DNA from: a virus
Reading direction: 5' to 3' (one strand)
Length of the DNA stretch: 50,487 bases
Virus record (IMG/VR): IMGVR_UViG_3300021585_000002
Span: 1 to 50,487 of that record
Notes under the pieces: model-generated
Told to the model about the DNA's origin: nothing
Databases searched by the model: none
The model's input: only the letters and a program-made list of their open reading frames with translations
In this document: one piece after another, positions 1-50,487 of the stretch
How positions within the stretch are numbered: the first letter of the stretch is position 1
How the letters are laid out: each line of letters opens with the position of its first letter
Program-made: the position numbers and the translations under genes

Positions 1-11
1 GTGGCGTTCAT
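1..11 (-). CDS. Start of a leftward gene cut by the window edge
   Basis: Only the first codons are present: an ATG on the minus strand at 11-9 followed by two and a half codons. A strong ribosome binding site (GAGGAAG on the minus strand, complement of 18-24) lies 7 bases upstream, inside the end of the SprT-like gene. This spacing is the only evidence that translation starts here. The product cannot be named. It would lie in the same leftward operon as the SprT-like gene. Confidence 0.35.
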
Positions 12-13
12 GG

Positions 14-655
14 TCAGACTTCCTCTGCTGCTGCGATTTGGGATTCGAGGGCGAAGGTGTCGCCATCGGTGGGGCATGTCGGCAGGCCCAGCGCTGCCCA
101 CTTGGCCGAGAGGCGCACGGTGTAACCGCAGGCCGGACAGGTGGCCTTGAGCATGCGGGTGCTTTGGGTCTTCTTCACCCCGACATTCAGCGCTGCATGC
201 GGGTACGTGCCCAGGGTCTGCAAGACCTGGGCGTATTGCGCGGCGAAGTCTTCAGCACCAGCCACCATGCGCCAGTTGTCACCCGCGGGGCACAGTCCCA
301 GGTTTGCGGCTGCCTCTATGTAGGCGTTCGAGGTGTGCGACATGGCACCGGGTGCGGCATGGGCCAGGGCTCCCACCAGTTGCGCCAGCACCTGGGCCGG
401 GTCGGCCAGGGTGGGAGAGACCATGACCTCATGGGTCTGGTCTGCCGAGTCGGTGTCGGCCCAGCACTCGGCGAGGGTGCCGCTGCGGCTGAAGGTGGAA
501 GGCAGCCCGCAGGTTGCCCGGATGCGGGCGGGCAGGCTGAGACCATGCCCAGCGAACACTGGGCGAAGGGATGCGATGGCGGCTGTTAGCCAATCCTCAC
601 GGGTGGGGTGTGTCACTTTGCTTCTCTCCTGTTTCGTCTGGGCACCGTTGCCCAT
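14..655 (-). CDS. SprT-like zinc protein with a degenerate active site
   Basis: The 213-residue protein resembles phage SprT-like proteins, normally zinc metallopeptidase folds followed by a zinc ribbon. The middle part (residues 77-110) has the family pattern of a strand ending VSPTL, then a helix where active members carry HExxH. Here that position reads GALAH (95-99), so the first His and the catalytic Glu are gone and only His99 remains. The C-terminus has a ribbon-like CPACGYTVR (173-181) and Cys194; the expected fourth Cys is not seen (CPTD). The protein may have kept a DNA- or protein-binding role without proteolysis. It is the first visible gene of the leftward unit and faces away from the packaging genes. 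Family assignment is by pattern recognition only. Confidence 0.6.
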   Translation of the reverse strand: MGNGAQTKQERSKVTHPTREDWLTAAIASLRPVFAGHGLSLPARIRATCGLPSTFSRSGTLAECWADTDSADQTHEVMVSPTLADPAQVLAQLVGALAHAAPGAMSHTSNAYIEAAANLGLCPAGDNWRMVAGAEDFAAQYAQVLQTLGTYPHAALNVGVKKTQSTRMLKATCPACGYTVRLSAKWAALGLPTCPTDGDTFALESQIAAAEEV

Positions 656-681
656 CGCCCCATACGGGGAGCGCCAGTGTA

Positions 682-708
682 GTGCAAGTGTTTGAACGGG
701 TGCAAGTG
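682..708. repeat. Direct repeat GTGCAAGTG, two copies 18 bases apart
   Basis: Two exact 9-base copies lie at 682-690 and 700-708, just upstream of the leftward gene. They could be binding sites for a regulator or part of an origin. Two copies of a 9-mer at this distance may also be chance. Confidence 0.4.
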
Positions 709-758
709 CTATCGCTCAAGAGGGAAGTCCAGACGGGGCGCTCTAGACCACAAGTCAC

Positions 759-780
759 GTGCGCGTGATGTGCGCGTGAT
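759..780. repeat. Exact tandem 11-mer GTGCGCGTGAT, two copies
   Basis: GTGCGCGTGAT occurs twice without a gap (759-769 and 770-780). Eleven bases is about one helical turn, so two bound proteins would sit on the same face of DNA, as at iterons or paired operators. It lies 166 bases left of the DnaA boxes. Confidence 0.6.
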
Positions 781-945
781 GCGGGTACTACGTGAAGTTA
801 TCCCGAGTCAATATCAGGGGTCTTTCCTGTATGGATGGACATGCCTCTAAAAGCCACCAGAACGGCCCAGGATCGATTCGGGGTGGCACCATATGCCCTG
901 GTATCAAAAAAGAAAGATCGGAGCTTCTAGCGAGTTGTGCACAAG

Positions 946-1049
946 TTATCCACAGGTGCTTCATAGGTAATGCCTCATTTTTGAGCACAAACAAAGGCTT
1001 ATCCACAGGCTGTGGATAACTGCTTGCCAAATGAACAAGCTGTGGATAA
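946..1049. promoter_or_regulatory. Cluster of four perfect DnaA boxes
   Basis: The consensus DnaA box TTATCCACA occurs exactly at 946-954 and 999-1007 on the + strand and at 1011-1019 and 1041-1049 on the minus strand. The middle two form a perfect inverted pair around a 3-base spacer (999-1019). Four exact 9-mers within 104 bases is far beyond chance. A weaker match, TTATCCCGA, starts at 798. Known roles of such clusters are replication initiation and DnaA titration or regulation. Here they suggest dependence on host DnaA. Confidence 0.7.
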
Positions 1050-1132
1050 CATGCGAACGAATGCCACCAGCAGCAAGGGTGGCGATAGTGATCAAGGGGC
1101 GCAAAGCCCGAAGGGCGAGAACCGTGAGCAAT

Positions 1133-1765
1133 ATGACAGGCAAGGACTACATGCAAGCCCTGGACTCGGTGGGCCAGGACGACGGCGAGGCCGAAGACGT
1201 TTACACACTAGACGGCCCGGACACCTACAGCGAAGCGGAACAGATGGCGGATGCCGCAGAGGCACCAAAGATCAGAGGGGATGGACACGTAGTAGGGACT
1301 GCAGAGTGGAAAAGAACCAGACCACTAACGGCACAACAGCAGGCTTTCGCCCAAGGGGTCATCCAGGGGAAAAGCCTGCGTCAGGCGTATAGGGATGCAT
1401 ACCCCAACGCCCAGGCCAACGACCAATCAATCAGCGCCACCGCAGCGCGACTAATGAAGGATGAGCGGATCACCAAGCTAGTCCGGGAAGCCTGGGAGGA
1501 AACACAAGAGGCGTTGACGGATGACCCGCAGGCGATGCGAAGGCATGTGGTCAGGCAGTTGGTGGCACTCAGCAAGACGGCAGCACAAGAGGGCAGCCGC
1601 TTAAAGGCACTGGAGTTGCTGGGCCGCAGTGCAGGCATGTTCAGGGATGTGCAGCAGGCAGCAGACAAGCCTCTCACCGCAGCAGAGTTGAAGGCAGCAC
1701 TGAGCGGACACCTCAAGCTAGTGGGGCAGACGCAGCGTAAACGCACGGGCACAGATGATGCGTAA
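1133..1765 (+). CDS. terS: Terminase small subunit
   Basis: The 210-residue protein recognises the packaging site and hands viral DNA to the large subunit. Residues 65-121 match the helix-turn-helix region of small terminases: a stretch starting LTAQQQAFAQG, then SLRQAYRDAYP, then SATAARLMKDERI. The N-terminal 60 residues are acidic and probably disordered; the C-terminal half is helical and would support oligomers. The ATG at 1133 is chosen because earlier in-frame starts (ATG 1031, GTG 1124) would either include the DnaA boxes as coding sequence or rest on an equally weak ribosome binding site. GTG 1124 is a real alternative. TerL follows after two small genes, the usual order. Confidence 0.85.
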   Translation: MTGKDYMQALDSVGQDDGEAEDVYTLDGPDTYSEAEQMADAAEAPKIRGDGHVVGTAEWKRTRPLTAQQQAFAQGVIQGKSLRQAYRDAYPNAQANDQSISATAARLMKDERITKLVREAWEETQEALTDDPQAMRRHVVRQLVALSKTAAQEGSRLKALELLGRSAGMFRDVQQAADKPLTAAELKAALSGHLKLVGQTQRKRTGTDDA

Positions 1766-1901
1766 ACAGCGGAGGGGTGGGATGACGTAAACGGTGGAGC
1801 GGTGGACCCACCGTACCCGGACCCCCCGCTGTGCATGACTGACCACCCTCCCGCGTACTACGCTCTAATCCACTCCCACATTTCTCCTCCCATCAAAACC
1901 A

Positions 1902-1931
1902 CCCCCCATTCCTCCCAAATCCCCACCCCCC
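1902..1931 (-). other. G-quadruplex-capable tract on the minus strand
   Basis: The 199-base gap between TerS and the next gene is strongly C-biased on the + strand. At 1902-1931 it has C-runs of 6, 3, 4 and 6 separated by 6, 4 and 1 bases, so the minus strand fits the four-tract G-quadruplex rule. A short hairpin (cggtgg/ccaccg) lies at 1800-1813. No terminator T-run was seen. Position beside TerS raises the possibility of a packaging or transcription pause site; this is inference. Confidence 0.5.
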
Positions 1932-1964
1932 GGGGTATATATTTTTCAGAAAGATATTGTTCGC

Positions 1965-2189
1965 ATGGAAACGACCGTTTACACTGACATCATTGATTAT
2001 GCGATGCCGACCATGATGGCGGAGAGGGCGTTGAAGGAGTTGCACAACGCTGCTTTGAACAGAGAGTTTGACAAGGCGATTGAGTTTGCCTTGGAGGCGG
2101 CGATTCAATGCAGGATGGCAAGTTTTGCTTTGCGTGGAATGGCAGAAGAGGAGAGAAGGCGTGACAGACAGGTGGCAGTTGGTTCTTGA
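1965..2189 (+). CDS. Small hypothetical protein
   Basis: A 74-residue, mostly helical protein rich in Ala, Glu and Arg. It has no motif I recognise and no membrane segment. An AGAAAGA sequence about 11 bases before the ATG could serve as a weak ribosome binding site. Its 3' end overlaps the start of the LexA-like gene by 29 bases in another frame, which supports co-translation. Position between the two terminase genes suggests a packaging-related or regulatory accessory role, but nothing in the sequence shows it. Confidence 0.6.
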   Translation: METTVYTDIIDYAMPTMMAERALKELHNAALNREFDKAIEFALEAAIQCRMASFALRGMAEEERRRDRQVAVGS

Positions 2190-2391
2190 TTTCATCAAGG
2201 CTTACATCAAGAGGCATGGGGTATCGCCTTCTTATGAGGTGATGGCTAAGAGCTTGGGATTGAAATCAAAAGCAAACATGCACAGGATTGTGAAGAGGCT
2301 TGAGAAGGAGGGCCACCTCAAGGTGGCCCCTAGAAGGTTTTATGGTGTGAAGGTTGTGGACCGGTCTATTGATGAGGTGGTGAGTCTGTGA
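2161..2391 (+). CDS. LexA-type winged-helix DNA-binding protein
   Basis: The 76-residue protein looks like the LexA N-terminal DNA-binding domain alone: a first helix (VLDFIKAYIKRHG), the turn SPSYEVMAKSLG, a recognition segment LKSKANMHRIVKRLEKEG and a basic wing ending in FYGVKVV. There is no peptidase domain, so it cannot self-cleave as LexA does. The GTG at 2161 is chosen because GAGGAGAGAAGG lies directly upstream and the domain begins right after it; a longer frame from 2068 adds a sequence unlike the domain. It overlaps the previous gene by 29 bases and TerL by 4 (GTGA). It may regulate phage transcription or assist packaging-site recognition. Confidence 0.75.
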   Translation: MTDRWQLVLDFIKAYIKRHGVSPSYEVMAKSLGLKSKANMHRIVKRLEKEGHLKVAPRRFYGVKVVDRSIDEVVSL

Positions 2392-3887
2392 CGTTATTGT
2401 CAAAGCAGGAGATTGGGCAGTACCTTGCGGTTGTGGACAAGGTGCCTGAGGTTGAGCGGAACAAGATCTTTGCCTTGTTGGAGATGGACAGGGTTGAGAG
2501 GTGCCGGGAGAGCTTTTTGTTCTTTGTCAGGCAGATGTGGCCTGGGTTTATCTCTGGGCGGCATCATCAGATCATGGCAGAGGCTTTTGAGAGGGTTGCT
2601 GCTGGGGAGTTGAAGAGGTTGATCATCAACATGCCTCCCCGGCACACCAAGTCTGAGTTTGCTTCGTACCTGCTTCCTAGTTGGTTCTTGGGCAAGTTCC
2701 CTGAGAAAAAGATCATCCAGACCGCCCACACTGCAGAATTGGCAGTGGGTTTTGGCAGAAAAGTCAGGAATCTGGTTCAAAGTGAACAATATGCCAAGGT
2801 GTTTGACACAAAGCTGTCCAGCGACTCCAAAGCTGCTGGACGGTGGAACACCCACAAGGGTGGCGACTACTTCGCTATCGGTGTTGGTGGTGCTGTGACG
2901 GGTAAGGGTGCGGATCTGTTGATCATTGATGATCCGCATAGTGAGCAGGAGGCCAAGCAGGGCAATCCTGAGGTCTATGACGGGGTGTATGAGTGGTACA
3001 CCTCTGGTCCTCGGCAGCGTTTACAGCCTGGAGGGGCCATCATTGTTGTGATGACCCGCTGGTCCAAGAGAGATTTGGCTGGGCAGATCCTCAAAGGGGC
3101 AGAAAGAGACGGTTCTGATCAGTGGGAAGTCATTGAATTCCCTGCCATATTGCCCTCGGGCAACCCTCTTTGGCCTGGATTTTGGTCAAAAGAAGCTCTG
3201 GAATCGCTCAAAGCTGAGCTTCCGGTGGCGAAATGGGAGGCTCAGTACCAGCAAAACCCGATTTCTGAGGGTGGAGCCATTGTTAAGCGTGAACAGTGGC
3301 AGATTTGGGACCAAGAGACGCCTCCGCCGTGCGAATACATCATCCAAAGCTGGGATACCGCCTTTGAGAAGAACAATCGGGCCGACTTTTCCGCTTGTAC
3401 AACGTGGGGGGTGTTTGACCACCCCAATAAACACGGTGATTTGAGGCCAAACATCATCCTTTTGGATGCCTACAAGGCTCGTCTGGAGTTCCCGGAGCTT
3501 AAAAAGAAGGCATTTGAGATGTGGAAGGAGTGGGACCCTGACACGCTGATTGTGGAAAAGAGGGCAGCAGGTGCGCCTTTGATCTATGAGATGCGCAAGA
3601 TGGGAATCCCGCTTTCGGAGTACACACCGGGCAAGGGCAGCGATAAGATAGCCCGTGTAAATTCAATCGCAGACCTGTTTGCATCAGGGGTTGTGTGGTG
3701 CCCGGAGAAGAGATGGGCAGAAGAGGTCATGGAAGAGATGGCCTCCTTCCCAAATGGGGATCATGATGACCTTGTGGACTCGTCCAGTCAGGCTTTGATG
3801 AGGTTTAGACAGGGCGGCTTCATTGCAATTGATAGCGATGAGCAAGACGAACCGATGCAAAAGCGCCGGAACGCCTCCTATTACTGA
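2388..3887 (+). CDS. terL: Terminase large subunit
   Basis: This 499-residue motor and nuclease packages DNA into the prohead. The ATPase half shows Walker A PPRHTKSE (83-90) and Walker B LLIIDD (177-182), followed by a coupling region around VMTRW (221-225). The C-terminal RNase H-like nuclease has acidic residues in the expected order: SWD (Asp323), VEKRAAG (Glu390) and HDDLVD (Asp460, Asp461). The Walker A has Thr where Gly is more usual; this variant occurs in phage terminases. It starts with GTG at 2388, overlapping the upstream stop by 4 bases. Length and motifs are complete, so the gene is probably functional. Confidence 0.95.
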   Translation: MTLLSKQEIGQYLAVVDKVPEVERNKIFALLEMDRVERCRESFLFFVRQMWPGFISGRHHQIMAEAFERVAAGELKRLIINMPPRHTKSEFASYLLPSWFLGKFPEKKIIQTAHTAELAVGFGRKVRNLVQSEQYAKVFDTKLSSDSKAAGRWNTHKGGDYFAIGVGGAVTGKGADLLIIDDPHSEQEAKQGNPEVYDGVYEWYTSGPRQRLQPGGAIIVVMTRWSKRDLAGQILKGAERDGSDQWEVIEFPAILPSGNPLWPGFWSKEALESLKAELPVAKWEAQYQQNPISEGGAIVKREQWQIWDQETPPPCEYIIQSWDTAFEKNNRADFSACTTWGVFDHPNKHGDLRPNIILLDAYKARLEFPELKKKAFEMWKEWDPDTLIVEKRAAGAPLIYEMRKMGIPLSEYTPGKGSDKIARVNSIADLFASGVVWCPEKRWAEEVMEEMASFPNGDHDDLVDSSSQALMRFRQGGFIAIDSDEQDEPMQKRRNASYY

Positions 3888-3902
3888 TTCTGAAAGCGCA
3901 AC

Positions 3903-6296
3903 ATGGCAACCAACATTGACACCGCTCTGAACCCCTTGGATATGGGATTGATGGGCGATGAGCCTGCGATTGAGATTGAAATTGAGCAACCTGAGGGCTT
4001 AAAGATCGGAATTGATGGCGTTGAAATAGATTTGATGCCGGAACCTCTGATGGCAGAAGAATTTGATGCCAACCTCGCAGAGTTCATGGATGACGGCGAC
4101 CTGCAGTCTTTGGCTTCAGAGCTTGTGGCCCTCGTAGACGCAGACATCAACTCCCGGAAAGACTGGACGGAGATGTTTGTCAAGGGCTTGGAAGTCCTTG
4201 GCATGAAGTATGAAGAGCGCACTGAGCCCTGGAACGGGGCCTGTGGCGTTTACAGCCCCCTTCTGACAGAAGCTGCCATCAGGTTTCAGTCAGAGATGAT
4301 CACTGAGACCTTCCCTGCCCAGGGCCCGGTCAAGACGCAGATCATCGGCGCGGTTGATCGCCTCAAGGAAGACGCAGCAGAGCGTGTCCGCGATGACATG
4401 AACTACATGCTGACCGAGAAGATGATCGACTACCGCTCAGAGCATGAGCGCATGCTGTACTCCCTGGGGCTCTCAGGCGCAGCGTTTAAGAAGATCTACC
4501 CGAACCCCAGCACTGAACTGCCTGCGGCTCCTTTTGTCCCGGCAGAAGACTTGATCATGCCCTATGGGGCATCCAATGTTTACACCGCAGAGCGCGTGAC
4601 TCACATCATGCGCAAGACGGAGAACGAGATCAAGAAGCTACAGGTTGCTGGCTTCTATCTGGACGAAGAACTGGGTGAGCCGGTCAGGTTCTTCACTGAC
4701 ATCGAAAAGAAAAAGGCAGAAGAACAAGGGTATACCCTGACTGATGATGACCGTTATCAGGTTCTGGAGATCCACGTAGACTGGGACATGCCGGGGTACG
4801 AAGATGAAGTTCCTTTGCCGTATGTGGTCACGGTTGAAAGAGGCACTCAGACGGTTCTGTCAATCCGGCGAAACTGGAACGAAGACGACAAGCGAAAACT
4901 CAAGCGACAGCACTTCGTCCAATACACCTATATTCCTGGTTTTGGCGCTTATGGTTTGGGTTATATCCACCTTATTGGTGGTTATGCTCGCGCTGGCACT
5001 TCCATCATCCGGCAATTGGTGGATGCTGGCACCCTGTCCAACCTGCCCGGTGGCCTAAAGGCTCGTGGGTTGCGGATTAAGGGCGATGACACCCCGATTG
5101 CTCCGGGTGAGTTTAGAGATGTGGATATTGCTTCTGGAAGTGTGCGTGACAACATCATGCCGCTGCCTTACAAGGAGCCAAGCCAAGTTTTGGCTGCGCT
5201 GCTTCAGTCAATTACTGAAGATGGGCGCAGACTAGCAGCGATTGCAGATCTCAAGATCAGCGATATGTCTGCCCAGGCCCCTGTGGGCACCACGCTGGCT
5301 ATTCTTGAGCGTCAACTCAAGACTATGAGCGCGGTTCAAGCCCGTGTACACGCAAGCCTGCGCATGGAGTTTAAGTTGCTCAAGGAAATCATTCGTGATT
5401 TCCTGCCTGCAGATTATTCCTACACGCCAGAGGGTGGTGATCGGTCGGTTAAACAGTCTGACTATGACTTGGTTGAGGTTATCCCGGTCAGTGATCCGAA
5501 CGCAGCTACTATGGCGCAGCGGATCATGCAGTATCAAGCTGCTTTGCAATTGGCCCAAGGTGCTCCGCAGATTTATGACCTTCCTCAACTGCATCGGCAG
5601 ATGTTGGAAGTATTGGGTATCAAGAACGCAGAGAAGCTGGTTCCTGTCGAAGATGATCAGAAACCTCGTGATCCCGTGTCAGAAAACATGAGTTTCTTGA
5701 CCGGGAAACCAACCAAAGCATTTATCTACCAAGACCATCAGGCCCATATTGCAACCCATATGAGCCTTATGCAAGATCCCATGATCATGCAGATGATGGG
5801 GCAGAGCCCAATGGCTCAGCAAATGCAAGGCGCGGTTATGGCTCACATCGCAGAGCACATGGCCTTTGCTTATCGCCAGCAGATTGAGCAGCAGCTTGGT
5901 GTGCCCATGACGGCCCCGGATCAGGAGTTGGATGAGCAGACGGAAGTGCAGTTGTCGCGTCTGGTAGCCCAGGCAGCGCAGCAATTGCTGCAAAGCAACA
6001 TGGGCAAGGCACAGCAGCAGCAAGCCCAGCAAATGGCTCAAAACCCGCAGATGCAGATGGCGCAGATGGAGCTTCAGCTTAAGGCCGAAGAACTCAAGCG
6101 CAAGGAAGCAGACAGCCAACGTGACTTCCAGATTGCACAGCAAAAGATTCAACTTGAACAGCAGCGCTTGCAAGTTGAAACACAGAAGGAAGCCGCTCGT
6201 TTACAGGCGCAACAAAAGCAAGGAGACAAGAAACTCCGAGCAGATATGGTGAAGAGTATGATTAAACCAGCGCAACAACCGCGCACAAAACAATAA
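3903..6296 (+). CDS. Portal protein, P22-like
   Basis: At 797 residues this is in the size range of large podovirus portals, which form the twelve-subunit ring for DNA entry and exit. The assignment rests on position right after TerL, on length, and on a central segment typical of portals (RKDWTEMFVKGLEVLG near 80 and EERTEPWNGACGVYSPLL near 105). The first 60 residues are very acidic. The last 130 residues are a Gln/Met-rich, then charged, coiled-coil-like tail that could form the barrel reaching into the head. The ATG at 3903 has only a weak upstream GAAAG. A good ribosome binding site for the next gene follows the stop. Confidence 0.85.
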   Translation: MATNIDTALNPLDMGLMGDEPAIEIEIEQPEGLKIGIDGVEIDLMPEPLMAEEFDANLAEFMDDGDLQSLASELVALVDADINSRKDWTEMFVKGLEVLGMKYEERTEPWNGACGVYSPLLTEAAIRFQSEMITETFPAQGPVKTQIIGAVDRLKEDAAERVRDDMNYMLTEKMIDYRSEHERMLYSLGLSGAAFKKIYPNPSTELPAAPFVPAEDLIMPYGASNVYTAERVTHIMRKTENEIKKLQVAGFYLDEELGEPVRFFTDIEKKKAEEQGYTLTDDDRYQVLEIHVDWDMPGYEDEVPLPYVVTVERGTQTVLSIRRNWNEDDKRKLKRQHFVQYTYIPGFGAYGLGYIHLIGGYARAGTSIIRQLVDAGTLSNLPGGLKARGLRIKGDDTPIAPGEFRDVDIASGSVRDNIMPLPYKEPSQVLAALLQSITEDGRRLAAIADLKISDMSAQAPVGTTLAILERQLKTMSAVQARVHASLRMEFKLLKEIIRDFLPADYSYTPEGGDRSVKQSDYDLVEVIPVSDPNAATMAQRIMQYQAALQLAQGAPQIYDLPQLHRQMLEVLGIKNAEKLVPVEDDQKPRDPVSENMSFLTGKPTKAFIYQDHQAHIATHMSLMQDPMIMQMMGQSPMAQQMQGAVMAHIAEHMAFAYRQQIEQQLGVPMTAPDQELDEQTEVQLSRLVAQAAQQLLQSNMGKAQQQQAQQMAQNPQMQMAQMELQLKAEELKRKEADSQRDFQIAQQKIQLEQQRLQVETQKEAARLQAQQKQGDKKLRADMVKSMIKPAQQPRTKQ

Positions 6297-6305
6297 GGAG
6301 TTAAT

Positions 6306-6497
6306 ATGACCACTGCGTTTACCGTGGTTATCAAAGAAATTGAGGAGCGCCGCGAATCCATCGCGCAGGCGCTTATCTCAGGCTCGGCAAAAGATCATGC
6401 TGAGTATCGTGACTTGTGTGGCGAGATCCGGGGTCTATCGCGTGCACATGCTTTTATAACTGACCTCGTGCGAAAGATGGAAAACGACGATGAGTGA
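6306..6497 (+). CDS. Small conserved-type head-module protein
   Basis: A 63-residue, highly charged helical protein with an AAGGAG site placed correctly before the ATG. Its sequence (MTTAFTVVIKEIEERRESIA at the start, then a helix ending in RKMENDDE) suggests a small coiled-coil. It overlaps the GroES-like gene by 8 bases. Small helical proteins often sit between portal and scaffold genes in short-tailed phages, but its function is unknown. Confidence 0.7.
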   Translation: MTTAFTVVIKEIEERRESIAQALISGSAKDHAEYRDLCGEIRGLSRAHAFITDLVRKMENDDE

Positions 6498-6894
6498 AAT
6501 CCTCCTAAGTGATGGTGCAAGCACCACGGTATTGCCCGAGACCGACGCAGAAAAGGCCCGTCAGGTGCCTGATCCTGTGACTTATCACTTGCTCTGCATG
6601 CTGCCCAAAGCGGATGAAGAGTATGAAAGCGGGCTGGTCAAAGCAGGCCAGACCATGCATTTCGAAGAGGTGATGAGCCCGGTGCTGTTTGTTGCCAAGA
6701 TGGGGCCTGATTGCTACAAAGATCCGCTGCGCTTTCCCAGCGGGGCTTCATGCAAGGTAGGCGATTTCGTCTTAGTCCGACCGAATACGGGCACGCGCCT
6801 GAAGATTCATGGTACGGAGTGGCGAATCATCAACGACGACAGCGTTGAAGCGGTTGTCCAAGATCCTCGTGGCATCCAAAAGGGAGGACGCTGA
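6490..6894 (+). CDS. GroES-like co-chaperonin
   Basis: The 134-residue protein has the beta-barrel core expected of phage GroES-like proteins: VLFVAKMGPDCYKDP, then GDFVLVRPNTGTRLKI, and the closing strand-turn EWRIINDDSVEAVVQDP (about 109-125). Such proteins replace or modify host GroES on the GroEL ring for coat-protein folding. The 50-residue N-terminal extension and the spacing of the mobile loop differ from host GroES. Its place between portal and scaffold fits a role in folding head proteins. It overlaps the preceding gene by 8 bases; the scaffold start follows one base after its stop. Confidence 0.75.
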   Translation: MSEILLSDGASTTVLPETDAEKARQVPDPVTYHLLCMLPKADEEYESGLVKAGQTMHFEEVMSPVLFVAKMGPDCYKDPLRFPSGASCKVGDFVLVRPNTGTRLKIHGTEWRIINDDSVEAVVQDPRGIQKGGR

Positions 6895-6895
6895 T

Positions 6896-7825
6896 ATGTC
6901 GGAGTTCAAATTTCCAGACGAGATTGAGGCTGAAAAGCCTACGGAAGAGAAGCTGCAAATTGAGATCGAAGGCGAAACCGAGATTGAGGTTGTTGACGAC
7001 ACGCCGCCGGAGGATCGCAACCGCAAGCCGATGAAGGAGGCTCCCGCAGAGGTTACCGATGATGAGTTGGAACAGTATTCTGAAGGGGTCAAAAAGCGCA
7101 TCCAGCACTTCTCCAAGGGCTATCACGAGGAGCGCAGGGCCAAAGAAGCGGCGTTGCGTGAGCGTGAAGAGGCAGTACGTCTTGCTCAAAATCTTGTTGA
7201 GGAGAACAAACGCCTTCAGGGTAGTTTGGGACAAGGCCAGCAAGCCCTGCTTGAACAAGCCAAGAAGGTTGTTCAAAACGAACTTGATCAAGCCAAACAG
7301 AAGTTCAAAGCCGCTTATGAAGCGGGAGACTCTGATGCTTTGGTTGAGGCTCAAGAAGCACTTGCCGCTGCTAAATACAAAGCAGAGCGAGTAAACAATT
7401 TCAAGCCAGCAGTTGCACAGCCGCAAACTCCTGTGGTACAACCCGCACCACAGGCAGAGCAAAGTGTCCGTATTGATCCGAAAGCTGATGCTTGGCGTGA
7501 TGCCAATCCTTGGTTTGGGTCAAATGATGAGATGACTGCTGTGGCCTTAACGGTTCACAAAAAACTTGTTGATAGCGGAGTAGACACCAACAGCGACGAG
7601 TATTACGAGAAAATCAACTCTCGTGTACGGCAGATCTTCCCAGATGCGTTTACCTCTGAGAAGCCAGCTAAAAAAGCCGCAGTTGTAGCTCCCGCCACGC
7701 GAAGCACAGCGCCCCGAAAAATCGTGTTGACGCAATCACAAGTTCAAATCGCCAAACGGCTCGGACTGACTAATGAACAGTACGCCCGTGCGGTTGCGGA
7801 AGAAATGAGGAAACAAAATGGCTGA
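6896..7825 (+). CDS. Probable scaffolding protein
   Basis: The 309-residue protein has the profile of an internal scaffold. Residues 1-60 are very acidic, a long charged coiled-coil spans about 60-170, a Pro/Gln linker follows (near 180-195), and the basic C-terminus ends near EQYARAVAEEMRKQNG, as expected for a coat-binding tail. The start at 6896 is set by GGGAGG just upstream and by the acidic N-terminus beginning MSEFKFPDE; an upstream in-frame ATG at 6809 lies within the GroES-like gene. Scaffold between portal and coat is the normal order. No sequence motif is diagnostic, so the name rests on composition and position. Confidence 0.7.
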   Translation: MSEFKFPDEIEAEKPTEEKLQIEIEGETEIEVVDDTPPEDRNRKPMKEAPAEVTDDELEQYSEGVKKRIQHFSKGYHEERRAKEAALREREEAVRLAQNLVEENKRLQGSLGQGQQALLEQAKKVVQNELDQAKQKFKAAYEAGDSDALVEAQEALAAAKYKAERVNNFKPAVAQPQTPVVQPAPQAEQSVRIDPKADAWRDANPWFGSNDEMTAVALTVHKKLVDSGVDTNSDEYYEKINSRVRQIFPDAFTSEKPAKKAAVVAPATRSTAPRKIVLTQSQVQIAKRLGLTNEQYARAVAEEMRKQNG

Positions 7826-8264
7826 ACGTAATCCCCGTGAATTGGACACCAGAGCTAAAGCTGAACGGCCCAAGCAATGGATGCCTCCACAACTCCTGCC
7901 CGATCCGAACCCGGAAGAAGGGTATGCTTTCCGTTGGATTCGCGTCAGCACTCAAGGGGTCAATGACCCGATGAATGTGTCCTCTAAGCTCCGCGAAGGC
8001 TGGGAGCCTGTAAAGGCCAGCGAACATCCCGAGATTCAACTGGGAGGAGGGGGCTCAGGTCGCTTCCCGGACAGTATTGAAGTCGGTGGGCTGCTGCTTT
8101 GCAAAACCCCAAAGGAGTTCACTGAGCAACGCAATTCATACTATCAGCGTCAAGCTGATGGGCAGATGGCGTCAGTGGACAACAACTTCATGCGCGATAA
8201 CGATCCCCGGATGCCTCTTTTCCGAGAGCGCCGCTCCGAGGTGTCGTTTGGGCGCGGTCCCTAA
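7818..8264 (+). CDS. Head-module protein of unknown function
   Basis: A 148-residue hydrophilic protein starting inside the end of the scaffold gene (8-base overlap). It has a Pro-rich stretch (WMPPQLLPDPNPEEGYAFRW, near 22-40), a Gly cluster (about 75-81) and an Arg-rich C-terminus. Such proteins occur between scaffold and coat genes in related phages and may be minor head components. No catalytic motif is visible. The GAGG site within the scaffold's last codons fits the ATG at 7818. Confidence 0.65.
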   Translation: MAERNPRELDTRAKAERPKQWMPPQLLPDPNPEEGYAFRWIRVSTQGVNDPMNVSSKLREGWEPVKASEHPEIQLGGGGSGRFPDSIEVGGLLLCKTPKEFTEQRNSYYQRQADGQMASVDNNFMRDNDPRMPLFRERRSEVSFGRGP

Positions 8265-8279
8265 TCCAAGGAGTTCTCT

Positions 8280-9110
8280 ATGTCTTACCCCTCGGTAGAC
8301 GCCCCTTACGGGCTAAAGCCGGTCAATTTGATCGGCGGGCAGGTGTTCGCGGGTTCCACGCGGGAATACAACATTCCCTACGGCTACTCCACGAGCATCT
8401 TTTATGGTGACTTTGTTGGTCTGACCCGTGGTCAGATTCAGCGTCTGGCGGTTTCGACCGGCACCGCTGGCAATCAGTCGGGTATCTTCCTGGGATGCTC
8501 GTACACTGATCCGACGACCAAGCAAAAGCGCTTCTCGCAATACTGGCCCGCTTCCACGCTGGCTGGCGATGCAGTTGCCATCGTTTGCGACGATCCTGAC
8601 ACTGTGTTCAAGGCTGCCGTGTGCTCTGCCACTACGGCTATCGCCTCGGGCGCTCGTGCCATGATCGGCCAGAACTTGGCTTGTATCGACAACACCGGTA
8701 ACAGCAACACCGGCAACTCGGCTAACGCCCTGTTGGCACCGAACGACACCCCTGCGACGACCAGTTCGCTGCCGGTGCGTGTCCTGGGTGTGGTTCCTGA
8801 GACGGCAGTGAATCTGGGTACGGCAACGTATGTCAGCATCTCTACCGCAACGGTGACCTGCTCTGCTCTGCCGTTTGCCCTGCCGGTTGGCACTGACGTT
8901 GGCTCGATTGCAGCTAACGGCCAGTACATCTCTTCGGGCTCGTTTGTGGACACCGCAGCTTCTGCTGGCGCGACTTCGTTCGTTCTGAACCAAGCCCCCG
9001 CCGCAGCCTTTGCTGCTAGTTCCACTCTGGTCTTCACTCAGTTCCCTGAACTGCTCGTGAAGCTCAACTTCGGTCAGCACCAGTATTACGCTGGTACGTC
9101 CATCGCCTAA
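8280..9110 (+). CDS. Probable head decoration or virion surface protein
   Basis: A 276-residue protein with few charged residues, rich in Ala, Thr and Ser, predicted to be mostly beta-strand. It opens with PYGLKPVNLIGGQVFAGSTR and closes with strand-rich sequence up to a polar tail. Codon use is strongly biased to common codons, like the adjacent coat gene, which suggests high expression. An AAGGAG site precedes the ATG. Position immediately upstream of the coat gene and composition suggest a capsid-stabilising or decoration protein. This is inference from context. Confidence 0.6.
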   Translation: MSYPSVDAPYGLKPVNLIGGQVFAGSTREYNIPYGYSTSIFYGDFVGLTRGQIQRLAVSTGTAGNQSGIFLGCSYTDPTTKQKRFSQYWPASTLAGDAVAIVCDDPDTVFKAAVCSATTAIASGARAMIGQNLACIDNTGNSNTGNSANALLAPNDTPATTSSLPVRVLGVVPETAVNLGTATYVSISTATVTCSALPFALPVGTDVGSIAANGQYISSGSFVDTAASAGATSFVLNQAPAAAFAASSTLVFTQFPELLVKLNFGQHQYYAGTSIA

Positions 9111-9122
9111 GGAGTTTGAATC

Positions 9123-10031
9123 ATGGCAATTTCACGTGCCCAACTACTGAAGGAACTCCTGCCCGGTCTGAACGCCCTGTTCGGCATGGAGTACAAGCGC
9201 TACGGCGAAGAGCACAAGGAGATCTACGAGACGGAGACCTCCGAGCGTTCGTTCGAAGAAGAAACCAAGCTCTCTGGTTTCTCCGCAGCCCCGGTGAAGA
9301 ACGAAGGTTCAGCAATCCAGTACGACAACGCACAGGAAGCCTGGACCGCTCGTTACAACCACGAGACCATCGCTATGGGTTTCTCCATCACCGAAGAGGC
9401 GATGGAAGACAATCTGTACGACAGCCTGTCTGCTCGGTACACCAAGGGTCTGGCTCGCGCCATGGCCTACACCAAGCAGGTTAAGGCCGCTGCGATCCTG
9501 AACAACGGTTTCTCCAGCGCTGTTACCTACGGCGACGGGCAAGCTCTGTTCTCGACCGCGCACCCGCTGGTCTCCGGTGGCACCAACAGCAACCGTCCCA
9601 CGACGAACGCTGACCTGAACGAAACGTCCCTCGAAGCGGCTGTGATCCAGATCGCTGGTTGGACGGATGAGCGTGGTCTGCTGATTGCTGCCAAGCCCCG
9701 CAAGCTGATTGTTCCTCCGAACCTCCAGTTCGTCGCAACCCGACTGCTGGAAACGTCGCTGCGTGTCGGTACTAACGATAACGACATCAACGCGCTGAAG
9801 AACAACGGCAGCATCCCGGAAGGCTACACGATCAACCACTTCTTGACCGACACCAATGCGTGGTTCCTGACCACGGATGTGCCTAACGGTCTGAAGCACT
9901 TCATTCGTGTGCCGCTGGCTACGTCGATGGACGCTGACTTTGATACCGGCAACAGCCGTTACAAGGCTCGTGAGCGTTATTCGTTCGGCGTGTCTGACCC
10001 GCTGGGCGCGTTCGGTTCTCCCGGCGCTTAA
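9123..10031 (+). CDS. Major capsid protein, Mu gpT-like
   Basis: The 302-residue protein has features of the Mu gpT-like coat family: an N-terminal helical arm, then YNHETIAMGFSITEEAMEDN (near 79-98), the segment YTKQVKAAAILNNGF and the loop GDGQALFSTAHPLVSGG (about 138-154), and a C-terminal domain ending in KARERYSFGVSDP. Members form HK97-fold shells. Codon choice is the most uniform in the window, as expected for the most abundant virion protein. An AAGGAG site precedes the ATG. A strong terminator follows, marking the end of the head transcript. Confidence 0.85.
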   Translation: MAISRAQLLKELLPGLNALFGMEYKRYGEEHKEIYETETSERSFEEETKLSGFSAAPVKNEGSAIQYDNAQEAWTARYNHETIAMGFSITEEAMEDNLYDSLSARYTKGLARAMAYTKQVKAAAILNNGFSSAVTYGDGQALFSTAHPLVSGGTNSNRPTTNADLNETSLEAAVIQIAGWTDERGLLIAAKPRKLIVPPNLQFVATRLLETSLRVGTNDNDINALKNNGSIPEGYTINHFLTDTNAWFLTTDVPNGLKHFIRVPLATSMDADFDTGNSRYKARERYSFGVSDPLGAFGSPGA

Positions 10032-10051
10032 TCCCAAAAGGGTTAAACAAC

Positions 10052-10075
10052 AAAAGGGGCCTTGTGCCCCTTTTT
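10052..10075 (+). terminator. Rho-independent terminator after the coat gene
   Basis: A perfect 9-base stem (AAAAGGGGC at 10052-10060 with GCCCCTTTT at 10066-10074) encloses a 5-base loop and runs into a T-tract up to 10075. It lies 21 bases after the coat stop and would cap very abundant coat mRNA. The remaining gap to 10175 has a weak TATAAA-like element near 10093 but no convincing promoter. Confidence 0.85.
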
Positions 10076-10175
10076 CATTTGTGCTACCCTCTTATAAACC
10101 GAGTTTAACCACAGCCCGCCGACTGACTCGGCAGACTTCTCCTCAGAGACGACGGGTGCAGATTGAGGAATAGCC

Positions 10176-10771
10176 ATGAGCTTCTCGACTTTCTCTGGCC
10201 CGGTACGTGCGGGCACCCAGCGTTACGCTCCCGGTGAAAACACCGGCCTTATCACGCTGTCTCGCACGGCTTATGTCAACGTCTCTGGCGTGGCGCTGAC
10301 CACTGGCGCTGCTGCACAGACGCTGTTTACGCTGCCTGCTGGCTCCAAGATTCTGAACTTCGTACCTGAAGTTCTGGTGACCGTCTGACCACTGGCGCTG
10401 CTGCACAGACGCTGTTTACGCTGCCTGCTGGCTCCAAGATTCTGAACTTCGTACCTGAAGTTCTGGTGACCGTTGCTGGTAACTCTGTGTCCCAGGTGGG
10501 CGTGACCATTGGCAAGGCTGGTTCTGCGGATGCGTTTGCTGCTTCGTTTAATACCGGCACGGCTGTGGCTCGTGTAGCTCAGGCTACCGTTGACACCGCA
10601 ATCTCTGGCAAGGTCGCTGCGCTGGACAACATTGGCACGGTAGATGTGCCTGTGACCGCCACGTTTACGGCTACGACGGGTAACCCGACTTCTGGGCAGA
10701 TCGCAATCACGGTTGTGTACCAGCAGCGTGCTGAAAACGGCGCACAAGTTCCTACCGCGTTCCAGAACTGA
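10176..10771 (+). pseudogene. Minor virion protein gene split by a tandem duplication
   Basis: Two reading frames here are halves of one gene. The first (10176-10388, 70 residues) starts after a good GAGGAAT site with MSFSTFSGPVRAGTQRYAPG and ends VLVTV-stop. The second (open from about GTG 10466 to 10771) continues VTVAGNSVSQVG in another frame and ends VPTAFQN. The break is an exact 89-base tandem duplication (10296-10473). Removing one copy leaves 507 bases, a clean frame of 168 residues. The joined protein is beta-rich and resembles a small head or tail surface protein. It may be a mutation, a reversible switch or an assembly artefact; the sequence alone cannot tell. Confidence 0.8.
10296..10473. 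repeat. Exact 89-base tandem duplication
   Basis: Copy one is 10296-10384 and copy two 10385-10473, with no mismatch. The bases flanking the copies differ (g versus t before, c versus t after), so 89 is the full repeat length. It is not a multiple of three and breaks the gene that contains it. Confidence 0.95.
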
Positions 10772-10775
10772 TGAC

Positions 10776-10798
10776 GGGGGCTTCGGCCCCCCTCTTTT
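10776..10798 (+). terminator. Rho-independent terminator with TTCG tetraloop
   Basis: A perfect 6-base stem (GGGGGC at 10776-10781, GCCCCC at 10786-10791) closed by the stable TTCG tetraloop is followed by CTCTTTT. It lies 5 bases after the stop of the broken gene. It would reduce read-through from the coat region into the next genes. Confidence 0.75.
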
Positions 10799-10810
10799 AA
10801 GGAGTGCGTA

Positions 10811-11146
10811 ATGCGTCCAGTACGAGTAATAGTTGGTGCGCAAGCAGCATCTAGGGTTATCCCTCTGGATACCTATCAAGACCCGTTCAATGTGAGTATT
10901 GGCGTGGTGCTCTCTGCGGGGGCGTCATTGACATACTCCGTAGAGCATACGTTTGATGACGTACAGGCTCCGGGTTTTGATCCGTCTGCGGCTACGTGGT
11001 TTACTAATGCAGGTTTGTCGGCCAAAACGACATCTCTGGACGGTAACTACTCATTTCCGGTGACGGGAATTCGCTTGAACGTGACCACTTATTCCAGCGG
11101 CACGGCCACCATGACGGTCATCCAAGCCGGTATGCCAGGGAGGTAA
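10811..11146 (+). CDS. Small beta-rich virion protein
   Basis: The 111-residue protein is preceded by AAGGAG at good spacing. It is rich in Thr, Ser and Val, with alternating strands and no Cys, consistent with a small virion surface or head-closure protein. Residues 20-60 (PLDTYQDPFNVSIGVVLSAG onward) resemble the beta-sandwich pieces seen in phage decoration proteins. It sits directly after the tetraloop terminator, so its expression may come from read-through. No specific family was recognised. Confidence 0.65.
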   Translation: MRPVRVIVGAQAASRVIPLDTYQDPFNVSIGVVLSAGASLTYSVEHTFDDVQAPGFDPSAATWFTNAGLSAKTTSLDGNYSFPVTGIRLNVTTYSSGTATMTVIQAGMPGR

Positions 11147-11149
11147 GGT

Positions 11150-11668
11150 ATGGCTATTGATATTGCTGCACTGCGAAAGTTTCAAGATATGTGGGAGCCT
11201 GTTATGCAGGCTATTCCCGCCGTCATGGAGCTTGAAGCCAAGAAGGCCGACATGGATCGGTGGATTGCTTCAAAGCAGAAAGAGTACGACAAGGCTATTG
11301 CAGACATCGAAAAGGCATACGCCGACGCAGACAAGCGCATCGAAGCGCATAACGCTGCTGTCGAGAAGGCTATGGCTGATGTGGCTGCTGCGCAAGAAGA
11401 CGCTGCCAAGGTCCGTGCAGAAGCTATGGACAACGCCAGGGCAGCCGCTGCTAATGCGCAAGCTAAGGCAGATGCCCTGAGCCAACAAGTGGCTGAGCGT
11501 GAATCGCGTCTTGCTGCGCTTGATGCAGAGATTGCACAGGCGATGGCTGATGCTGTTGCGCCCCGCGCTGCAAAGATTGCCGAGTTGGATGCCGAGATCA
11601 GTGCCTTGGAAAAGCGGCAGGCAACTGCTGAGAAGGCGTTGGAATCTTTGCGGGCAAGACTTGGATAA
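11150..11668 (+). CDS. Coiled-coil protein of unknown function
   Basis: A 172-residue, almost entirely helical protein. From about residue 30 to the end, heptads of Ala, Glu, Lys and Asp alternate (for example KADALSQQVAERESRLAALD), giving one long coiled coil. GGGAGGTAAGG supplies a strong ribosome binding site. Such proteins can be minor tail or head rods, or chaperones for fibre folding. It sits at the start of the minor virion gene group. Confidence 0.65.
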   Translation: MAIDIAALRKFQDMWEPVMQAIPAVMELEAKKADMDRWIASKQKEYDKAIADIEKAYADADKRIEAHNAAVEKAMADVAAAQEDAAKVRAEAMDNARAAAANAQAKADALSQQVAERESRLAALDAEIAQAMADAVAPRAAKIAELDAEISALEKRQATAEKALESLRARLG

Positions 11669-11671
11669 ACC

Positions 11672-12001
11672 GTGAGCAGCCTAAGTGGTGTAAGTCACGT
11701 ACAGGACAGCGGTGAACAGGAGTACACCCATGTGGTTGCAACTGTCACTGCTTCTGGCAGTACGACGGTTTACACGCCAGCAGCGGGCAGGAAAATCCGC
11801 CTTCGGTGGATTTATGCCATCAATGACCCCGCTGCACAGACTGCTCCGCTAATCAAGGTGTTTTTGGGTGGCTCTGAAAAGTATCGTGTTTACGCCCTCA
11901 GCAAGCGACAGCTTGTGACGGGACCTGTAAACGGTGCTTTGATCGTTGATTTGAGTGCTGCGGGTAGCGTAGCTGTAACGGCTCTTCTAGAAGAGGTTTG
12001 A
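11672..12001 (+). CDS. Small virion-type protein
   Basis: A 109-residue protein with a GTG start 3 bases after the previous stop; the upstream GGA is a poor ribosome binding site, so coupling is likely. It contains beta-rich segments HVVATVTASGSTTVYTPAAG and KIRLRWIYAIND, typical of small surface proteins in tailed phages. Function is unknown. The next gene starts one base after its stop. Confidence 0.6.
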   Translation: MSSLSGVSHVQDSGEQEYTHVVATVTASGSTTVYTPAAGRKIRLRWIYAINDPAAQTAPLIKVFLGGSEKYRVYALSKRQLVTGPVNGALIVDLSAAGSVAVTALLEEV

Positions 12002-12002
12002 C

Positions 12003-12437
12003 ATGGCAACCTTTAACAAGTTTCAAGACTTTTCCGAACAGCTTGTAAACGGCGTTCAGAACTTCACCACGGATACGTTCAAAGTTGCTCTTAGCAACAC
12101 GGCTCCTGTGGCAACCAACACGGTGTTGGCGAACATCACCCAGATTGGCGCTGGTAACGGCTACACATCTGGCGGCACCGCAACGACCATCACCGTCAGC
12201 GAATCATCGGGCACAACGACTGTGTCTGGTACGCAGGTGGTGTTTACCGCGTCTGGTGGCTCTATCGGCCCCTTTCGGTACGTCGTGCTGTACAACGACA
12301 CCACCTCCACTCCGGTTAACAAGCCGCTGGTTGGCTGGTGGGACTATGGTGCTGGTGGCGTGACGCTGGCGGACACGGAAACCTTCACGGTCAAATTCAG
12401 CAACACCAGCCCTGGTGCCATCTTCACGCTGACTTGA
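12003..12437 (+). CDS. Virion beta protein, paralogue of the gene at 21817
   Basis: The 144-residue protein begins MATFNKFQDFSEQLVNGVQ and contains DTFKVALSNTAP followed by GNGYTSGGTATT. The protein at 21817-22233 has the same order (DTLKLALYTS, then GTGYTAGG) and similar length. The pair therefore looks like diverged copies of one minor virion protein. The fold is predicted beta-rich, with a second half FRYVVLYND that resembles sandwich domains in fibres. A GAAGAGG site precedes the ATG. Precise role unknown. Confidence 0.65.
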   Translation: MATFNKFQDFSEQLVNGVQNFTTDTFKVALSNTAPVATNTVLANITQIGAGNGYTSGGTATTITVSESSGTTTVSGTQVVFTASGGSIGPFRYVVLYNDTTSTPVNKPLVGWWDYGAGGVTLADTETFTVKFSNTSPGAIFTLT

Positions 12438-12449
12438 TAGGGGTGGTCG

Positions 12450-13085
12450 ATGACCATCACGTATCGACTGGTCAAGGGTTCTCCTCTGACATTTGCAGAG
12501 GAGGACGGCAACTTTGCTGAACTTGCTGCGCGTACGGATCTGTCCTGGGCGCAATTTTCAAGTGAACCGCAAGTACGAGAGGGAACGGCCAACGCACCAT
12601 CTTTGGAAGTTTTCCGAGATGGGTTGTACGAATGGTCGTACCCTAACGCACAACTGGCGCAGTCATACATCACTTTTGATGTTCCATTTGATTGGGCACC
12701 GGGCACAGACCTTTATGTAGGTCTTCATTGGAGCCCAGGGAATAGCTCAGCGACTGGCAATGTGCGCTTTGGGGTTGAGTTTACTTACGCCTTCTCCTAT
12801 GGACCTAATGGGGCGTCCAGTAGATTTGGCCCATCTCAGACGATCTATATAAACGCCAACCAAGCCGATGGTGTTGCATACACTAGCTACACCAACTTCA
12901 ACAGTTACGCTGATAGATTCCCTGGAGCACTGGTACAGCAAAACATGAGATTCCTGACCCGTATATTTCGGGACGGGGCGAATGTCGGAGATACTTTTGG
13001 GGCACCCATCTTCCTCATCGGCGCGGATTTCTTCTACCAGACAAACCGGTTTGGTACTCAGTCTTTGACGCCTCCTTTTGTTTAA
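12450..13085 (+). CDS. Tail fibre-like protein
   Basis: The 211-residue protein starts with YRLVKGSPLTFAEEDGNFAE, a pattern seen at the N-termini of phage fibres that trimerise on the tail (the PLT..E.D.NF element). The remainder is rich in aromatic residues, Asn and Gly, with a jelly-roll-like pattern of strands that could bind a surface carbohydrate. There is no catalytic motif. A GGGGTGG sequence gives a weak ribosome binding site. Its neighbours are also fibre-like, so it is likely a short fibre or adhesin. Confidence 0.6.
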   Translation: MTITYRLVKGSPLTFAEEDGNFAELAARTDLSWAQFSSEPQVREGTANAPSLEVFRDGLYEWSYPNAQLAQSYITFDVPFDWAPGTDLYVGLHWSPGNSSATGNVRFGVEFTYAFSYGPNGASSRFGPSQTIYINANQADGVAYTSYTNFNSYADRFPGALVQQNMRFLTRIFRDGANVGDTFGAPIFLIGADFFYQTNRFGTQSLTPPFV

Positions 13086-13088
13086 GCC

Positions 13089-14015
13089 ATGCCTATCCAG
13101 CACTTCTACACCCAGACGGTAGCTGATGGCACTGCTACGTCTGTTGTCAGGCCGAGTGATTGGAACAGCGGCCATAGGATGGTTTACAACTTGTCTGGCA
13201 ATACGCTGGGCAGTTCTCAAATCACAGGCTCAGATGTCATATTCCAAGCAGGGAATAACGTAACGCTGAGTGCGGATACAGCAGCCAGCAAACTTGTGTT
13301 CTCTGCCGCTGCTGGTGGCGGTGGGGCCGTGACGGCAAGTTTCATGGAGCCCAACATGCTGGTGGGCACGGCTTACTCGTCGTTTGGTCAGAACACGCTG
13401 TACTTCTTGCCCGTCAAACCTGCGATGGATGTCACGATGACAGCCGTCAATATGTTTGTTTCGCTTAACAACGCCACAAGCAACCAAAGTGCCGCTGTCA
13501 GTCAGACCATTCAGTATGGCTGGTACTCTTTGGGCACAGGCGCAAGCAGTACGCAAATTGGTTTGATGCAGTCTTCTAGCATCGCCGTCATTGCTTCATA
13601 CGCCTCTGCAGTTGCCACTGCAGGATATACCATCAGCCAAAGCACCAACAGCACAACGTATTCCAGCGCTGGAACTGGTAGCTCATCGGCTTGGACTGGA
13701 CAGCGTATTTTTGCCATGCCCATGGCAACGCTGTTGTCCGAAGGCGGAGAATACTATTTCATGATTAAGCAGAGCACGGCGTCTGCCAATAATACTGGGC
13801 CTTTGCGGATGTCGCACCTCGTGCTTAATAACATGACCAACGGTTCGTTTGGCCGGATGGCTCCAAACGGCAATTCGGTCAGTAATAGCACAATCGTGCC
13901 AAATTACAACGGGTTTATTTTCTCTGCTACTTCTGCTTCTCCGCCAACTTCGTTTGGTGTTGCTGATAGACGTATCGTGAGTAATATCCGGCCTTACATC
14001 CAACTGGACGCATAA
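13089..14015 (+). CDS. Tail fibre or receptor-binding protein
   Basis: At 308 residues, it begins with HFYTQTVADGTATSVVRPSD and W-N-S-G-H, an N-terminal pattern common in phage tail proteins that attach fibres. A Gly linker (near residue 75-80) separates this from a Ser/Thr/Asn-rich beta region (80-308) with few charges, typical of a trimeric receptor-binding domain. The start follows the previous stop by 3 bases. It probably takes part in host recognition together with the neighbouring fibre-like protein. Confidence 0.6.
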   Translation: MPIQHFYTQTVADGTATSVVRPSDWNSGHRMVYNLSGNTLGSSQITGSDVIFQAGNNVTLSADTAASKLVFSAAAGGGGAVTASFMEPNMLVGTAYSSFGQNTLYFLPVKPAMDVTMTAVNMFVSLNNATSNQSAAVSQTIQYGWYSLGTGASSTQIGLMQSSSIAVIASYASAVATAGYTISQSTNSTTYSSAGTGSSSAWTGQRIFAMPMATLLSEGGEYYFMIKQSTASANNTGPLRMSHLVLNNMTNGSFGRMAPNGNSVSNSTIVPNYNGFIFSATSASPPTSFGVADRRIVSNIRPYIQLDA

Positions 14016-14016
14016 C

Positions 14017-14172
14017 ATGGCTATCGGTGACACGGGAACTGTGATTGTTCTGTACGGTGCCAGCTACCTTGTGCTTGGTACTGCGGGCGGGACGCTTGTC
14101 TATGCGATCAAGCAGGGAGAGCCTATGCCTGCTACCGTGTACATCATCGATCTGGCAGAGGTGCCTGCGTGA
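14017..14172 (+). CDS. 51-residue hydrophobic protein
   Basis: A short gene between the fibre gene and the glycosyltransferase. It reads MAIGDTGTVIVLYGASYLVL and continues with GTAGGTLVYAIKQGEPM before ending in DLAEVPA. Residues 8-30 are hydrophobic and could be a membrane segment or a buried strand pair. It starts one base after the previous stop, and its own stop overlaps the next start in GTGA, so translational coupling on both sides supports it. Function is unknown. Confidence 0.55.
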   Translation: MAIGDTGTVIVLYGASYLVLGTAGGTLVYAIKQGEPMPATVYIIDLAEVPA

Positions 14173-14903
14173 TAGAACCGCAAATCGTCACCACCTTTGA
14201 CGCGGGGTATCACAACAAAGACCTTGCGTTGTCGGTCAAGCGGCTGGAGAAGTCTGCTGCTTACAAAGATCTGTCCACGATCATTGTGATCCCGGCGTTG
14301 GGGACGTTGCCCACGAAGGTGGCAGCGAGCTTCATGAACCTGTACAGCCCGCCCAACCAGAAACGGGTGGTGCTGTGGGCGCTAGGCCAAGAGGTGGGTG
14401 AGGCGTACTCCCGGTGCATTGAGATGATTCTTGAGCACCCTGAGCTTTCACAGTTCAAGTACGTGCTAACGATGGAGCACGACAATCTGCCTCCGCCTGA
14501 TGGGCACCTGCGTCTATTGCAAACGGCAGAAGCACATCCTGAGTACGATTGCATCGGCGGGCTGTACTGGACCAAGGGTGAAGGCGGGCAGCCCCAGATT
14601 TGGGGCAACCCCAAGGAGCCGCTGAACTTCAAGCCAATTCCTCCTGATCCTAAGGGCGGACTGGTAGAGTGCGTAGGCACCGGCATGGGGTTCAACCTCT
14701 TCCGCCTTGAGATGTTTAAGGACAAGAAGCTGCGCAAGCCTTGGTTTAAGACGCAAGCGGATTCCGGTGGTGTTGCAACGCAGGATCTCTACTTCTGGGG
14801 AGATGCGTTTAAGCACGGCCACAAAGCAGCGATTGACTGCTCTGTCCGAGTAGGTCACTATGACTACGAGGGCAAGTTTGGACAGCCGGACACGATATGG
14901 TGA
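14169..14903 (+). CDS. Glycosyltransferase, GT-A-like
   Basis: The 244-residue protein looks like a phage GT-A fold glycosyltransferase. It has an early Rossmann-like strand (LSTIIVIPALG, 35-45), a metal-binding-type acidic motif in LTMEHDN (100-106), an acceptor-loop motif TGMGFNLFR (171-179) and a late TQDLYFW...VGHYD (204-232) that could complete the metal site. It would transfer a sugar to a phage or host acceptor; the acceptor is unknown. The GTG start overlaps the 51-residue gene by 4 bases, and its end overlaps the methyltransferase by 7. Pairing with a methyltransferase amid fibre genes suggests modification of a surface glycan or virion protein. Confidence 0.7.
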   Translation: MIEPQIVTTFDAGYHNKDLALSVKRLEKSAAYKDLSTIIVIPALGTLPTKVAASFMNLYSPPNQKRVVLWALGQEVGEAYSRCIEMILEHPELSQFKYVLTMEHDNLPPPDGHLRLLQTAEAHPEYDCIGGLYWTKGEGGQPQIWGNPKEPLNFKPIPPDPKGGLVECVGTGMGFNLFRLEMFKDKKLRKPWFKTQADSGGVATQDLYFWGDAFKHGHKAAIDCSVRVGHYDYEGKFGQPDTIW

Positions 14904-15436
14904 CAAAAGCAAAACCGTTGGTCAAACTTGATCTAGCTTGCGGCGACCGCAAGACAGAGGGTTTTATTGGCGTAGACAAGTACAAGACCCCCAGCGTGGA
15001 CAAAGTCGTTGACTTGATGAAGCCGCGTTGGCCCTGGAAAGACAACTCAGTTGATGAGGTTGTCTGCAGCCACTTCTTTGAGCACATCCCTGGTTTGCAG
15101 CGTCCAGCCTTTATGGACGAGCTTTACCGGATCATGAAGAAGGGCGCGAAGGCCACCATCGTTGTGCCGTTTGGTGGATCGGTAAGGTCTGCGCAAGACT
15201 TCACGCACGCATGGCCTCCGGTGTTTGCGGAGTCGTTCCTGTACTTCAACAAGAAGTGGCGGGAAGATAACAAGCTGACGCACGGCCAGTACGACATCAA
15301 GTGCGATTTTGACTTTGGGTACGGTTTTGCCCTGTCAGAAGAATGGTCCTTGCGTGCGCAGGAAGCACAGTCTTTTGCGTTGAAGCACTACACCAATGTG
15401 GCGTCTGATCTCCATGTAACGCTGACCAAGCGCTAG
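14897..15436 (+). CDS. Class I SAM-dependent methyltransferase
   Basis: The 179-residue protein has the Rossmann-fold SAM site: motif I LDLACGDRK (11-19), an acidic residue ending the second strand (GVD, Asp27) and motif post-II DEVVCSHFFEHIP (53-65), followed by the helix ELYRIMKKG and strand ATIVVP (86-91). This pattern is close to methyltransferases that act on small molecules or sugars rather than to DNA methylases, since no target-recognition domain or DNA methylase catalytic motif is seen. It overlaps the glycosyltransferase by 7 bases, so the two probably act in one pathway, possibly making a methylated glycan. Confidence 0.75.
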   Translation: MVTKAKPLVKLDLACGDRKTEGFIGVDKYKTPSVDKVVDLMKPRWPWKDNSVDEVVCSHFFEHIPGLQRPAFMDELYRIMKKGAKATIVVPFGGSVRSAQDFTHAWPPVFAESFLYFNKKWREDNKLTHGQYDIKCDFDFGYGFALSEEWSLRAQEAQSFALKHYTNVASDLHVTLTKR

Positions 15437-15445
15437 GAGTAGGCC

Positions 15446-16999
15446 GTGGCCGCTGCTTTTCAAAGTAATGCGTTTCAGAACAACGCATTCCAGGCAGATG
15501 CCGGTGGCGCAAACATTGATTTTGATGCCGCAGCAGGTCTGTTCACGTACAGTGGACAGAACGCAACTCTTGCTGCCGCCAGAAACCTAAACGCCGAAGC
15601 TGGCTCTTTTACTTACACTGGTCAGGCTGCCACACTCCAGGCAGCCAGATCGGTCAATGCTGAAGCAGGCTCGTTCTCGTACACGGGTCAGAACGCAACG
15701 CTTCAGGCAGCAAAATCCATCAATGCTGAAGCTGGCGCGTTCTCATACGCAGGCCAAGCTGCAACGCTCACAGCAACCCGCAGCATCAATGCAGAAGCGG
15801 GTTCTTTTGCATACACCGGGCAAGCCGCAACTCTACAAGCGGCACGCAATGTAAACGCTGAAGCGGGAACATTTGCATACACCGGCCAAGATGCTACGCT
15901 TACGGCGGCACGTAGTGTTAACGCTGAATCTGGTGCGTTTACATACACCGGTCAAGACGCCAGCCTTACAGCAACGCGGAGCCTTAACGCCGAAGCGGGT
16001 TCGTTTGCGTATACAGGCCAAGACGCAAATTTCACGGCCACACGCAGCCTCAATGCTGAAGTTGGCACCTTTGCCTACACAGGCCAAGACGCCGCCTTCA
16101 TCTATGTACAAGCCAAGGGACTTGATGCCCAGGCTGGGACATTTACATACACGGGCCAAGACGCCACATTGGCGCAGACCCGCAGCCTGAACGCTGAAGC
16201 AGGAACATTTAGCTACACAGGTCAGAACGCCACGCTTTCAGCGGGCCGTGTTGTAAACGCTGAGTCCGGAGCGTTCACATACACCGGCCAAGATGCAGCG
16301 TTTCTGCTCGGGCTAGTTATCAACGCGGAAGCTGGCTCCTTTGCCTACACGGGCCAGGACGCAAGTCTTGTAGCAAACCGTAGTGTCGATGCACAAGCCG
16401 GGACGTTCACCTACACCGGTCAAGATGCAACGCTACAGGCCGCCAAGAACCTCAACGCAGAGGCTGGCAGTTTTGCGTACACAGGTCAGGACGCCACGCT
16501 GCAGACTGATCGGGTCGTTAATGCGGAAGCTGGAGCGTTTACATATACAGGCCAGGATGCGTCGCTCATAGCATCGCGCAGCCTTAACGCCGAAGCCGGT
16601 ATTTTTGTTTACACCGGTCAAGACGCCGTTTTTAACGTCTCTCGGGTTGTCGATGCACAGCCTGGATCGTTTGACTATCTAGGCCAGCCTGCCACGTTCT
16701 CGCGCACGAACCAGATCAACGCCGAAGCAGGCGCGTTTGGTGAAGCCAATCCATATGTGGAACCAGGGTACGTTGACCCGTACTATTCCACCAACCTGAC
16801 AGCGGCGCTTGGCTATGGCAGGATGTTCAACGCTGAGGCCGGTGCCTTTGCGTATCTGGGTCAAGATGCAACTTTTATCAAAGCCTTCTTATTCCCTCCA
16901 GAAGAGGACGTAAAAGCAGGTGTTGTCTATGGCCCAGGCGGTATCTACACGGGCACTTACGCACCTGCAGGCAGAGCCATCTTTATATTTGACGACTAA
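15446..16999 (+). CDS. Virion protein built of about twenty 22-residue repeats
   Basis: The 517-residue protein starts with GTG after AGGAG. A short N-terminus with the repeated NAFQ unit (FQSNAFQNNAFQ) is followed from about residue 26 by roughly 20 copies of a 22-residue unit, consensus LNAEAGSFAYTGQDATLTAT then RS. The last copies are diverged and interrupted by an insert (VEPGYVDPYY). The C-terminal 35 residues (EDVKAGVVYGPGGIYTGTYA onward) differ and resemble C-terminal caps in phage proteins. The repeat has an aromatic/Gly/Gln core and would form a long beta structure, perhaps a solenoid fibre. The phage role is not shown; position suggests a tail fibre or surface protein. Confidence 0.65.
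   Translation: MAAAFQSNAFQNNAFQADAGGANIDFDAAAGLFTYSGQNATLAAARNLNAEAGSFTYTGQAATLQAARSVNAEAGSFSYTGQNATLQAAKSINAEAGAFSYAGQAATLTATRSINAEAGSFAYTGQAATLQAARNVNAEAGTFAYTGQDATLTAARSVNAESGAFTYTGQDASLTATRSLNAEAGSFAYTGQDANFTATRSLNAEVGTFAYTGQDAAFIYVQAKGLDAQAGTFTYTGQDATLAQTRSLNAEAGTFSYTGQNATLSAGRVVNAESGAFTYTGQDAAFLLGLVINAEAGSFAYTGQDASLVANRSVDAQAGTFTYTGQDATLQAAKNLNAEAGSFAYTGQDATLQTDRVVNAEAGAFTYTGQDASLIASRSLNAEAGIFVYTGQDAVFNVSRVVDAQPGSFDYLGQPATFSRTNQINAEAGAFGEANPYVEPGYVDPYYSTNLTAALGYGRMFNAEAGAFAYLGQDATFIKAFLFPPEEDVKAGVVYGPGGIYTGTYAPAGRAIFIFDD
15521..16889. repeat. About twenty 66-base coding repeats
   Basis: The DNA behind the 22-residue units. Amino acids are conserved but third codon positions differ widely between copies (for example GGCCAAGAT, GGTCAAGAC and GGTCAGGAC for Gly-Gln-Asp), so the units are old or under selection against recombination. 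Confidence 0.8.
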
Positions 17000-17016
17000 C
17001 ACAACATGAGTAGAAT
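16989..17016 (+). promoter_or_regulatory. Sigma70-like promoter for the small-protein cluster
   Basis: TTGACG (16989-16994) and TAGAAT (17011-17016) are separated by 16 bases; each box matches the consensus at 5 of 6 positions. Transcription would start near 17023, 17 bases before the ATG of the 84-residue gene. The -35 box overlaps the last codons of the repeat protein. It is the best host-type promoter seen in the window. Confidence 0.6.
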
Positions 17017-17039
17017 CGCAAGAACATCTGGAGGCCGCA

Positions 17040-17294
17040 ATGGCTAAGTCCCCTGCTTGGCAGCGCAAAGAAGGCAAGTCTGAAGCCGGTGGCCTCAACG
17101 CCAAGGGCCGTGCCTCTTACAACCGTGCCAACCCAGGTAAGCCCGGCTTAAAGGCTCCTCAACCCGAGGGCGGCCCTCGCAAGAAATCATTCTGCTCCAG
17201 AATGACCGGAATGAAGAACAAGCTGACTTCCGAGAAGACAGCCAAAGATCCCAATTCTCGTATCAACAAGAGCCTGCGGGCGTGGAACTGCTGA
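17040..17294 (+). CDS. Conserved phage protein, DUF6321-like
   Basis: The 84-residue protein has the pattern AWQRKEGKSEAGGLNAKGRA, then SYNRANPG, a Pro-rich middle (KAPQPEGGPRKKSFCSRM) and an ending NSRINKSLRAWNC. This matches a small family I recall as DUF6321, found in many tailed phages, with no known function. It is very basic and likely binds nucleic acid or another virion part. A GGAGG site precedes the ATG and the sigma70-like promoter lies just upstream, so it is the first gene of this unit. Confidence 0.75.
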   Translation: MAKSPAWQRKEGKSEAGGLNAKGRASYNRANPGKPGLKAPQPEGGPRKKSFCSRMTGMKNKLTSEKTAKDPNSRINKSLRAWNC

Positions 17295-17301
17295 GTGGTT
17301 T

Positions 17302-17553
17302 ATGGACGCTACGGTGTTGTGGAATCTCGTCTTGACGGTCCTGCTTGGCGCGGTGGCTTTCTTTATGTCAGCCAAGTTTAAGGAGCTTGATAGATTGTCT
17401 ATTTTGCTCAACCGGACAAGAGAAGAAATTGCCCGTGACCATATTACGAGGTCTGAGTTTCGGGCAGACATGAAAGAATTGCTGGAGCGTTTTGACAGGA
17501 TCGAAGCCAAGCTAGATACTCTGCGGAGCAAGCCAAATGCCGGTTCAGTCTGA
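17302..17553 (+). CDS. Small membrane-anchored coiled-coil protein
   Basis: The 83-residue protein has one N-terminal membrane segment (about 6-25, LWNLVLTVLLGAVAFFM) followed by a charged helix (about 28-75) with heptads, ending at the C-terminus LRSKPNAGSV. Such a topology occurs in small phage membrane proteins, including lysis accessories, but it is far from the lysis genes and no spanin motif is seen. The ATG is 7 bases after the previous stop; its end overlaps the next gene by 17 bases. Confidence 0.6.
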   Translation: MDATVLWNLVLTVLLGAVAFFMSAKFKELDRLSILLNRTREEIARDHITRSEFRADMKELLERFDRIEAKLDTLRSKPNAGSV

Positions 17554-17872
17554 AAAGCAGCGCAGGTTTATGTACGCTTCACTCGCAGGCAAGACTGATG
17601 TCCCGCCCAGCGTAGCGAAGAAGTTTGTTGGTCCCAAAGCACATGCCGAAGGAGGCACCGTGAAAAAAGAATCCCCCGCGATGATGAAGAAGGAAGTGGC
17701 CTTCATGAAGAAGAAGGGCGCTCCTAAGGCCATGATCAAGCATGAGATGGCTGAAGCCAAGACCAAGAAGATGTCAAGTGGCGGTTTTACCCGCGCAGCC
17801 GATGGCGTTGCGAAGCACGGCAAGACCCAAGGCAAGATGATCAAGATGGCAATGGGCGGCAAAGCCTGCTAA
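17537..17872 (+). CDS. Small basic Lys/Gly-rich protein
   Basis: The 111-residue protein opens VQSEKQRRFMYASLAGKTDV, a start typical of small conserved phage proteins, and is rich in Lys throughout, with an AEGGT element near 40 and a Lys/Met-rich C-terminus ending MGGKAC. It overlaps the previous gene by 17 bases. The C-terminal KHGKTQGKMIKMAMGGK resembles, in part, the tag found in the next three genes. A role in DNA compaction or as an injected protein is plausible but not shown. Confidence 0.65.
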   Translation: MPVQSEKQRRFMYASLAGKTDVPPSVAKKFVGPKAHAEGGTVKKESPAMMKKEVAFMKKKGAPKAMIKHEMAEAKTKKMSSGGFTRAADGVAKHGKTQGKMIKMAMGGKAC

Positions 17873-17881
17873 GGAGCAATC

Positions 17882-18091
17882 ATGGATTACGCAGCAGAAT
17901 CTAAGCGCGAAGTTGAGTCGCTGAAGAAGCGTCATCCCAAGAAGGGGATTGACCCAACGATTCCTGCCGGAATCCGTGAAATGCTTGTAGACAAGCAAAA
18001 GAGCGCTTTGACGCCAGATTCCAAGTACGCCAAGGGCGGCAAGATCGATGGCTGCGCCCAGCGCGGCAAGACTCGTGGGAAGGTGGTGTGA
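17882..18091 (+). CDS. Small basic protein with the shared C-terminal tag
   Basis: A 69-residue protein preceded by AAGGAG. The first 45 residues are charged and helical (MDYAAESKREVESLKKRHPK). The last 21 carry the tag AKGGKIDGCAQRGKTRGKVV, also found at the ends of the next two genes. The N-termini of these proteins are unrelated, so the tag is a module that probably targets the proteins to one place, such as the virion. Function is unknown. Confidence 0.7.
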   Translation: MDYAAESKREVESLKKRHPKKGIDPTIPAGIREMLVDKQKSALTPDSKYAKGGKIDGCAQRGKTRGKVV

Positions 18092-18092
18092 A

Positions 18093-18491
18093 ATGGTGCT
18101 GCCATTGATTGGAAAGGCGCTTGCTCAGGGCGCAACAAAATACGCCGCCAAGCAAGCTGCTAAACAAACTGCCAAAGAAACGGCAGAGGAAGCTGCTGAA
18201 CAAGCTGTTCCACAGGCTGCGAAAAAAGCCACACAATATTCGCCCGGTATGCCTGGGGCTCGCCGAACGGGTACGCGGGCAGCCAAGGACACAAAAGAAC
18301 CCACAGAATACACGCCAGAAATGTCTGGTCGTTTGCGTTATCGGCAGCCCAGAGAAGATGAGTTTTTTGAAACTCGCACTCCGCGCATGAGCGATGATTA
18401 CAAAAAGGGCGGTAACGTCAAAGGTTATGCAAAAGGCGGATCTATCGATGGATGCGCCAAGCGTGGGAAGACGAAAGGCAGGATCGTATGA
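18093..18491 (+). CDS. Ala/Lys-rich protein with the shared C-terminal tag
   Basis: The 132-residue protein starts at ATG 18093, after GGGAAGG, one base past the previous stop; a longer frame from 18048 lies inside the previous gene. Residues 10-48 form an Ala/Lys/Gln helix (KYAAKQAAKQTAKETAEEAA), like histone-type or DNA-binding tails. The middle is Arg/Pro-rich. The end carries the tag AKGGSIDGCAKRGKTKGRIV. The stop overlaps the next start (ATGA). Confidence 0.7.
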   Translation: MVLPLIGKALAQGATKYAAKQAAKQTAKETAEEAAEQAVPQAAKKATQYSPGMPGARRTGTRAAKDTKEPTEYTPEMSGRLRYRQPREDEFFETRTPRMSDDYKKGGNVKGYAKGGSIDGCAKRGKTKGRIV

Positions 18492-19363
18492 AGCGCCGTG
18501 TACGTAAATTTGCCGAAGGCGGCATGGAAGACTTTGAAGACAAAGCTCTTCCCAAGGCCAAGCCCCGTGATCTTGAGGACTTTGAAGACAAGGCCATGCC
18601 CAAGCGCTATTCGGCGCTTGATGCTCTTGCTTCGGGTGAAGAGAAGGGCAGCTTTGACCAAGATGTTTACGAGCGGGCAAAGCGCTTTGTAAACAAGCAA
18701 GCTGCAGCCCCAAAGGCTGCTGCCAAGGCTGCTCCTGCGCGTCCTGCTGCCCGTATGGATGCAGCGCCTGCCGGTCAGATCCCAGGGGCTGGCTCCTACA
18801 CTGCTCCGCCTTCTGATGGCAGCCGGAGCATGAGCGACACAGAGCGCAACATCCTGAACACGCTCGGTGGTGTTTCTGGGTTGTCAGGTCTGCGTATGGC
18901 TGCCCGTGGCGCACAAGCCGCTAAGCCAACTGGCCGCGCATTGGCAACCACCGAAACTCCTGTGACGTTCTTGGGCGCTTCTGGCCGTCGCAATGTCACG
19001 CCCGCTGAGCGGGTTGGTGTAAACAAGATGGACAGGCTTGAAGGCCCGAAGTCTGGTACGCCGGTCAAGGGTGGCGATAGCCCGAAGCAGTTGCCTCCTG
19101 CAAAAGCTAATGTGACTCGCCGTCGGATTGGTTCCGAGACGCCGTCTCCTGCCATTGCCAAGGGCCGTGCTGAAGCTATGGAGGCTAACAAGCCCATCAT
19201 GCAAGCCACGCCCAAGAAGAAGTCTCCTCGCTCTCGCACACGGGATGAGGACACGGACTACGAACTCCGCGCTCGTGGTGGCCGGGTTGGCTATGCCAAA
19301 GGTGGACAAGTACGTGGTGGCGGCTGTGAAATGCGCGGCAAAACTAAAGGCAGGATGGTGTAA
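18488..19363 (+). CDS. 291-residue protein with the shared C-terminal tag
   Basis: The start at ATG 18488 overlaps the previous stop (ATGA); a longer frame from 18452 lies inside the previous gene. The N-terminus has a doubled acidic unit (MEDFEDKALPKAKP then LEDFEDKAMPKR, residues 13-40) after FAEGG. The centre is Ala/Pro-rich and probably disordered, with one hydrophobic helix near 125-145 (NILNTLGGVSGLSGLRMAA). A basic C-terminal part leads to the tag AKGGQVRGGGCEMRGKTKGR, then MV. Composition resembles an injected or DNA-associated protein. Confidence 0.65.
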   Translation: MKRRVRKFAEGGMEDFEDKALPKAKPRDLEDFEDKAMPKRYSALDALASGEEKGSFDQDVYERAKRFVNKQAAAPKAAAKAAPARPAARMDAAPAGQIPGAGSYTAPPSDGSRSMSDTERNILNTLGGVSGLSGLRMAARGAQAAKPTGRALATTETPVTFLGASGRRNVTPAERVGVNKMDRLEGPKSGTPVKGGDSPKQLPPAKANVTRRRIGSETPSPAIAKGRAEAMEANKPIMQATPKKKSPRSRTRDEDTDYELRARGGRVGYAKGGQVRGGGCEMRGKTKGRMV

Positions 19364-19365
19364 AC

Positions 19366-19629
19366 ATGCGCCAAAGTCGTGGTATGGGTGCTATCCGCCC
19401 GGAACTTAAGAAGCGTCGTGACAATACGGACTTCCTCCAAGATGGAAAGCGTCATGCCCGCCGCGACAACACGGATTTCACCGAGTATGCCTCTGGCGGT
19501 CTCTACGAAAACATCTACGCAAAGCGTAAACGCATTGCCGCTGGATCAGGTGAAAAGATGCGTAAACCGGGTTCTCCCGGCGCTCCTACTGCCAAAGCCT
19601 TCAAGCGTTCCGCGTTGACAGCAAAGTAA
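19366..19629 (+). CDS. Small conserved phage protein, very basic
   Basis: The 87-residue protein begins MRQSRGMGAIRPE and has the motif RRDNTDF twice (about residues 17-23 and 32-38). It ends with a pattern I recognise from other phages: NIYAKRKRIAAGSGEKMRKP followed by GSPGAPTAKAF. It starts 2 bases after the previous stop and stops 3 bases before the adaptor gene. Its function is unknown; the strong positive charge suggests nucleic-acid or capsid-surface contact. Confidence 0.75.
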   Translation: MRQSRGMGAIRPELKKRRDNTDFLQDGKRHARRDNTDFTEYASGGLYENIYAKRKRIAAGSGEKMRKPGSPGAPTAKAFKRSALTAK

Positions 19630-19632
19630 ATC

Positions 19633-20328
19633 ATGGCAACCTCCGGCACCACTACGTTTAATCTCGACCTCAACGAAGCTGTTGAAGAAGCCTTTGAGCG
19701 TTGTGGTGCTGAGTTGCGCACGGGCTACGACCTGAAGACCGCCCGTCGATCCCTGAACCTGCTGTTCGCAGACTGGGCGAACCGTGGCATCAATATGTGG
19801 ACCATTGAGCAGGGCCAACAAGTCCTGACTCCTGGCACAGCCACATACACGCTCCCCTCTGACACGGTAGACCTGATTGAGCATGTGATCCGTACGGGCG
19901 CGGGTAACGTCTCCACGCAGACGGACCTGACCATCACGCGCATCAGTGTTTCCACCTACTCGTCCATCCCGAACAAACTGCAGCAGGCAAGGCCGATTCA
20001 GGTGTGGATCAACCGCCAGCAGCCTGCTCCAACCATCACTGTTTGGCCCACGCCAGACAACTCGCAGACCTACACGTTCGTCTACTGGCGACTGCGCCGG
20101 ATTCAAGACGCTGGGGCTGGTGGTGTGTACACGCAAGACATCCCGTTCCGTTTCCTCAATGCGTTGGTCTCCGGGCTTGCGTACTACCTGTCCATGAAGA
20201 TCCCTGGTGCGATGGAGCGTATGCAAGTGCTAAAGGCGCAGTACGACCAAGATTGGGATCTGGCTAGTTCCGAGGACCGTGAGAAGGCAGCCATTCGGCT
20301 GGTCCCAAGAGAGATGTTTATCAGTTAA
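19633..20328 (+). CDS. Head-to-tail adaptor-like protein
   Basis: The 231-residue protein is of the type annotated as phage adaptor (P22 gp4-like tail accessory). It has an N-terminal helical part (DLNEAVEEAFERCGAELRTG, about 13-32), then TARRSLNLLFADWANRGINM (37-56), a beta-rich middle (GTATYTLPSDTVDLIEHVI, then PTITVWPTPDNSQTYTFVYW), and a C-terminal helix. Adaptors form the ring below the portal and close the head. It follows the small-protein cluster closely. The upstream ribosome binding site is weak. Confidence 0.75.
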   Translation: MATSGTTTFNLDLNEAVEEAFERCGAELRTGYDLKTARRSLNLLFADWANRGINMWTIEQGQQVLTPGTATYTLPSDTVDLIEHVIRTGAGNVSTQTDLTITRISVSTYSSIPNKLQQARPIQVWINRQQPAPTITVWPTPDNSQTYTFVYWRLRRIQDAGAGGVYTQDIPFRFLNALVSGLAYYLSMKIPGAMERMQVLKAQYDQDWDLASSEDREKAAIRLVPREMFIS

Positions 20329-20334
20329 TTAGCC

Positions 20335-20357
20335 AGTTTATCGTCGCAAGATAAACT
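20335..20357 (+). promoter_or_regulatory. Hairpin in the leader of the zinc-ribbon gene
   Basis: A perfect 8-base inverted repeat (AGTTTATC, loop of 7, GATAAACT) sits 9 bases before the ATG at 20367, where a ribosome binding site would be expected, and there is none. No T-run follows, so a terminator is unlikely. It may control translation or bind a protein as an operator. Confidence 0.45.
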
Positions 20358-20366
20358 CCCTAAACT

Positions 20367-20798
20367 ATGTCAAACCGCTTCGCAAATGGTGCCAAGGCCT
20401 TCGGGTTCTGTGATCTTTGCGGTTTTCGTTTTGACCTGAAGAAGCTCAAGAACCTCACGGTAAAGACCAAGCAGACTCAGATCAAGGCCTGCCCTCAGTG
20501 CTGGACTCCGGATCAGCCGCAGTTGCAGCTTGGGATGTATCCGGTTAGTGACCCACAAGCAATCAGAGATCCACGCCCAGACACAAACACTTGGTTTGCA
20601 TCAGGTAATACAGGTCTTCAGGTTGATCCCACGCCCGGTACAGGTGTGCTGCAAGACGGTTTCCCTGGAGAGGGCAGCCGTGTAATTGAGTGGGGTTGGG
20701 CTCCAATAGGCGGATCTAGTGGGTTTGATGCACCCTTGACACCGAATAGCTTGGTTGGCGTGGGATATGTTGGTACAGTCGCGGTATCTACCGCTTAA
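20367..20798 (+). CDS. Zinc-ribbon virion-associated protein
   Basis: The 143-residue protein has four Cys in two CxxC pairs (15/18 and 42/45; GFCDLCGFRF and KACPQCW), a classic zinc ribbon. The rest is Gly/Pro/Thr-rich and flexible. Proteins of this type are found among connector genes of environmental phages. The hairpin directly upstream and the lack of a ribosome binding site make its translation control unusual. Role unknown; a structural zinc site in the tail or connector is the best guess. Confidence 0.7.
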   Translation: MSNRFANGAKAFGFCDLCGFRFDLKKLKNLTVKTKQTQIKACPQCWTPDQPQLQLGMYPVSDPQAIRDPRPDTNTWFASGNTGLQVDPTPGTGVLQDGFPGEGSRVIEWGWAPIGGSSGFDAPLTPNSLVGVGYVGTVAVSTA

Positions 20799-20804
20799 GG
20801 AGCG

Positions 20805-20969
20805 ATGATGAAAGATGTTCACAAGCACGAACGTGCAATGCACCCCGGCAAGCCGATGACCAAGCTCGCCAAGGGCGGGAAAGCCTTCAAAAAGGGTGGT
20901 CCCACCTCTGAGGACCGCATGCGCCTGGGCAAGAATATGTCCCGCGCCATGAACCAGAAGACGGGCTGA
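20805..20969 (+). CDS. 54-residue basic protein, KGG type
   Basis: A short gene with AAGGAG right before two adjacent ATG codons (20805, 20808). It reads MMKDVHKHERAMHPGKP, then KLAKGGKAFKKGGPT and a helix EDRMRLGKNMSRAMN. The Gly-Gly/Lys elements link it in style to the small proteins at 17.5-19.4 kb. It is probably a conserved small phage protein. No function is known. Confidence 0.65.
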   Translation: MMKDVHKHERAMHPGKPMTKLAKGGKAFKKGGPTSEDRMRLGKNMSRAMNQKTG

Positions 20970-20973
20970 CACC

Positions 20974-21168
20974 ATGCTGCCGACCAAGAAGCTCGCCCCC
21001 GCTAAGCCGGGGCAACCTCAAGAGATCGAAACCCTCAAGGACGAGATCTGCATGGTGGTGGGCAACATCGCTATGGGCAAGCCTTCTGCTGCCAAAACCT
21101 CGGGCATCAAGATCCGTGGGACTGGCGCTGCCACCAAGGGCACGATGGCTAGGGGTCCGATGGCATGA
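20974..21168 (+). CDS. Small hypothetical protein
   Basis: A 64-residue basic protein, MLPTKKLAPAKPGQPQEIE, then a short helix and a Gly/Ala/Lys-rich end. It begins 4 bases after the previous stop and overlaps the next start by 4 (ATGA). No motif recognised. It belongs to the same run of small genes. Confidence 0.55.
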   Translation: MLPTKKLAPAKPGQPQEIETLKDEICMVVGNIAMGKPSAAKTSGIKIRGTGAATKGTMARGPMA

Positions 21169-21815
21169 ACTACACCGAGTTGAAGACCGCTGTTGAGGAC
21201 TACACCGAGAACACGTTCTCGGCAACCGACTTCGCCACGATGACGGAGTTGGCTGAGCAGCGCATCTACAACTCGGTGCAGCTTCCTGCACTTCGCAAGA
21301 ACGTCACAGGCACTCTGACGGCAGGCAATCAGTACCTCGCCGCCCCAGTGGACTTCCTGTCCGTCTTCAGCCTCGCGGTCATTGATGCTTTGGGTAACTA
21401 CGAATACTTGTTGAACAAGGATGTCAACTTTATTCGCTCATCGTTTCCAAACCCGACAACGACCGGGACGCCCAAGTACTACGCTTTGTTTGGTCCTGAC
21501 TCGTCGAACATCACGGACCTGACGCTCATTCTCGGCCCCACGCCGAACGCAGGACTGACCGCAGAACTGCACTACTTCTACTACCCGCAGAGCATCGTGA
21601 CTGCCGGTACGTCTTGGTTGGGCGACAACTTTGACTCAGTGCTGTTCAATGCCGTCATGGTCGAAGCAGCGCGGTTCATGAAGCAAGAGGTGGATCTCGT
21701 GGCTGAGATGGACAAGCAGTACGTCCAGTCCCTGACGCTGCTGAAGAACCTGGGCGACGGCAAGAACCGTCAAGACGCATACCGCAGCGGCCAACTCAGA
21801 ACGCAGGTGCTTTGA
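21165..21815 (+). CDS. Head-to-tail connector or adaptor protein
   Basis: The 216-residue protein opens MNYTELKTAVEDYTENTF with helices (ELAEQRIYNSVQLPALRK near 22-45), then beta-rich sequence (GNQYLAAPVDFLSVFSLAVI, about 50-70, and LTLILGPTP), and ends in a helix (VEAARFMKQEVDLVAEMDKQ). This arrangement resembles the adaptor protein at 19633 and the second adaptor ring of P22-like tails. It overlaps the previous gene by 4 bases. It marks the end of the connector block before tail proteins. Confidence 0.7.
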   Translation: MNYTELKTAVEDYTENTFSATDFATMTELAEQRIYNSVQLPALRKNVTGTLTAGNQYLAAPVDFLSVFSLAVIDALGNYEYLLNKDVNFIRSSFPNPTTTGTPKYYALFGPDSSNITDLTLILGPTPNAGLTAELHYFYYPQSIVTAGTSWLGDNFDSVLFNAVMVEAARFMKQEVDLVAEMDKQYVQSLTLLKNLGDGKNRQDAYRSGQLRTQVL

Positions 21816-21816
21816 G

Positions 21817-22233
21817 ATGGCACTCTTCCAAACACTGTGTTCATCGTTTAAGCAGGAATCATGGCAGGGCGTCCATGACTTGGACACCGACACGCTTAAG
21901 CTGGCCCTGTACACCAGCCTTGCTGATCTTGGTGCTGCAACGACTGTTTACACCACAACGCAAGAAGTTGTGGGCACAGGGTACACGGCGGGCGGCATAG
22001 TGCTGACAAATGTCCAAGTGCTGCTCAGTGGCACGACGGCATATGCAACCTTTGATAACCCAACATGGGCTGGGGTAAGTTTTGTCACCCGTGGTGGTTT
22101 GATTTACAACTTCTCCAAGTCTGATAAAGCAATAGCTGTCTTAGACTTCGGTGCTGACAAAACCGCTGGGCCCAACTTCACGGTCCAGCTTCCGGTCGCA
22201 ACCGCGACAACCGCGCTCCTTCGATTTAGCTAA
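21817..22233 (+). CDS. Virion beta protein, paralogue of the gene at 12003
   Basis: The 138-residue protein begins MALFQTLCSSFKQESWQGV and contains DTLKLALYTS, then GTGYTAGGIVL, in the same order as the gene at 12003-12437. The two share length and motif order. Its ATG comes one base after the previous stop; coupling is likely. It is predicted beta-rich. Function unknown; probably a minor tail component. Confidence 0.65.
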   Translation: MALFQTLCSSFKQESWQGVHDLDTDTLKLALYTSLADLGAATTVYTTTQEVVGTGYTAGGIVLTNVQVLLSGTTAYATFDNPTWAGVSFVTRGGLIYNFSKSDKAIAVLDFGADKTAGPNFTVQLPVATATTALLRFS

Positions 22234-22242
22234 GGACTGATC

Positions 22243-22824
22243 ATGGCAAGTGAAAACGCAAAATCTCAAGACCTCGTTGCTTCTGCTTTGGCTTCCGTCA
22301 AAGAGTCCATCGATGGCGCAAAGGCTGGCGGTGTATACCGCATGGAATGCATTGGCCCGGACGGTAACGTCAAGTGGACCGCCGAGTGCCCGAACCTTGT
22401 GGTGAACGTCGGCTTGCAAGACATGAACGCCAAGTACTTCAGTGGCAGTACTTATACCGCTACGTGGTTCATTGGCCTGTATGGCGCTGGTGCATCCAAC
22501 ACACCCGCAGCGGGTGACACCGCCGCTTCGCACGCTGGCTGGACTGAGGTGGTGCCTTACAGCAATGCCACTCGCCCTGCGGCAACTTTTGGAACCGCGA
22601 CTACCGCTGACCCGTCTGTGATCAGCAACTCTGGCTCCCCTGCCGCGTTCTCCATCAACGCCACGGCGACGGTGGGTGGGGCTTTCCTAATTAGCAATAG
22701 CACCAAGAGCGGAACTACTGGCATCCTGTTTTCGGCGTCTGACTTCCAGTCGCCTGGGGATCGTTCAGTTGCCTCTGGTGACACGCTAAACGTCACCTAC
22801 ACGTTCAACCTTGATGCTGTTTAA
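22243..22824 (+). CDS. Tail-region structural protein
   Basis: The 193-residue protein has an AAGGACTGATC leader. It contains YRMECIGPDGNVKWTAECPN (about 29-48), then VVNVGLQDMNAKYFSG and a repeated-strand Ser/Thr-rich C-terminal part. I recognise this N-terminal pattern from phage tail-region genes but cannot name the family. Cys32 and Cys46 may pair or bind metal. Probably a virion protein. Confidence 0.6.
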   Translation: MASENAKSQDLVASALASVKESIDGAKAGGVYRMECIGPDGNVKWTAECPNLVVNVGLQDMNAKYFSGSTYTATWFIGLYGAGASNTPAAGDTAASHAGWTEVVPYSNATRPAATFGTATTADPSVISNSGSPAAFSINATATVGGAFLISNSTKSGTTGILFSASDFQSPGDRSVASGDTLNVTYTFNLDAV

Positions 22825-22837
22825 GGAGTAGTAAGTC

Positions 22838-23017
22838 ATGGCGTACAGAAAAGGTGACACCCTCAAGGTCAAAGCGGTTATCCCAACTGGGCCTGTGCTG
22901 GCCTTGCGCATGAGCGAGGATGGCGACATCTCCTACTTGCTGGAGTGGGTGGATCTAGAGGGTGAAACCCAACAGCGTTGGTTTCGCGAAGAAGAGTTGG
23001 AGCCTGCGGGGGCTTAA
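22838..23017 (+). CDS. 59-residue SH3-like phage protein
   Basis: A short gene preceded by AAGGAGTAG. It reads MAYRKGDTLKVKAVIPTGPV, then LALRMSEDGDISYLLEWVDL and ends in a strand and turn, EELEPAGA. The strand and turn pattern looks like a small SH3-type beta-barrel seen in many phages. The function is unknown. It sits right before the repeat giant and may be a chaperone or a minor tail part. Confidence 0.6.
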   Translation: MAYRKGDTLKVKAVIPTGPVLALRMSEDGDISYLLEWVDLEGETQQRWFREEELEPAGA

Positions 23018-23020
23018 TGA

Positions 23021-26000
23021 ATGTCGAATGGCGGATGGGGCTCAGGCTCCTGGGGTCAAGTTGCATGGGGGATGGGGCTCTATGATGGAGCCTCGTCTGA
23101 ATCCGCAACTGCCGCTGATTCCGCTTCTGCAAGATTAGTTTCCCCCCGCGCCGTCTCTGAGACGGCCACAGCCGCTGATGCAACGTCAGCGGTTTTTGCA
23201 GTACCCGCGTCTGTTTCTGAGTCTGCCACCGCAGCAGACTCGATTTCGGCTACACCAAAATACGCGAGAACTGAATCTGAGACAGCAAACGCATCTGATG
23301 CTGTCTCTGTAGCCGCCAGCACGTTCAGACCGTCTATTGCTGAGACGGCAAGGGCATCGGATACAGCGTCTTCAGCCTTAGTTGTTAGGCCGTCAGTCGC
23401 AGAAACGGCCACTGCAGCGGACACGGTCTCCGCCACCGAGACACTACGCCCAACAGTCTCTGAGACTGCAGCGGCGGCAGATGCAACGGTAGTCGCGTCC
23501 AGCACCTTCAGGCCCTCTGTATCAGAAACGGCCAGAGCCAGTGACTCCGTATCAGTCGCAGGCAGCACGTTTAGACCGACTCTGTCAGAGACAGCAACGG
23601 CGGCTGACTCTGTAACTGCCAGAGAAATACTAGTCCCAACGGTTGCCGAGACAAGCACCGCTTCGGACTCCGTATCGGTCGCCGCCAGCACATTCAGGCC
23701 AACGGTTTCTGAGTCCGCTACTGCAGCAGACGCTACTTCATCGCGCACCGCCTTCGGTTCGTCGGTCTCAGAGACCACCACAGCGTCGGATGCTTCAACT
23801 GCAAGGCAGATATTCCAAGCCTACATAGGAACGTCTGGCTGGGGTTCTGGAGCTTGGGGCGGAGATCCTTGGGGGGGTTTGAACGACACAGCCGCGTCTA
23901 TCTCTGACTCGGTTGTTGCTTCGCCTGTTGCCAACGGCGCTGTCTCTGAGACTGCCAGGGCGTCAGACTCGGTATCCGTCGCAGCCAGCACGTTTAATCC
24001 AGCCATCTCTGAGACGGCATCAGCGTCTGACACGGTTGTAGCGAGGCAAACCTTTGTTACGTCAGTTAGCGAGACAGCCAACGCTTCTGACAGCATTAGT
24101 GCGGCACAGACAGCCAGAAGCACCGTATCAGAAACGGCAAACGCATCTGACTCCGTAGTTGCTAGGCAGGGCTTTACCTCCGCAGTTTCAGAAACTGCCA
24201 GAGCATCTGACAGTGTTAGCACAACGCAGACGTTTGTCTCGTCTGTATCAGAGACGGCAAACGCTTCTGATTCCGTAGTTGCGCGTCAGACATTTGCAAC
24301 GGCAGTTTCGGAAACGTCCACAGCACTAGATGCAGTAACTGCTAGACAAACATTTGCATCGTCTGAAAGTGAGACGGCAACTGCATTTGACAGTGTTAGT
24401 GCTGCGCAAACATTTAGTAACTCTGCATCTGAAACTGCCACAGCCTCTGACGCCACTTCATCGGCGCAAGGATTTGGTGTCTCTATATCTGAGACTGCCC
24501 GCGCATCAGATACAAGCTCCGCTGCTCAAACATTTGCCACAGCAATTTCTGAGACCGCTACAGCACTAGATGCTGTGGCTGCGCGGCAGGTATTTGCAAC
24601 GGCAGTTTCGGAAACGGCCAATGCGTCAGACGCAGTAGCGGCAGGGCAGTCATTCAGTACAAGTGCATCCGAGACTGCGCGTGCATCCGATGCGGTATCT
24701 GTAGCCGCCAGCACGTTTAACGCCTATATCGGCACTTCTGGTTGGGGTTCTGGTGCCTGGGGTGGAGACCCTTGGGGCGGCTTAAATGATACGGCAGCAA
24801 GTATCTCAGACGCCGTTTCTGCATCGCCTGCATTCTTTGGTTCTGTATCGGAGACGGTTAGAGCATCTGACGCATTTGCTGTTGCTGCAAGCACATTTAA
24901 CACCGCAGTATCTGAAACAGCTAGGGCGTCTGATTCTGTTGCGGTTAGCCAGACGTTTGTTACCGCCGTTAGTGAGACCGCAAACGTATCTGACAGTACT
25001 GCAGCTTCTCAAGCATTTGTTGCCGCTACATCTGAAACAGCCAGAGCATCTGACGCAGTTGCCGCATCCCAAAGTTTTGGGGCTTCTGTATCTGAAACAG
25101 CCAGAACCTCTGATGCAGTCAGTTCTGCGCAAGCGTTTAACACAGCAGTATCAGAGACAGCCAGGGCGTCCGACTCTGTATCAACCATACAGACGTTTGC
25201 TACAGCAGTATCAGAGACAGCTTCTGCATCGGACTCTGTCTCCGCAGGGCAAGTATTCGCTGCTAATACTTCAGAGACGGCTCGCGCATCTGACTCCGTA
25301 TCTGTAGCGTCTAGCGTCTTCAACGCCTACATCGGAACTTCTGGCTGGGGCTCGGGGGCTTGGGGTGAAGACCCGTGGGGCGGCTTAAACGACACCGCCG
25401 CAACTGCACTGGATGTAGTTTCTGCGTCCCCCGCATTCAATGCGTTTGCATCTGAAACGGCACAAGCCTCTGATGCTTTCGCGGTCGCTGCCAGCACGTT
25501 TAATGGTCTGGTTGCCGAAACTGCCACCGCAACAGACTCCGTAGCAGCCCGCCAAGTATTTGCAACGTCAGTAACAGAGACGGCCACTGCGGCGGATAGC
25601 GTTGTTGCCACCCAATCGTTCGTAGCGGCTGTATCTGAGACGGCAACTGCGGCAGACCAAACGCAGGCGTCTCAAGCGTTTACATCGGCTGTTTCTGAAA
25701 CGGCTAGGGCATCTGATACCGTTTCAGCGGCCCAGGCACCTACCTCAACAACTTCTGAAACCGCAACCGCATCTGACGCGGTTTCAACACAACAAGTCTT
25801 TGCCACAGCGGTCACAGAGAGTGCCACGGCTGCTGATAGCACATCAGCAGGGCAGCGTTTTGTAACCAACGTAGCTGAAACGGCCACAGCGGCTGACTCC
25901 GTATCTGTTGCCGCAAGCACGTTCAACGCATTTATTGGCACTCAAGGCTGGGGTTCCGGAGCCTGGGGTGAGGATCCTTGGGGCGGTTTAAACGACACTG

Positions 26001-26908
26001 CTGCGAGCGCTTCGGACGCGGTCTCTGCATCACCTGTGTTCTTCGGGGCTGTATCAGAGGCAGCACAAGCCTCTGATGCCTTCGCTGTCGCGGCCAGCAC
26101 GTTCAATCCAGCCGTAAACGAAGCTGCTGCCGTCTCTGACGCTGCGTCTGCACAGCAAATCTTCGCCACGGCAGTCTCTGAGAACGCACAGGCGTCTGAC
26201 GCTGTTGCATCAGGGCTTCTCTCATCGGCCAACATTTCGGAGACAGCAACAGCCAGCGATGTTGTTTCTGCTGGCAGCGTATTCAATGTAAGCGTCAGTG
26301 AAGGTGTAACTGCTGCCGACGCAGTCACGACCACGACCATCACGCCCGCCAGCGTGAGTGAGACTGCACGAGCCGCAGACTCCGTAGTTGCCAAGGTTGA
26401 CTGGCAAGCCAGCATGAGCGAAGCCGCTCAAGCGATGGAGTTGTTTGATGCTGGCAAGCTGTTCATTGCAACACTGCTGGAGCAGTGTGGGGCGTTTGAT
26501 TCAATCTTTGCCCAGAATCGCTGGCAGACCATTGACGACACGCAGAACCCTAACTGGCAAGTTGTCCCAGACGGACAGACGCCGGGGTGGCAGCACATCC
26601 AAGACTCGCAGACGCCTGGGTGGCAGCACATCAACGATACCCAGAGCCCTGCATGGCAATGCGCCACCACCGCTCAAACCCCAACCTGGGTCTTAGTAAC
26701 TGACACACAAGCGCCTGGGTGGCAGTGTGTCACCACCGCGCCATCCCAGCCGTGGCAGAATGTAACAACTGCACAAGCGCCGGTATGGCAACCCACGCCC
26801 CCCGCCCCTCTTGACGGCTGGCAGAATGTAGACGATGATCAGTCTGCCGGGTGGCAAGATGTGGAGAGCCCTGAGTCAGCCGAGTGGGCTGATATTGATA
26901 CGGGCTAA
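23021..26908 (+). CDS. 1295-residue repeat protein with Trp-rich modules
   Basis: The protein starts NGGWGSGSWGQVAWG and then holds about 50 copies of a roughly 20-residue unit with the core SETA-(T/R/N)-A-SD-(S/A)-V-(S/A)-A. Four spacers of the type YIGTSGWGSGAWGGDPWGG (near 23822, 24725, 25328, 25931) divide the array. Their spacing is exactly 301, 201 and 201 codons, so there is a higher-order repeat. From 26522 a different repeat of about 12 residues (core DTQ-P-WQ-V-D) with Trp is present ten times. The Ala/Ser/Thr core with few hydrophobics suggests a long flexible or beta-rich fibre. The ATG follows the previous stop by 3 bases. Function is unknown; fibre or surface protein likely. Confidence 0.65.
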   Translation: MSNGGWGSGSWGQVAWGMGLYDGASSESATAADSASARLVSPRAVSETATAADATSAVFAVPASVSESATAADSISATPKYARTESETANASDAVSVAASTFRPSIAETARASDTASSALVVRPSVAETATAADTVSATETLRPTVSETAAAADATVVASSTFRPSVSETARASDSVSVAGSTFRPTLSETATAADSVTAREILVPTVAETSTASDSVSVAASTFRPTVSESATAADATSSRTAFGSSVSETTTASDASTARQIFQAYIGTSGWGSGAWGGDPWGGLNDTAASISDSVVASPVANGAVSETARASDSVSVAASTFNPAISETASASDTVVARQTFVTSVSETANASDSISAAQTARSTVSETANASDSVVARQGFTSAVSETARASDSVSTTQTFVSSVSETANASDSVVARQTFATAVSETSTALDAVTARQTFASSESETATAFDSVSAAQTFSNSASETATASDATSSAQGFGVSISETARASDTSSAAQTFATAISETATALDAVAARQVFATAVSETANASDAVAAGQSFSTSASETARASDAVSVAASTFNAYIGTSGWGSGAWGGDPWGGLNDTAASISDAVSASPAFFGSVSETVRASDAFAVAASTFNTAVSETARASDSVAVSQTFVTAVSETANVSDSTAASQAFVAATSETARASDAVAASQSFGASVSETARTSDAVSSAQAFNTAVSETARASDSVSTIQTFATAVSETASASDSVSAGQVFAANTSETARASDSVSVASSVFNAYIGTSGWGSGAWGEDPWGGLNDTAATALDVVSASPAFNAFASETAQASDAFAVAASTFNGLVAETATATDSVAARQVFATSVTETATAADSVVATQSFVAAVSETATAADQTQASQAFTSAVSETARASDTVSAAQAPTSTTSETATASDAVSTQQVFATAVTESATAADSTSAGQRFVTNVAETATAADSVSVAASTFNAFIGTQGWGSGAWGEDPWGGLNDTAASASDAVSASPVFFGAVSEAAQASDAFAVAASTFNPAVNEAAAVSDAASAQQIFATAVSENAQASDAVASGLLSSANISETATASDVVSAGSVFNVSVSEGVTAADAVTTTTITPASVSETARAADSVVAKVDWQASMSEAAQAMELFDAGKLFIATLLEQCGAFDSIFAQNRWQTIDDTQNPNWQVVPDGQTPGWQHIQDSQTPGWQHINDTQSPAWQCATTAQTPTWVLVTDTQAPGWQCVTTAPSQPWQNVTTAQAPVWQPTPPAPLDGWQNVDDDQSAGWQDVESPESAEWADIDTG
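23093..26445. repeat. About fifty 60-base coding repeats in a higher-order array
   Basis: The DNA of the SETA/SD array. The protein unit is conserved, but codons vary (GAGACGGCC, GAAACAGCC, GAGACTGCC and others for Glu-Thr-Ala). Trp-containing spacers give periods of 903, 603 and 603 bases. Confidence 0.85.
26522..26905. repeat. Ten short Trp-containing coding repeats
   Basis: The C-terminal array of the same gene, with a unit near 36-39 bases, each with one Trp (for example QTPGWQHIQD and QSPAWQCATT). It could form a solenoid cap or ligand-binding end. Confidence 0.75.
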
Positions 26909-26932
26909 GTTTTTGACCTTCTGAGGTAACCC

Positions 26933-28456
26933 ATGCCATCAACCTTTACGTCCAGTCTGCGACTGACCCTCCCTGCAACCGGCGAAAACGCCGGAACCTG
27001 GGGCAATTTGGTCAACACGGGCATCACGACCCTGATCGATACGTCGATTGCGGGGACCGCCAGCATCACTGTTGGCGGAACTGATTACACACTCACCAAC
27101 AACAACGGCACGACAGACGAAGCTCGGGCCATGGTTATCAACGCCACCGGCACTCCGGGGGCTGGAAGAAACGTCATCTGCCCTGCTGCGAGCAAGATGT
27201 ATGTCTTCCGCAATAACACCACGGGCGGCTTTGCGATGACGCTCAAGACCTCAGCGGGGTCCGGCATAGCCGTCCCTGCGGGGCAAAGTCGCCTGTTGTA
27301 CTGTGATGGCACCAACGTAGTTGAAACGCTCAATTCGCTCGGTTCTTTGACGCTGGGCTCTGCACTTGGCGCAGCATCAGGCGGTACGGGCCTGACGGCA
27401 TCTGGAGCCAACGGGAACGTCCTGACCAGCAACGGTACAACGTGGACTTCTGCTGCGCTGCCTGCTGGTGGCCTGACCTACATTTTCACAACTACCGCTG
27501 TCACGGCAACTGACAAGCAGGGTGTTCTGACCAGCACTGCAGGTGGTGCGTTTACGGTCACTTTGCCCGCCACACCAGCCACTGGCGCTCAGGTTGTGAT
27601 TGCTGATGCAGGTGCGTCATGGGGCACCAACAATCTAACGGTTGGGCGAAACGGATCGACCATCGGCGGTTTGGCTGAAAACCTCGTGTGTGACATCACC
27701 GGGGTCAGTGTCCAGTTTGTTTACGACGGTACGACATGGGAGGTGTACGCCCAGGTCGGTGGTCAGGGCGGTAACGTTGCAACCCAGCCGGGTAACAACG
27801 CCTTCACTGGTGCAAACACCTTCTACAACGCCACGGGCCAGACCTTCGGCACGGCGACATCAACCCAAGACGGCATCATCCTCGCAGGCCGTGCGGGCGG
27901 ATCGTCTTCTTTCCGTGCAACCCTGCAGCCCACAACTCTGACGGCAAGCAGAACTTTGACGCTGCCTGACGCAACCAGCACGGTTGCGGTCTTGGGCCTT
28001 GCTCAAACATTCACGGACACCCAGACCTTCAGTGGCTCCAGCAGTGTGCTGGGAATGGTGCTCAACGATGCAGCAGAAGTCGCCACCATCAGCGCCACAG
28101 CAGCGACCGGCACGATCAACTACGACATCACCACGCAGTCGGTGCTGTACTACACCACCAATGCCTCTGCCAACTTTACGGTCAACCTGAGAGCCTCTTC
28201 AGGAACTACGCTGAACACGGCGTTGGCTACAGGCCAATCGGTCACGGTGGTGTTTTTGGTTACAAACGGCGGAACGGCGTACTACAACAACGTAGTGCAG
28301 GTTGACGGAACTACGTCAGGAGTTACTACCAGATGGCAGGGCGGTACAGCGCCTACAGCGGGTAATGCGTCGAGCGTGGACATCTACTCTTACACGGTAG
28401 TAAAAACTGCTGCGTCAACGTACAGCGTTTTTGCTGCCCAGACGAGGTTTGCATAA
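26933..28456 (+). CDS. Long tail fibre protein
   Basis: The 507-residue protein starts SSLRLTLPATGENAGTWGNL, an N-terminal pattern common in phage tail fibres. Most of the length is Thr/Ser/Gly/Asn-rich beta sequence. A motif GGTG-x(8)-NVLTSNGTTWTS (near 27380-27460) is also found in the Gly-rich adhesin at 29821, a sign of shared modules. The C-terminus ends YSVFAAQTRFA. Trimeric beta structure is likely. The GAGGT leader is good, and its stop overlaps the next gene by one base. Confidence 0.75.
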   Translation: MPSTFTSSLRLTLPATGENAGTWGNLVNTGITTLIDTSIAGTASITVGGTDYTLTNNNGTTDEARAMVINATGTPGAGRNVICPAASKMYVFRNNTTGGFAMTLKTSAGSGIAVPAGQSRLLYCDGTNVVETLNSLGSLTLGSALGAASGGTGLTASGANGNVLTSNGTTWTSAALPAGGLTYIFTTTAVTATDKQGVLTSTAGGAFTVTLPATPATGAQVVIADAGASWGTNNLTVGRNGSTIGGLAENLVCDITGVSVQFVYDGTTWEVYAQVGGQGGNVATQPGNNAFTGANTFYNATGQTFGTATSTQDGIILAGRAGGSSSFRATLQPTTLTASRTLTLPDATSTVAVLGLAQTFTDTQTFSGSSSVLGMVLNDAAEVATISATAATGTINYDITTQSVLYYTTNASANFTVNLRASSGTTLNTALATGQSVTVVFLVTNGGTAYYNNVVQVDGTTSGVTTRWQGGTAPTAGNASSVDIYSYTVVKTAASTYSVFAAQTRFA

Positions 28457-29355
28457 TGCCGATGCTCGGAACTCGGGGTGCTGCCTCCGCTCGTGGGTTT
28501 GGGATGCTTGGTCGCTTTGTCGCGCCCCCAGGTCAACAAGCCTATACCGGTGACGGGACTTATTCTTGGGTTTGCCCTGCCGGTGTTACCTCTGTTTCCG
28601 TTGTTTGCGTCGGTGGAGGCGGCGGGGGAGGTGGTGGCAGCAGTGGGTCTTCTGGTGGCGGTGGTGGCGGCGGTGGTGGGGATTTAAGTTACATAAATAA
28701 TTACTCAGTTACCCCAGGGGTTAGTTATACCGTAGTTGTTGGTATCTATGGACTTGGAGGAACGGCGAACAACTCGGGCGATTACGGTGGTTCTAGTTAC
28801 TTTAATAATAGCAGCACTGTTCTTGCAAAAGGTGGCAGGGGCGGCGGAACACCATCCGGAGGTTCAGGCCCTGCAAACCCAAACACTACCGTAGGCACTG
28901 GAGTTAATGCAGGCGGGGCAGGCGGTAACGGTGATGGCGGCGGTTCAGGGGGCGGTGGCGGCACGGGCGGCTATACGGCAGGGGGAGGCCAAGGTGGGCC
29001 GTTTAACACATCAGGCAGTAGTAGTGCTGGCGACTCAGGTGGCGGTGGGGGCGGTAATGGAGTTCCCGGTGGCGGTGGCGGTGGCGGTGGCATAGGGCTT
29101 TTAGGTTCTGGCAGCGGCGGTTCTGGCGGCGGGTCAGGCGGTAACGGTGGTGGCGGGGGCTCAGGTGGTTTCTCAGGTGGAACGGGTCCAAGTATCGGCG
29201 CTGGCGCGAATGGCGGGCAATACGGTGGTGGTGGCGGTGGAGGTGGGCAGAGCGGGGGCGGCGAGAACGGTGGGTTAGGCAACGTCGGCGCAGTTCGTAT
29301 CATTTGGCCCGGGACCACGCGCCAATTTCCATCAACTAATACAGGGAACGTGTAA
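28456..29355 (+). CDS. Gly-rich adhesin-type tail tip protein
   Basis: The 299-residue protein has an N-terminal anchor, then a strand-rich domain (TYSWVCPAGVTSVSVVCVGG, about 35-54) and many Gly-runs to the end. Such Gly-rich domains are found at the tips of phage fibres and act as receptor-binding adhesins (T-even gp38 is the well-known case). It has one-base overlap with the fibre gene and is directly followed by the tail assembly chaperone, which fits a fibre, tip and chaperone set. Confidence 0.7.
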   Translation: MPMLGTRGAASARGFGMLGRFVAPPGQQAYTGDGTYSWVCPAGVTSVSVVCVGGGGGGGGGSSGSSGGGGGGGGGDLSYINNYSVTPGVSYTVVVGIYGLGGTANNSGDYGGSSYFNNSSTVLAKGGRGGGTPSGGSGPANPNTTVGTGVNAGGAGGNGDGGGSGGGGGTGGYTAGGGQGGPFNTSGSSSAGDSGGGGGGNGVPGGGGGGGGIGLLGSGSGGSGGGSGGNGGGGGSGGFSGGTGPSIGAGANGGQYGGGGGGGGQSGGGENGGLGNVGAVRIIWPGTTRQFPSTNTGNV

Positions 29356-29817
29356 ATGACACACTTTATCAAACTCAATAATGGCGTACCAGAAGGCAAC
29401 GTAATTGTTGAAGAAAATTTGCGTCAAGTTCTTACAAATGCGACATTTCCAACTGTGATAACGGACTCATTTATTGAGCCGTTTGGCTATGGTATTTATG
29501 ATTTTCGTAGCCAGCCACCCGTTGCTCGGTATCAAAAAAATATCGAGGTTACTCCTGTAAAAAATCAGTACGGAATCTGGTGTCAAACATGGGAAACAGT
29601 TGCTATGAGCGATAGCGAGAAAACATTAGAAGATGAGCGTAAATCTGCCGAGGTGCGCTTTACTCGTAATCAAAAGCTCTATCAGACCGACTGGACTCAG
29701 TTAATTGACGCCCCGGTGGACAAAGCCGCATGGGCGGCGTACCGTCAAGAACTGCGTGACATCACTTCTCAAACCGGCTTCCCTTGGGAAGTTCAGTGGC
29801 CCACTCAGCCGGAGTAA
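29356..29817 (+). CDS. Phage tail fibre assembly chaperone-like protein
   Basis: The 153-residue protein's C-terminal half matches the phage tail assembly chaperone family (Pfam Phage_tail_APC): RNQKLYQTDWTQLIDAPVDK (about 101-120), then AAWAAYRQELRDI and a final PWEVQWPTQPE. It likely helps fold or attach fibres. The N-terminal half is less typical. It is located between two Gly-rich adhesins. It starts right at the previous stop. Confidence 0.75.
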   Translation: MTHFIKLNNGVPEGNVIVEENLRQVLTNATFPTVITDSFIEPFGYGIYDFRSQPPVARYQKNIEVTPVKNQYGIWCQTWETVAMSDSEKTLEDERKSAEVRFTRNQKLYQTDWTQLIDAPVDKAAWAAYRQELRDITSQTGFPWEVQWPTQPE

Positions 29818-29820
29818 CAC

Positions 29821-30843
29821 ATGGCAAACCTTTCCAACATCATCACGCCCAGTAACGTCCTGACGGCGACCAGCACCAACACGCTGAGCAACAAGACGAT
29901 CAGCGGGGCCAGCAATACCGTTACGAATATCCCGTTAAGCACGGGCGTGACGGGTACTTTGCCTGTAGCTAATGGCGGCACAGGCGTTACATCTGTTGGT
30001 ACGTCTGGAAATGTGCTGACCAGTAACGGAACTGCTTGGACAAGTTCTGCACCGCCTGGGGCAGATGTTCAAGTATTTACTTCTTCCGGCACTTGGACCA
30101 AGCCATCTGGCAAGACGACGGTGATGGTCGGGGTTTGGAGTGGTGGTGGTGGCGGTGCTCGATCTGCCAATAACGAAGATGGCGGTGGAGGTGGTGGAGG
30201 CGGCGGTTATTTTCAAAAAATATTTACTGCCGCGTCCTTAGGGTCAACGGAGTCTGTCACTATTGGTGCAGGTGGGGCAGGTGGCACCACCACTAACTCT
30301 GTTGGTTCTGCTGGGGGCACTTCATCTTTCGGCTCCTTGATCTCTTTGGCCGGAGGTCAGGGAGGTTCTATATCAAGTAGCCCTGGTGTCCCTGGAGCCC
30401 CTCCACAAGGGGGTCAAGGTGCTGCTGGTACTTATCCAGATTACACATTTGCGTCAGTATTTGGAGGTGGATCTGGAGCAAAAGGCGGGAATGGGACTAC
30501 TAGTTTTGAAGGCGGTCGTTCTGCTTTTGGCGGTGGTGGTGGAGGTAGCGGCGGTCGTGGCCCTGCAAACCAAGCAGGTGGTGCAGGTGGATTATCTGGC
30601 GCTTCAAGCGCAATTGTTTATGTGGGTGGCGGTGGTGCTGGCGGCTCTTCTGGTGTAGCTGGTACTGCGGGAACTAATGGATCAGGTGGGGGTGGTGGCG
30701 GCGGAACTAATAGCGGCACGGCTGGAGCGGGTGGGGCAGGAGGTTTTCCTTCTGGTGGAGGTGGCGGCGGAGGAACCGGAAGTGTTGCGTCTGGAAACGG
30801 GGGCAATGGCGCTGCTGGTCAAGTTATCGTAATTTCTTGGTAA
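29821..30843 (+). CDS. Second Gly-rich adhesin or fibre
   Basis: The 340-residue protein has an N-terminal stalk-like part (NTLSNKTISGASNTVTNIPL, near 20-40), the shared motif GGTGVTSVGTSGNVLTSNGT, then a strand-rich domain (FTSSGTWTKPSGKTTVMVGV, about 84-103) and Gly-rich runs to the end. It parallels the adhesin at 28456 but carries its own stalk. A CGGAGT site precedes the ATG. Two adhesins in one fibre cassette may give a wide or switchable host range. Confidence 0.7.
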   Translation: MANLSNIITPSNVLTATSTNTLSNKTISGASNTVTNIPLSTGVTGTLPVANGGTGVTSVGTSGNVLTSNGTAWTSSAPPGADVQVFTSSGTWTKPSGKTTVMVGVWSGGGGGARSANNEDGGGGGGGGGYFQKIFTAASLGSTESVTIGAGGAGGTTTNSVGSAGGTSSFGSLISLAGGQGGSISSSPGVPGAPPQGGQGAAGTYPDYTFASVFGGGSGAKGGNGTTSFEGGRSAFGGGGGGSGGRGPANQAGGAGGLSGASSAIVYVGGGGAGGSSGVAGTAGTNGSGGGGGGGTNSGTAGAGGAGGFPSGGGGGGGTGSVASGNGGNGAAGQVIVISW

Positions 30844-30849
30844 ATCGCT

Positions 30850-31095
30850 ATGAAAAACTACGCAATTATTGAGTCCGACATCGTCATAAACGCCGTTCTA
30901 GCATCTCCCGAATACGCAGCAGAACAGGGCTGGGTAGCACTGCCAGAGGGAGCGGGCATTGGTTGGTCCTTCGATGGCACCAACTGGACAGCACCCCCTC
31001 CCTCGCCTTCTGCGCCTGAACCTTCTAGCCCGACCAAAGAAGAACTGCTTGCTCAAATTCAGGCTTTGCAGGCGCAAATTAACGCACTGCCATGA
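30850..31095 (+). CDS. Small tail fibre accessory protein
   Basis: An 81-residue protein with an N-terminal NYAIIESDIVINAVLASPEY, a turn GIGWSFDGTNWTAPPP (about 36-51), and a short helix at the C-terminus (KEELLAQIQALQAQINALP). The GWSFDG...W pattern and length match the small proteins found after fibres in many phages. It overlaps the next gene by 4 bases. Probable role: fibre assembly or attachment. Confidence 0.65.
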   Translation: MKNYAIIESDIVINAVLASPEYAAEQGWVALPEGAGIGWSFDGTNWTAPPPSPSAPEPSSPTKEELLAQIQALQAQINALP

Positions 31096-31505
31096 CCCAA
31101 GCAGACGAAATCAAACTGCTTCAAGAGCAGGCCCGTGCCGAGTTAAACAGGCTTGAAGCCCAAAGCACAGCCAAGGAAGTCGCTGGCAAAGCCATCGGCA
31201 AGCAGGGGCTGTTCTACATCACGTTCATCGTGGTGATCGGTGTCTTGGCCTCCTTGGCGCTTGAATCCGAGAAGATTGCTGCGGTAATGGGTCTGCTTGG
31301 TGCTGCGTTGACGGCGCTTATCTCCATGCTTAACGGTATTGCCGGGGCCAACCCCAAGCAAGAGAAGCCTGAGTTTGAGGTCATCAAGTCCCTGATTGAA
31401 AAGCTCGACAGGCTTGACCGTCCAGAGCAGCCCATGCGTGTGGATGTAAACGACGGCAAGGTCACGGTCACCAAGGGTGAAGACACCATCACCACAAGGA
31501 GCTAA
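31092..31505 (+). CDS. Two-segment membrane protein, lysis-associated
   Basis: The 137-residue protein has a charged N-terminal helix, two membrane segments (about 39-57, LFYITFIVVIGVLASLAL; and 62-86, IAAVMGLLGAALTALISMLN) and a polar C-terminus. This topology fits a holin or an accessory of the lysis system. It lies directly before the holin with 2 bases between them. It overlaps the previous gene by 4 bases (ATGA). Which of the two is the actual pore former cannot be decided from sequence. Confidence 0.6.
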   Translation: MTQADEIKLLQEQARAELNRLEAQSTAKEVAGKAIGKQGLFYITFIVVIGVLASLALESEKIAAVMGLLGAALTALISMLNGIAGANPKQEKPEFEVIKSLIEKLDRLDRPEQPMRVDVNDGKVTVTKGEDTITTRS

Positions 31506-31507
31506 AC

Positions 31508-32011
31508 ATGCTGTCCCTTCTCTCAACGCTTGGGGGCCTGCTCATCAGCGGCTTGCCGAAGCTGCTTGATTACTTCCAGAACCGCGCAGACCAGAAGCAC
31601 GAACTTGAACTTGCCCGCGTGCAGATCGAGCGGGAGTTGCAGCTTGCTGCCCAAGGTTTTGCTGCCCAGGCCCGCATGGAAGAGATCCGCACCGACCAGA
31701 TTGCCATGCAGACTGAGGCCAAGATGACCGAGGCTGCGCTCGACCATGACAAGAAGGTGCTGGAGAAGGCCAGCAAGTGGGTCGCCAGCTACGTGGGCAC
31801 CGTCAGGCCGACGGTCACGTACATCTTCATCCTTGAGCTTGTCGCCATTAACGCAGCCATCGCTTGGTATGCGTTTAATCAGCAGGGGTTGATCAACAAC
31901 GTGGATGACCTCATCCGCATCACTACGGTGATCTTCTCTGATGACGAGATGGCAATGCTTGGGGGTATACTAGGGTTTTGGTTTGGATCGCGTAGCTGGA
32001 GCAAGAAATGA
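31508..32011 (+). CDS. Holin, gene-transfer-agent 3TM type
   Basis: The 167-residue protein has a hydrophobic N-terminus (LLSTLGGLLISGLPKLLDYF), a long charged helix (30-95), a membrane segment about 97-121 (VRPTVTYIFILELVAINAA) and a C-terminal hydrophobic end with GFWFGSRSW. The VRP-T-Y...GFWFGSRSWSK pattern is that of the three-TM holin family named after gene transfer agents. It would permeabilise the inner membrane for the endolysin. AAGGAG precedes the ATG. The stop overlaps the start of the GIY-YIG gene by 4 bases. Confidence 0.75.
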   Translation: MLSLLSTLGGLLISGLPKLLDYFQNRADQKHELELARVQIERELQLAAQGFAAQARMEEIRTDQIAMQTEAKMTEAALDHDKKVLEKASKWVASYVGTVRPTVTYIFILELVAINAAIAWYAFNQQGLINNVDDLIRITTVIFSDDEMAMLGGILGFWFGSRSWSKK

Positions 32012-32493
32012 CTATTGGTTTGTACGCTGTTGTCAATAAACACAATGGCAGGGCGTACATTGGCAGCTCCACAAATGTTGAACTGCGAATGCGGCATCAC
32101 AAGTGCTACATCAATACAGGTCGGTTTTTGCACTATCAAGGCTACGCTGAAGACGCAAAGGCGTATGGCGTAGGCGGTTTTGACTTTAAGGTGATTTGCA
32201 AAACCGACTCAATTGAAGAGGCAAAAGAACTGGAGACTGCATTTCTTGAAATGTGGTTGAGTGACTTGTACAACAAGGCACCAAGCGCCAATGGTGCAAC
32301 TGGAGTCAAGCGCAAACGACATCTTTATGTCAAGGCGGCAGCAAAGCGTCTGGCTGACCCTGACTATCGGGCTAAACTTAGTGCGGCGTGTAAGGGCAAA
32401 AGGCAAGTATTGAAGTGCCCGCATTGCGAGGTTGAAGGCGGCGGCGGGAATATGCGCCGTTATCACTTTGACAAGTGTGGGAGCAAGAAGTGA
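32008..32493 (+). CDS. GIY-YIG endonuclease, probable homing type
   Basis: The 161-residue protein has the GIY-YIG nuclease core: GLY (4-6), YIGSS (17-21), then an Arg (27) and a catalytic-type Glu (near 76, in ELETAFLEMWL). The C-terminal part has a Cys/His zinc-binding candidate (C137, C140, H153, C157) and a basic KRLADPDYRAKLSAACKGKR resembling a nuclease-associated DNA-binding module. It is inserted between holin and endolysin, but with 4-base overlaps at both sides, unlike a recent insertion. It might cut DNA of competing phages, or act in the phage's own DNA handling. Confidence 0.8.
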   Translation: MTIGLYAVVNKHNGRAYIGSSTNVELRMRHHKCYINTGRFLHYQGYAEDAKAYGVGGFDFKVICKTDSIEEAKELETAFLEMWLSDLYNKAPSANGATGVKRKRHLYVKAAAKRLADPDYRAKLSAACKGKRQVLKCPHCEVEGGGGNMRRYHFDKCGSKK

Positions 32494-32993
32494 AACTGAG
32501 CCCCATCGGTGCGGCGCTGATGCACCGGTACGAAGGGTATCGGAACAGGCCATATTTATGCCCGGCCCAAATTTGGACGGTTGGCTGGGGAAGAGTTCTG
32601 TATCAAGAGCAGATCAGACTGCCTGTAGTTCGTGTAGGCGACTACCAAGGCATGATCCGCAAAGAGTTCCCGCTGCGCCCTGAAGACAATCGCGCCTGGA
32701 CTAAAGATGAGATTGAAGAGCTCTTCAGCGAAGATGTCGCGTCTTTTGAGCGTGGTGCTCTTCGACTGTCTCCTAATCTGGTTGGTCGTCAAGGCGCATT
32801 TGACGCTGTGGTCTCTTTTGCATTCAACGCAGGCCTGGGAAATTATCAGCGCAGCACCATCCGGATGAAGAATAATCGCGGTGAGTTTGAAGATGCCGCT
32901 GATGCATTCATGATGTGGACAAAGGGTGGTGGCAAGGAATTGCCAGGACTGGTCAGGCGGCGCAGGGATGAACGTGCGTTGTTTTTGGGGTAG
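32490..32993 (+). CDS. Endolysin, GH24 lysozyme
   Basis: The 167-residue protein is a GH24-type (T4/lambdoid) endolysin that cuts peptidoglycan glycan strands. The catalytic triad pattern E-8-C-5-T is complete: Glu15, Cys24, Thr30 (in HRYEGYRNRPYLCPAQIWT). The form with Cys instead of Asp is known in the family. Further family motifs: FDAVVSFAFNAGLG (near 111-124) and RRRRDERALF at the end. No signal peptide or anchor is visible, so export would depend on the holin. The GTG at 32490 overlaps the endonuclease stop (GTGA); an upstream GTG at 32475 is an alternative start. Confidence 0.9.
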   Translation: MKLSPIGAALMHRYEGYRNRPYLCPAQIWTVGWGRVLYQEQIRLPVVRVGDYQGMIRKEFPLRPEDNRAWTKDEIEELFSEDVASFERGALRLSPNLVGRQGAFDAVVSFAFNAGLGNYQRSTIRMKNNRGEFEDAADAFMMWTKGGGKELPGLVRRRRDERALFLG

Positions 32994-32995
32994 TC

Positions 32996-34879
32996 ATGCC
33001 ACTCAAGAAATTTGTAGCCAAGTCTGGTGTAAACAGAGAAAACACCCGCTACTTCAATGAGGGCGGCTGGTACTCCTGTGACAAGATCCGCTTCCGTCAA
33101 GGAAGTCCAGAAAAGATTGGCGGCTGGCAGCAGGTCAGCAATGAGCAGTTCCTGGGTGTGTGCCGCTCCTTGTGGGCGTGGTCGGCTTTGTCAGGCGTGG
33201 CTTATGTAGGGCTTGGCACAAACCTGAAGTACTACATCGCGCTGTCTGGTGGGGGCACGTACAACGATGTCACGCCCATCCGAAGCACAGCAACACTGAA
33301 CAATCCGTTTACAGGCAACGGCACCACCACCGTCACTGTGACTGATGTTGCTCACGGCTGCATCACGGGTGATTTCGTAACTTTCAGTGGCGCGACAGGC
33401 ACTTACGACACCATTTTTAATGCAGAGTTTCAAGTCACGGTTCTGACCGCCGACACATACACCATCACAACCGGCTCCAACATTGCTGTTGGCTCTTATG
33501 GTGGCGCTACTGTCCTTGCAAGTTACCAAGTAAGTGTTGGTGATGTTCTGCAAACAGCAGTGACTGGCTGGGGTGCCGGAGGATGGGGCCTTGGGACTTG
33601 GGGCAACGGCCTTGCAAGCACATCGTCTATCCGTGTTTGGAACAATGACAACTTTGGCGAAGACTTGATCTTTGGGCCTAAGGATGGTCCGCTGTATTAC
33701 TGGGACCAGACAGCAGGTTTAAGCACTCGTGGCGTGGCGCTGACATCTTTGGCTGGTGCCTCTGATGTGCCTACCGTGCAGCACTTGGTTGTGGTGTCCG
33801 ACACATCGCGTTTTGTTTTGGCGCTGGGCTGTAATGACTACGGCTCTGCCACGCAAGACACAATGCTGATCAGATGGTCGGATCAGGAGAGCGCGGTCAA
33901 TTGGACCCCTTCTGCAACCAATCAAGCGGGCAGCTTGCGCCTGTCTCACGGCTCTGTCATTGAGGCTGTAGCCCAGGTCCGCCAGGAGTTCTTGGTTTGG
34001 ACCGACACAGCCTTGTACTCACTGCAGTACCTGGGGCCTCCTATTGTCTGGGGCTCACAGATCCTATCCGACAGCGTTTCCATCCTTAGTGACCGCGCAT
34101 GGGCGACGGCTGCTGGTGTGACGTACTGGATGGGTAACGGTAAGTTTTATATGTACGACGGTCGCGTCCAGAATCTGGTCTGCGATCTGCGTCAGTTTGT
34201 GTTTAACAATTTCAACCTAAACCAATCTCAGCAGGTTTTTGCATCCACAAACGAGCAGTTCAATGAAGTTTGGTGGTTTTACTGCTCCAAGAATAGCACC
34301 GCGATTGACAGTTACGTGATCTACAACTACGTCGAGAAGGCGTGGTATTACGGAACGATGGGCAGGACCGCTTGGATTGACACCAGCGTGTCCAATGATG
34401 TGCCAATGGCTACCGACTACAACCGGCGCTTGATTTATCACGAGACCGGCGTTGATGACAACGCCACGACGACCACGCTGCCGATTGCAGCGTTCATTAC
34501 TTCGTCCGAGTTTGATATTGAAGACGGGCACAACTTTGGGTTTGTCTGGCGGGTGCTGCCTGATGTGAACTTCACCGGTTCCATATCTGAAAGCCCGACG
34601 ATGAACCTGACGCTGTTACCTTTGCAGAACTCAGGCTCAGGGTATACCCGAGGTGTGGTGCCTGTTGCTTCCGTGACTTCAGATATGTCGGTGGCAGGTG
34701 AAAACGCTTACCCTGTAGTGCGTAGCGCCACAGTGCCGATTGACCAGTTCACGGGGCAGGTAAACATTCGAGTGCGTGGCAGGCAGATTTCTCTCAAGGC
34801 CGCATCAGACCAACTTGGTGTGCAGTGGCAGCTTGGTGCATGTCGTTTAGACATCAGGCCTGACGGACGTAAATCGTGA
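32996..34879 (+). CDS. Large tail structural protein
   Basis: The 627-residue protein starts MPLKKFVAKSGVNRENTRYF, then FNEGGWYSCDKIRFRQGSPE and GGWQ, an N-terminal pattern I know from podovirus-type virion genes annotated as tail or stabilisation proteins. The middle has Trp/Gly sequence TGWGAGGWGLGTWGNG (near 190-205), similar to the spacers in the protein at 23021. The rest is beta-rich, with repeated W-D and W-G turns suggestive of a propeller-like structure. It starts 2 bases after the endolysin stop. A role like P22 gp10 (tail stabilisation hub) is plausible but not proven. Confidence 0.65.
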   Translation: MPLKKFVAKSGVNRENTRYFNEGGWYSCDKIRFRQGSPEKIGGWQQVSNEQFLGVCRSLWAWSALSGVAYVGLGTNLKYYIALSGGGTYNDVTPIRSTATLNNPFTGNGTTTVTVTDVAHGCITGDFVTFSGATGTYDTIFNAEFQVTVLTADTYTITTGSNIAVGSYGGATVLASYQVSVGDVLQTAVTGWGAGGWGLGTWGNGLASTSSIRVWNNDNFGEDLIFGPKDGPLYYWDQTAGLSTRGVALTSLAGASDVPTVQHLVVVSDTSRFVLALGCNDYGSATQDTMLIRWSDQESAVNWTPSATNQAGSLRLSHGSVIEAVAQVRQEFLVWTDTALYSLQYLGPPIVWGSQILSDSVSILSDRAWATAAGVTYWMGNGKFYMYDGRVQNLVCDLRQFVFNNFNLNQSQQVFASTNEQFNEVWWFYCSKNSTAIDSYVIYNYVEKAWYYGTMGRTAWIDTSVSNDVPMATDYNRRLIYHETGVDDNATTTTLPIAAFITSSEFDIEDGHNFGFVWRVLPDVNFTGSISESPTMNLTLLPLQNSGSGYTRGVVPVASVTSDMSVAGENAYPVVRSATVPIDQFTGQVNIRVRGRQISLKAASDQLGVQWQLGACRLDIRPDGRKS

Positions 34880-36246
34880 CGATCTGGGCAGCCATCATCA
34901 AGCGCTTTACCGCGCCTGCGCTACCCAAGCCAACGCTAGACTACGACAAGTCCTATATGGACGCGCTTGTCAATGTGCTGCGCCTGTACTTCAATCAGCT
35001 TGACAACTTACTGGGGCAGATCGTGGCAACTACAGGAAACCCAGTACCAATCTCTATTGGCGGCACCAATGTTGATGCGTTCGGGCGGCTAAGAACCAGC
35101 GCTCCGTACACGCTGTTTGATTCTCAGAACCGCTACGCTATTGACAATCAGTTTGACACCAGCACCGCCACTGGAGGCTCAACCACGTACTTGACCAACG
35201 AATCATCGGTGAGGATGAATGTCACCACCTCCAGTGGGTCTGAAGTTGTAAGACAGACTTACAGGTGCATGCCGTACCAGCCGGGTAAGGGGTTGTTGTG
35301 TTTGGCTACGTTCGTCATGAACACTGCCAAGACCGGGCTGCGTCAACGGGCGGGGTACTTTGGAACCCAAAACGGCGTCTTCCTCCAGCAAGCGGACAGC
35401 ACTGTTTCCTTCGTCCTGAGGTCTTACATCTCAGGATCTGTCAGCGATGCGCGGGCGGTCAACCAAGCGGACTGGAACGGCGACAAACTTGATGGGACGG
35501 GGGACTCCGGCTACACCCTGGACCTGACCAAAGCACAAATTTTGTGGATGGACTTTGAGTGGCTTGGGGTTGGATCTGTTCGGTGCGGGTTCATCATTGA
35601 CGGCAACTACATCGTCTGCCACACCTTTGAGAATGCAAACGACATCACTTCTGTTTACATGACCACGGCAATTTTGCCGGTCAGGTACGAGATTACCAAC
35701 ACCGCAGCGACGGCAAGCGCTTCGTTCATGAAGCAAATTTGCTCCTCGGTGGTTTCAGAAGGTGGGTACGAACAGACATCCATTGAGCACGTGGCCCGCA
35801 GAACTGCAACACTGACCGGGATAGGCACGACTTTTGTACCGTTGGTGTCCATCCGGCTGGCTTCTACGGCGCTGAACGCAGTGGTGCTCCCTGCCAAATT
35901 TAACGTAATGCCGACCTCAACGGGGGACGATTTTGAGGTTATTCTGGCAAAGAACAGCACGGGGCTGACTGGGGCTTCTTGGGCTGCAGTTGCAAGTGAC
36001 GCCAACGTGGAGATGGACACTTCTGCCACGGCCATGACGGTAGGCGCCATTGTAGATATCCAGTACGTTAAGTCCACTAACCAGTCCAGCGGGACGATCA
36101 ACCAGACTGCTGGGTACAACTGGGATCTTCAGTTGGGCTCCTCCTTGACTGGGACGAGTGATATCTATACGCTGGGCATCCGGGTGCTGTCTGGCTCTTC
36201 CGGTGCGGCCATCGGGTCTTTGACCTTCTACGATTTGACGCAGTGA
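34876..36246 (+). CDS. Virion structural protein of the tail
   Basis: The 456-residue protein (GTG start overlapping the previous stop by 4 bases) has a helical N-terminus (YDKSYMDALVNVLRLYFNQL, about 23-42), then a beta-rich domain starting NRYAIDNQFDTSTATGGSTT (about 85-104) with further conserved-looking segments (SEVVRQTYRCMPYQPGKG, near 121-138). Such proteins occur next to tail hub genes in environmental phages. It is probably a tail or fibre-base component. The specific role is unknown. Confidence 0.6.
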   Translation: MTIWAAIIKRFTAPALPKPTLDYDKSYMDALVNVLRLYFNQLDNLLGQIVATTGNPVPISIGGTNVDAFGRLRTSAPYTLFDSQNRYAIDNQFDTSTATGGSTTYLTNESSVRMNVTTSSGSEVVRQTYRCMPYQPGKGLLCLATFVMNTAKTGLRQRAGYFGTQNGVFLQQADSTVSFVLRSYISGSVSDARAVNQADWNGDKLDGTGDSGYTLDLTKAQILWMDFEWLGVGSVRCGFIIDGNYIVCHTFENANDITSVYMTTAILPVRYEITNTAATASASFMKQICSSVVSEGGYEQTSIEHVARRTATLTGIGTTFVPLVSIRLASTALNAVVLPAKFNVMPTSTGDDFEVILAKNSTGLTGASWAAVASDANVEMDTSATAMTVGAIVDIQYVKSTNQSSGTINQTAGYNWDLQLGSSLTGTSDIYTLGIRVLSGSSGAAIGSLTFYDLTQ

Positions 36247-36257
36247 TAGGTTAAGAA

Positions 36258-39200
36258 ATGGCTCTTCCGCTGTATCAAACGCTATCTTCTCAAGAACAGT
36301 TTGAGCGTCTTGGCGCAGCCATGCCGACCGGGTGGGAAACCACCACAGACCCACTTGCAAGAATCAACTTACTCAACCAACTTGGTGTAAGTGGGGATCA
36401 GCTAAGAGATGTCCTTGGGTACTCTCAAGGCGATGTTGATTGGATGCAAAGCAAGGGTCTGGGAGTTCCTGCTCCCACCCCTGCGCCAACTCCAGCCCCA
36501 ATACAACAGAACGCTTATCAAACCCTGGCACAAGAGCCTGGATTTGACACCGATGCATATACATACGAAGACCTCGTATCTGATTACGTTGCCCCGACGC
36601 CGACTCTGGCTCCAACACCCGCGCTCAATCAATACGGATATTCCGAAGAAGATTGGAATGCTTTTAGCCCTGAAGCGCGTAGTTTTATCGAGCGACCAGA
36701 AACCGCAAATCTTGGTCGTGGCACGGACACCAGGGATTTCCTTGGTGATGATATTCAAATCAATAAGGAAATAGGACAAACAGGCGATAGTTGGTCTGGT
36801 AAAACTACAACTTACCAAGCATATGATGCCTACGGTAACCCAACGCAAACATTTGATGTTTCTGAGAGTGGCCTAAAAGAAGGCTTGGCTATAGCGGCTA
36901 CTATGGCCGCTTCAATGGCTACGCTAAACCCGGCATTTACCGCTGGGATTGGTGGAACTATTGCATCCACACTAGGTATCCAGGGGTTATCTGCAGCGGC
37001 AACATCGGCTCTTGGTAGTGCTGCTGTTAATGCAGCAGTTACGGCTGCAAAAGGTGGCAGTTTTGAAGATGTTTTGCAAGCAGCAGCAGCAAGCGGGCTT
37101 GGAAGCGTAGCGGCAGAAAAAGTTGCTGCGTTTGCAAACTCGGCTGGCTCTCAAGTTGCAAGCCAACTAAACAGTTCTGCACTTGGCCAAGCCGTAACAA
37201 GCGGCATCACTGCGGGTGCGCGGGCACTCCCATCGGCGATTGCAACCGGTGACTTTGGCAACGTCCTGACCAGCGCACTGACTGGCGGAGCCACGGCAGG
37301 CATTACCACGGGTATTTCCAACCTGACTGGGTTTACACCGTCTGAGATCAATGCTGCTGTAAACATTGCACAGGGTGCTGCGTCTGGTGACTATGCCAAG
37401 ATGCTGGCGGGGGCTGGTTCGTTTACGGATAGCCCAATCCCTGGCCTTGCTTCCAAAGCCTTGACGCTGAAAGAAGCGGTTGAGTCTGGTAATCCAACAA
37501 GGATCATGTCAGCCATGCAGGGCTTTGGCTCTGCGATGGATGCGTACAACAACCAGCAGGCACGAGACAACAGCAAGACAGACACAGGCGACGAAACCGC
37601 CCGCCTTCAGGCCCGTTATGGCACTGCAGATGACGCAGTCATCAAGCAGATTGAGGCCATGTCTCCCAAGACAACTGGCCCTGCCGGCACAACGGCAGAT
37701 GTTGAGCAGGCTCTGTACGAGGATGTGCTGAGACAAGCTCCGTCTGTTACAGAGTCCACCATCACGCCTGAGGAGTTGGCTCGGATTGTCAGCGGGGACA
37801 CAGCGCCTACGGCCAAAACAACTACCGAAACAACCGCTCCGGTCCAAGGCCCATACGACAAGTATGTTGACTTCGGTGAGGCGTTCCGCGCAGCCAGAAG
37901 CGTGCTTGGTGCTGGCAAATCGTTTACATGGACCGATCCGATCACCGGCTCAACAAAGACTTACACAACGGACTACGCTCCTGCCGCACCAAAGGATGCA
38001 GGTGCCGGAAGAGGTATCGCACCAGGGGTGACTGCAGCAAATGCAGCACAGCTTTCTGCAATTCCGTTGCGAACAGAAACTGCGCGAACTGTTTCAACGC
38101 CTAAGTTGACCGACACAGATTCCGGCATTGACTATTCTGCCGCTGCTACTGATATGCAGGGAACCGCGCCAAGTGCAGACGCAACATATGCAACGCTAAG
38201 TCAAAACGCACAGAGCCTTGCCAATGCCGCTAAGGGCACTGCTTTCCAAACGCCGACAGCGCTAGTATTAGATGCCGTGTCCCAATTGGGGACATCGTTT
38301 TCGTCTGCCTTTGGCGGCGTAGGTAAAGACAATACAACTCTGCAAGAGTTTAAGAAAATACAAGATATTGCAACAAGCATAACGCCTGATGCTGTTTTAA
38401 AAGATCTTGCAAGCCTTAACAAGAGTATTCAAAGTGCTGATGGCGTTCTGCAAACATTAGGTGCAGTTGGCGCAGGTATTTATAAGCAACCTTTAGCAAT
38501 AGGTTGGCAAATTGGCTCTGAAATTGTTCAAGAAATACCATTGCTTGGTATAGGCAAGGCAGTTCAAGTTGGTGCTAAAGCTCTTGAATTTAGCAAAAGA
38601 ATTGCCGATACCTTGGGTGTCACTACTTCGGTGGCGTCCAATATGCTGGAAAACGGCGGGTCCGCAAGAAACGAGACTTATGACGCTACGCAAGCACTAT
38701 TAAAAGACAGCGTAAAGTCTGGACAAATTACACAAGTAGAAGCTGACACGATTGCGCAAAAGCAAGCAGACAATGCTTTTGTTAAATCAATGGCAGTGAC
38801 TGGTGCAATATCGTTTATACCCGGTGGCACCGCCCTGGAAAAACGCATTATTGTTGGCGGCGCAGTAAATGACGCCAAGAGTGCCATTACAACCGGCTTG
38901 AAGGTTGCGGCAAAAGAAACAGTTCCAGAAGGCGTGGAAGAGGGTGCCACAGACTATATAACTCAAGGAGAGTCATTAAGGTCTATTGGCAAGGGATACG
39001 CAGATGTAAGCCCAAGTCAAGTTGCTGCTGCAACAGGTCTAGGCGCAATCATTGGCGCTGGGTCTTCTGGCAGTATTGCCACGGGCGCAGGTGTTGTTGA
39101 CACTTTGAGTGGGTCAACAGGTGCAGCCGCCACGGAGCCTGGAGTAGCGCAAACCGTCTCATCTGGCGATGTAACAAAACCCGCAGTCAAAACAGAGCCA

Positions 39201-40412
39201 ACATTTGACCCCAACACTGTGGTTGCCACAGATCCAGATACGGGCGATACGTTGACTCTTGGTGATTTAACCGGCTCAACTATTAGTTCTGCTGGCACCA
39301 CCACAAAGATTGACCCAACTTTAGAGCCACTAAGTGACACTGAGCTTGACAGCGACCAGATCATCAATGACTACATCAATGAAGTCCTTGGTGGCAATGC
39401 GCCTGCAACAAGCTCAACGGAGAATGTTGTTTTAGGCACTGATCCAGATACTGGGGCAGAAGTCACGATGGGTGACTTGGGCTTGACGCCAAAAACCACA
39501 ACTGAAACTGCGCCTGATTTATCTACGCCTATTGCAACAGATCAAAACACAGGTGAAGTGATTACGCTTGGTGATGTAACGGCAACAACCGCTCCAGATA
39601 CAACACCCAAGACTGAGGCCACATCAGATACCGCACCCAAGCCGGATACGCGGCCCGACACACAGCCTGATGTCCAGCCGGACACACAACCAGAACCGGA
39701 CACAACACCTGATGTTGCCCCGGATACTGCTCCTGATACGGCACCAGATACCGCACCAGACACGGCTCCCGACACAGTCCCGGATGTTGCGCCAGACACG
39801 GCTCCTGATACTACGCCTGACGTAACTCCTGATACTGCTCCAGACACCACTCCGGACACCACTCCGGACACCACGCCGGACACCACGCCGGACACTGCTC
39901 CGGATACCGCGCCTGATGTGGCTCCGGACACCACGCCAGATACCACGCCAGATACCACGCCAGATACCACTCCTGATACCACGCCTGATGTAGCGCCGGA
40001 TACGACACCCGACACTGTGACGGACACCACTCCAGATACAAAAACAGAAATACCTCCTGAAGTTAAGCCGCGTGTGAGCGTTGAACCCCCAACGCCTGAA
40101 CCTACCCCCGCTCCTACGCCTGCACCAACTCCGCCGCCTCCTGCGCCGACACCAGCACCTCCGGCTCCAACTCCTGCGCCGACACCTGCTCCTACGCCTA
40201 AGCCAGCGACTACGTCTAAACCCAAAGCCCCTAGTCCTGCGCCTAAGCCTCAGGCACAATCACCGCAGATGACTCCAGAGCTTGCAGCGTTTATTCAGGA
40301 ACTGATGCGGACAGAAGAAGCGGATCTGGAAGCAATGACGATGGTGCGCAAAGCAGAGCGCGAAGAAAAGCGCAAAGGCGCTCGTGAAAAACTGAAGTCT
40401 AGAAAGGCTTGA
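36258..40412 (+). CDS. 1384-residue virion protein with PDT repeats
   Basis: The N-terminus (about 1-75) has a globular helical pattern (LARINLLNQLGVSGDQLRDV) followed by Ala/Pro-Thr linkers. Residues about 210-420 are Ala/Gly-rich and hydrophobic, resembling membrane-interacting or ejection-channel parts. A unit TDPDTG...TLGDL occurs three times near 990-1110. Then a xPDT tetrapeptide array (about 1128-1263) and a Pro/Ala/Thr run (PTPAPTPAP) lead to a basic helical C-terminus (ADLEAMTMVRKAEREEKRKG). Such composition fits a large injected protein or internal core protein. The next gene starts 3 bases after its stop. Confidence 0.6.
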   Translation: MALPLYQTLSSQEQFERLGAAMPTGWETTTDPLARINLLNQLGVSGDQLRDVLGYSQGDVDWMQSKGLGVPAPTPAPTPAPIQQNAYQTLAQEPGFDTDAYTYEDLVSDYVAPTPTLAPTPALNQYGYSEEDWNAFSPEARSFIERPETANLGRGTDTRDFLGDDIQINKEIGQTGDSWSGKTTTYQAYDAYGNPTQTFDVSESGLKEGLAIAATMAASMATLNPAFTAGIGGTIASTLGIQGLSAAATSALGSAAVNAAVTAAKGGSFEDVLQAAAASGLGSVAAEKVAAFANSAGSQVASQLNSSALGQAVTSGITAGARALPSAIATGDFGNVLTSALTGGATAGITTGISNLTGFTPSEINAAVNIAQGAASGDYAKMLAGAGSFTDSPIPGLASKALTLKEAVESGNPTRIMSAMQGFGSAMDAYNNQQARDNSKTDTGDETARLQARYGTADDAVIKQIEAMSPKTTGPAGTTADVEQALYEDVLRQAPSVTESTITPEELARIVSGDTAPTAKTTTETTAPVQGPYDKYVDFGEAFRAARSVLGAGKSFTWTDPITGSTKTYTTDYAPAAPKDAGAGRGIAPGVTAANAAQLSAIPLRTETARTVSTPKLTDTDSGIDYSAAATDMQGTAPSADATYATLSQNAQSLANAAKGTAFQTPTALVLDAVSQLGTSFSSAFGGVGKDNTTLQEFKKIQDIATSITPDAVLKDLASLNKSIQSADGVLQTLGAVGAGIYKQPLAIGWQIGSEIVQEIPLLGIGKAVQVGAKALEFSKRIADTLGVTTSVASNMLENGGSARNETYDATQALLKDSVKSGQITQVEADTIAQKQADNAFVKSMAVTGAISFIPGGTALEKRIIVGGAVNDAKSAITTGLKVAAKETVPEGVEEGATDYITQGESLRSIGKGYADVSPSQVAAATGLGAIIGAGSSGSIATGAGVVDTLSGSTGAAATEPGVAQTVSSGDVTKPAVKTEPTFDPNTVVATDPDTGDTLTLGDLTGSTISSAGTTTKIDPTLEPLSDTELDSDQIINDYINEVLGGNAPATSSTENVVLGTDPDTGAEVTMGDLGLTPKTTTETAPDLSTPIATDQNTGEVITLGDVTATTAPDTTPKTEATSDTAPKPDTRPDTQPDVQPDTQPEPDTTPDVAPDTAPDTAPDTAPDTAPDTVPDVAPDTAPDTTPDVTPDTAPDTTPDTTPDTTPDTTPDTAPDTAPDVAPDTTPDTTPDTTPDTTPDTTPDVAPDTTPDTVTDTTPDTKTEIPPEVKPRVSVEPPTPEPTPAPTPAPTPPPPAPTPAPPAPTPAPTPAPTPKPATTSKPKAPSPAPKPQAQSPQMTPELAAFIQELMRTEEADLEAMTMVRKAEREEKRKGAREKLKSRKA
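39640..40045. repeat. xPDT coding repeat array
   Basis: Tandem four-codon units, mostly Thr/Ala/Val-Pro-Asp-Thr, with varying codons. The array would form an extended, flexible acidic linker. Some local runs (for example 39840-39900 and 39940-39990) are nearly identical in DNA, so slippage is possible here. Confidence 0.8.
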
Positions 40413-40414
40413 TC

Positions 40415-42115
40415 ATGGAAGACGATTATGTTGTTACCCCTGGCGGCGTTGTCAGTGTTGGGGGAGAGCCATATGTTGATCCCGCTCTAGACTACTCCAC
40501 GCTTCTGCCCACATCAGATCCTTTGCCTGCTGGCAGTTATGACATTGACAAGGATCTTGCAAGCTGGACTGGCGGTGCAAAAGATATTCTTGGCTCTTAC
40601 AAGAAGCTCTTTGAAAAGATCAAGTCAGGCAATGCGGGGGCTACTGAATACGCCGCTGCCGCTGGCATCCTTGGCCTTTTGATGCCAAGTCTTAACCAGC
40701 CCAAGACCAAGGGCTGGAAGGGATCAGTTGACTTAAATCGTCAGTTCACCCGCACGCCCATTGCTCAGCCTGTGTTTACACCGTATGCGCAAAGCGCTGC
40801 TCCGGTGATGGGACGACAGTTCTTCAACTCGACGTATGGTGCTGCGCCTGCTGCGGCACCTGCTGCTCCCGCACCTACTACGCCACCGACCTTTCCTGAT
40901 GCAACTCTTCCGGGGACTCTTGTCCCGCAAGAGCCAAACTATGCAGAGTCGGCTGGCGCGGCAGAAGGTGGCCTGATGGGCTATGCCCGTGGTGGCAAAG
41001 CGATGCCTCCTCGTTACTTGCGCGGACAAACTGATGGCATGGCAGACAAGATTCCCAGCAATATTGATGGGGTCCAACCTGCCAAGCTCAGTCACGGTGA
41101 GTTCGTGATCCCTGCTGATGTGGTTTCCCACCTTGGGAATGGCAACTCTGATGCTGGAGCCAAGGTTCTGTACAAGATGATGGACCGCGTTCGTCAGGCC
41201 AGGACCGGCAACAAGAAGCAAGGTAAACAGATCAACCCGGAGAAATTTACACCGGGCGGCATTGCTGGCTATGCCGGTGGTGGTGCTGTTGCGTTCCAGA
41301 CGGGCGGAACAACTGCGCCGCTGGGTGCTTCTAGTGAGCAGAACATCTCTGAATGGGCTGGTCCCTATGTAGGCGACATGCTCAGCAAGACTGCTGCGTT
41401 GACCAACACGCCTTACCAAGCCTACCAGGGTCCGCTTGTCGCTGGCACCTCACCGCTGCAGAGCAAGGTGTTTGGCGGCCTAGAGAGCTTGAGCTTCCCC
41501 GGACAACTGGGGCAGTCGTTTACAGCACAAGGTGCGTATCAACTGCCCAGCATGACTTCTACGGGGGTCACCGGTCAAACTACAGGGCCTACTGGCATCG
41601 CGTCTCAGTACATGAATCCGTACCTAAACGCTGTGCTGACGCCTCAACTGGAAGAGCTTCGCCGTCAGTCTCAGATCACGCAGATGGGCACGGCTGGCAA
41701 ACTAGCCCAGGCGGGTGCGTATGGCGGTTCTCGTCAGGCCATCATGGACGCCGAGACCCAGCGTAACCTGCTGCAAGAGCAAAACAAGGCCATTGGTACT
41801 GGGTATTCCAACGCTTATGACCGGGCGATGGGTCAGTTCAACACTGAGCAGCAACAGGCCAGAACTCTTGCAGACATGATGGAAGAGGCTGGTCAGAAGC
41901 AACGCGGCATCGAACAAGAAGGCATCACCGCAATCCAGAAGCAGTACGAGACTGAGTTGCTTGATCCGTTTACAAAGCTGCGATTCCAGAAGGAAATGCT
42001 GCAAGGTCTGCCGGTTGCGACTGCTTCCACCACTGCCAATCAATCCACGATGGGGCAGCTTGGTTCCGGGTTTGAGAACATTGGCAAGTTGATGAAAGAA
42101 CTCGGCCTTTCCTGA
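40415..42115 (+). CDS. Internal virion-type protein
   Basis: The 566-residue protein starts at ATG 40415 (a TTG at 40409 is in frame but weak). It has an Ala/Pro-rich middle and two Gly-Gly elements (GYARGGKAMPPRYLRG near 193-208 and GYAGGGAVAF near 288), with PAKLSHGEFVIPADVVSHLG (about 226-245) between. I recognise this last motif from large virion proteins of environmental podoviruses. The C-terminal 200 residues are helical with Gln-rich stretches. The group of three large genes here probably makes internal or ejected virion parts. The leader has AAAGG. Confidence 0.65.
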   Translation: MEDDYVVTPGGVVSVGGEPYVDPALDYSTLLPTSDPLPAGSYDIDKDLASWTGGAKDILGSYKKLFEKIKSGNAGATEYAAAAGILGLLMPSLNQPKTKGWKGSVDLNRQFTRTPIAQPVFTPYAQSAAPVMGRQFFNSTYGAAPAAAPAAPAPTTPPTFPDATLPGTLVPQEPNYAESAGAAEGGLMGYARGGKAMPPRYLRGQTDGMADKIPSNIDGVQPAKLSHGEFVIPADVVSHLGNGNSDAGAKVLYKMMDRVRQARTGNKKQGKQINPEKFTPGGIAGYAGGGAVAFQTGGTTAPLGASSEQNISEWAGPYVGDMLSKTAALTNTPYQAYQGPLVAGTSPLQSKVFGGLESLSFPGQLGQSFTAQGAYQLPSMTSTGVTGQTTGPTGIASQYMNPYLNAVLTPQLEELRRQSQITQMGTAGKLAQAGAYGGSRQAIMDAETQRNLLQEQNKAIGTGYSNAYDRAMGQFNTEQQQARTLADMMEEAGQKQRGIEQEGITAIQKQYETELLDPFTKLRFQKEMLQGLPVATASTTANQSTMGQLGSGFENIGKLMKELGLS

Positions 42116-42124
42116 GGAATAGAT

Positions 42125-43690
42125 ATGTACGCAGCACAGCAATCCTCAATCGATCCGGCCCTGGCCGCGCTGATGCAAACAGCGCAGATGGTGACGCCTG
42201 ACAACACGCCGACCGTCGCGGCTCAGGTGGCGCAAGCAGCTAAACAGAAGATGGCCCCTCAGGGCATCGCTCAAGGCATGCCTGAGGCTCAGGAAGACTT
42301 CCAAGCTGCTATGCCGTCCATGATGCGCAACATGCAGCAGCAGCAGATGCAGCAGATGGTTAAACAGGCCATGCAGCCACAGCCTGCTGGGATTGAAGGT
42401 TTACCCGCGCCCAACATGCAAAACATGGCAGAGGGCGGTGTTGTTGGTTTTGCTGGTGACGAATTTGGTTCATATGTGTCAGAGGATGTCGCCCTTGATG
42501 AGTTGCGTGTAGCAGAAGCCAAGCGCAAGCGCGAAGATGCAGAGCGCCGTCGGCAGTTTGAGTTTCTTGAAGGCGCGGGTGCGCCTCAAGCTGCACAGTA
42601 TCGAGAGCCTGTGAGAGCAGCACAACCTGCAGCACAACCTGCAGCCAAACCTGCAGCGCCGCCTGCTGCTGAGTCCAAGCCGCAATCTAAACCGCAGACA
42701 AGACCTCAGGCTGCTCCGCAAGCTGCACAACCGGCAGCCGGTATAGAGCAGTTGGTGGAGCCCAAGTTCCGTGGAGAGGGCATTCCAACCGCTGGTCAAG
42801 GGATCATGACAGAAGCGCAAGATTCCGTTAAACGATTGCGCGACATTGAAGAGGCTCGTTCGGCAGCCAGAGCCAAGATGCCTGACCTGAACGAACGCGG
42901 CATCGCTGCTCTGCAAAGGGCGGAGGCAGAGCGTAAACGGCTTGGTGAGGTTGACCGCTCAGATGATGAGCGCCGTCGTTGGGCTGGTGTGTTCCGTGGC
43001 TGGGGCGGTGATCGTGATGCGTATGACCGCGTCTTGACTGGAATTGCCAGCCGGGACAGCGCAGCCAACCAAGCTCAATTGCAGTTTGATCAAGCGCAGA
43101 TCAAGTTGCAGCAGGCTCAACAGGCAGAGGCTTTGGGTCAGTTTGACCGCAAGGCGGCACTTGAGAAGGAAGCTGCGGAGTTGATGACCAAGGCACGCAA
43201 GAACGCCTTGGATGCTCAGCAGATTGCAGCCAATTTGGCAACAAGTCAGTTTGCCACCGAGGCCAATCTCTTCAACACTAAGAGCAGTGCCCAGCAGCGT
43301 GGACTTGATCGTGAGCAGCAAGCCAAGTTTGAAACTGAAAAGTTAAAAATTGAAGGAGCAAAGCTCAAGCAACAGGCCGAGCAAAACAATCAGATGAAGC
43401 TGGCTAATCTAATTAACTCTGCAAACATCACTGTAAACAGTGCCGTAGAAAAGATGGAGAAGGCACTTGATGCCAAGTATCCGCAAATGACATACATCAA
43501 AACGATGTCGCCAAAGCAGATACAAGATGATCCAAGATCATCTGTCTTATACGAGACGTATAACAATGAGAGAAACTCTTTGTATAAGCAAATGGTTGAG
43601 CCCGCTGTGATGGAACGAAACAGATTGGCTGCGCAGGTTGGCGGAGGTAACATCACGCGGTACGATGCTCAGGGCAACCTTGTTAGGTAA
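42125..43690 (+). CDS. Coiled-coil virion protein, probably ejected
   Basis: The 521-residue protein is helical and charged. It has a Gln/Met-rich N-terminal segment (MRNMQQQQMQQMVKQAMQPQ, about 60-80), the MAEGGVVGFAGDE element (near 100-112), a Pro/Ala/Gln linker (about 150-205) and a long coiled coil (about 210-440), then a globular end. This pattern is like internal head proteins of short-tailed phages that enter the cell. A GAGGAATAG leader precedes the ATG. It directly precedes the giant gene. Confidence 0.6.
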   Translation: MYAAQQSSIDPALAALMQTAQMVTPDNTPTVAAQVAQAAKQKMAPQGIAQGMPEAQEDFQAAMPSMMRNMQQQQMQQMVKQAMQPQPAGIEGLPAPNMQNMAEGGVVGFAGDEFGSYVSEDVALDELRVAEAKRKREDAERRRQFEFLEGAGAPQAAQYREPVRAAQPAAQPAAKPAAPPAAESKPQSKPQTRPQAAPQAAQPAAGIEQLVEPKFRGEGIPTAGQGIMTEAQDSVKRLRDIEEARSAARAKMPDLNERGIAALQRAEAERKRLGEVDRSDDERRRWAGVFRGWGGDRDAYDRVLTGIASRDSAANQAQLQFDQAQIKLQQAQQAEALGQFDRKAALEKEAAELMTKARKNALDAQQIAANLATSQFATEANLFNTKSSAQQRGLDREQQAKFETEKLKIEGAKLKQQAEQNNQMKLANLINSANITVNSAVEKMEKALDAKYPQMTYIKTMSPKQIQDDPRSSVLYETYNNERNSLYKQMVEPAVMERNRLAAQVGGGNITRYDAQGNLVR

Positions 43691-43695
43691 TCCAT

Positions 43696-46600
43696 ATGGC
43701 TATTCGCATCCAGCTTTTTGATGGGTCGCTTCTTGAGTTCCCTGATAACACCCCTCAGGATGTTATTGATCGAGTAGCCAAGCAAGAAACACTGGCCCGT
43801 CAGCCCGCTCCGCAACCTCGACCTGTCATTGAGCCCCCTAAGAAAGAGGGGGTGATGGCTGCGTTTGGCAAAGGGCTAGAAAGCCTGCTGGGCTCTAGCC
43901 GCACTGCCGTTGGTGCGTTTACAGGATCTCCTGAAGAAGCTGCCCTGGCTGCTCTGGAGAGGCAGAAGCAGTCTCCCTACGCCGACCAAGTCAGCTTAGA
44001 GAAGGTCTCAGAGGCTGCTAAACGAGGCCTGCTGCCCGCCGCTGGTGAGGTCGCTAGGCAGGTGCCTCTGGCTATTGCTGAGCAGGCTCCGAACGTCCTG
44101 GCAACACTTGGTTCTGCCAAGGCTGGCTCTTTGCTTGGCGCAAAGCTGGGGACGGCTGTCGCGCCTGGAGTTGGCACAGTAGTTGGAGGTATCGGCGGTG
44201 GCATCTTGGGAGCGCTTACCCCGTCTTTGCTCCAGCAGTTTGGCGGGAACATCCAGCGTCAAGCCCAAGAGCAGCAAGCTCAAGGCAAGCCCATCGACAT
44301 CAGCAGGACATCAGCAGGCTTGGCTGCTGTGCCCCAGGCAGGTCTTGATGTTGCCGCATCCCTAATCCCACTGGGCAGGACGTTTGCTGGCAAGGTTCTA
44401 GGCCCGCAAGTTGAAGAACTGTTGAAACGCGGGTCAGTTGAGGGCGCAGAGCGTTTAGCTCGTGAGAGCCTGCCCACTGTGTTGGGCAAGGGTGCTGCGA
44501 TCAGCATCGCTACTGAAGTCCCGACCGAAGTTATCCAGACCATGCTTGAGCGCTCTCAGGCTGGTCTTGCCCTGACCACCCCGGATGCTTTGGCTGAGTA
44601 TGGCAATGTGGCATACCAAGCTGGTCTACTTGCGCCTATTGGTGCTGTGGGTCGTGTGGGTGAGCGTGCTGCAGCGCGGAGTGAAGCTCTTCTGCCCGGT
44701 CAACGCCGTGGTGAGTCCGATATGGACTTCGCCAACCGGCTGAGTCAAGAGATCGGGAATGATCGTGCTTATGTTGCAATGCAGCAAGCAGAGCAGGCAG
44801 AAGCCGCTAAGCGTCAAGCTGCACTGGAGCAGATGAAACAGGCCATCGGTGATGGCTTGCTGACGCCCGAGGTGGTTAAACAGTGGGGCTTTGGGAAAGG
44901 CTCCATCTTTGATTCCCTGGTCAACAAGAACCTGAGCAATCCTGAGGATGCGTCCTTTGTGGCCGATGTCTTGGCCGCGTACCGGCCTAAGGCTCACCCC
45001 AATACGCAGGTCAAGATTGATGATGCGCTGGCTGGCATTGAAGCCATGTTTGGTGCCAAGCCAACCTCGCAAACTGAAGGAGCAGCAGATGTTGGAACGG
45101 CTATCACCGAACCAAGTGGAGCGGGCGTTCAAGTGGCTGGCGAGCCCAGTGCAGGAGCCACCACCCCAAGACTTGGAGCCCCTGAACCAGCAGGAGTGGT
45201 TCCTCCTGTCGAGGATGCTAGACAACCTGCTGGAGGAGCAGAAGCAGCACCGCCTGCAGTAGCTCCGCCTCTTGCGCTGCCTGCGCCTGTTGAGCCTGAA
45301 GTAGTTACTCCTGCCGCAGAAGCCGTCACGCCGCCAACAGAGCCGGTTGTTGAAACGCCTGCTGCTGAGAAGCCCGTTGAAGCGCCGGCTGCTCAGAAAC
45401 CTGCTGTTGAGTTGCCCAAGTCATTGCAGGATATGTCTCCTGCAAACAGGCAGTTGTATGAGCTTGATCGCAACATAGAAGAAGCGAAGACTCCTGCATC
45501 TGGTATTGACTGGGAAATCAAGGACACGCTTGCCCCAGAAGAGAGGGGCATGACATTTGAAAGCGCGACCGACCAGCTTAACTCGTACTTGGCTGGCATC
45601 AAAGATCTTGACGGTAAGCTACGCAGTGGCAACAGGACTGGCTCCACCCCAGGTCGTTTGATTGAGATGTGGAAAAACGCTTCGCAAACGCAGGCGTTTA
45701 TAGAGCAGCAGAAACAACAGAAACCCGAGCTTTGGGCGAACTATCAAGCTCGTCAAGCTGATGTTGCCAATCTCAAGGAGGGTGATGCAGTTATCACGCC
45801 CAATGGCGAACAAGCCATCCTTGATAAGAAGTTCCCAAAGAACTGGCGAGTTAAGCTCCCCAATGAAGAGATGCGGCTGTACCCGCCAACCAGCTTTAGA
45901 CGCGCAGAGCCTGCCGCTAAGCTATCGGCAGCACAGATCCCCAAGTACAAGATTGTTCAAACGCAAGTCGAGGGTTTGGACGGCAAGATCAAACGCGCCT
46001 GGAATGTTGTTGATGCCAAGGACGACTACATACAAGACACGTTTGATACGCGGGCAGAAGCTCAAGACTGGGTCCGTGGCGTAAAGGAAAGAGCAGCCAA
46101 GCCATCACTGGCTGAAGAAGCCAAGCCGCTGCCCATCACACCCGAGATACAGGAAAAGATTGATCAACTTGAGAAGGTTCTCAAGAAGATCATGAACAAG
46201 TACGGCCTGAAGGATGTTGCCCTCAAGCTGATCGACAACATGAAGGCAGAAGGCGAGTACGCACAGAGCGTGGTTCGTCTGGCCCTGGATGCTGTAAACC
46301 CGGTGCAGGCCTTGAGGCATGAGTCCATCCATGCTCTGAAGGAACTGGGCTTCTTCTCTCCACAACAATGGGCAGCACTTGAAAAGCAAGCCAAGAGCAA
46401 GTGGATTGATCAGTACCTTAAGACCAAGAACATCAACAAGGAAGACCTAGAGGAGGGCCAGAAGTCCCGCTATGACGCATACATGGAGCTTTACAAGGGC
46501 GACATGGACGCGATCATTGAAGAGGCAATTGCTGATGCCTTTGGGGACTTTGATGTAAACAAGGCTCCTCCGGGCCTGATGCAAGCCATCCTGACCCGGC

Positions 46601-49600
46601 TGCGTAACTTCTTTGATGCGGTCAAGACTGCCTTTGGTGGTGAAGTCACCGCAGAGCAAGTGTTCCGTAAGGTTGAGAAGGGTGCTCTGAAGGCGGAGGC
46701 TAAGGCAGAAGCTGCCCCGGCTAAACAAAGTTTGCGTGAAGTTCCTCTGTCCACTCGTGGGTTGATGGAAGTTCAGCCCATCGTAGCGATGCAGGAGCTT
46801 GGGCTCAAAACAGATGCTGTCCGCAAGCCGGGTGGCATTGAGTTGTTTAACGATGTCCGCTCCATCGCTCTTGCACTTAATCAAGACACCATCCGAAACA
46901 AGGGCAAGATCGCCAAGACCGATACCTCATTGACCTCGGAAAAAGAACTTGCGAGGGCAATGGTTGATGAGATTGGCTACCAGCTAAAAGCAACTGCAGG
47001 GACCGGCACTGGCAAAGGTTGGTACTCGGACAACTATCCCAAGGCAGTTAAGAAGCTGGGCAAGCTGTTCCCAGAGCTTGAGACAGATCCATATGCCAGA
47101 ACTGTTTTCTCTGCATTGGTTGCTATTACCTCCAATGGCGAGAAAGTATCTCTCAACGTAAAGAACGCCATTAAGCTCTACGAAGACATTCGTATGGGCA
47201 AAGACCCGCGTAATATTGGTTCTCGCCGCAAAACTGCACTGGATAATAACATTGCAGTTGTCATGCAGCTAATGAAGCAATATGGTCCCACTGGAATGCG
47301 CAATGAATTATTGCGTGAGATTACAGTTAAGGACATGAACGCTATCCTGCGTTCACGCGGAGAAAAGCCCGATACCTCTTATCTTGCGGATACCAAAGTA
47401 CCTGCTGCGGCATTGTATTTCGGGCCAAAGCTAGGCGCATTCTTCTCCAATCTTGAAGGCGCAGAGGGCTATCTGACGATGGATATGTGGTGGACCCGGA
47501 CGGTTAACCGCATGCGTGGGCAGTTGGAATCAAAGGCCACCGAAGCGTCCATCAAGAAGTTTGCCGCGATGATGGATAAGCCAAATGCCACCCGAGATGA
47601 GGTGGTGGCGGCAACCATCCCGCTGCGTAACAAATATGAAGAGTTTGGCTGGCACACTGAACTAGAAGAGTTAGTGGGCCGCAAAGAGCCAGCAGAAGAT
47701 AAGGACAAGCCAGCCTGGACGGCAAGGGCGAAGCGTCAAGCTGGCCCCGCATATGAAGCTCTCTTGTTTGAACATCGTCTTGAGAAGATGGCTAACACCA
47801 TCTACAAGAACGAGTATGAGTTGCTGGAAGAGGCTCCGTTTACATCCACCGACCGAGAGTTCATGTACCGCACGGCTAGGCGGACTCAGAGCCTGCTCAA
47901 GGCCGAAGGCATTAACCTGTCACTAGCAGACATCCAGGCCGCTCTCTGGTACTACGAGAAGCGTCTGTATCAACATTTGAGTGGAAGGAAAGCAGATGAC
48001 ATCGGATACGACGAAGCCATCACCCAACTCGCAGGGGAAAGTACTCGACCCGCAGGACCCTCTGTGGTCTTCGCTGGACAACCTGTTTCTGGGGCTGGAG
48101 CCACAGGAGCGGGCGCAGCAGTTGCTGGAGTTAGTGCGCAGCCTGTCCAGCTAAAGCCAAGCCTGCGTGAAAAAGCATCCTGGGATGACAAGCGCATTGA
48201 GCGTTTAATTGATCAATACGGCTACACCGATGGGCGTACCTACGGTATTGCTGCGTATGTAAACCCGGAAGAGTTTGTCCGCGCAACCACTCCGTCCAAA
48301 GAGTTTGCCGATGAACTCAAGGCAGAGGCTGGGGCACTTGACCGCGATCAGATAGCCAAAGAAACTCAAACGCCATTCTTGGAATGGGACATTGAGAAGG
48401 GCGTCATCGTTGGTCATGAAGGCAGGCATCGTATGTCTGCGCTTTCTGCTGAAGGTGTTGAGTCTGCCCCGGTCGTGCTGTACGTCAAGGATCGGTATGG
48501 CTCTAAAAAGCCGGATCAGTATGAGCGCCAGGATTCTGTATCCATCAAGGGGCAGAAATTCCAAGACGGTGTTGGCAGACCTCTGACGGCCACCAACCTG
48601 ATTCCACTTGAGTACAGGCAGGCCAAGTCACTGAGAGAAGAATTTGCCGCAGCGGCTGGTGTTAAGTACAGCCTGCGCGTAAACATCCCGGCAAGCGCAC
48701 GCGCACGGGTTGTTGCCACTATTGCCTCCCGTCAAGAGAAGGGCTTTGTTGAGCGCCTCATGGAGGCGATCTCTCCAACGTCCTACTCCGACTTCCGTGC
48801 CCAGGCTCTGAACCGCTACAACCAGCTTGGTGTTTACGACAAGATCCGCGCCAAGAAGATGGGTGGTGCTGCGCTGCTTGCTGATTCCAGCGCTGAGTCT
48901 GCTGCCCTGCTGTCTGACCTGGGTGCTGGTCTAACCGCTTCCGCGCTGGGTGTGCATGACCGGATGGGTGGCATTCCTGTGTTCAGGAACGGTATCACCA
49001 TCATCAGCAACCAAAACGGCACGATCAAAGGCCCGACCGCGATCTTTGCCCCGTTGGCTGCTGATCCGGCTCATTATCAGGACTATCAGTTCTGGGCTGG
49101 CGTGAAGCGTGGTTCGCGCTACATGCAAAACCCACAAGGCAAGTACGAAGAGAAACTGTTTACACCATCAGACGTCAAAGAGGCGGAAGTAATTCGCAAG
49201 GCATACCTCAAGGCGGGGATTGACTTTGAGGCCATGCAAAAGGAGTGGATCAAGTACAACGACGGTCTCGTCCAGTACATGGTCGATACCGGCGTGCTCT
49301 CACAGGAGCGTGCTGACCTGTACCGTAAACACGCAGACTATCTGCCCTTCTATCGGCAGATGGACGGCAGAGAGACCATTGGCCCGAAGGTTTTCCAAGC
49401 CATCTCTGGTGTCAAGCCGCCTAAAGCCGCTAAGGGTGGAGAGGCCCTGCTTGATGACTTTTTAGAAAACATTGTCCGCAACACTCAGTCTGCGATCCAG
49501 GCTGGCGTCAAGAATGTCGCAGCCCAAAGAGCCGCCAAGGTGGCTATGGACATCGGCATGGCATCGCGGCTGGGCTTCAAGTCCTCCGCAGCCGGAACCT

Positions 49601-50487
49601 TTGATGTTCTGGAGAACGGTCAGGTTGTCACGTACCAATCAAAGGATGAGCTTTTCATCAACGCCATCAAGAGCCTTGGTATTCCTGACCTGCCGTTTAT
49701 AGGACTGTTGTCTGGCCCCGCGAACTTGCTTCGCAATCTGGTAACCAAAGACCCAGGCTTCATGCTTGCCAACCTGATGCGTGACTCAATGTCCGCATGG
49801 GTTACCTCCGGCGTGAAGATGACCCCGATGGTAAACACCTTCACCAACTTTGGTGCTGCTATCGCAGGCAAAGACCCGGCCTTCCAAGCTCTGATGAACG
49901 CAGGCATTTTGGGTGGCTATGAGTTCTCGCAGAACGTGGAGCAGAGCGGGCGTGAGTTCGGCAAGGCTCTGAGGAAGCAAGCCAAGATCAAGTCCACCGG
50001 GCTCAAGGGCGCAGCAGAGATGGGCGCTAAGCCGTTTACATCTCTGTGGGATGCGCTGGAGAAAGGTTCCACTGCATCTGACGCAGCCACTCGGATGGAG
50101 GTCTACAAGCGCACGCTGGCCGAGACCAACAACGAAGCAGAGGCTCTGTTTAGAGCGCTTGAGGTGATGAACTTCAACCGTAAAGGATCTTCTGCTGTCG
50201 TAAGAATTCTTACCGCTGCGGTGCCGTTCTTAAACGCACGCATGCAGGGCCTGGATGTTCTGTACCGCGCAGCTTCGGGGCAGATGAACGCTCGTGATGC
50301 AGCGCAGATCCAGAAGCAGTTCTTTGTGCGCGGCGCAATGATTGCATCCTTGTCTGCCGCTTACTGGCTGCTGACGCATGACGATGAGGAATACAAGAAG
50401 CAGGAGCAGGAGACAAGAGACAACTACTGGCTTCTTCCTTCGCTGGGCGTCAAGATCCCGATCCCCTTTGAAATCGGTGTGTTGTTC
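43696..50487 (+). CDS. Giant polyvalent-like protein, incomplete at the window end
   Basis: The open frame runs without stop for 2264 codons to the last base. It starts MAIRIQLFDGSLLEFPD, an N-terminal pattern of phage virion proteins. Residues about 105-235 are Ala/Gly-rich with hydrophobic stretches. A metallopeptidase-like site HESIH (875-879) is followed 63 residues later by EEAIADAF (942-949), a plausible third-ligand element. A second region near 1259-1275 (YLTMDMWWTRTVNRMRG) and the segment GHEGRHRMSAL (1573-1583) recall domains of phage polyvalent proteins; the latter may be ParB-like. The region 1756-2040, including ADLYRKHADYLPFYR (near 1876) and DPGFMLANLMRDSMSAW (2019-2035), resembles LPD38-type polyvalent-associated sequence. 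Polyvalent proteins are delivered with phage DNA to counter host defences. Domain names are from memory and need a profile search. Confidence 0.7.
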   Translation, partial: MAIRIQLFDGSLLEFPDNTPQDVIDRVAKQETLARQPAPQPRPVIEPPKKEGVMAAFGKGLESLLGSSRTAVGAFTGSPEEAALAALERQKQSPYADQVSLEKVSEAAKRGLLPAAGEVARQVPLAIAEQAPNVLATLGSAKAGSLLGAKLGTAVAPGVGTVVGGIGGGILGALTPSLLQQFGGNIQRQAQEQQAQGKPIDISRTSAGLAAVPQAGLDVAASLIPLGRTFAGKVLGPQVEELLKRGSVEGAERLARESLPTVLGKGAAISIATEVPTEVIQTMLERSQAGLALTTPDALAEYGNVAYQAGLLAPIGAVGRVGERAAARSEALLPGQRRGESDMDFANRLSQEIGNDRAYVAMQQAEQAEAAKRQAALEQMKQAIGDGLLTPEVVKQWGFGKGSIFDSLVNKNLSNPEDASFVADVLAAYRPKAHPNTQVKIDDALAGIEAMFGAKPTSQTEGAADVGTAITEPSGAGVQVAGEPSAGATTPRLGAPEPAGVVPPVEDARQPAGGAEAAPPAVAPPLALPAPVEPEVVTPAAEAVTPPTEPVVETPAAEKPVEAPAAQKPAVELPKSLQDMSPANRQLYELDRNIEEAKTPASGIDWEIKDTLAPEERGMTFESATDQLNSYLAGIKDLDGKLRSGNRTGSTPGRLIEMWKNASQTQAFIEQQKQQKPELWANYQARQADVANLKEGDAVITPNGEQAILDKKFPKNWRVKLPNEEMRLYPPTSFRRAEPAAKLSAAQIPKYKIVQTQVEGLDGKIKRAWNVVDAKDDYIQDTFDTRAEAQDWVRGVKERAAKPSLAEEAKPLPITPEIQEKIDQLEKVLKKIMNKYGLKDVALKLIDNMKAEGEYAQSVVRLALDAVNPVQALRHESIHALKELGFFSPQQWAALEKQAKSKWIDQYLKTKNINKEDLEEGQKSRYDAYMELYKGDMDAIIEEAIADAFGDFDVNKAPPGLMQAILTRLRNFFDAVKTAFGGEVTAEQVFRKVEKGALKAEAKAEAAPAKQSLREVPLSTRGLMEVQPIVAMQELGLKTDAVRKPGGIELFNDVRSIALALNQDTIRNKGKIAKTDTSLTSEKELARAMVDEIGYQLKATAGTGTGKGWYSDNYPKAVKKLGKLFPELETDPYARTVFSALVAITSNGEKVSLNVKNAIKLYEDIRMGKDPRNIGSRRKTALDNNIAVVMQLMKQYGPTGMRNELLREITVKDMNAILRSRGEKPDTSYLADTKVPAAALYFGPKLGAFFSNLEGAEGYLTMDMWWTRTVNRMRGQLESKATEASIKKFAAMMDKPNATRDEVVAATIPLRNKYEEFGWHTELEELVGRKEPAEDKDKPAWTARAKRQAGPAYEALLFEHRLEKMANTIYKNEYELLEEAPFTSTDREFMYRTARRTQSLLKAEGINLSLADIQAALWYYEKRLYQHLSGRKADDIGYDEAITQLAGESTRPAGPSVVFAGQPVSGAGATGAGAAVAGVSAQPVQLKPSLREKASWDDKRIERLIDQYGYTDGRTYGIAAYVNPEEFVRATTPSKEFADELKAEAGALDRDQIAKETQTPFLEWDIEKGVIVGHEGRHRMSALSAEGVESAPVVLYVKDRYGSKKPDQYERQDSVSIKGQKFQDGVGRPLTATNLIPLEYRQAKSLREEFAAAAGVKYSLRVNIPASARARVVATIASRQEKGFVERLMEAISPTSYSDFRAQALNRYNQLGVYDKIRAKKMGGAALLADSSAESAALLSDLGAGLTASALGVHDRMGGIPVFRNGITIISNQNGTIKGPTAIFAPLAADPAHYQDYQFWAGVKRGSRYMQNPQGKYEEKLFTPSDVKEAEVIRKAYLKAGIDFEAMQKEWIKYNDGLVQYMVDTGVLSQERADLYRKHADYLPFYRQMDGRETIGPKVFQAISGVKPPKAAKGGEALLDDFLENIVRNTQSAIQAGVKNVAAQRAAKVAMDIGMASRLGFKSSAAGTFDVLENGQVVTYQSKDELFINAIKSLGIPDLPFIGLLSGPANLLRNLVTKDPGFMLANLMRDSMSAWVTSGVKMTPMVNTFTNFGAAIAGKDPAFQALMNAGILGGYEFSQNVEQSGREFGKALRKQAKIKSTGLKGAAEMGAKPFTSLWDALEKGSTASDAATRMEVYKRTLAETNNEAEALFRALEVMNFNRKGSSAVVRILTAAVPFLNARMQGLDVLYRAASGQMNARDAAQIQKQFFVRGAMIASLSAAYWLLTHDDEEYKKQEQETRDNYWLLPSLGVKIPIPFEIGVLF

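Follow-up and report, generated by a model that had tools for sequence, protein, structure and literature searches.

DnaA acts as a repressor or an activator at bacterial promoters, and nrdAB is described as being under dual control (PMC8203912). At E. coli uvrB, DnaA and LexA both repress, and an overlapping pair of DnaA and LexA boxes is located at uvrBp3 (PMC6015884). Promoters of alphaproteobacterial phages are controlled by the host regulator CtrA, which is described as 'lytic deferment' (PMC9437464), and a description of the injection stop signal of phage T5 mentions DnaA boxes and repeats within it (PMC13250531).

The locus described here is a cluster of DnaA boxes upstream of the terminase small subunit gene, terS, in a phage contig of 50,487 nucleotides (IMG/VR record IMGVR_UViG_3300021585_000002), the whole of which is called the window. 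It resembles uvrB, as described in PMC6015884, in that DnaA and LexA boxes occur on one promoter region and partly overlap. Unlike that chromosomal repair gene, a phage packaging operon is concerned here, with several exact boxes and a LexA-like gene in the operon, and the window itself is without LexA-type sites at this promoter. As in the CtrA-regulated phages, sites of a host cell-cycle regulator are concentrated in phage intergenic promoters, but the regulator there is CtrA, and DnaA sites are given as lacking positional asymmetry in the phages of PMC9437464. At lambda pR/pO and ori-lambda, phage DNA is bound by host DnaA, with an effect on transcription (PMC3985674), although DnaA acts around the replication origin in lambda and the present boxes are at a terminase promoter. 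A cluster of consensus boxes that is able to titrate DnaA is likewise found at E. coli datA, a chromosomal titration locus, whereas the boxes here are on a phage promoter (PMC5835720). DnaA boxes have also been reported in Pseudomonas phage PseuGes_254, in an origin predicted by Ori-Finder (PMC11512268); this is a software prediction for one phage, and the passage that reports it does not mention clade-wide conservation, whereas the boxes here are conserved clade-wide. Among the literature matches listed, which covered few subscription journals, no title or abstract described DnaA boxes on a terminase promoter.

The DnaA box cluster in the gap upstream of terS

The gap that contains the boxes is bordered by a leftward SprT-like ORF (14-655, minus strand; phrog_6361, PHROG match E 1.5e-29) and by the rightward terS (1124-1765, plus strand; phrog_51, E 7e-12). 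Homologues of the SprT-like ORF are annotated as 'SprT-like protease' in phage records, and a Pfam search with it gave no match. The likely start of terS, placed by alignment of relatives, is GTG at 1124 or ATG at 1133, and the ORF as listed begins at 1031. Rightward, terS is followed by an ORF for a 76-residue protein consisting solely of a LexA DNA-binding domain (2161-2391, plus strand; PF01726, E 2.4e-11), by the terminase large subunit gene terL (2388-3887, plus strand; phrog_38, E 3.4e-108), and then by portal, capsid and tail genes. The left side in relatives contains AAA and VWA genes and a Toprim-DnaB primase-helicase, to which relative G004 then adds SSAP, exonuclease and RusA genes. 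The right end of the window lies inside a giant open frame (43696-50487, 2,264 residues, open rightward) that matches a protein of 2,615 residues in relative G001; the contig is therefore incomplete, with most of the early region missing. In the early region of G004 (L097/L098), one ORF encodes the C-terminal domain of ribosomal protein L7/L12 (PF00542, E 4.4e-7), and at 32008-32493 of the window a homing-endonuclease-like ORF (PHROG matches including the GIY-YIG type) overlaps the start of the endolysin ORF. Among 20 genome matches, a single Burkholderiales metagenome bin (L115, terL 83%) was near the clade, and this bin assignment is a weak hint of a Burkholderiales host.

Four exact TTATCCACA DnaA boxes were found within 104 bases (946-1049). 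Boxes 1 (946-954) and 2 (999-1007) are on the plus strand, boxes 3 (1011-1019) and 4 (1041-1049) are on the minus strand, and the window contains no other exact box. Shuffled windows contained a mean of 0.31 and a maximum of 2 exact boxes, with at least four in 0/100 shuffles, and the relaxed pattern TTWTNCACA added just two scattered single sites across the window. The inverted pair formed by boxes 2 and 3 (999-1019) is a perfect palindrome with arms of 10 bp and a spacer of 1 nt. Both the four perfect boxes and the inverted pair, which had been proposed from the sequence-only reading of this DNA, were borne out. Boxes 1, 2 and 4 were invariant in 13/13 aligned relatives and box 3 was kept in 12/13, the exception (L033) having TTGTCCACA. 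A weak DnaA-like box, TTGTGCACA (935-943, plus strand), starts 11 nt 5' of box 1 and reads TTGTTCACA in several relatives. The AT-richest 40-mer near the boxes (963-1002, 65% AT) covers the spacer of boxes 1 and 2 and is a possible unwinding region; 0.98% of the sampled 40-mers of the window were equally AT-rich, which places it in the top 1%, though not as an extreme. Host DnaA very probably binds the boxes. No phage DnaA C-terminal domain (DnaA_C) was found in 11 clade contigs including the window, several of them fragmentary, so a phage-encoded DnaA was rejected and the host protein would have to act on the boxes.

The sequence-only reading had also compared the region, with its boxes and two repeats, to iteron/DnaA-box origins, and both repeats are present. 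The 9-mer GTGCAAGTG (682-690 and 700-708), recovered by the repeat search, is doubled and probably incidental, and the 11-mer GTGCGCGTGAT (759-769 and 770-780), read directly from the sequence and absent from the repeat-search listing, is an exact tandem. The comparison itself failed, since there are two copies only and, in an alignment read by eye, the exact 11-mer tandem was seen in just 4 of 13 relatives (the window, L004, L006 and L009); for the 9-mer, the aligned stretches of most relatives begin after 682-708. An iteron origin was therefore ruled out, the repeats being two-copy and without conservation, as was a plasmid relative, because positions 656-1300 gave no plasmid match. Rep, ParA and DnaA_C families were not among the domain matches, which in G004 covered 41 ORFs rather than all.

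Conservation of the boxes and their link to the predicted terS promoter

A search with TerL gathered 80 relatives. Counting the window, 39 loci extended 1,900 bases or more upstream, L016 being left out as it is cut inside terL, and these loci formed 22 non-redundant groups by shared 12-mers (the first set). Two further scans gave 66 loci; after removal of 7 that resembled the first set, 37 groups were obtained (the second set). An exact box was found in the gap before terS in 21/22 group representatives of the first set (at least two boxes in 20/22; L053 is without an exact box and L037 has one), and a box in 36/37 groups of the second set (at least two in 31/37), which amounts to strong conservation in related genomes, although the loci are metagenomic and the groups share ancestry, so that the events are not independent. 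The gap regions of the first set contained 68 boxes in 28,161 bases versus 0 in 116,321 bases downstream of terL (68 versus 4 with other region boundaries), and those of the second set contained 90 boxes versus 1 in 178 kb downstream. Among one-mismatch variants TTGTCCACA alone was abundant (21 sites), and this variant also belongs to known DnaA-box sets. Relative G004 has terL at one end of its contig and terS with the boxes at the other, a layout like that of a permuted whole genome, and contains exactly four boxes, all beside terS.

Outside the clade, sister phages had 8 boxes over 80 loci and no pair within 300 nt, and four isolate stretches of the outgroup contained no exact box. At least two boxes within 300 nt were found in 4/61 loci of DSL-LC04-type phages (L231, L237, L260 and L269). 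The box cluster is a property of the window's clade, with a separate occurrence in DSL-LC04-type phages. In the latter, the boxes are ~11-32 bp apart in AT-rich DNA (for example L231:7890-7970), the cluster of L231 is directly 5' of an ArdC-like antirestriction gene (PF08401, PF18818), and the clusters look more origin-like than that of the window.

A consensus scan of 600-1200 yielded a single promoter-like site of sigma70 type, TTGCCA-17-TAACAT (1024-1052, rightward, plus strand), as a sequence prediction from approximate matrices. Its -35 element is TTGCCA (1024-1029; p=0.03 versus shuffles) and its -10 element is TAACAT (1047-1052), after which comes a conserved GCGAAC close to where transcription is expected to start (about 1059). 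Box 3 precedes the predicted -35, with its end 4 nt from that element, and box 4 overlaps the predicted -10. The best promoter scores exceeded those of shuffles in many groups in the rightward direction and not in the leftward direction. That a box precedes the -35 was originally seen by eye in the first set, and the second set was then tested by the same rule. Allowing up to one mismatch, a box ended 0-6 nt before the -35 in 16/23 groups of the first set plus L115 (3.4 expected by sliding), and in 11/37 groups of the second set (5.4 expected, p 0.013; leftward control 6/37). The link between box and -35 is replicated in the second set, more weakly.

Many promoters of the second set appear to carry a box on the -10 instead. 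The GCGAAC anchor was found in 40/60 groups, the other 20 not being scored, and by hand count of rows a box ended 1-4 nt before the anchor, and so at the -10, in 19 of these 40, with a distance of 28-36 nt seen in 21. No box covers the -10 in the promoters of L017, L036, L047 and L067, which means that occlusion cannot account for repression in every case. Relatives differ freely in how many boxes they have and in the order and orientation of these, yet the boxes keep their link to the terS promoter and remain beside terS where the SprT-like gene is ~1-3 kb away (L036, L043, L057, L063 and L081). No general rule for the spacing between a box and TTGACA emerged in viruses, as spacings were broadly spread among the viral-contig matches listed.

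LexA-type sites were often located close by. A LexA-domain homologue lies between terS and terL in 59/60 groups versus 0/145 outgroup loci searched. Close to the last box there were 49 sites for CTGT-N8-ACAG, allowing up to one mismatch, versus 2.3 expected, 15 of them exact, and a spacer of 8 was far above the nine others tested, the next highest giving 23. By hand count of rows, with groups lacking a loose box skipped, such an operator is present in 28 of the 60 groups listed, about half. At the terS promoter of the window itself there is none within one mismatch, and the sole nearby site is at 827-842.

Two further arrangements were seen in relatives. Upstream of terS in L068, L057, L073, L078 and L081, one box group seems, as read by eye, to be flanked by inverted repeats, of the types TGCAATGA-n-AAAGTATT and AATACT-n-TTTCATTGCA in this subclade. 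Extra exact boxes are located just 5' of or inside the LexA-like gene region of L018 (-311/-300), L017 (-298) and L067 (-100, all relative to terL).

Two features expected of a DnaA-regulated promoter are found, since boxes abut or overlap the predicted core elements in the window and the arrangement is conserved among relatives. We consider it slightly better than an even prospect that the cluster controls the terS - lexA-like gene - terL operon through a DnaA-responsive late or packaging promoter.

A possible replication origin and other explanations

Another explanation is a DnaA-dependent phage origin, at which host DnaA would melt the AT-rich spacer and the Toprim-DnaB primase-helicase and host polymerase would take over; we regard it as possible but rather doubtful. 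Such an origin is consistent with the cluster of perfect, high-affinity boxes, a feature of oriC and oriR, with the two boxes facing inward from each side in the window, and with the presence near the boxes of some of each locus's AT-richest 40-mers. Iterons with a cognate initiator gene were not found. Neither DNA polymerase A nor Pol III alpha was detected in the 11 clade contigs including the window, several of which are fragmentary, so the host replisome is probably needed, which also suits an origin; yet sister phages likewise show no polymerase A and have no box clusters. The GC-skew minimum is 9.3-10.6 kb left of the site in three of four contigs (G001, G003 and G004), which argues against an origin, and 0.9 kb from the box in the fourth (G002), which argues for one. 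The codon-position-3 skew gave no clean replichore signal with crude ORF picking that included antisense ORFs. A nearby initiator or replication gene, as an origin implies, was not seen, the primase-helicase being ~7-8 kb to the left (6.7-8 kb in all four contigs). Of the candidate origin put forward in the sequence-only reading, the boxes stood and proved conserved, and the iterons, the adjacent replication gene and, outside G002, the skew did not; that reading had named absence of conservation, together with a skew minimum and replication genes elsewhere, as evidence against an origin, and conservation is strong while the other two lie elsewhere in most contigs.

The idea that loss of a phage polymerase explains the boxes was rejected, because the boxless sister phages G013, G014 and G015 (54-58 kb), G019 and bin G022 also show no polymerase A. 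It fails as well with L231, L237, L260 and L269, which have clusters though the DSL-LC04 type carries polymerase A.

The retention of the boxes beside terS despite a distant SprT-like gene is not what an origin predicts. Given the skew, the distance to the primase-helicase and the free rearrangement of boxes with a persistent promoter link, we favour the late promoter over the origin, and the two readings are compatible. The boxes would more probably link the timing of late gene expression to the state of the host than simply serve as an origin.

The boxes could also be a pure sink that only titrates host DnaA and halts host initiation, like E. coli datA. Each genome carries several exact boxes of high affinity, the total rising with phage copy number; this and the tolerance of irregular box spacing agree with a sink, but a sink would be free in position in principle, whereas the boxes hug one promoter and stay with terS, and we judge a pure sink improbable. 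Less probable still is a site for a phage protein or a packaging signal, in which TerS or the LexA-like protein would recognise the 9-mer and its identity with the DnaA box would be coincidental. The LexA-like gene co-occurs with the boxes and terS adjoins them; however, 9/9 positions agree with the DnaA consensus, and the boxes are non-palindromic and occur in either orientation, whereas the LexA-type sites expected are CTGT-N8-ACAG palindromes. A DNA-entry pause signal resembling the injection stop signal has its precedent in T5, as described in PMC13250531, but is very improbable for boxes at an internal promoter between gene blocks.

A putative DnaA-responsive promoter for packaging genes

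If the cluster is a DnaA-responsive late promoter, DnaA probably represses it, as box 4 covers the predicted -10 in the window and host DnaA bound there would block it. Alternatively, box 3, which directly precedes the -35, could have an activating effect when occupancy is low, as has been reported for nrdAB. With genome multiplication, each copy would add four high-affinity boxes and free host DnaA would drop; the late promoter would then open, and packaging would be coupled to genome copy number. The boxes may also titrate DnaA, and host initiation would thereby be denied DnaA as well. The cluster might additionally act as a replication start site. A second input in many relatives could come from the LexA-type operators, through either host LexA or the phage-encoded LexA-like protein.

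In its most specific form, which we put forward only tentatively, this would be a copy-number timer. DnaA would repress the terminase or late promoter, packaging would begin once genome copies outnumber the host DnaA supply, and host initiation would be choked simultaneously, while the LexA-type operator and the phage LexA-domain protein would provide a DNA-damage input in many relatives.

The arrangement of exact boxes, predicted promoter, often LexA-type operators and a LexA-domain gene spans dozens of environmental phage groups. If the proposed control is true, these phages would read the host replication state via DnaA at a packaging promoter, alongside the phages that sense CtrA. The lytic programme would then be tied to the host cell cycle, and the boxes would provide a simple counting of phage genome copies.

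Follow-up and report, generated by a model that had tools for sequence, protein, structure and literature searches.

The window, the whole 50,487-nt record analysed here, carries on its + strand genes for a terminase, a portal protein, a major capsid protein, a series of small proteins, an SU10-type portal adaptor and tail proteins. Farther along the same strand are a DNA-ejection-like protein and, at the contig end, a protein that is 2,264 aa long or longer. This last protein is encoded by an open-ended ORF (43696-50487) with a weak LPD38 match, and has the character of a large polyvalent protein adjoining ejection-type genes. The nearest terminases to that of the window belong to phages 023Pt_psg01 and DSL-LC04, and to Pelagibacter phages HTVC027P and HTVC023P. 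The major capsid gene (9123..10031, + strand) was assigned through matches to PHROG major head families and serves below as the marker of a phage clade.

The stretch from the capsid gene to the adaptor holds the small genes of interest, all on the + strand. A DUF6321 gene (PF19846, 17040..17294) ends in LRAWNC. It is followed by a gene of the KQRRFM family (111 aa, 17537..17872) and by three genes which we call tagA (69 aa, 17882..18091), tagB (132 aa, 18093..18491) and tagC (291 aa, 18488..19363). The tagB start comes immediately past the tagA stop, and tagB and tagC overlap in ATGA. The portal adaptor (PF24175, 19633..20328, + strand) forms the downstream edge of this cassette. Ahead of the DUF6321 gene, a 517-aa protein (15446-16999) consists of ~22-residue repeats (NAEAGSFAYTGQDATLxAxRS) encoded by 66-bp tandem repeats, and is possibly a tail or fibre protein.

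A shared C-terminal tag

TagA, TagB and TagC differ in their N-terminal parts. That of TagA is variable and belongs to a family with 13 members in the set of tagged proteins, that of TagB is rich in Ala and Lys, and TagC begins with MKRRVRKFAEGG. All three end in a 20-residue tag with the stop codon directly after it: AKGGKIDGCAQRGKTRGKVV in TagA (18029-18088, +), AKGGSIDGCAKRGKTKGRIV in TagB (18429-18488, +) and GGQVRGGGCEMRGKTKGRMV in TagC (19301-19360, +). The endings share the form ..GG(x)n-[DG]GC[AE]x-RGKT-[KR]G-[KR]-x-V-COOH, and relatives of TagC carry the same tag or a variant, RGGGCESRGLRKCKVV. The DNA pattern for RGKT[KR]G[KR] occurs three times in the window, against a mean of 0.03 in 100 shuffles, none of which reached three, bearing out the original prediction that three consecutive genes carry one C-terminal tag. 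Identity at codon positions 1, 2 and 3 was 0.80, 0.85 and 0.40 for tags A and B, 0.65, 0.45 and 0.40 for A and C, and 0.80, 0.55 and 0.35 for B and C. Because third positions are just 35-40% identical and first and second positions are mostly better kept, the DNA of the tags has diverged while the protein is conserved, again as predicted. The KQRRFM-family protein had been thought to end in a partial tag; it in fact carries a complete, longer form, DGVAKHGKTQGKMIKMAMGGKAC, whose core (from ~17801) lies 12 residues ahead of the C-terminus, and this long form recurs in relatives. The DUF6321 protein of the window carries no tag.

Two pattern scans of viral contigs returned at least 120 matches each, and environmental phages carry the tag widely. 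Its position was measured in the second scan, in which a stop codon was not required, as it had been in the first. Exactly three residues followed the core in 113 of the 179 copies among the matches listed, so that the C-terminal position is conserved in relatives. In nearly all other listed copies, 10-47 residues followed the core (10-30 in most), frequently ending in GGKxC. In a third type, a small protein has the core close to its N-terminus (MAFxKxADGIAxxGKTKGKNLGDSGP..). The copies give the consensus S-[KS]-R-A-D-G-[CI]-A-x-[RK]-G-K-T-[KR]-G-[RK]-M-V, in which Gly and Thr are fully invariant, in part as an effect of the search pattern. A conserved Cys had been proposed, but among the C-terminal copies listed, from a scan not selecting that residue, Ile was commoner (Ile 68, Cys 39, Val 4, Leu 2). 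The last 20 residues carry a net charge of ~+5. In AlphaFold models, the tag has a pLDDT of ~30 behind a better-ordered DUF6321 domain, as would be expected of a linear motif.

The tag matched no catalogued family: searches with the tag peptides gave no match in PHROG (to E 10) or in the PDB, and Pfam gave none above cut-off for the tagged proteins of the window or for representative tagged proteins. Among the papers searched, none relevant to the motif, to DUF6321 or to the named phages was found, and none described the tag.

Distribution and link to a capsid clade

Among the loci listed, there were 382 C-terminally tagged ORFs, 362 of them distinct. The 84,980 bacterial and archaeal genomes contained three loci, all in MAGs, suggesting that tag-bearing phages are rarely prophages. 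Among named phages, the tag was found in one virus only, deposited as Pag-Yong1, MinM2 and Pra-JY27 (identical lengths); in Pag-Yong1, it is on a single gene a short distance upstream of the portal adaptor. Records OL906435.1, OQ594354.1 and PP438419.1, deposited for three different cyanobacterial hosts, have equal length (65,014) and a terminase match, and are thus probably one virus, which makes the stated hosts doubtful. A tblastn search of 50,697 phage records with the tag alone gave no match; in a control, tags this short were missed unless their flanks were near-identical, and tagged named phages may therefore be more numerous. The marine form RGGGxAx[RK]GxxF, used as a DNA pattern, matched no viral contig, and the sibling form RGAGIAxxGVRPCKM was absent from the named phages searched.

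The genomic setting of the tagged genes is narrow. Among the loci listed, they share the strand of the portal adaptor in 313 of 313 cases, and lie upstream of it in 308 of 313, and downstream of the major capsid gene in 182 of 182. The adaptor was present in all 117 tagged loci with at least 3 kb of downstream sequence, and the capsid gene in all 38 with at least 6 kb upstream, the capsid protein being at least 73% identical to that of the window. Within each of 20 whole records, the core pattern formed one cluster of up to ~2 kb, and a reversed control pattern gave one match in each of two records.

To relate the tag to the capsid, loci were picked by capsid protein alone, and a complete capsid-to-adaptor interval was required. 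The strict C-terminal tag was found in 26 of 40 loci with capsids at least 80% identical to that of the window, against 1 of 91 from the two nearest clades (60-70% identical; Fisher p = 3e-16, a value that overstates independence because loci within one clade are kin). A further six of the 40 carried the inner form. With a generalised ending, the counts were 30/40 and 1/91, and 0/956 for upstream control ORFs. The tag is not obligatory, since 14 of the 40 clade members lack the strict and 10 the generalised C-terminal form (some of these with the inner form). Among the members that lack the GKT form, some end in a sibling sequence of the same register, for example RGAGIATQGVRPCKMV. The clade pattern fits inheritance of the tag together with one type of capsid or connector, whether for reasons of function or through plain common descent. 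One locus (L384, 5677) belongs to a DSL-LC04-type phage whose capsid is 64% identical to that of the window; it has one tag, RRGDGIAIRGRTKGKLY, beside DUF6321-like genes, possibly a transfer between clades. Cyanophage Pam1 has a similar capsid-adaptor order, with only a cement gene between the two and no tag.

Modularity of the tagged proteins

The 362 distinct tagged proteins among the matches listed fell by blastp into ~167 N-terminal families, 129 of them singletons, a count inflated by low-complexity sequence; this turnover of cargo stands against an adaptor and a capsid protein that are each conserved. Most N-terminal parts are of low complexity, with much Ala, Lys and Gly and a basic character (median charge +4), and no known domains were found in them. 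A membrane anchor role was unsupported (7 of 338 passed the hydrophobicity cut), and an ADP-ribosyltransferase-like domain considered for one tagged family (L091, L264) was dropped, as Pfam and PDB gave nothing usable and the AlphaFold pLDDT was 45. Of the 35 families with three or more members, 18 include at least one protein without a C-terminal tag, some of these being long-form tags or wrong-frame matches.

DUF6321 offers a test independent of selecting the tag in that gene. In most phages the protein ends at LRAWNC, and in ~18 phages the tag follows that C-terminus. Extensions past LRAWNC or LRAWKC contained the tag in all cases seen except one (L079). What looked like a tagged DUF6321 in Pelagibacter phage HTVC115P was only read-through into the next gene. 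The domain occurs in 549 phage records, mainly of cyanophages and pelagiphages, and in PHROGs it forms the C-terminal part of much longer proteins. An EF-hand-like N-terminus likewise continues into the tag in some proteins and, in others, into a different module, FIQKAIKKPGALRKxLG..LGQRARLAQTLKKMK (as in FIQKAIKKPGALRK..LGQRARLAQTLKKMK). At loci L054, L122, L230 and L240, the EF-hand-like N-terminus MAKFPDLTGDGKVTQADILKGRG precedes FIQKAIKKPGALRKxLG..KLGQRARLAQTLKKMK, a swappable module able to replace the tag. In the phages examined, the tag is thus real, C-terminal, modular, conserved as protein, bound to a lineage and confined to the cassette.

Possible function of the tag

We tentatively propose, with slightly less than even confidence, that the tag is a docking peptide at the C-terminus, through which variable proteins are brought to the head or connector during assembly. 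In a clade of podovirus-like environmental phages, the capsid-adaptor cassette encodes small proteins, mostly disordered and changing in kind, to which this short flexible peptide would be attached. The peptide would bind a conserved, putative partner in the assembling particle, which might be the capsid lining, the portal or adaptor, or an early DNA-protein core, and this one common address would load differing cargo proteins into or onto the virion. We infer the binding of a partner, its identity as a part of the virion, and the packaging of the tagged proteins. A docking or loading signal best explains a peptide that is flexible, fixed in position, swapped among unrelated proteins and found only in the head-connector cassette; the clade members without the tag, the alternative of common descent and the single tagged gene of one named phage count against it. 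Of the sorting or attachment signal originally suggested, the modular build, fixed position and restriction to the capsid-adaptor cassette fit virion assembly, and the part given to the Cys is not supported, Ile being commoner there.

Selection on the DNA itself is very improbable as the source of the tag, whether as a recombination linker for shuffling cargo genes or as the ribosome-binding site of the next gene. The final tag codons in the window, GGG-AAG-GTG (18080-18095), GGC-AGG-ATC (18476-18490) and GGC-AGG-ATG (19344-19368), do contain purine-rich sequence that is a possible ribosome-binding site for the following gene. Across relatives, the final Gly is encoded by GGA or GGG far more often than the tag's other Gly residues, the final Arg codons favour AGG or AGA, and the next start lies mostly -4 to +3 nt from the stop; the GGR preference is higher with a start nearby (216:98 vs 20:27, p=0.0008), consistent with a Shine-Dalgarno sequence. 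However, such a likely site covers the last few codons only and accounts for codon choice at the very end, not for the conserved peptide, and codon usage in the upstream DGCAxRGKT part is ordinary, so identity is not kept at the DNA level. Tag codon identity was 0.46 within one genome, 0.40 between genomes and 0.38 as expected from local codon usage; because tags in one genome barely exceed the expected likeness, recent gene conversion is unlikely. These results had already weakened an explanation at the DNA level. Plain descent, in which old tandem duplicates have N-termini that drifted beyond recognition and a C-terminus that is the remnant of an ancestral domain without a shared sorting role, is improbable, yet agrees with the adjacency and small size of the genes, with their low-complexity, fast-drifting N-termini, and with the inflation of the family counts. 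Against it, the tag occurs on DUF6321 and on the EF-hand-like domain, both of which align clearly with untagged relatives, which points to gain and loss on unrelated proteins, and the extreme C-terminal conservation would still want a reason.

A nucleic-acid-binding tail is unlikely, though less so than plain descent: the basic ending would coat or condense packaged DNA, or bind RNA, with no specific protein partner. The charge of the last 20 residues and the basic N-terminal parts would suit such a role, and lysines of T4 internal proteins touch the phosphate of packaged DNA (PMC3012670). Yet uncharged Gly, Ala and Thr and the exact distance from the C-terminus are kept beyond what charge needs, an invariance that is partly an effect of the search pattern. 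There is a small chance that the tag is instead read by a host or phage protease, for example as a C-terminal degron for ClpXP or as a site for the prohead protease, for the removal of assembly helpers. The MuA-type ClpX signal consists of a basic run and then a hydrophobic C-terminus, which the tag resembles, and the GG ahead of the tag could be a candidate cleavage site. Such a degron does not need the conserved DG[CI]A part, however, and no adjoining protease gene was identified.

The docking reading has two precedents. T4 internal proteins are diverse and fast-changing and share only a short capsid-targeting sequence (CTS), which also carries foreign proteins into the head (PMC3012670). 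The tag, too, pairs diverse cargo with one targeting sequence, as seen in its many families (subject to the low-complexity caveat) and in DUF6321 with and without it. However, the CTS of T4 is a propeptide located at the N-terminus and 10-20 residues long (PMC5694885), whereas most listed tags stand at the C-terminus; the CTS is removed by the prohead protease, and cleavage of the tag is not known. No sequence similarity was seen between the two, and loading, observed for the T4 CTS, is a prediction for the tag. Encapsulin cargo-loading peptides are short, usually C-terminal, occur on unrelated cargo encoded beside an HK97-type shell gene, and are sufficient for loading (PMC7355545). The tag likewise is a short terminal peptide on unrelated proteins encoded downstream of a capsid gene, here probably of HK97 type as judged from the PHROG head family matches. 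Encapsulins, however, are compartments rather than virions, and their peptide fits a hydrophobic luminal pocket, whereas the phage tag is basic and no sequence relation was seen. DUF6321 shares the cassette and in some phages directly precedes the tag, but is a separate conserved domain, tagless in many cyanophages and pelagiphages. By analogy, the tag is best explained as working like the T4 CTS and encapsulin cargo peptides while being a member of neither group.

In these bacterial viruses of lakes and fresh water, the shared ending looks like a reusable address label for particle loading. Somewhat doubtfully, it may belong to a C-terminal code for cargo loading that is general among tailed phages, with several sibling forms, for swapping proteins into the virion. 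The ending of that code might be R-x-x-G-[CI]-A-x-[RKQ]-G-x4-[KR]-M-V, an equally speculative C-terminal, uncleaved counterpart of the T4 CTS built like an encapsulin cargo peptide. To our knowledge, packaging signals of this kind are known in few model phages. If the docking reading is true, several hundred uncharacterised small proteins from an abundant group of environmental phages would be recognisable as virion cargo from sequence alone, the way in which such phages exchange virion proteins would be revealed, and a short peptide with which to load proteins of choice into phage heads would be at hand. An independent C-terminal signal would be directly comparable with the T4 and encapsulin precedents.

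Downstream of the adaptor, a further gene (20974..21168, + strand) ends in a different, similarly built C-terminal module, SGIKIRGTGAATKGTMARGPMA, with the core G-x-A-x-[KR]-G followed by 8 residues. This second conserved module is near-identical in dozens of relatives.

What the first reader, a model, noticed from the sequence alone, without database searches (positions are those of the whole stretch)
23021..26908. Hierarchical repeat giant: 20-residue units inside 201-codon modules
About 50 SETA/SD units are grouped by Trp/Gly spacers with spacing of 301, 201 and 201 codons, followed by a separate Trp array. The exact module lengths point to expansion by whole modules, so length may vary between strains. 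The unit is unlike any fibre repeat I know.
Basis: seen in the sequence. Interest (0 to 1): 0.7.

Follow-up and report, generated by a model that had tools for sequence, protein, structure and literature searches.

The report
Phage tail stalk with swappable repeats
An uncultured phage carries a giant member of an undescribed family of tail-region proteins built like a stalk from dozens of copies of one 20-residue unit between two end pieces, and relatives carry the same end piece on a different, 22-residue stalk.

Summary
ORF 23021-26908 (1295 aa) holds 51 twenty-residue S-E-T-A-x-A-x-D units, Trp/Gly linkers spaced 268, 301, 201 and 201 codons, and a C-terminal array of 12 Trp exactly 11 apart. 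It is not an assembly artefact: other IMG/VR contigs match it base for base, and its longest exact internal DNA repeat is 25 nt. The "201-codon module" is a Trp/Gly linker plus nine units; the rule is 20n+1 (relatives: 121, 181). Relatives differ by exactly one 201-residue module plus five units, so length varies, but most units are old (codons near-saturated; dN/dS 0.23). The gene is the largest found of a broad family lying just after the tail adaptor in short-tailed SU10-like phages, before the nozzle gene. Complete members have 3-51 units and three alternative N-terminal ends. A second family in the same locus carries a homologous C-terminal Trp array on an unrelated 22-residue repeat. I think it is a tail fibre or stalk whose repeats are a length-adjustable, exchangeable shaft. 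Virion presence, fold and receptor role are inferred; AlphaFold gave only low-confidence beta strands. I found no described family that contains it.

The parts
23021..26908 (+). repeat-stalk protein, 1295 aa
   Evidence: ORF; 51 units; dN/dS 0.23 against L004 over 994 codons
23033..23071 (+). N-terminal Trp/Gly cap GWGSGSWGQVAWG (aa 5-17)
   Evidence: same cap type in 39 of 76 slot proteins
23096..26416 (+). array of 51 units of 20-21 residues (aa 26-1132), interrupted by four linkers
23828..23884 (+). Trp/Gly linker 2 (aa 270-288)
24293..24592 (+). 100 residues (5 units) absent from L004/L005
24716..25318 (+). 201-residue module absent from L004/L005
24731..24787 (+). Trp/Gly linker 3 (aa 571-589)
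25334..25390 (+). Trp/Gly linker 4 (aa 772-790)
25937..25993 (+). Trp/Gly linker 5 (aa 973-991)
26522..26905 (+). C-terminal Trp array: 12 Trp exactly 11 residues apart (aa 1168-1295)
   Evidence: homologous to the C-terminus of the 22-residue-repeat family
21165..21815 (+). SU10-type adaptor gene, upstream neighbour
   Evidence: Pfam SU10_adaptor E 3.2e-20
21817..22233 (+). phrog_644 gene, upstream neighbour
   Evidence: E 2.4e-18
22243..22824 (+). phrog_8123 gene; homologue of KPP25 ORF007, a chain of a solved structure
22838..23017 (+). small conserved gene (59 aa) directly before the stalk gene
   Evidence: homologue found in 62 of 76 repeat loci
26933..28456 (+). next gene, fibre-like (phrog_31104 and phrog_5906; tailspike-like stretch)
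32996..34879 (+). nozzle gene further along the tail block
   Evidence: PDB 8zkk_O 'nozzle gp16' E 1.2e-5

Best explanation
It is a structural protein of a short-tailed (SU10-like) phage, most likely a tail fibre or stalk attached near the adaptor. Two functional ends, a short Trp/Gly cap at the N-terminus and a Trp array at the C-terminus, are held apart by a regular beta-strand shaft. Each 20-residue unit contributes two short strands; unit number sets shaft length, and Trp/Gly linkers every 20n+1 residues act as joints. Shown here: the anatomy, purifying selection, position between adaptor and nozzle genes, unit and module gain or loss between relatives, alternative N-terminal ends, and the same C-terminal array on a second kind of shaft. 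Inferred: presence in the virion, fibre shape, oligomeric state, joints, and host contact at one end.
For: Position: adaptor, phrog_644, phrog_8123, small gene, stalk gene, fibre-like gene, and later nozzle; 68 of 69 repeat loci with enough upstream DNA have the adaptor and 68 of 69 phrog_644 upstream. In SU10 the adaptor (gp11) carries the long tail fibres gp12/gp13 and the nozzle is gp17 (PMC9509320, passages). Slot: 76 of 123 assessable distinct loci have the repeat protein there, plus four degenerate ones seen on inspection; most other slots hold a different MALVLADRV-type gene. The neighbour phrog_8123 is a homologue of a solved chain named 'Structural protein'. Complete members: 3-51 units; unit number rises with Trp repeats (Spearman 0.75, not corrected for ancestry). 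Trp-array homology: a profile from 77 20-residue-unit proteins finds 42 of 56 22-residue-repeat proteins at E<=1e-3, and the reverse finds 77 of 77; scores beat 20 Trp-preserving shuffles in 52/56 and 77/77. 58 of 72 loci of the second family have phrog_644 and 54 of 72 the adaptor upstream. Both AlphaFold runs give a strand about every 10 residues. dN/dS 0.23.
Against: No virion proteomics or structure of any member. AlphaFold confidence is low (mean pLDDT 47.8 and 49.9) and no structure is predicted for the Trp array. The conserved end is the C-terminus and the exchanged end the N-terminus, the reverse of the textbook fibre plan (recalled). Profile A2 finds no fibre in the PDB. Some phages with another gene in the slot carry a repeat protein about 7 kb downstream (L131, L165), so the two are not strict alternatives. 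N-cap similarity between the two families is weak (best E 0.0087 and 0.0023, best shuffles 0.2 and 1).
Confidence: 0.62

Rival explanations
1. Reversed fibre: the conserved C-terminal Trp array docks on the tail (or on the phrog_8123 protein) and the exchanged N-terminal end (Trp/Gly cap, FG cap or large RYW domain) points outward to the host.
For: C-terminus is the shared part of two stalk families; N-terminal ends are the exchanged part: WG 39, FG 27, RYW 8, other 2 of 76. The RYW-type domain also occurs in Methylophilaceae phage P19250A just after its host-specificity protein J and a tail-fibre gene.
Against: Short caps of about 20 residues are small for receptor binding; SU10 long fibres dock by their N-termini (PMC9509320 passages).
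Confidence: 0.2
2. Environmental adhesin or whisker on the virion (binding polysaccharide, particles or cell debris) rather than a receptor-binding fibre.
For: Very acidic and Ala/Ser/Thr-rich (net charge -97); unit number varies widely (3-51).
Against: Tight linkage to the adaptor in 68 of 69 loci.
Confidence: 0.1
3. Internal or tape-measure-like protein: the 11-residue Trp spacing resembles tape-measure repeats.
For: tblastn of the Trp array meets mostly tape-measure proteins in 113 phage records, at 20-24% identity and E 2e-5 to 0.5 in the rows shown.
Against: Short-tailed gene set with adaptor and nozzle; no helix predicted; no tape-measure repeat family listed by Pfam at E<=10.
Confidence: 0.05
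4. Not a protein that matters: spurious ORF or assembly artefact.
For: Repeats can be mis-assembled; L003 and L007 break inside the array.
Against: Identical full copies in two other contigs, 25-nt longest exact repeat, dN/dS 0.23.
Confidence: 0.01

Closest known systems
22-residue 'VTGVQGTGQVGTVTV' repeat proteins (Phage DSL-LC04 hypothetical protein WJZ48131.1 and IMG/VR relatives)
   Same: same locus after adaptor and phrog_644, homologous C-terminal Trp array, similar-looking short caps
   Different: different stalk unit: period 22 or 44 in all 63 distinct sequences, no 20-residue unit in any
SU10 long tail fibre (gp12/gp13)
   Same: gene numbers lie between adaptor (gp11) and nozzle (gp17) (passages of PMC9509320)
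   Different: no sequence match found; SU10 fibre has a coiled-coil part, here beta strands are predicted, weakly
crAssphage BACON-domain tandem arrays
   Same: repeat arrays in tail-associated proteins, arising by duplication (PMC6949934, abstract and passages)
   Different: Ig-like domains, not 20-residue units; no Pfam hit to it here
phrog_12240
   Same: window protein matches at E 2.4e-19 over the units
   Different: function unknown; only 6 of 37 aligned members match
Tape-measure protein Trp repeats
   Same: Trp every 11 residues
   Different: no Pfam tape-measure repeat listed, short tail, no predicted helix

Membership tests
SU10-type long tail fibre | gene between adaptor and nozzle genes | tested here: met
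   adaptor upstream in 68 of 69 relatives
SU10-type long tail fibre | sequence homology to a solved fibre | tested here: not met
   profile A2 against the PDB: 11 matches at E<=10, none a phage fibre
SU10-type long tail fibre | trimeric appendage in the virion | not testable with these tools
   needs virions
Adenovirus-type triple beta-spiral shaft | 15-residue repeat (recalled) and Pfam match | tested here: not met
   period is 20; no such Pfam family
Tape-measure Trp repeat | Pfam match to a tape-measure repeat | tested here: not met
   not listed at E<=10; the model is very short, so a miss is weak evidence
Tape-measure Trp repeat | Trp every 11 residues | tested here: met
phrog_12240 | profile match | tested here: inconclusive
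   window E 2.4e-19, 6 of 37 family members
Trp-array tail-locus proteins (defined here) | C-terminal 11-residue Trp array homologous across both stalk types | tested here: met

The most novel reading that the evidence does not exclude
A previously undescribed phage appendage plan: one conserved C-terminal Trp-array end on which at least two unrelated beta-repeat shafts (20- and 22-residue) and three kinds of N-terminal end are exchanged, with shaft length set in steps of one unit (3 to 51 seen) and jointed by Trp/Gly linkers every 20n+1 residues: a natural adjustable ruler, possibly mounted by its C-terminus.
Probability: 0.3. Interest if true: 0.75.

Novelty: new variant of a known kind. Interest (0 to 1): 0.55.

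Why it matters
If right, hundreds of uncultured phages share a simple modular fibre whose length changes in fixed steps while both ends stay the same. That would let one ask directly how fibre length, apart from receptor specificity, shapes infection, and would give a role to many 'hypothetical proteins' next to the tail adaptor. The 20-residue unit, with nearly invariant Glu and Asp, may also be a new repeat fold useful for building filaments of set length.

Tried and rejected
Pfam on the window protein: nothing significant. tblastn of the whole protein against named phages: no match; low-complexity filtering probably hides the units, and a short relative (L055) found DSL-LC04 instead. Relatives in bacterial and archaeal genomes: none confirmed by tblastn with A1 or with L055. 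PDB profile search: the top rows are clostridial toxin A chains at E 0.0026 and 0.0053, a weak match; named and not pursued. No Foldseek search was run because both models have mean pLDDT at or below 50. Literature: searches listed no paper that, by title and abstract start, describes this repeat in the held open-access library; search 109 (HTVC023P, HTVC027P) led to two papers whose passages do not mention it. Named hosts: DC31 and P19250A share only the RYW-type domain with one family member. DC31's ORF runs off the record start; I fetched the other end of that record but did not analyse or join it. HTVC023P gp68, in a cultured pelagiphage, has a 22-residue period and a Trp end but scores only 11.6 bits with the Trp profile, so I call it a likely but weak member.

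Full report
The observation. ORF 23021-26908 encodes 1295 aa. A position-weight parse gives 51 units of 20-21 residues (consensus about S-E-T-A-x-A-S-D-S-V-S-A-x-Q-x-F-x-x-A-V); D8 is invariant (51/51), E2 is kept in 47/51. The same parse of 5 shuffles of each of 43 family proteins gives none. Trp/Gly linkers start at aa 6, 274, 575, 776 and 977 (spacing 268, 301, 201, 201). The protein ends with 12 Trp exactly 11 residues apart. The '201-codon module' is a Trp/Gly linker plus nine units.

Not an artefact. Two other IMG/VR contigs (L001, L002) carry the whole ORF with 0 mismatches and two part-copies (L003, L007) also have 0; they bear three metagenome numbers. The longest exact repeat in the ORF is 25 nt, so ordinary reads can place the units. 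Against the 994-aa relative L004, dN/dS over 994 codons is 0.23.

How the length changes. L004 and L005 lack exactly 201 residues (one module) and 100 residues (five units); L006 (1219 aa) has linker spacings 268, 201, 181, 121, 121. In the window clade every spacing after the first is 20n+1; in more distant members it is not (104, 299, 106). Codon choice between equivalent positions is near random for most unit and module pairs (for example 0.344 observed, 0.334 expected for modules 3 and 4), so most copies are old; the tails of modules 2 and 3 share more codons (0.524 against 0.337, 82 pairs), as does a short stretch inside module 2 at lag 100 (0.486 against 0.338, 37 pairs), two of six comparisons, which fits later duplication there.

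Neighbourhood. The window holds terminase, portal and major head protein, SU10-type adaptor, phrog_644, phrog_8123, a 59-aa gene, the stalk gene, a fibre-like gene, fibre assembly genes, endolysin and a nozzle homologous to a solved 'nozzle gp16'. The phrog_8123 protein is a homologue (E 7.6e-12) of KPP25 ORF007, which is chain U of entry 26la, named 'Structural protein'. In SU10, gp11 is the adaptor, gp12/gp13 the long fibres, gp16 the short fibre and gp17 the nozzle (PMC9509320, passages only). So the gene sits where SU10 keeps its fibre genes.

The family. phrog_8123 has several hundred IMG/VR relatives (393, 549 and at least 595 found with three queries; 80 kept each time). Of 183 loci examined, 137 have distinct neighbour-gene DNA; 14 had under 900 nt downstream. 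Of the 123 left, 76 have a protein with at least 3 units starting within 2.2 kb; 47 do not. Four of the 47 (L040, L047, L136, L194) on inspection do have a degenerate repeat protein with a Trp array in the slot. Most other slots open with a different, MALVLADRV-type gene. L131 and L165 have such a slot and also a repeat protein about 7 kb further on, so the two types are not strict alternatives. The 71 complete repeat proteins have 3-51 units (the window's is the largest; next 42), 66 of 71 have at least two 11-spaced Trp pairs, and the 76 have N-terminal ends of type WG 39, FG 27, RYW 8, other 2. Upstream, 68 of 69 assessable loci have the adaptor and 68 of 69 phrog_644; 62 of 76 have the 59-aa gene.

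A second stalk on the same end. A short relative (L055) matched Phage DSL-LC04, a complete lake-metagenome genome, where adaptor, a 95-aa gene and phrog_644 are followed by a 376-aa 'hypothetical protein' with Trp/Gly caps, a 22-residue VTGVQGTG repeat and a Trp array. It has 115 IMG/VR relatives (80 kept). In 63 distinct sequences the period is 22 or 44 and no 20-residue unit is found; all 57 complete ones have an 11-spaced Trp pair, and 39 of 57 an N-terminal cap by pattern. A profile of the Trp array from 77 20-residue-unit proteins finds 42 of 56 of them at E<=1e-3 (0 of 1120 shuffles); the reverse profile finds 77 of 77 (0 of 1155 shuffles). Keeping every Trp in place and shuffling the rest of the last 140 residues, real scores beat 20 own shuffles in 52/56 and 77/77. 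So the likeness is not Trp spacing alone. The N-caps look alike by eye but are not significant. Of 72 loci with at least 700 nt upstream, 58 have phrog_644 and 54 the adaptor within 3 kb.

Structure. AlphaFold2 on the window's last 366 residues (37 sequences) and on a complete 248-aa relative (22 sequences) gave mean pLDDT 47.8 and 49.9. Both put a strand of about 7 residues roughly every 10 residues, two per unit, and nothing firm for the Trp array. This is a hint only.

Mechanism. Most likely a tail appendage: a shaft of beta units between two ends, with unit number tuning length. Which end is distal is open. The C-terminus is the shared part and the N-terminus the exchanged part, which would suit a C-terminal mount; SU10 precedent suits an N-terminal mount. 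Relations to print: tail-associated tandem arrays are known (crAssphage BACON domains; abstract and passages) and host-recognition genes are variable in marine phages (PMC3909814, abstract). The DSL-LC04 genome paper (PMC10611076, passages) has no occurrence of 'tail fiber' or 'repeat' in its main text. No search listed a paper on this repeat.

Novelty. Repeat-built phage fibres are a known kind; the 20-residue unit, the 11-residue Trp end and the occurrence of two shaft types on a shared end are, as far as these searches show, new. I call it a new variant of a known kind.

Noticed in passing
window 22838-23017: Conserved 59-aa gene squeezed between the phrog_8123 gene and the stalk gene; no PHROG hit, no match in named phages, homologue in 62 of 76 repeat loci. 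Function unknown.
   Followed up: partly
window 10296-10473: Exact tandem duplication of 89 bp (not a multiple of 3) inside a reading frame just after the major head protein gene; the frame is broken there. Real mutation or assembly error; a DNA search of four related records found no match to compare.
   Followed up: partly
window 15446-16999: Another repeat protein, 517 aa, with 66-nt (22-residue) tandem repeats, before the adaptor; Pfam BppU_N above cut-off.
   Followed up: no
window 39708-40199: 1384-aa ORF (36258-40412) holds 12- and 24-nt tandem repeats near its 3' end; no PHROG or Pfam hit.
   Followed up: no
L104 9998-14119 (PQ492658.1, Limnohabitans phage DC31): A 1374-aa open frame starting with the RYW-type domain runs up to the record start and is not annotated; only short reverse-strand genes are listed there.
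   Followed up: partly
L275 5926-6573 and 6537-6938: Two consecutive open frames, one with an FG-type and one with a WG-type cap, both with 22-residue repeats and a Trp motif at the end.
   Followed up: no
L075, L096, L097, also L082, L154, L164: Extra genes that look like mobile endonucleases (recalled motif, not tested) lie next to the phrog_8123 gene.
   Followed up: no

Follow-up and report, generated by a model that had tools for sequence, protein, structure and literature searches.

The analysed window is the entire IMG/VR record IMGVR_UViG_3300021585_000002, 50,487 bases in length, and a giant gene runs up to its end (Table 1). The open reading frame starts with ATG, encodes 2264 residues and is still open at the contig end. 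A search of viral contigs with the window protein returned 16 loci, one of which (L002, ORF 8001-15569) contains the complete protein of 2522 residues, shows 100% identity to the window protein over residues 1-2264 and supplies the 3' end missing from the window. In the complete copy, Pfam identifies LPD38 at residues 2230-2407 (131.6 bits, E 4.9e-38; cut-off 27); in the window protein, cut by the contig end, the same domain scores 19.6 bits. Circular permutation was considered and rejected, since translation of the window's first open frame did not yield the missing C-terminus. The first-pass annotation of this DNA had described an open frame of more than 2264 residues with HESIH...EEAIAD and GHEGRHR segments and LPD38-like C-terminal parts, located behind probable ejected proteins, and had called the product polyvalent-like. 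All of this was borne out, the motifs lying at residues 875, 942-947 and 1573-1579.

The giant gene is positioned two genes behind a match to a PHROG annotated as DNA ejection protein. The phage also has matches to terminase, portal, capsid, SU10-type adaptor, tail-fibre, endolysin and ejection proteins. A 1384-aa gene upstream of the ejection-type genes (36258-40412) matched nothing in Pfam or PHROG within the limits applied, and the sole match of a 1295-aa gene (23021-26908) is a PHROG of unknown function. Pfam matches to DUF3139, HBS1_N, FRB_dom, Ciart and similar families were discarded as under the cut-offs or implausible. Judged by its domains, the protein is a phage polyvalent protein, a class already described: LPD38 is present in the full-length copy, and ART-PolyVal, ddrB-ParB and GP88 modules are present in relatives. 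With an ejection-protein match nearby as context, the protein may be delivered into the host together with the DNA.

Table 1. Features of the polyvalent protein gene and its surroundings in the window
Feature	Residues	Position	Strand	Basis or remark
Upstream gene, DNA-ejection-protein match (context)		40409..42115	+	phrog_4287, E 3.4e-6
Polyvalent protein gene	1-2264 of 2522	43696..50487	+	contig end interrupts gene
N-terminal part	1-801	43696..46098	+	blastp map of relatives
Mark 1, KPSLA	802-806	46099..46113	+	in low-confidence linker
HExxH metallopeptidase-type module	807-1009	46114..46722	+	alignments of 12 relatives and of 93 sequences
HESIH	875-879	46318..46332	+	H, E, H invariant in 93/93
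EEAIAD, candidate third metal ligand	942-947	46519..46536	+	both Glu invariant in 93/93
Mark 2, KQSLR	1010-1014	46723..46737	+	module border
HhH-GPD (OGG / endonuclease III)-like module	1015-1486	46738..48153	+	AlphaFold2, VIA-align, invariant Lys/Asp
Candidate Schiff-base Lys	1245	47428..47430	+	54/54 aligned sequences reaching the column
Candidate catalytic Asp	1263	47482..47484	+	54/54 aligned sequences reaching the column
Mark 3, KPSLR	1487-1491	48154..48168	+	module border
GHEGRHR module, perhaps ParB/Srx-like	1492-1656	48169..48663	+	alignment; weak PFIN matches
GHEGRHR	1573-1579	48412..48432	+	conserved in module alignment
Mark 4, KYSLR	1657-1661	48664..48678	+	module border
Constant C-terminal part	1662-2264 (to 2522 in L002)	48679..50487	+	common to relatives
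LPD38, first 35 residues		50383..50487	+	Pfam

Pairwise alignments showed that two parts are constant across the relatives: the HExxH stretch (about residues 805-1014) and, at the C-terminus, the last 870 residues. The regions ahead of and separating these parts are variable, and there relatives hold ART-PolyVal (in as many as three stretches), ddrB-ParB, GP88 or other modules. At the N-terminus, ~170 residues are alignable in some relatives, beyond which lie stretches that vary from relative to relative and a Pro/Ala-rich linker. The exchangeable stretch of the window protein consists of two modules, residues 1015-1486 and 1492-1656. By prediction, several unrelated activities reside in one chain (the HExxH, HhH-GPD-like and GHEGRHR modules). 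Because the ART-PolyVal profile matched in only 3 of 398 genomes, too few for a co-occurrence comparison, viral contigs were used. Among the loci, the same protein is encoded by one ORF in L016 (1051-8841), by two overlapping ORFs in L014 (4467-12820) and by several fragments in L015, reflecting recent decay, a frameshift site or an assembly error. Three records named for phages of three hosts (OQ594354.1, OL906435.1 and PP438419.1) have the identical length of 65014 and the same match, and are probably one phage under three names.

The alignment of 93 sequences of the HExxH module has only nine invariant columns, five of which are accounted for by the HESIH residues H, E and H and by both Glu residues of EEAIAD. 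Because so few columns are invariant and the HExxH and downstream Glu belong to them, the motif is not a chance occurrence, and the invariance of these residues in all the aligned sequences makes a metallopeptidase likely. The profile of the 93 sequences also matches another, distinct HExxH domain carried by the relative L011 (E 8.5e-5, probability 60%) from the N-terminal helix through the HExxH, and the HExxH domain in L214 (E 3.9e-4, probability 35%). The AlphaFold2 model of the module (93-row alignment, pLDDT 81.7) places both HESIH and EEAIAD in helices, and is all-helical with no three-stranded sheet. Neither Foldseek nor VIA-align listed a zincin for either of the two models covering this region, and no Pfam peptidase family scored above the cut-off for the module. 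The zincin fold expected around residue 875 is thus supported by the residue conservation and by the profile matches to HExxH domains of polyvalent proteins, but not by the all-helical model, which lacks a zincin match. We weighed the residue conservation above the fold model as the stronger evidence for a putative zincin-type peptidase, the invariant residues being those expected of an active metallopeptidase of the zincin kind.

The module of residues 1015-1486 lies directly behind the peptidase in many relatives. An AlphaFold2 model of residues 795-1492 (46 alignment rows) has high confidence over most of this module. The first nine rows of the VIA-align comparison are all HhH-GPD proteins with Z from 11.7 to 6.6, and the next row has a Z of 3.7, with the caveat that helical models can reach such values by chance and that the module was folded within residues 795-1492 rather than alone. 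MjOgg ranks highest (Z 11.7, 202 residues aligned, target length 214), AGOG and PUGT are among the top nine, and OGG1 has a Z of 6.6. Foldseek found nothing in the PDB at E <= 0.001 for the same model. OGG1 and endonuclease III use a catalytic Lys/Asp pair of the kind that is invariant in the module, where one fragment does not reach the two columns. In the window stretch GPKLGAFFSNLEGAEGYLTMDMWWTRTVNRM, the Lys and the Asp are 18 apart, a spacing also present in the endonuclease III homologue L241, and the context GPK...N...D...R resembles that of the superfamily. An hhalign comparison with Nth places K on K and D on D but is statistically empty (probability 0.5%, E 0.12), and the comparison with Ogg-HhH gave no match.

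In contrast to known HhH-GPD enzymes, the module spans ~470 residues, is embedded in a polyvalent chain and, among the Pfam and PDB sequence hits listed, shows none to the superfamily. No HhH-GPD family is among the 25 of 42 Pfam families listed for the module, and PDB sequence searches with four profiles gave nothing convincing and no HhH-GPD match. The Pfam family DUF7178 (PF23802; 193 positions, function unknown) is matched by 35 of the 46 alignment members with a best E of 6.6e-9, the window copy scoring 12.6 bits against a cut-off of 27. The fold comparisons indicate that the module quite probably adopts the HhH-GPD fold. Base excision as its activity is perhaps evenly poised, the main alternative being a base-modifying role by analogy with PUGT (gp46 of phage PaMx11), a phage DNA-modifying enzyme with the same glycosylase fold (VIA-align Z 7.8 to the predicted model). 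PUGT works in a thymidine-hypermodification pathway, and no gene of such a pathway was named in the Pfam scan of ten window proteins. The suggestion that the protein may hold an undescribed effector is partly upheld by this stretch, which has no Pfam match above the cut-off and, as modelled, resembles HhH-GPD DNA glycosylases. A distant copy of the glycosylase-like module occurs in a cultured phage, Limnohabitans phage DC33 (L327, PQ492659.1), whose 39-kb genome encodes a 3125-aa protein with glycosylase-like and ART modules; the filing of this record under Inoviridae looks wrong.

The GHEGRHR module is a separate swappable cassette, with 28 distinct stretches among the collected ORFs and 223 candidate stretches in the viral collection, and it often ends in the short peptide described below. 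A reading of GHEGRHR as a second metal site was rejected, as the motif belongs to a separate module with conserved G, R and R beside the H and E. The Arg residues of HEGRHR are kept, and 3 of 24 members have weak PFIN matches (best E 0.018); no PDB sequence match was found for the module. The weak PFIN matches and the conserved Arg residues suggest a ParB/Srx fold, perhaps that of a ParB-like nuclease or NTPase.

Reading of the module borders showed that nearly all the modules, in the window protein and likewise in its relatives, are separated by a repeated peptide, [KR]-x-S-L-[RK], termed here the mark. Its fuller consensus is (N-P-D-I)-[KR]-[YFALKP]-S-L-[RK]. In a first set of 16 sequences, [KR]xSLR occurs in 39 copies and five permutations of it in 0 to 4. 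The mark was thus discovered in the window's own relatives and then counted on a larger set, in which 83 loci gave 81 with an ORF and 68 after removal of duplicates, with several discovery contigs and some truncated ORFs included; the relatives used were the best 80 of 206 and the best 80 of 223. These 68 non-redundant peptidase-bearing ORFs (184,217 aa) contain 161 copies of [KR]xSLR vs. 4-15 for five permutations of SLR. The tripeptide SLR itself is observed 209 times vs. 43 expected from shuffles, is present in 62 of the 68 ORFs and is the second most enriched tripeptide.

The positions of the mark coincide with module borders. Among 186 [KR]xSL[RK] sites, 80% are located where the edges of BLAST alignments reach more than twice their average density, compared with 12% of random positions. 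This border preference is lost when the K/R is replaced, the values being 15% for [DE]xSL[RK] (n=20) and 17% for [AVG]xSL[RK] (n=40). All three marks covered by the AlphaFold2 model of residues 795-1492 are in stretches with pLDDT<50, which make up 16% of the model. When the linker behind the peptidase was anchored without use of the mark, K/R was found in 75, S in 69 and L/V/M in 71 of 93 sequences, with the neighbouring columns unconserved. Similarly, a relaxed mark is present in 39 of 60 peptidase-anchored linker windows, a count covering the ORFs where the peptidase anchor was found, vs. 8.9% of 1200 random windows. It is near certain that the mark denotes module borders. In one relative (L091, 5277-14462), the marks mostly have LSV or LSI in place of LSL (KLSVT, KLSVR, KLSVR, KLSIR and RLSVR), so that marks within one protein change together.

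Comparison of complete ORFs of at least 1500 aa showed that the mark goes with the peptidase clade. The 80 ORFs with the clade contain 261 marks (1.10 per 1000 aa), with at least one mark in 76, whereas the 37 ORFs without it contain 18 (0.17 per 1000 aa), with at least one in 12. These 117 ORFs were kept from 172 non-redundant ones by dropping truncated and short ORFs, and the wider mark pattern, fixed after variants had been seen, was applied alike to ORFs with and without the clade. The P value of 7e-14 for the coupling ignores relatedness, as do the other co-occurrence statistics, which are uncorrected for kinship. Exceptions occur on both sides, with four of the 80 peptidase ORFs devoid of the mark and five of the 37 others having two or more, L294 among them with three; in the full set, two or more marks are present in 11 of 75 ORFs without the clade, at least three of which are cut at the 5' end. 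The same module also differs with its surroundings. The mark stands just upstream of the GHEGRHR module in 15 of 19 cases with the peptidase vs. 3 of 25 without, and just upstream of the ART module in 72 of 128 vs. 1 of 8. For the HhH-GPD-like module, only 19 of 60 cases with the peptidase have the mark just upstream, the linker from the peptidase to this module often holding variants. Twelve LPD38 proteins without the clade have four single [KR]xS[LM][RK] matches in all, and 252 ORFs of neighbouring genes (141,012 aa) have six marks, or 0.04 per 1000 aa, the same figure as for the permuted control. The strict mark is missing from distant homologues of the peptidase in L100, in L099, which carries RFSIA variants, and in the cultured Ruegeria phage 45A6 (L326), where the peptidase module is present and the mark absent. 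These homologues fit either a changed specificity or no link between the two.

Taken together, the sequence comparisons lead us to lean slightly towards the peptidase cleaving at the mark, which would make the protein a self-cutting polyprotein. The chain would consist of five blocks, an 800-residue N-terminal part, the HExxH metallopeptidase, the HhH-GPD-like enzyme, the GHEGRHR module and the LPD38 C-terminal part. It would be made late as a single chain, enter the particle along with the ejection proteins and be delivered. The peptidase would recognize [KR]-x-S-[L/V/M]-[R/K], in cis or between copies, and cleave the chain there or next to it, giving fragments of roughly 23, 52, 19 and 95 kDa (from residue counts) that would then act separately, most likely in, or en route into, the newly infected cell, with the second enzyme presumably acting on DNA bases. 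The region flanked by the constant peptidase and the constant C-terminus is swapped among phages, with the marks retained. Zincin processing of polyvalent proteins has been proposed by Iyer et al. (2017; PMC5512222), whose main-text passages on processing, where available, name no cut sites. The same source notes that N4 vRNAP has such a domain yet is packaged uncut, which counts against self-cutting. More tentatively, and with somewhat less than even confidence, the phages may represent a large group known from metagenomes with an injected self-cutting polyprotein, in which one constant metallopeptidase would cut at a [KR]xS[LVM][RK] code between exchangeable effector cassettes. Any cassette with the mark on its flanks could then be plugged in, and among the most frequent would be a virion-delivered OGG-like DNA glycosylase with host or phage DNA as its substrate during the first minutes of infection.

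The mark could instead be a joint that persists from cassette shuffling, in which a single ancestral linker was copied along with the cassettes and is never cut. The Ser codon of the mark is AGY in 93% of 228 sites vs. 33% gene-wide, so the marks probably share ancestry, as an inherited linker would. Marks within one protein are also slightly more alike at the x position than expected by chance (0.221 vs. 0.143, sd 0.022, in shuffles), and two permuted patterns are found near module edges too ([KR]xLRS, 27% of 15; [KR]xKLS, 59% of 17, which may overlap the mark). However, SLR is encoded by 55 distinct 9-mers, too varied for a homologous crossover site; the common Ser codon with so many DNA versions points to common descent with conservation at the peptide level. 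A neutral linker should not retain S and L while its flanks drift, and the same modules outside the peptidase clade are mostly without the mark. We regard an uncut inherited linker as rather unlikely.

Cleavage of the mark by another protease, either the phage head-maturation protease or a host enzyme, is improbable. Phage head proteases often trim packaged proteins, which supports this reading, and the basic residues on both sides of the mark would suit trypsin-like proteases. However, the mark tracks this peptidase clade, is at background level in the 252 neighbouring ORFs and, except for one KDSVK, is missing from the 11 other window ORFs checked. We give similarly little weight to the peptidase being an effector against host proteins and the mark a short signal by which each module is docked or sorted when it is packaged or ejected. 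Host targets are considered possible for polyvalent zincins in the available text of Iyer et al. (PMC5512222), and a signal in front of each module would likewise travel with the cassettes. However, a single polypeptide needs only one packaging signal, so that one per border fits separation better, and the association of the mark with the peptidase clade also argues against such a signal.

The window protein resembles the LPD38-type polyvalent proteins, as described in the accessible text of Iyer et al. (2017; PMC5512222), in being a giant multi-domain phage protein with an LPD38 C-terminus and an HExxH hub domain, in the ART and ParB cassettes of its relatives and in its proximity to a probable ejection gene. 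It differs from them in the repeated punctuation peptide and the HhH-GPD-like module; the portion of the main text available makes no mention of a linker, a glycosylase, OGG or base excision. With the zincin-like peptidases of polyvalent proteins (P1 DdrB, N4 vRNAP and ArdC), the HExxH module shares the HExxH, a Glu in a later helix and the proposed self-processing, whereas it has no Pfam peptidase match at the cut-off and its predicted model has no three-stranded sheet. The mark was not found in print in a literature search that lay outside most subscription journals, preprints and supplements, and the mark and the glycosylase-like cassette appear to be new as far as that search reaches.

Processing of polyvalent proteins by HExxH domains has been proposed since 2017, and the mark supplies candidate cut sites that would make the proposal testable. 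If the mark is a cut site, module borders and released effectors could be read from sequence in uncultured phages, and unidentified cassettes could be delimited one by one. With a glycosylase-like cassette, the tools that phages may deliver ahead of any gene expression would come to include base excision or base modification. In the laboratory, a phage peptidase that cuts site-specifically at a short sequence could find use as a reagent.

A 3933-aa polyvalent ORF in L294 (1813-13611; also L322) is without the HExxH clade and carries three RYSLK/RFSLK marks together with HEIAGH, an HExxxH motif. A search for relatives of this protein gave four loci, and its HExxxH possibly represents a second peptidase type that uses the same mark.
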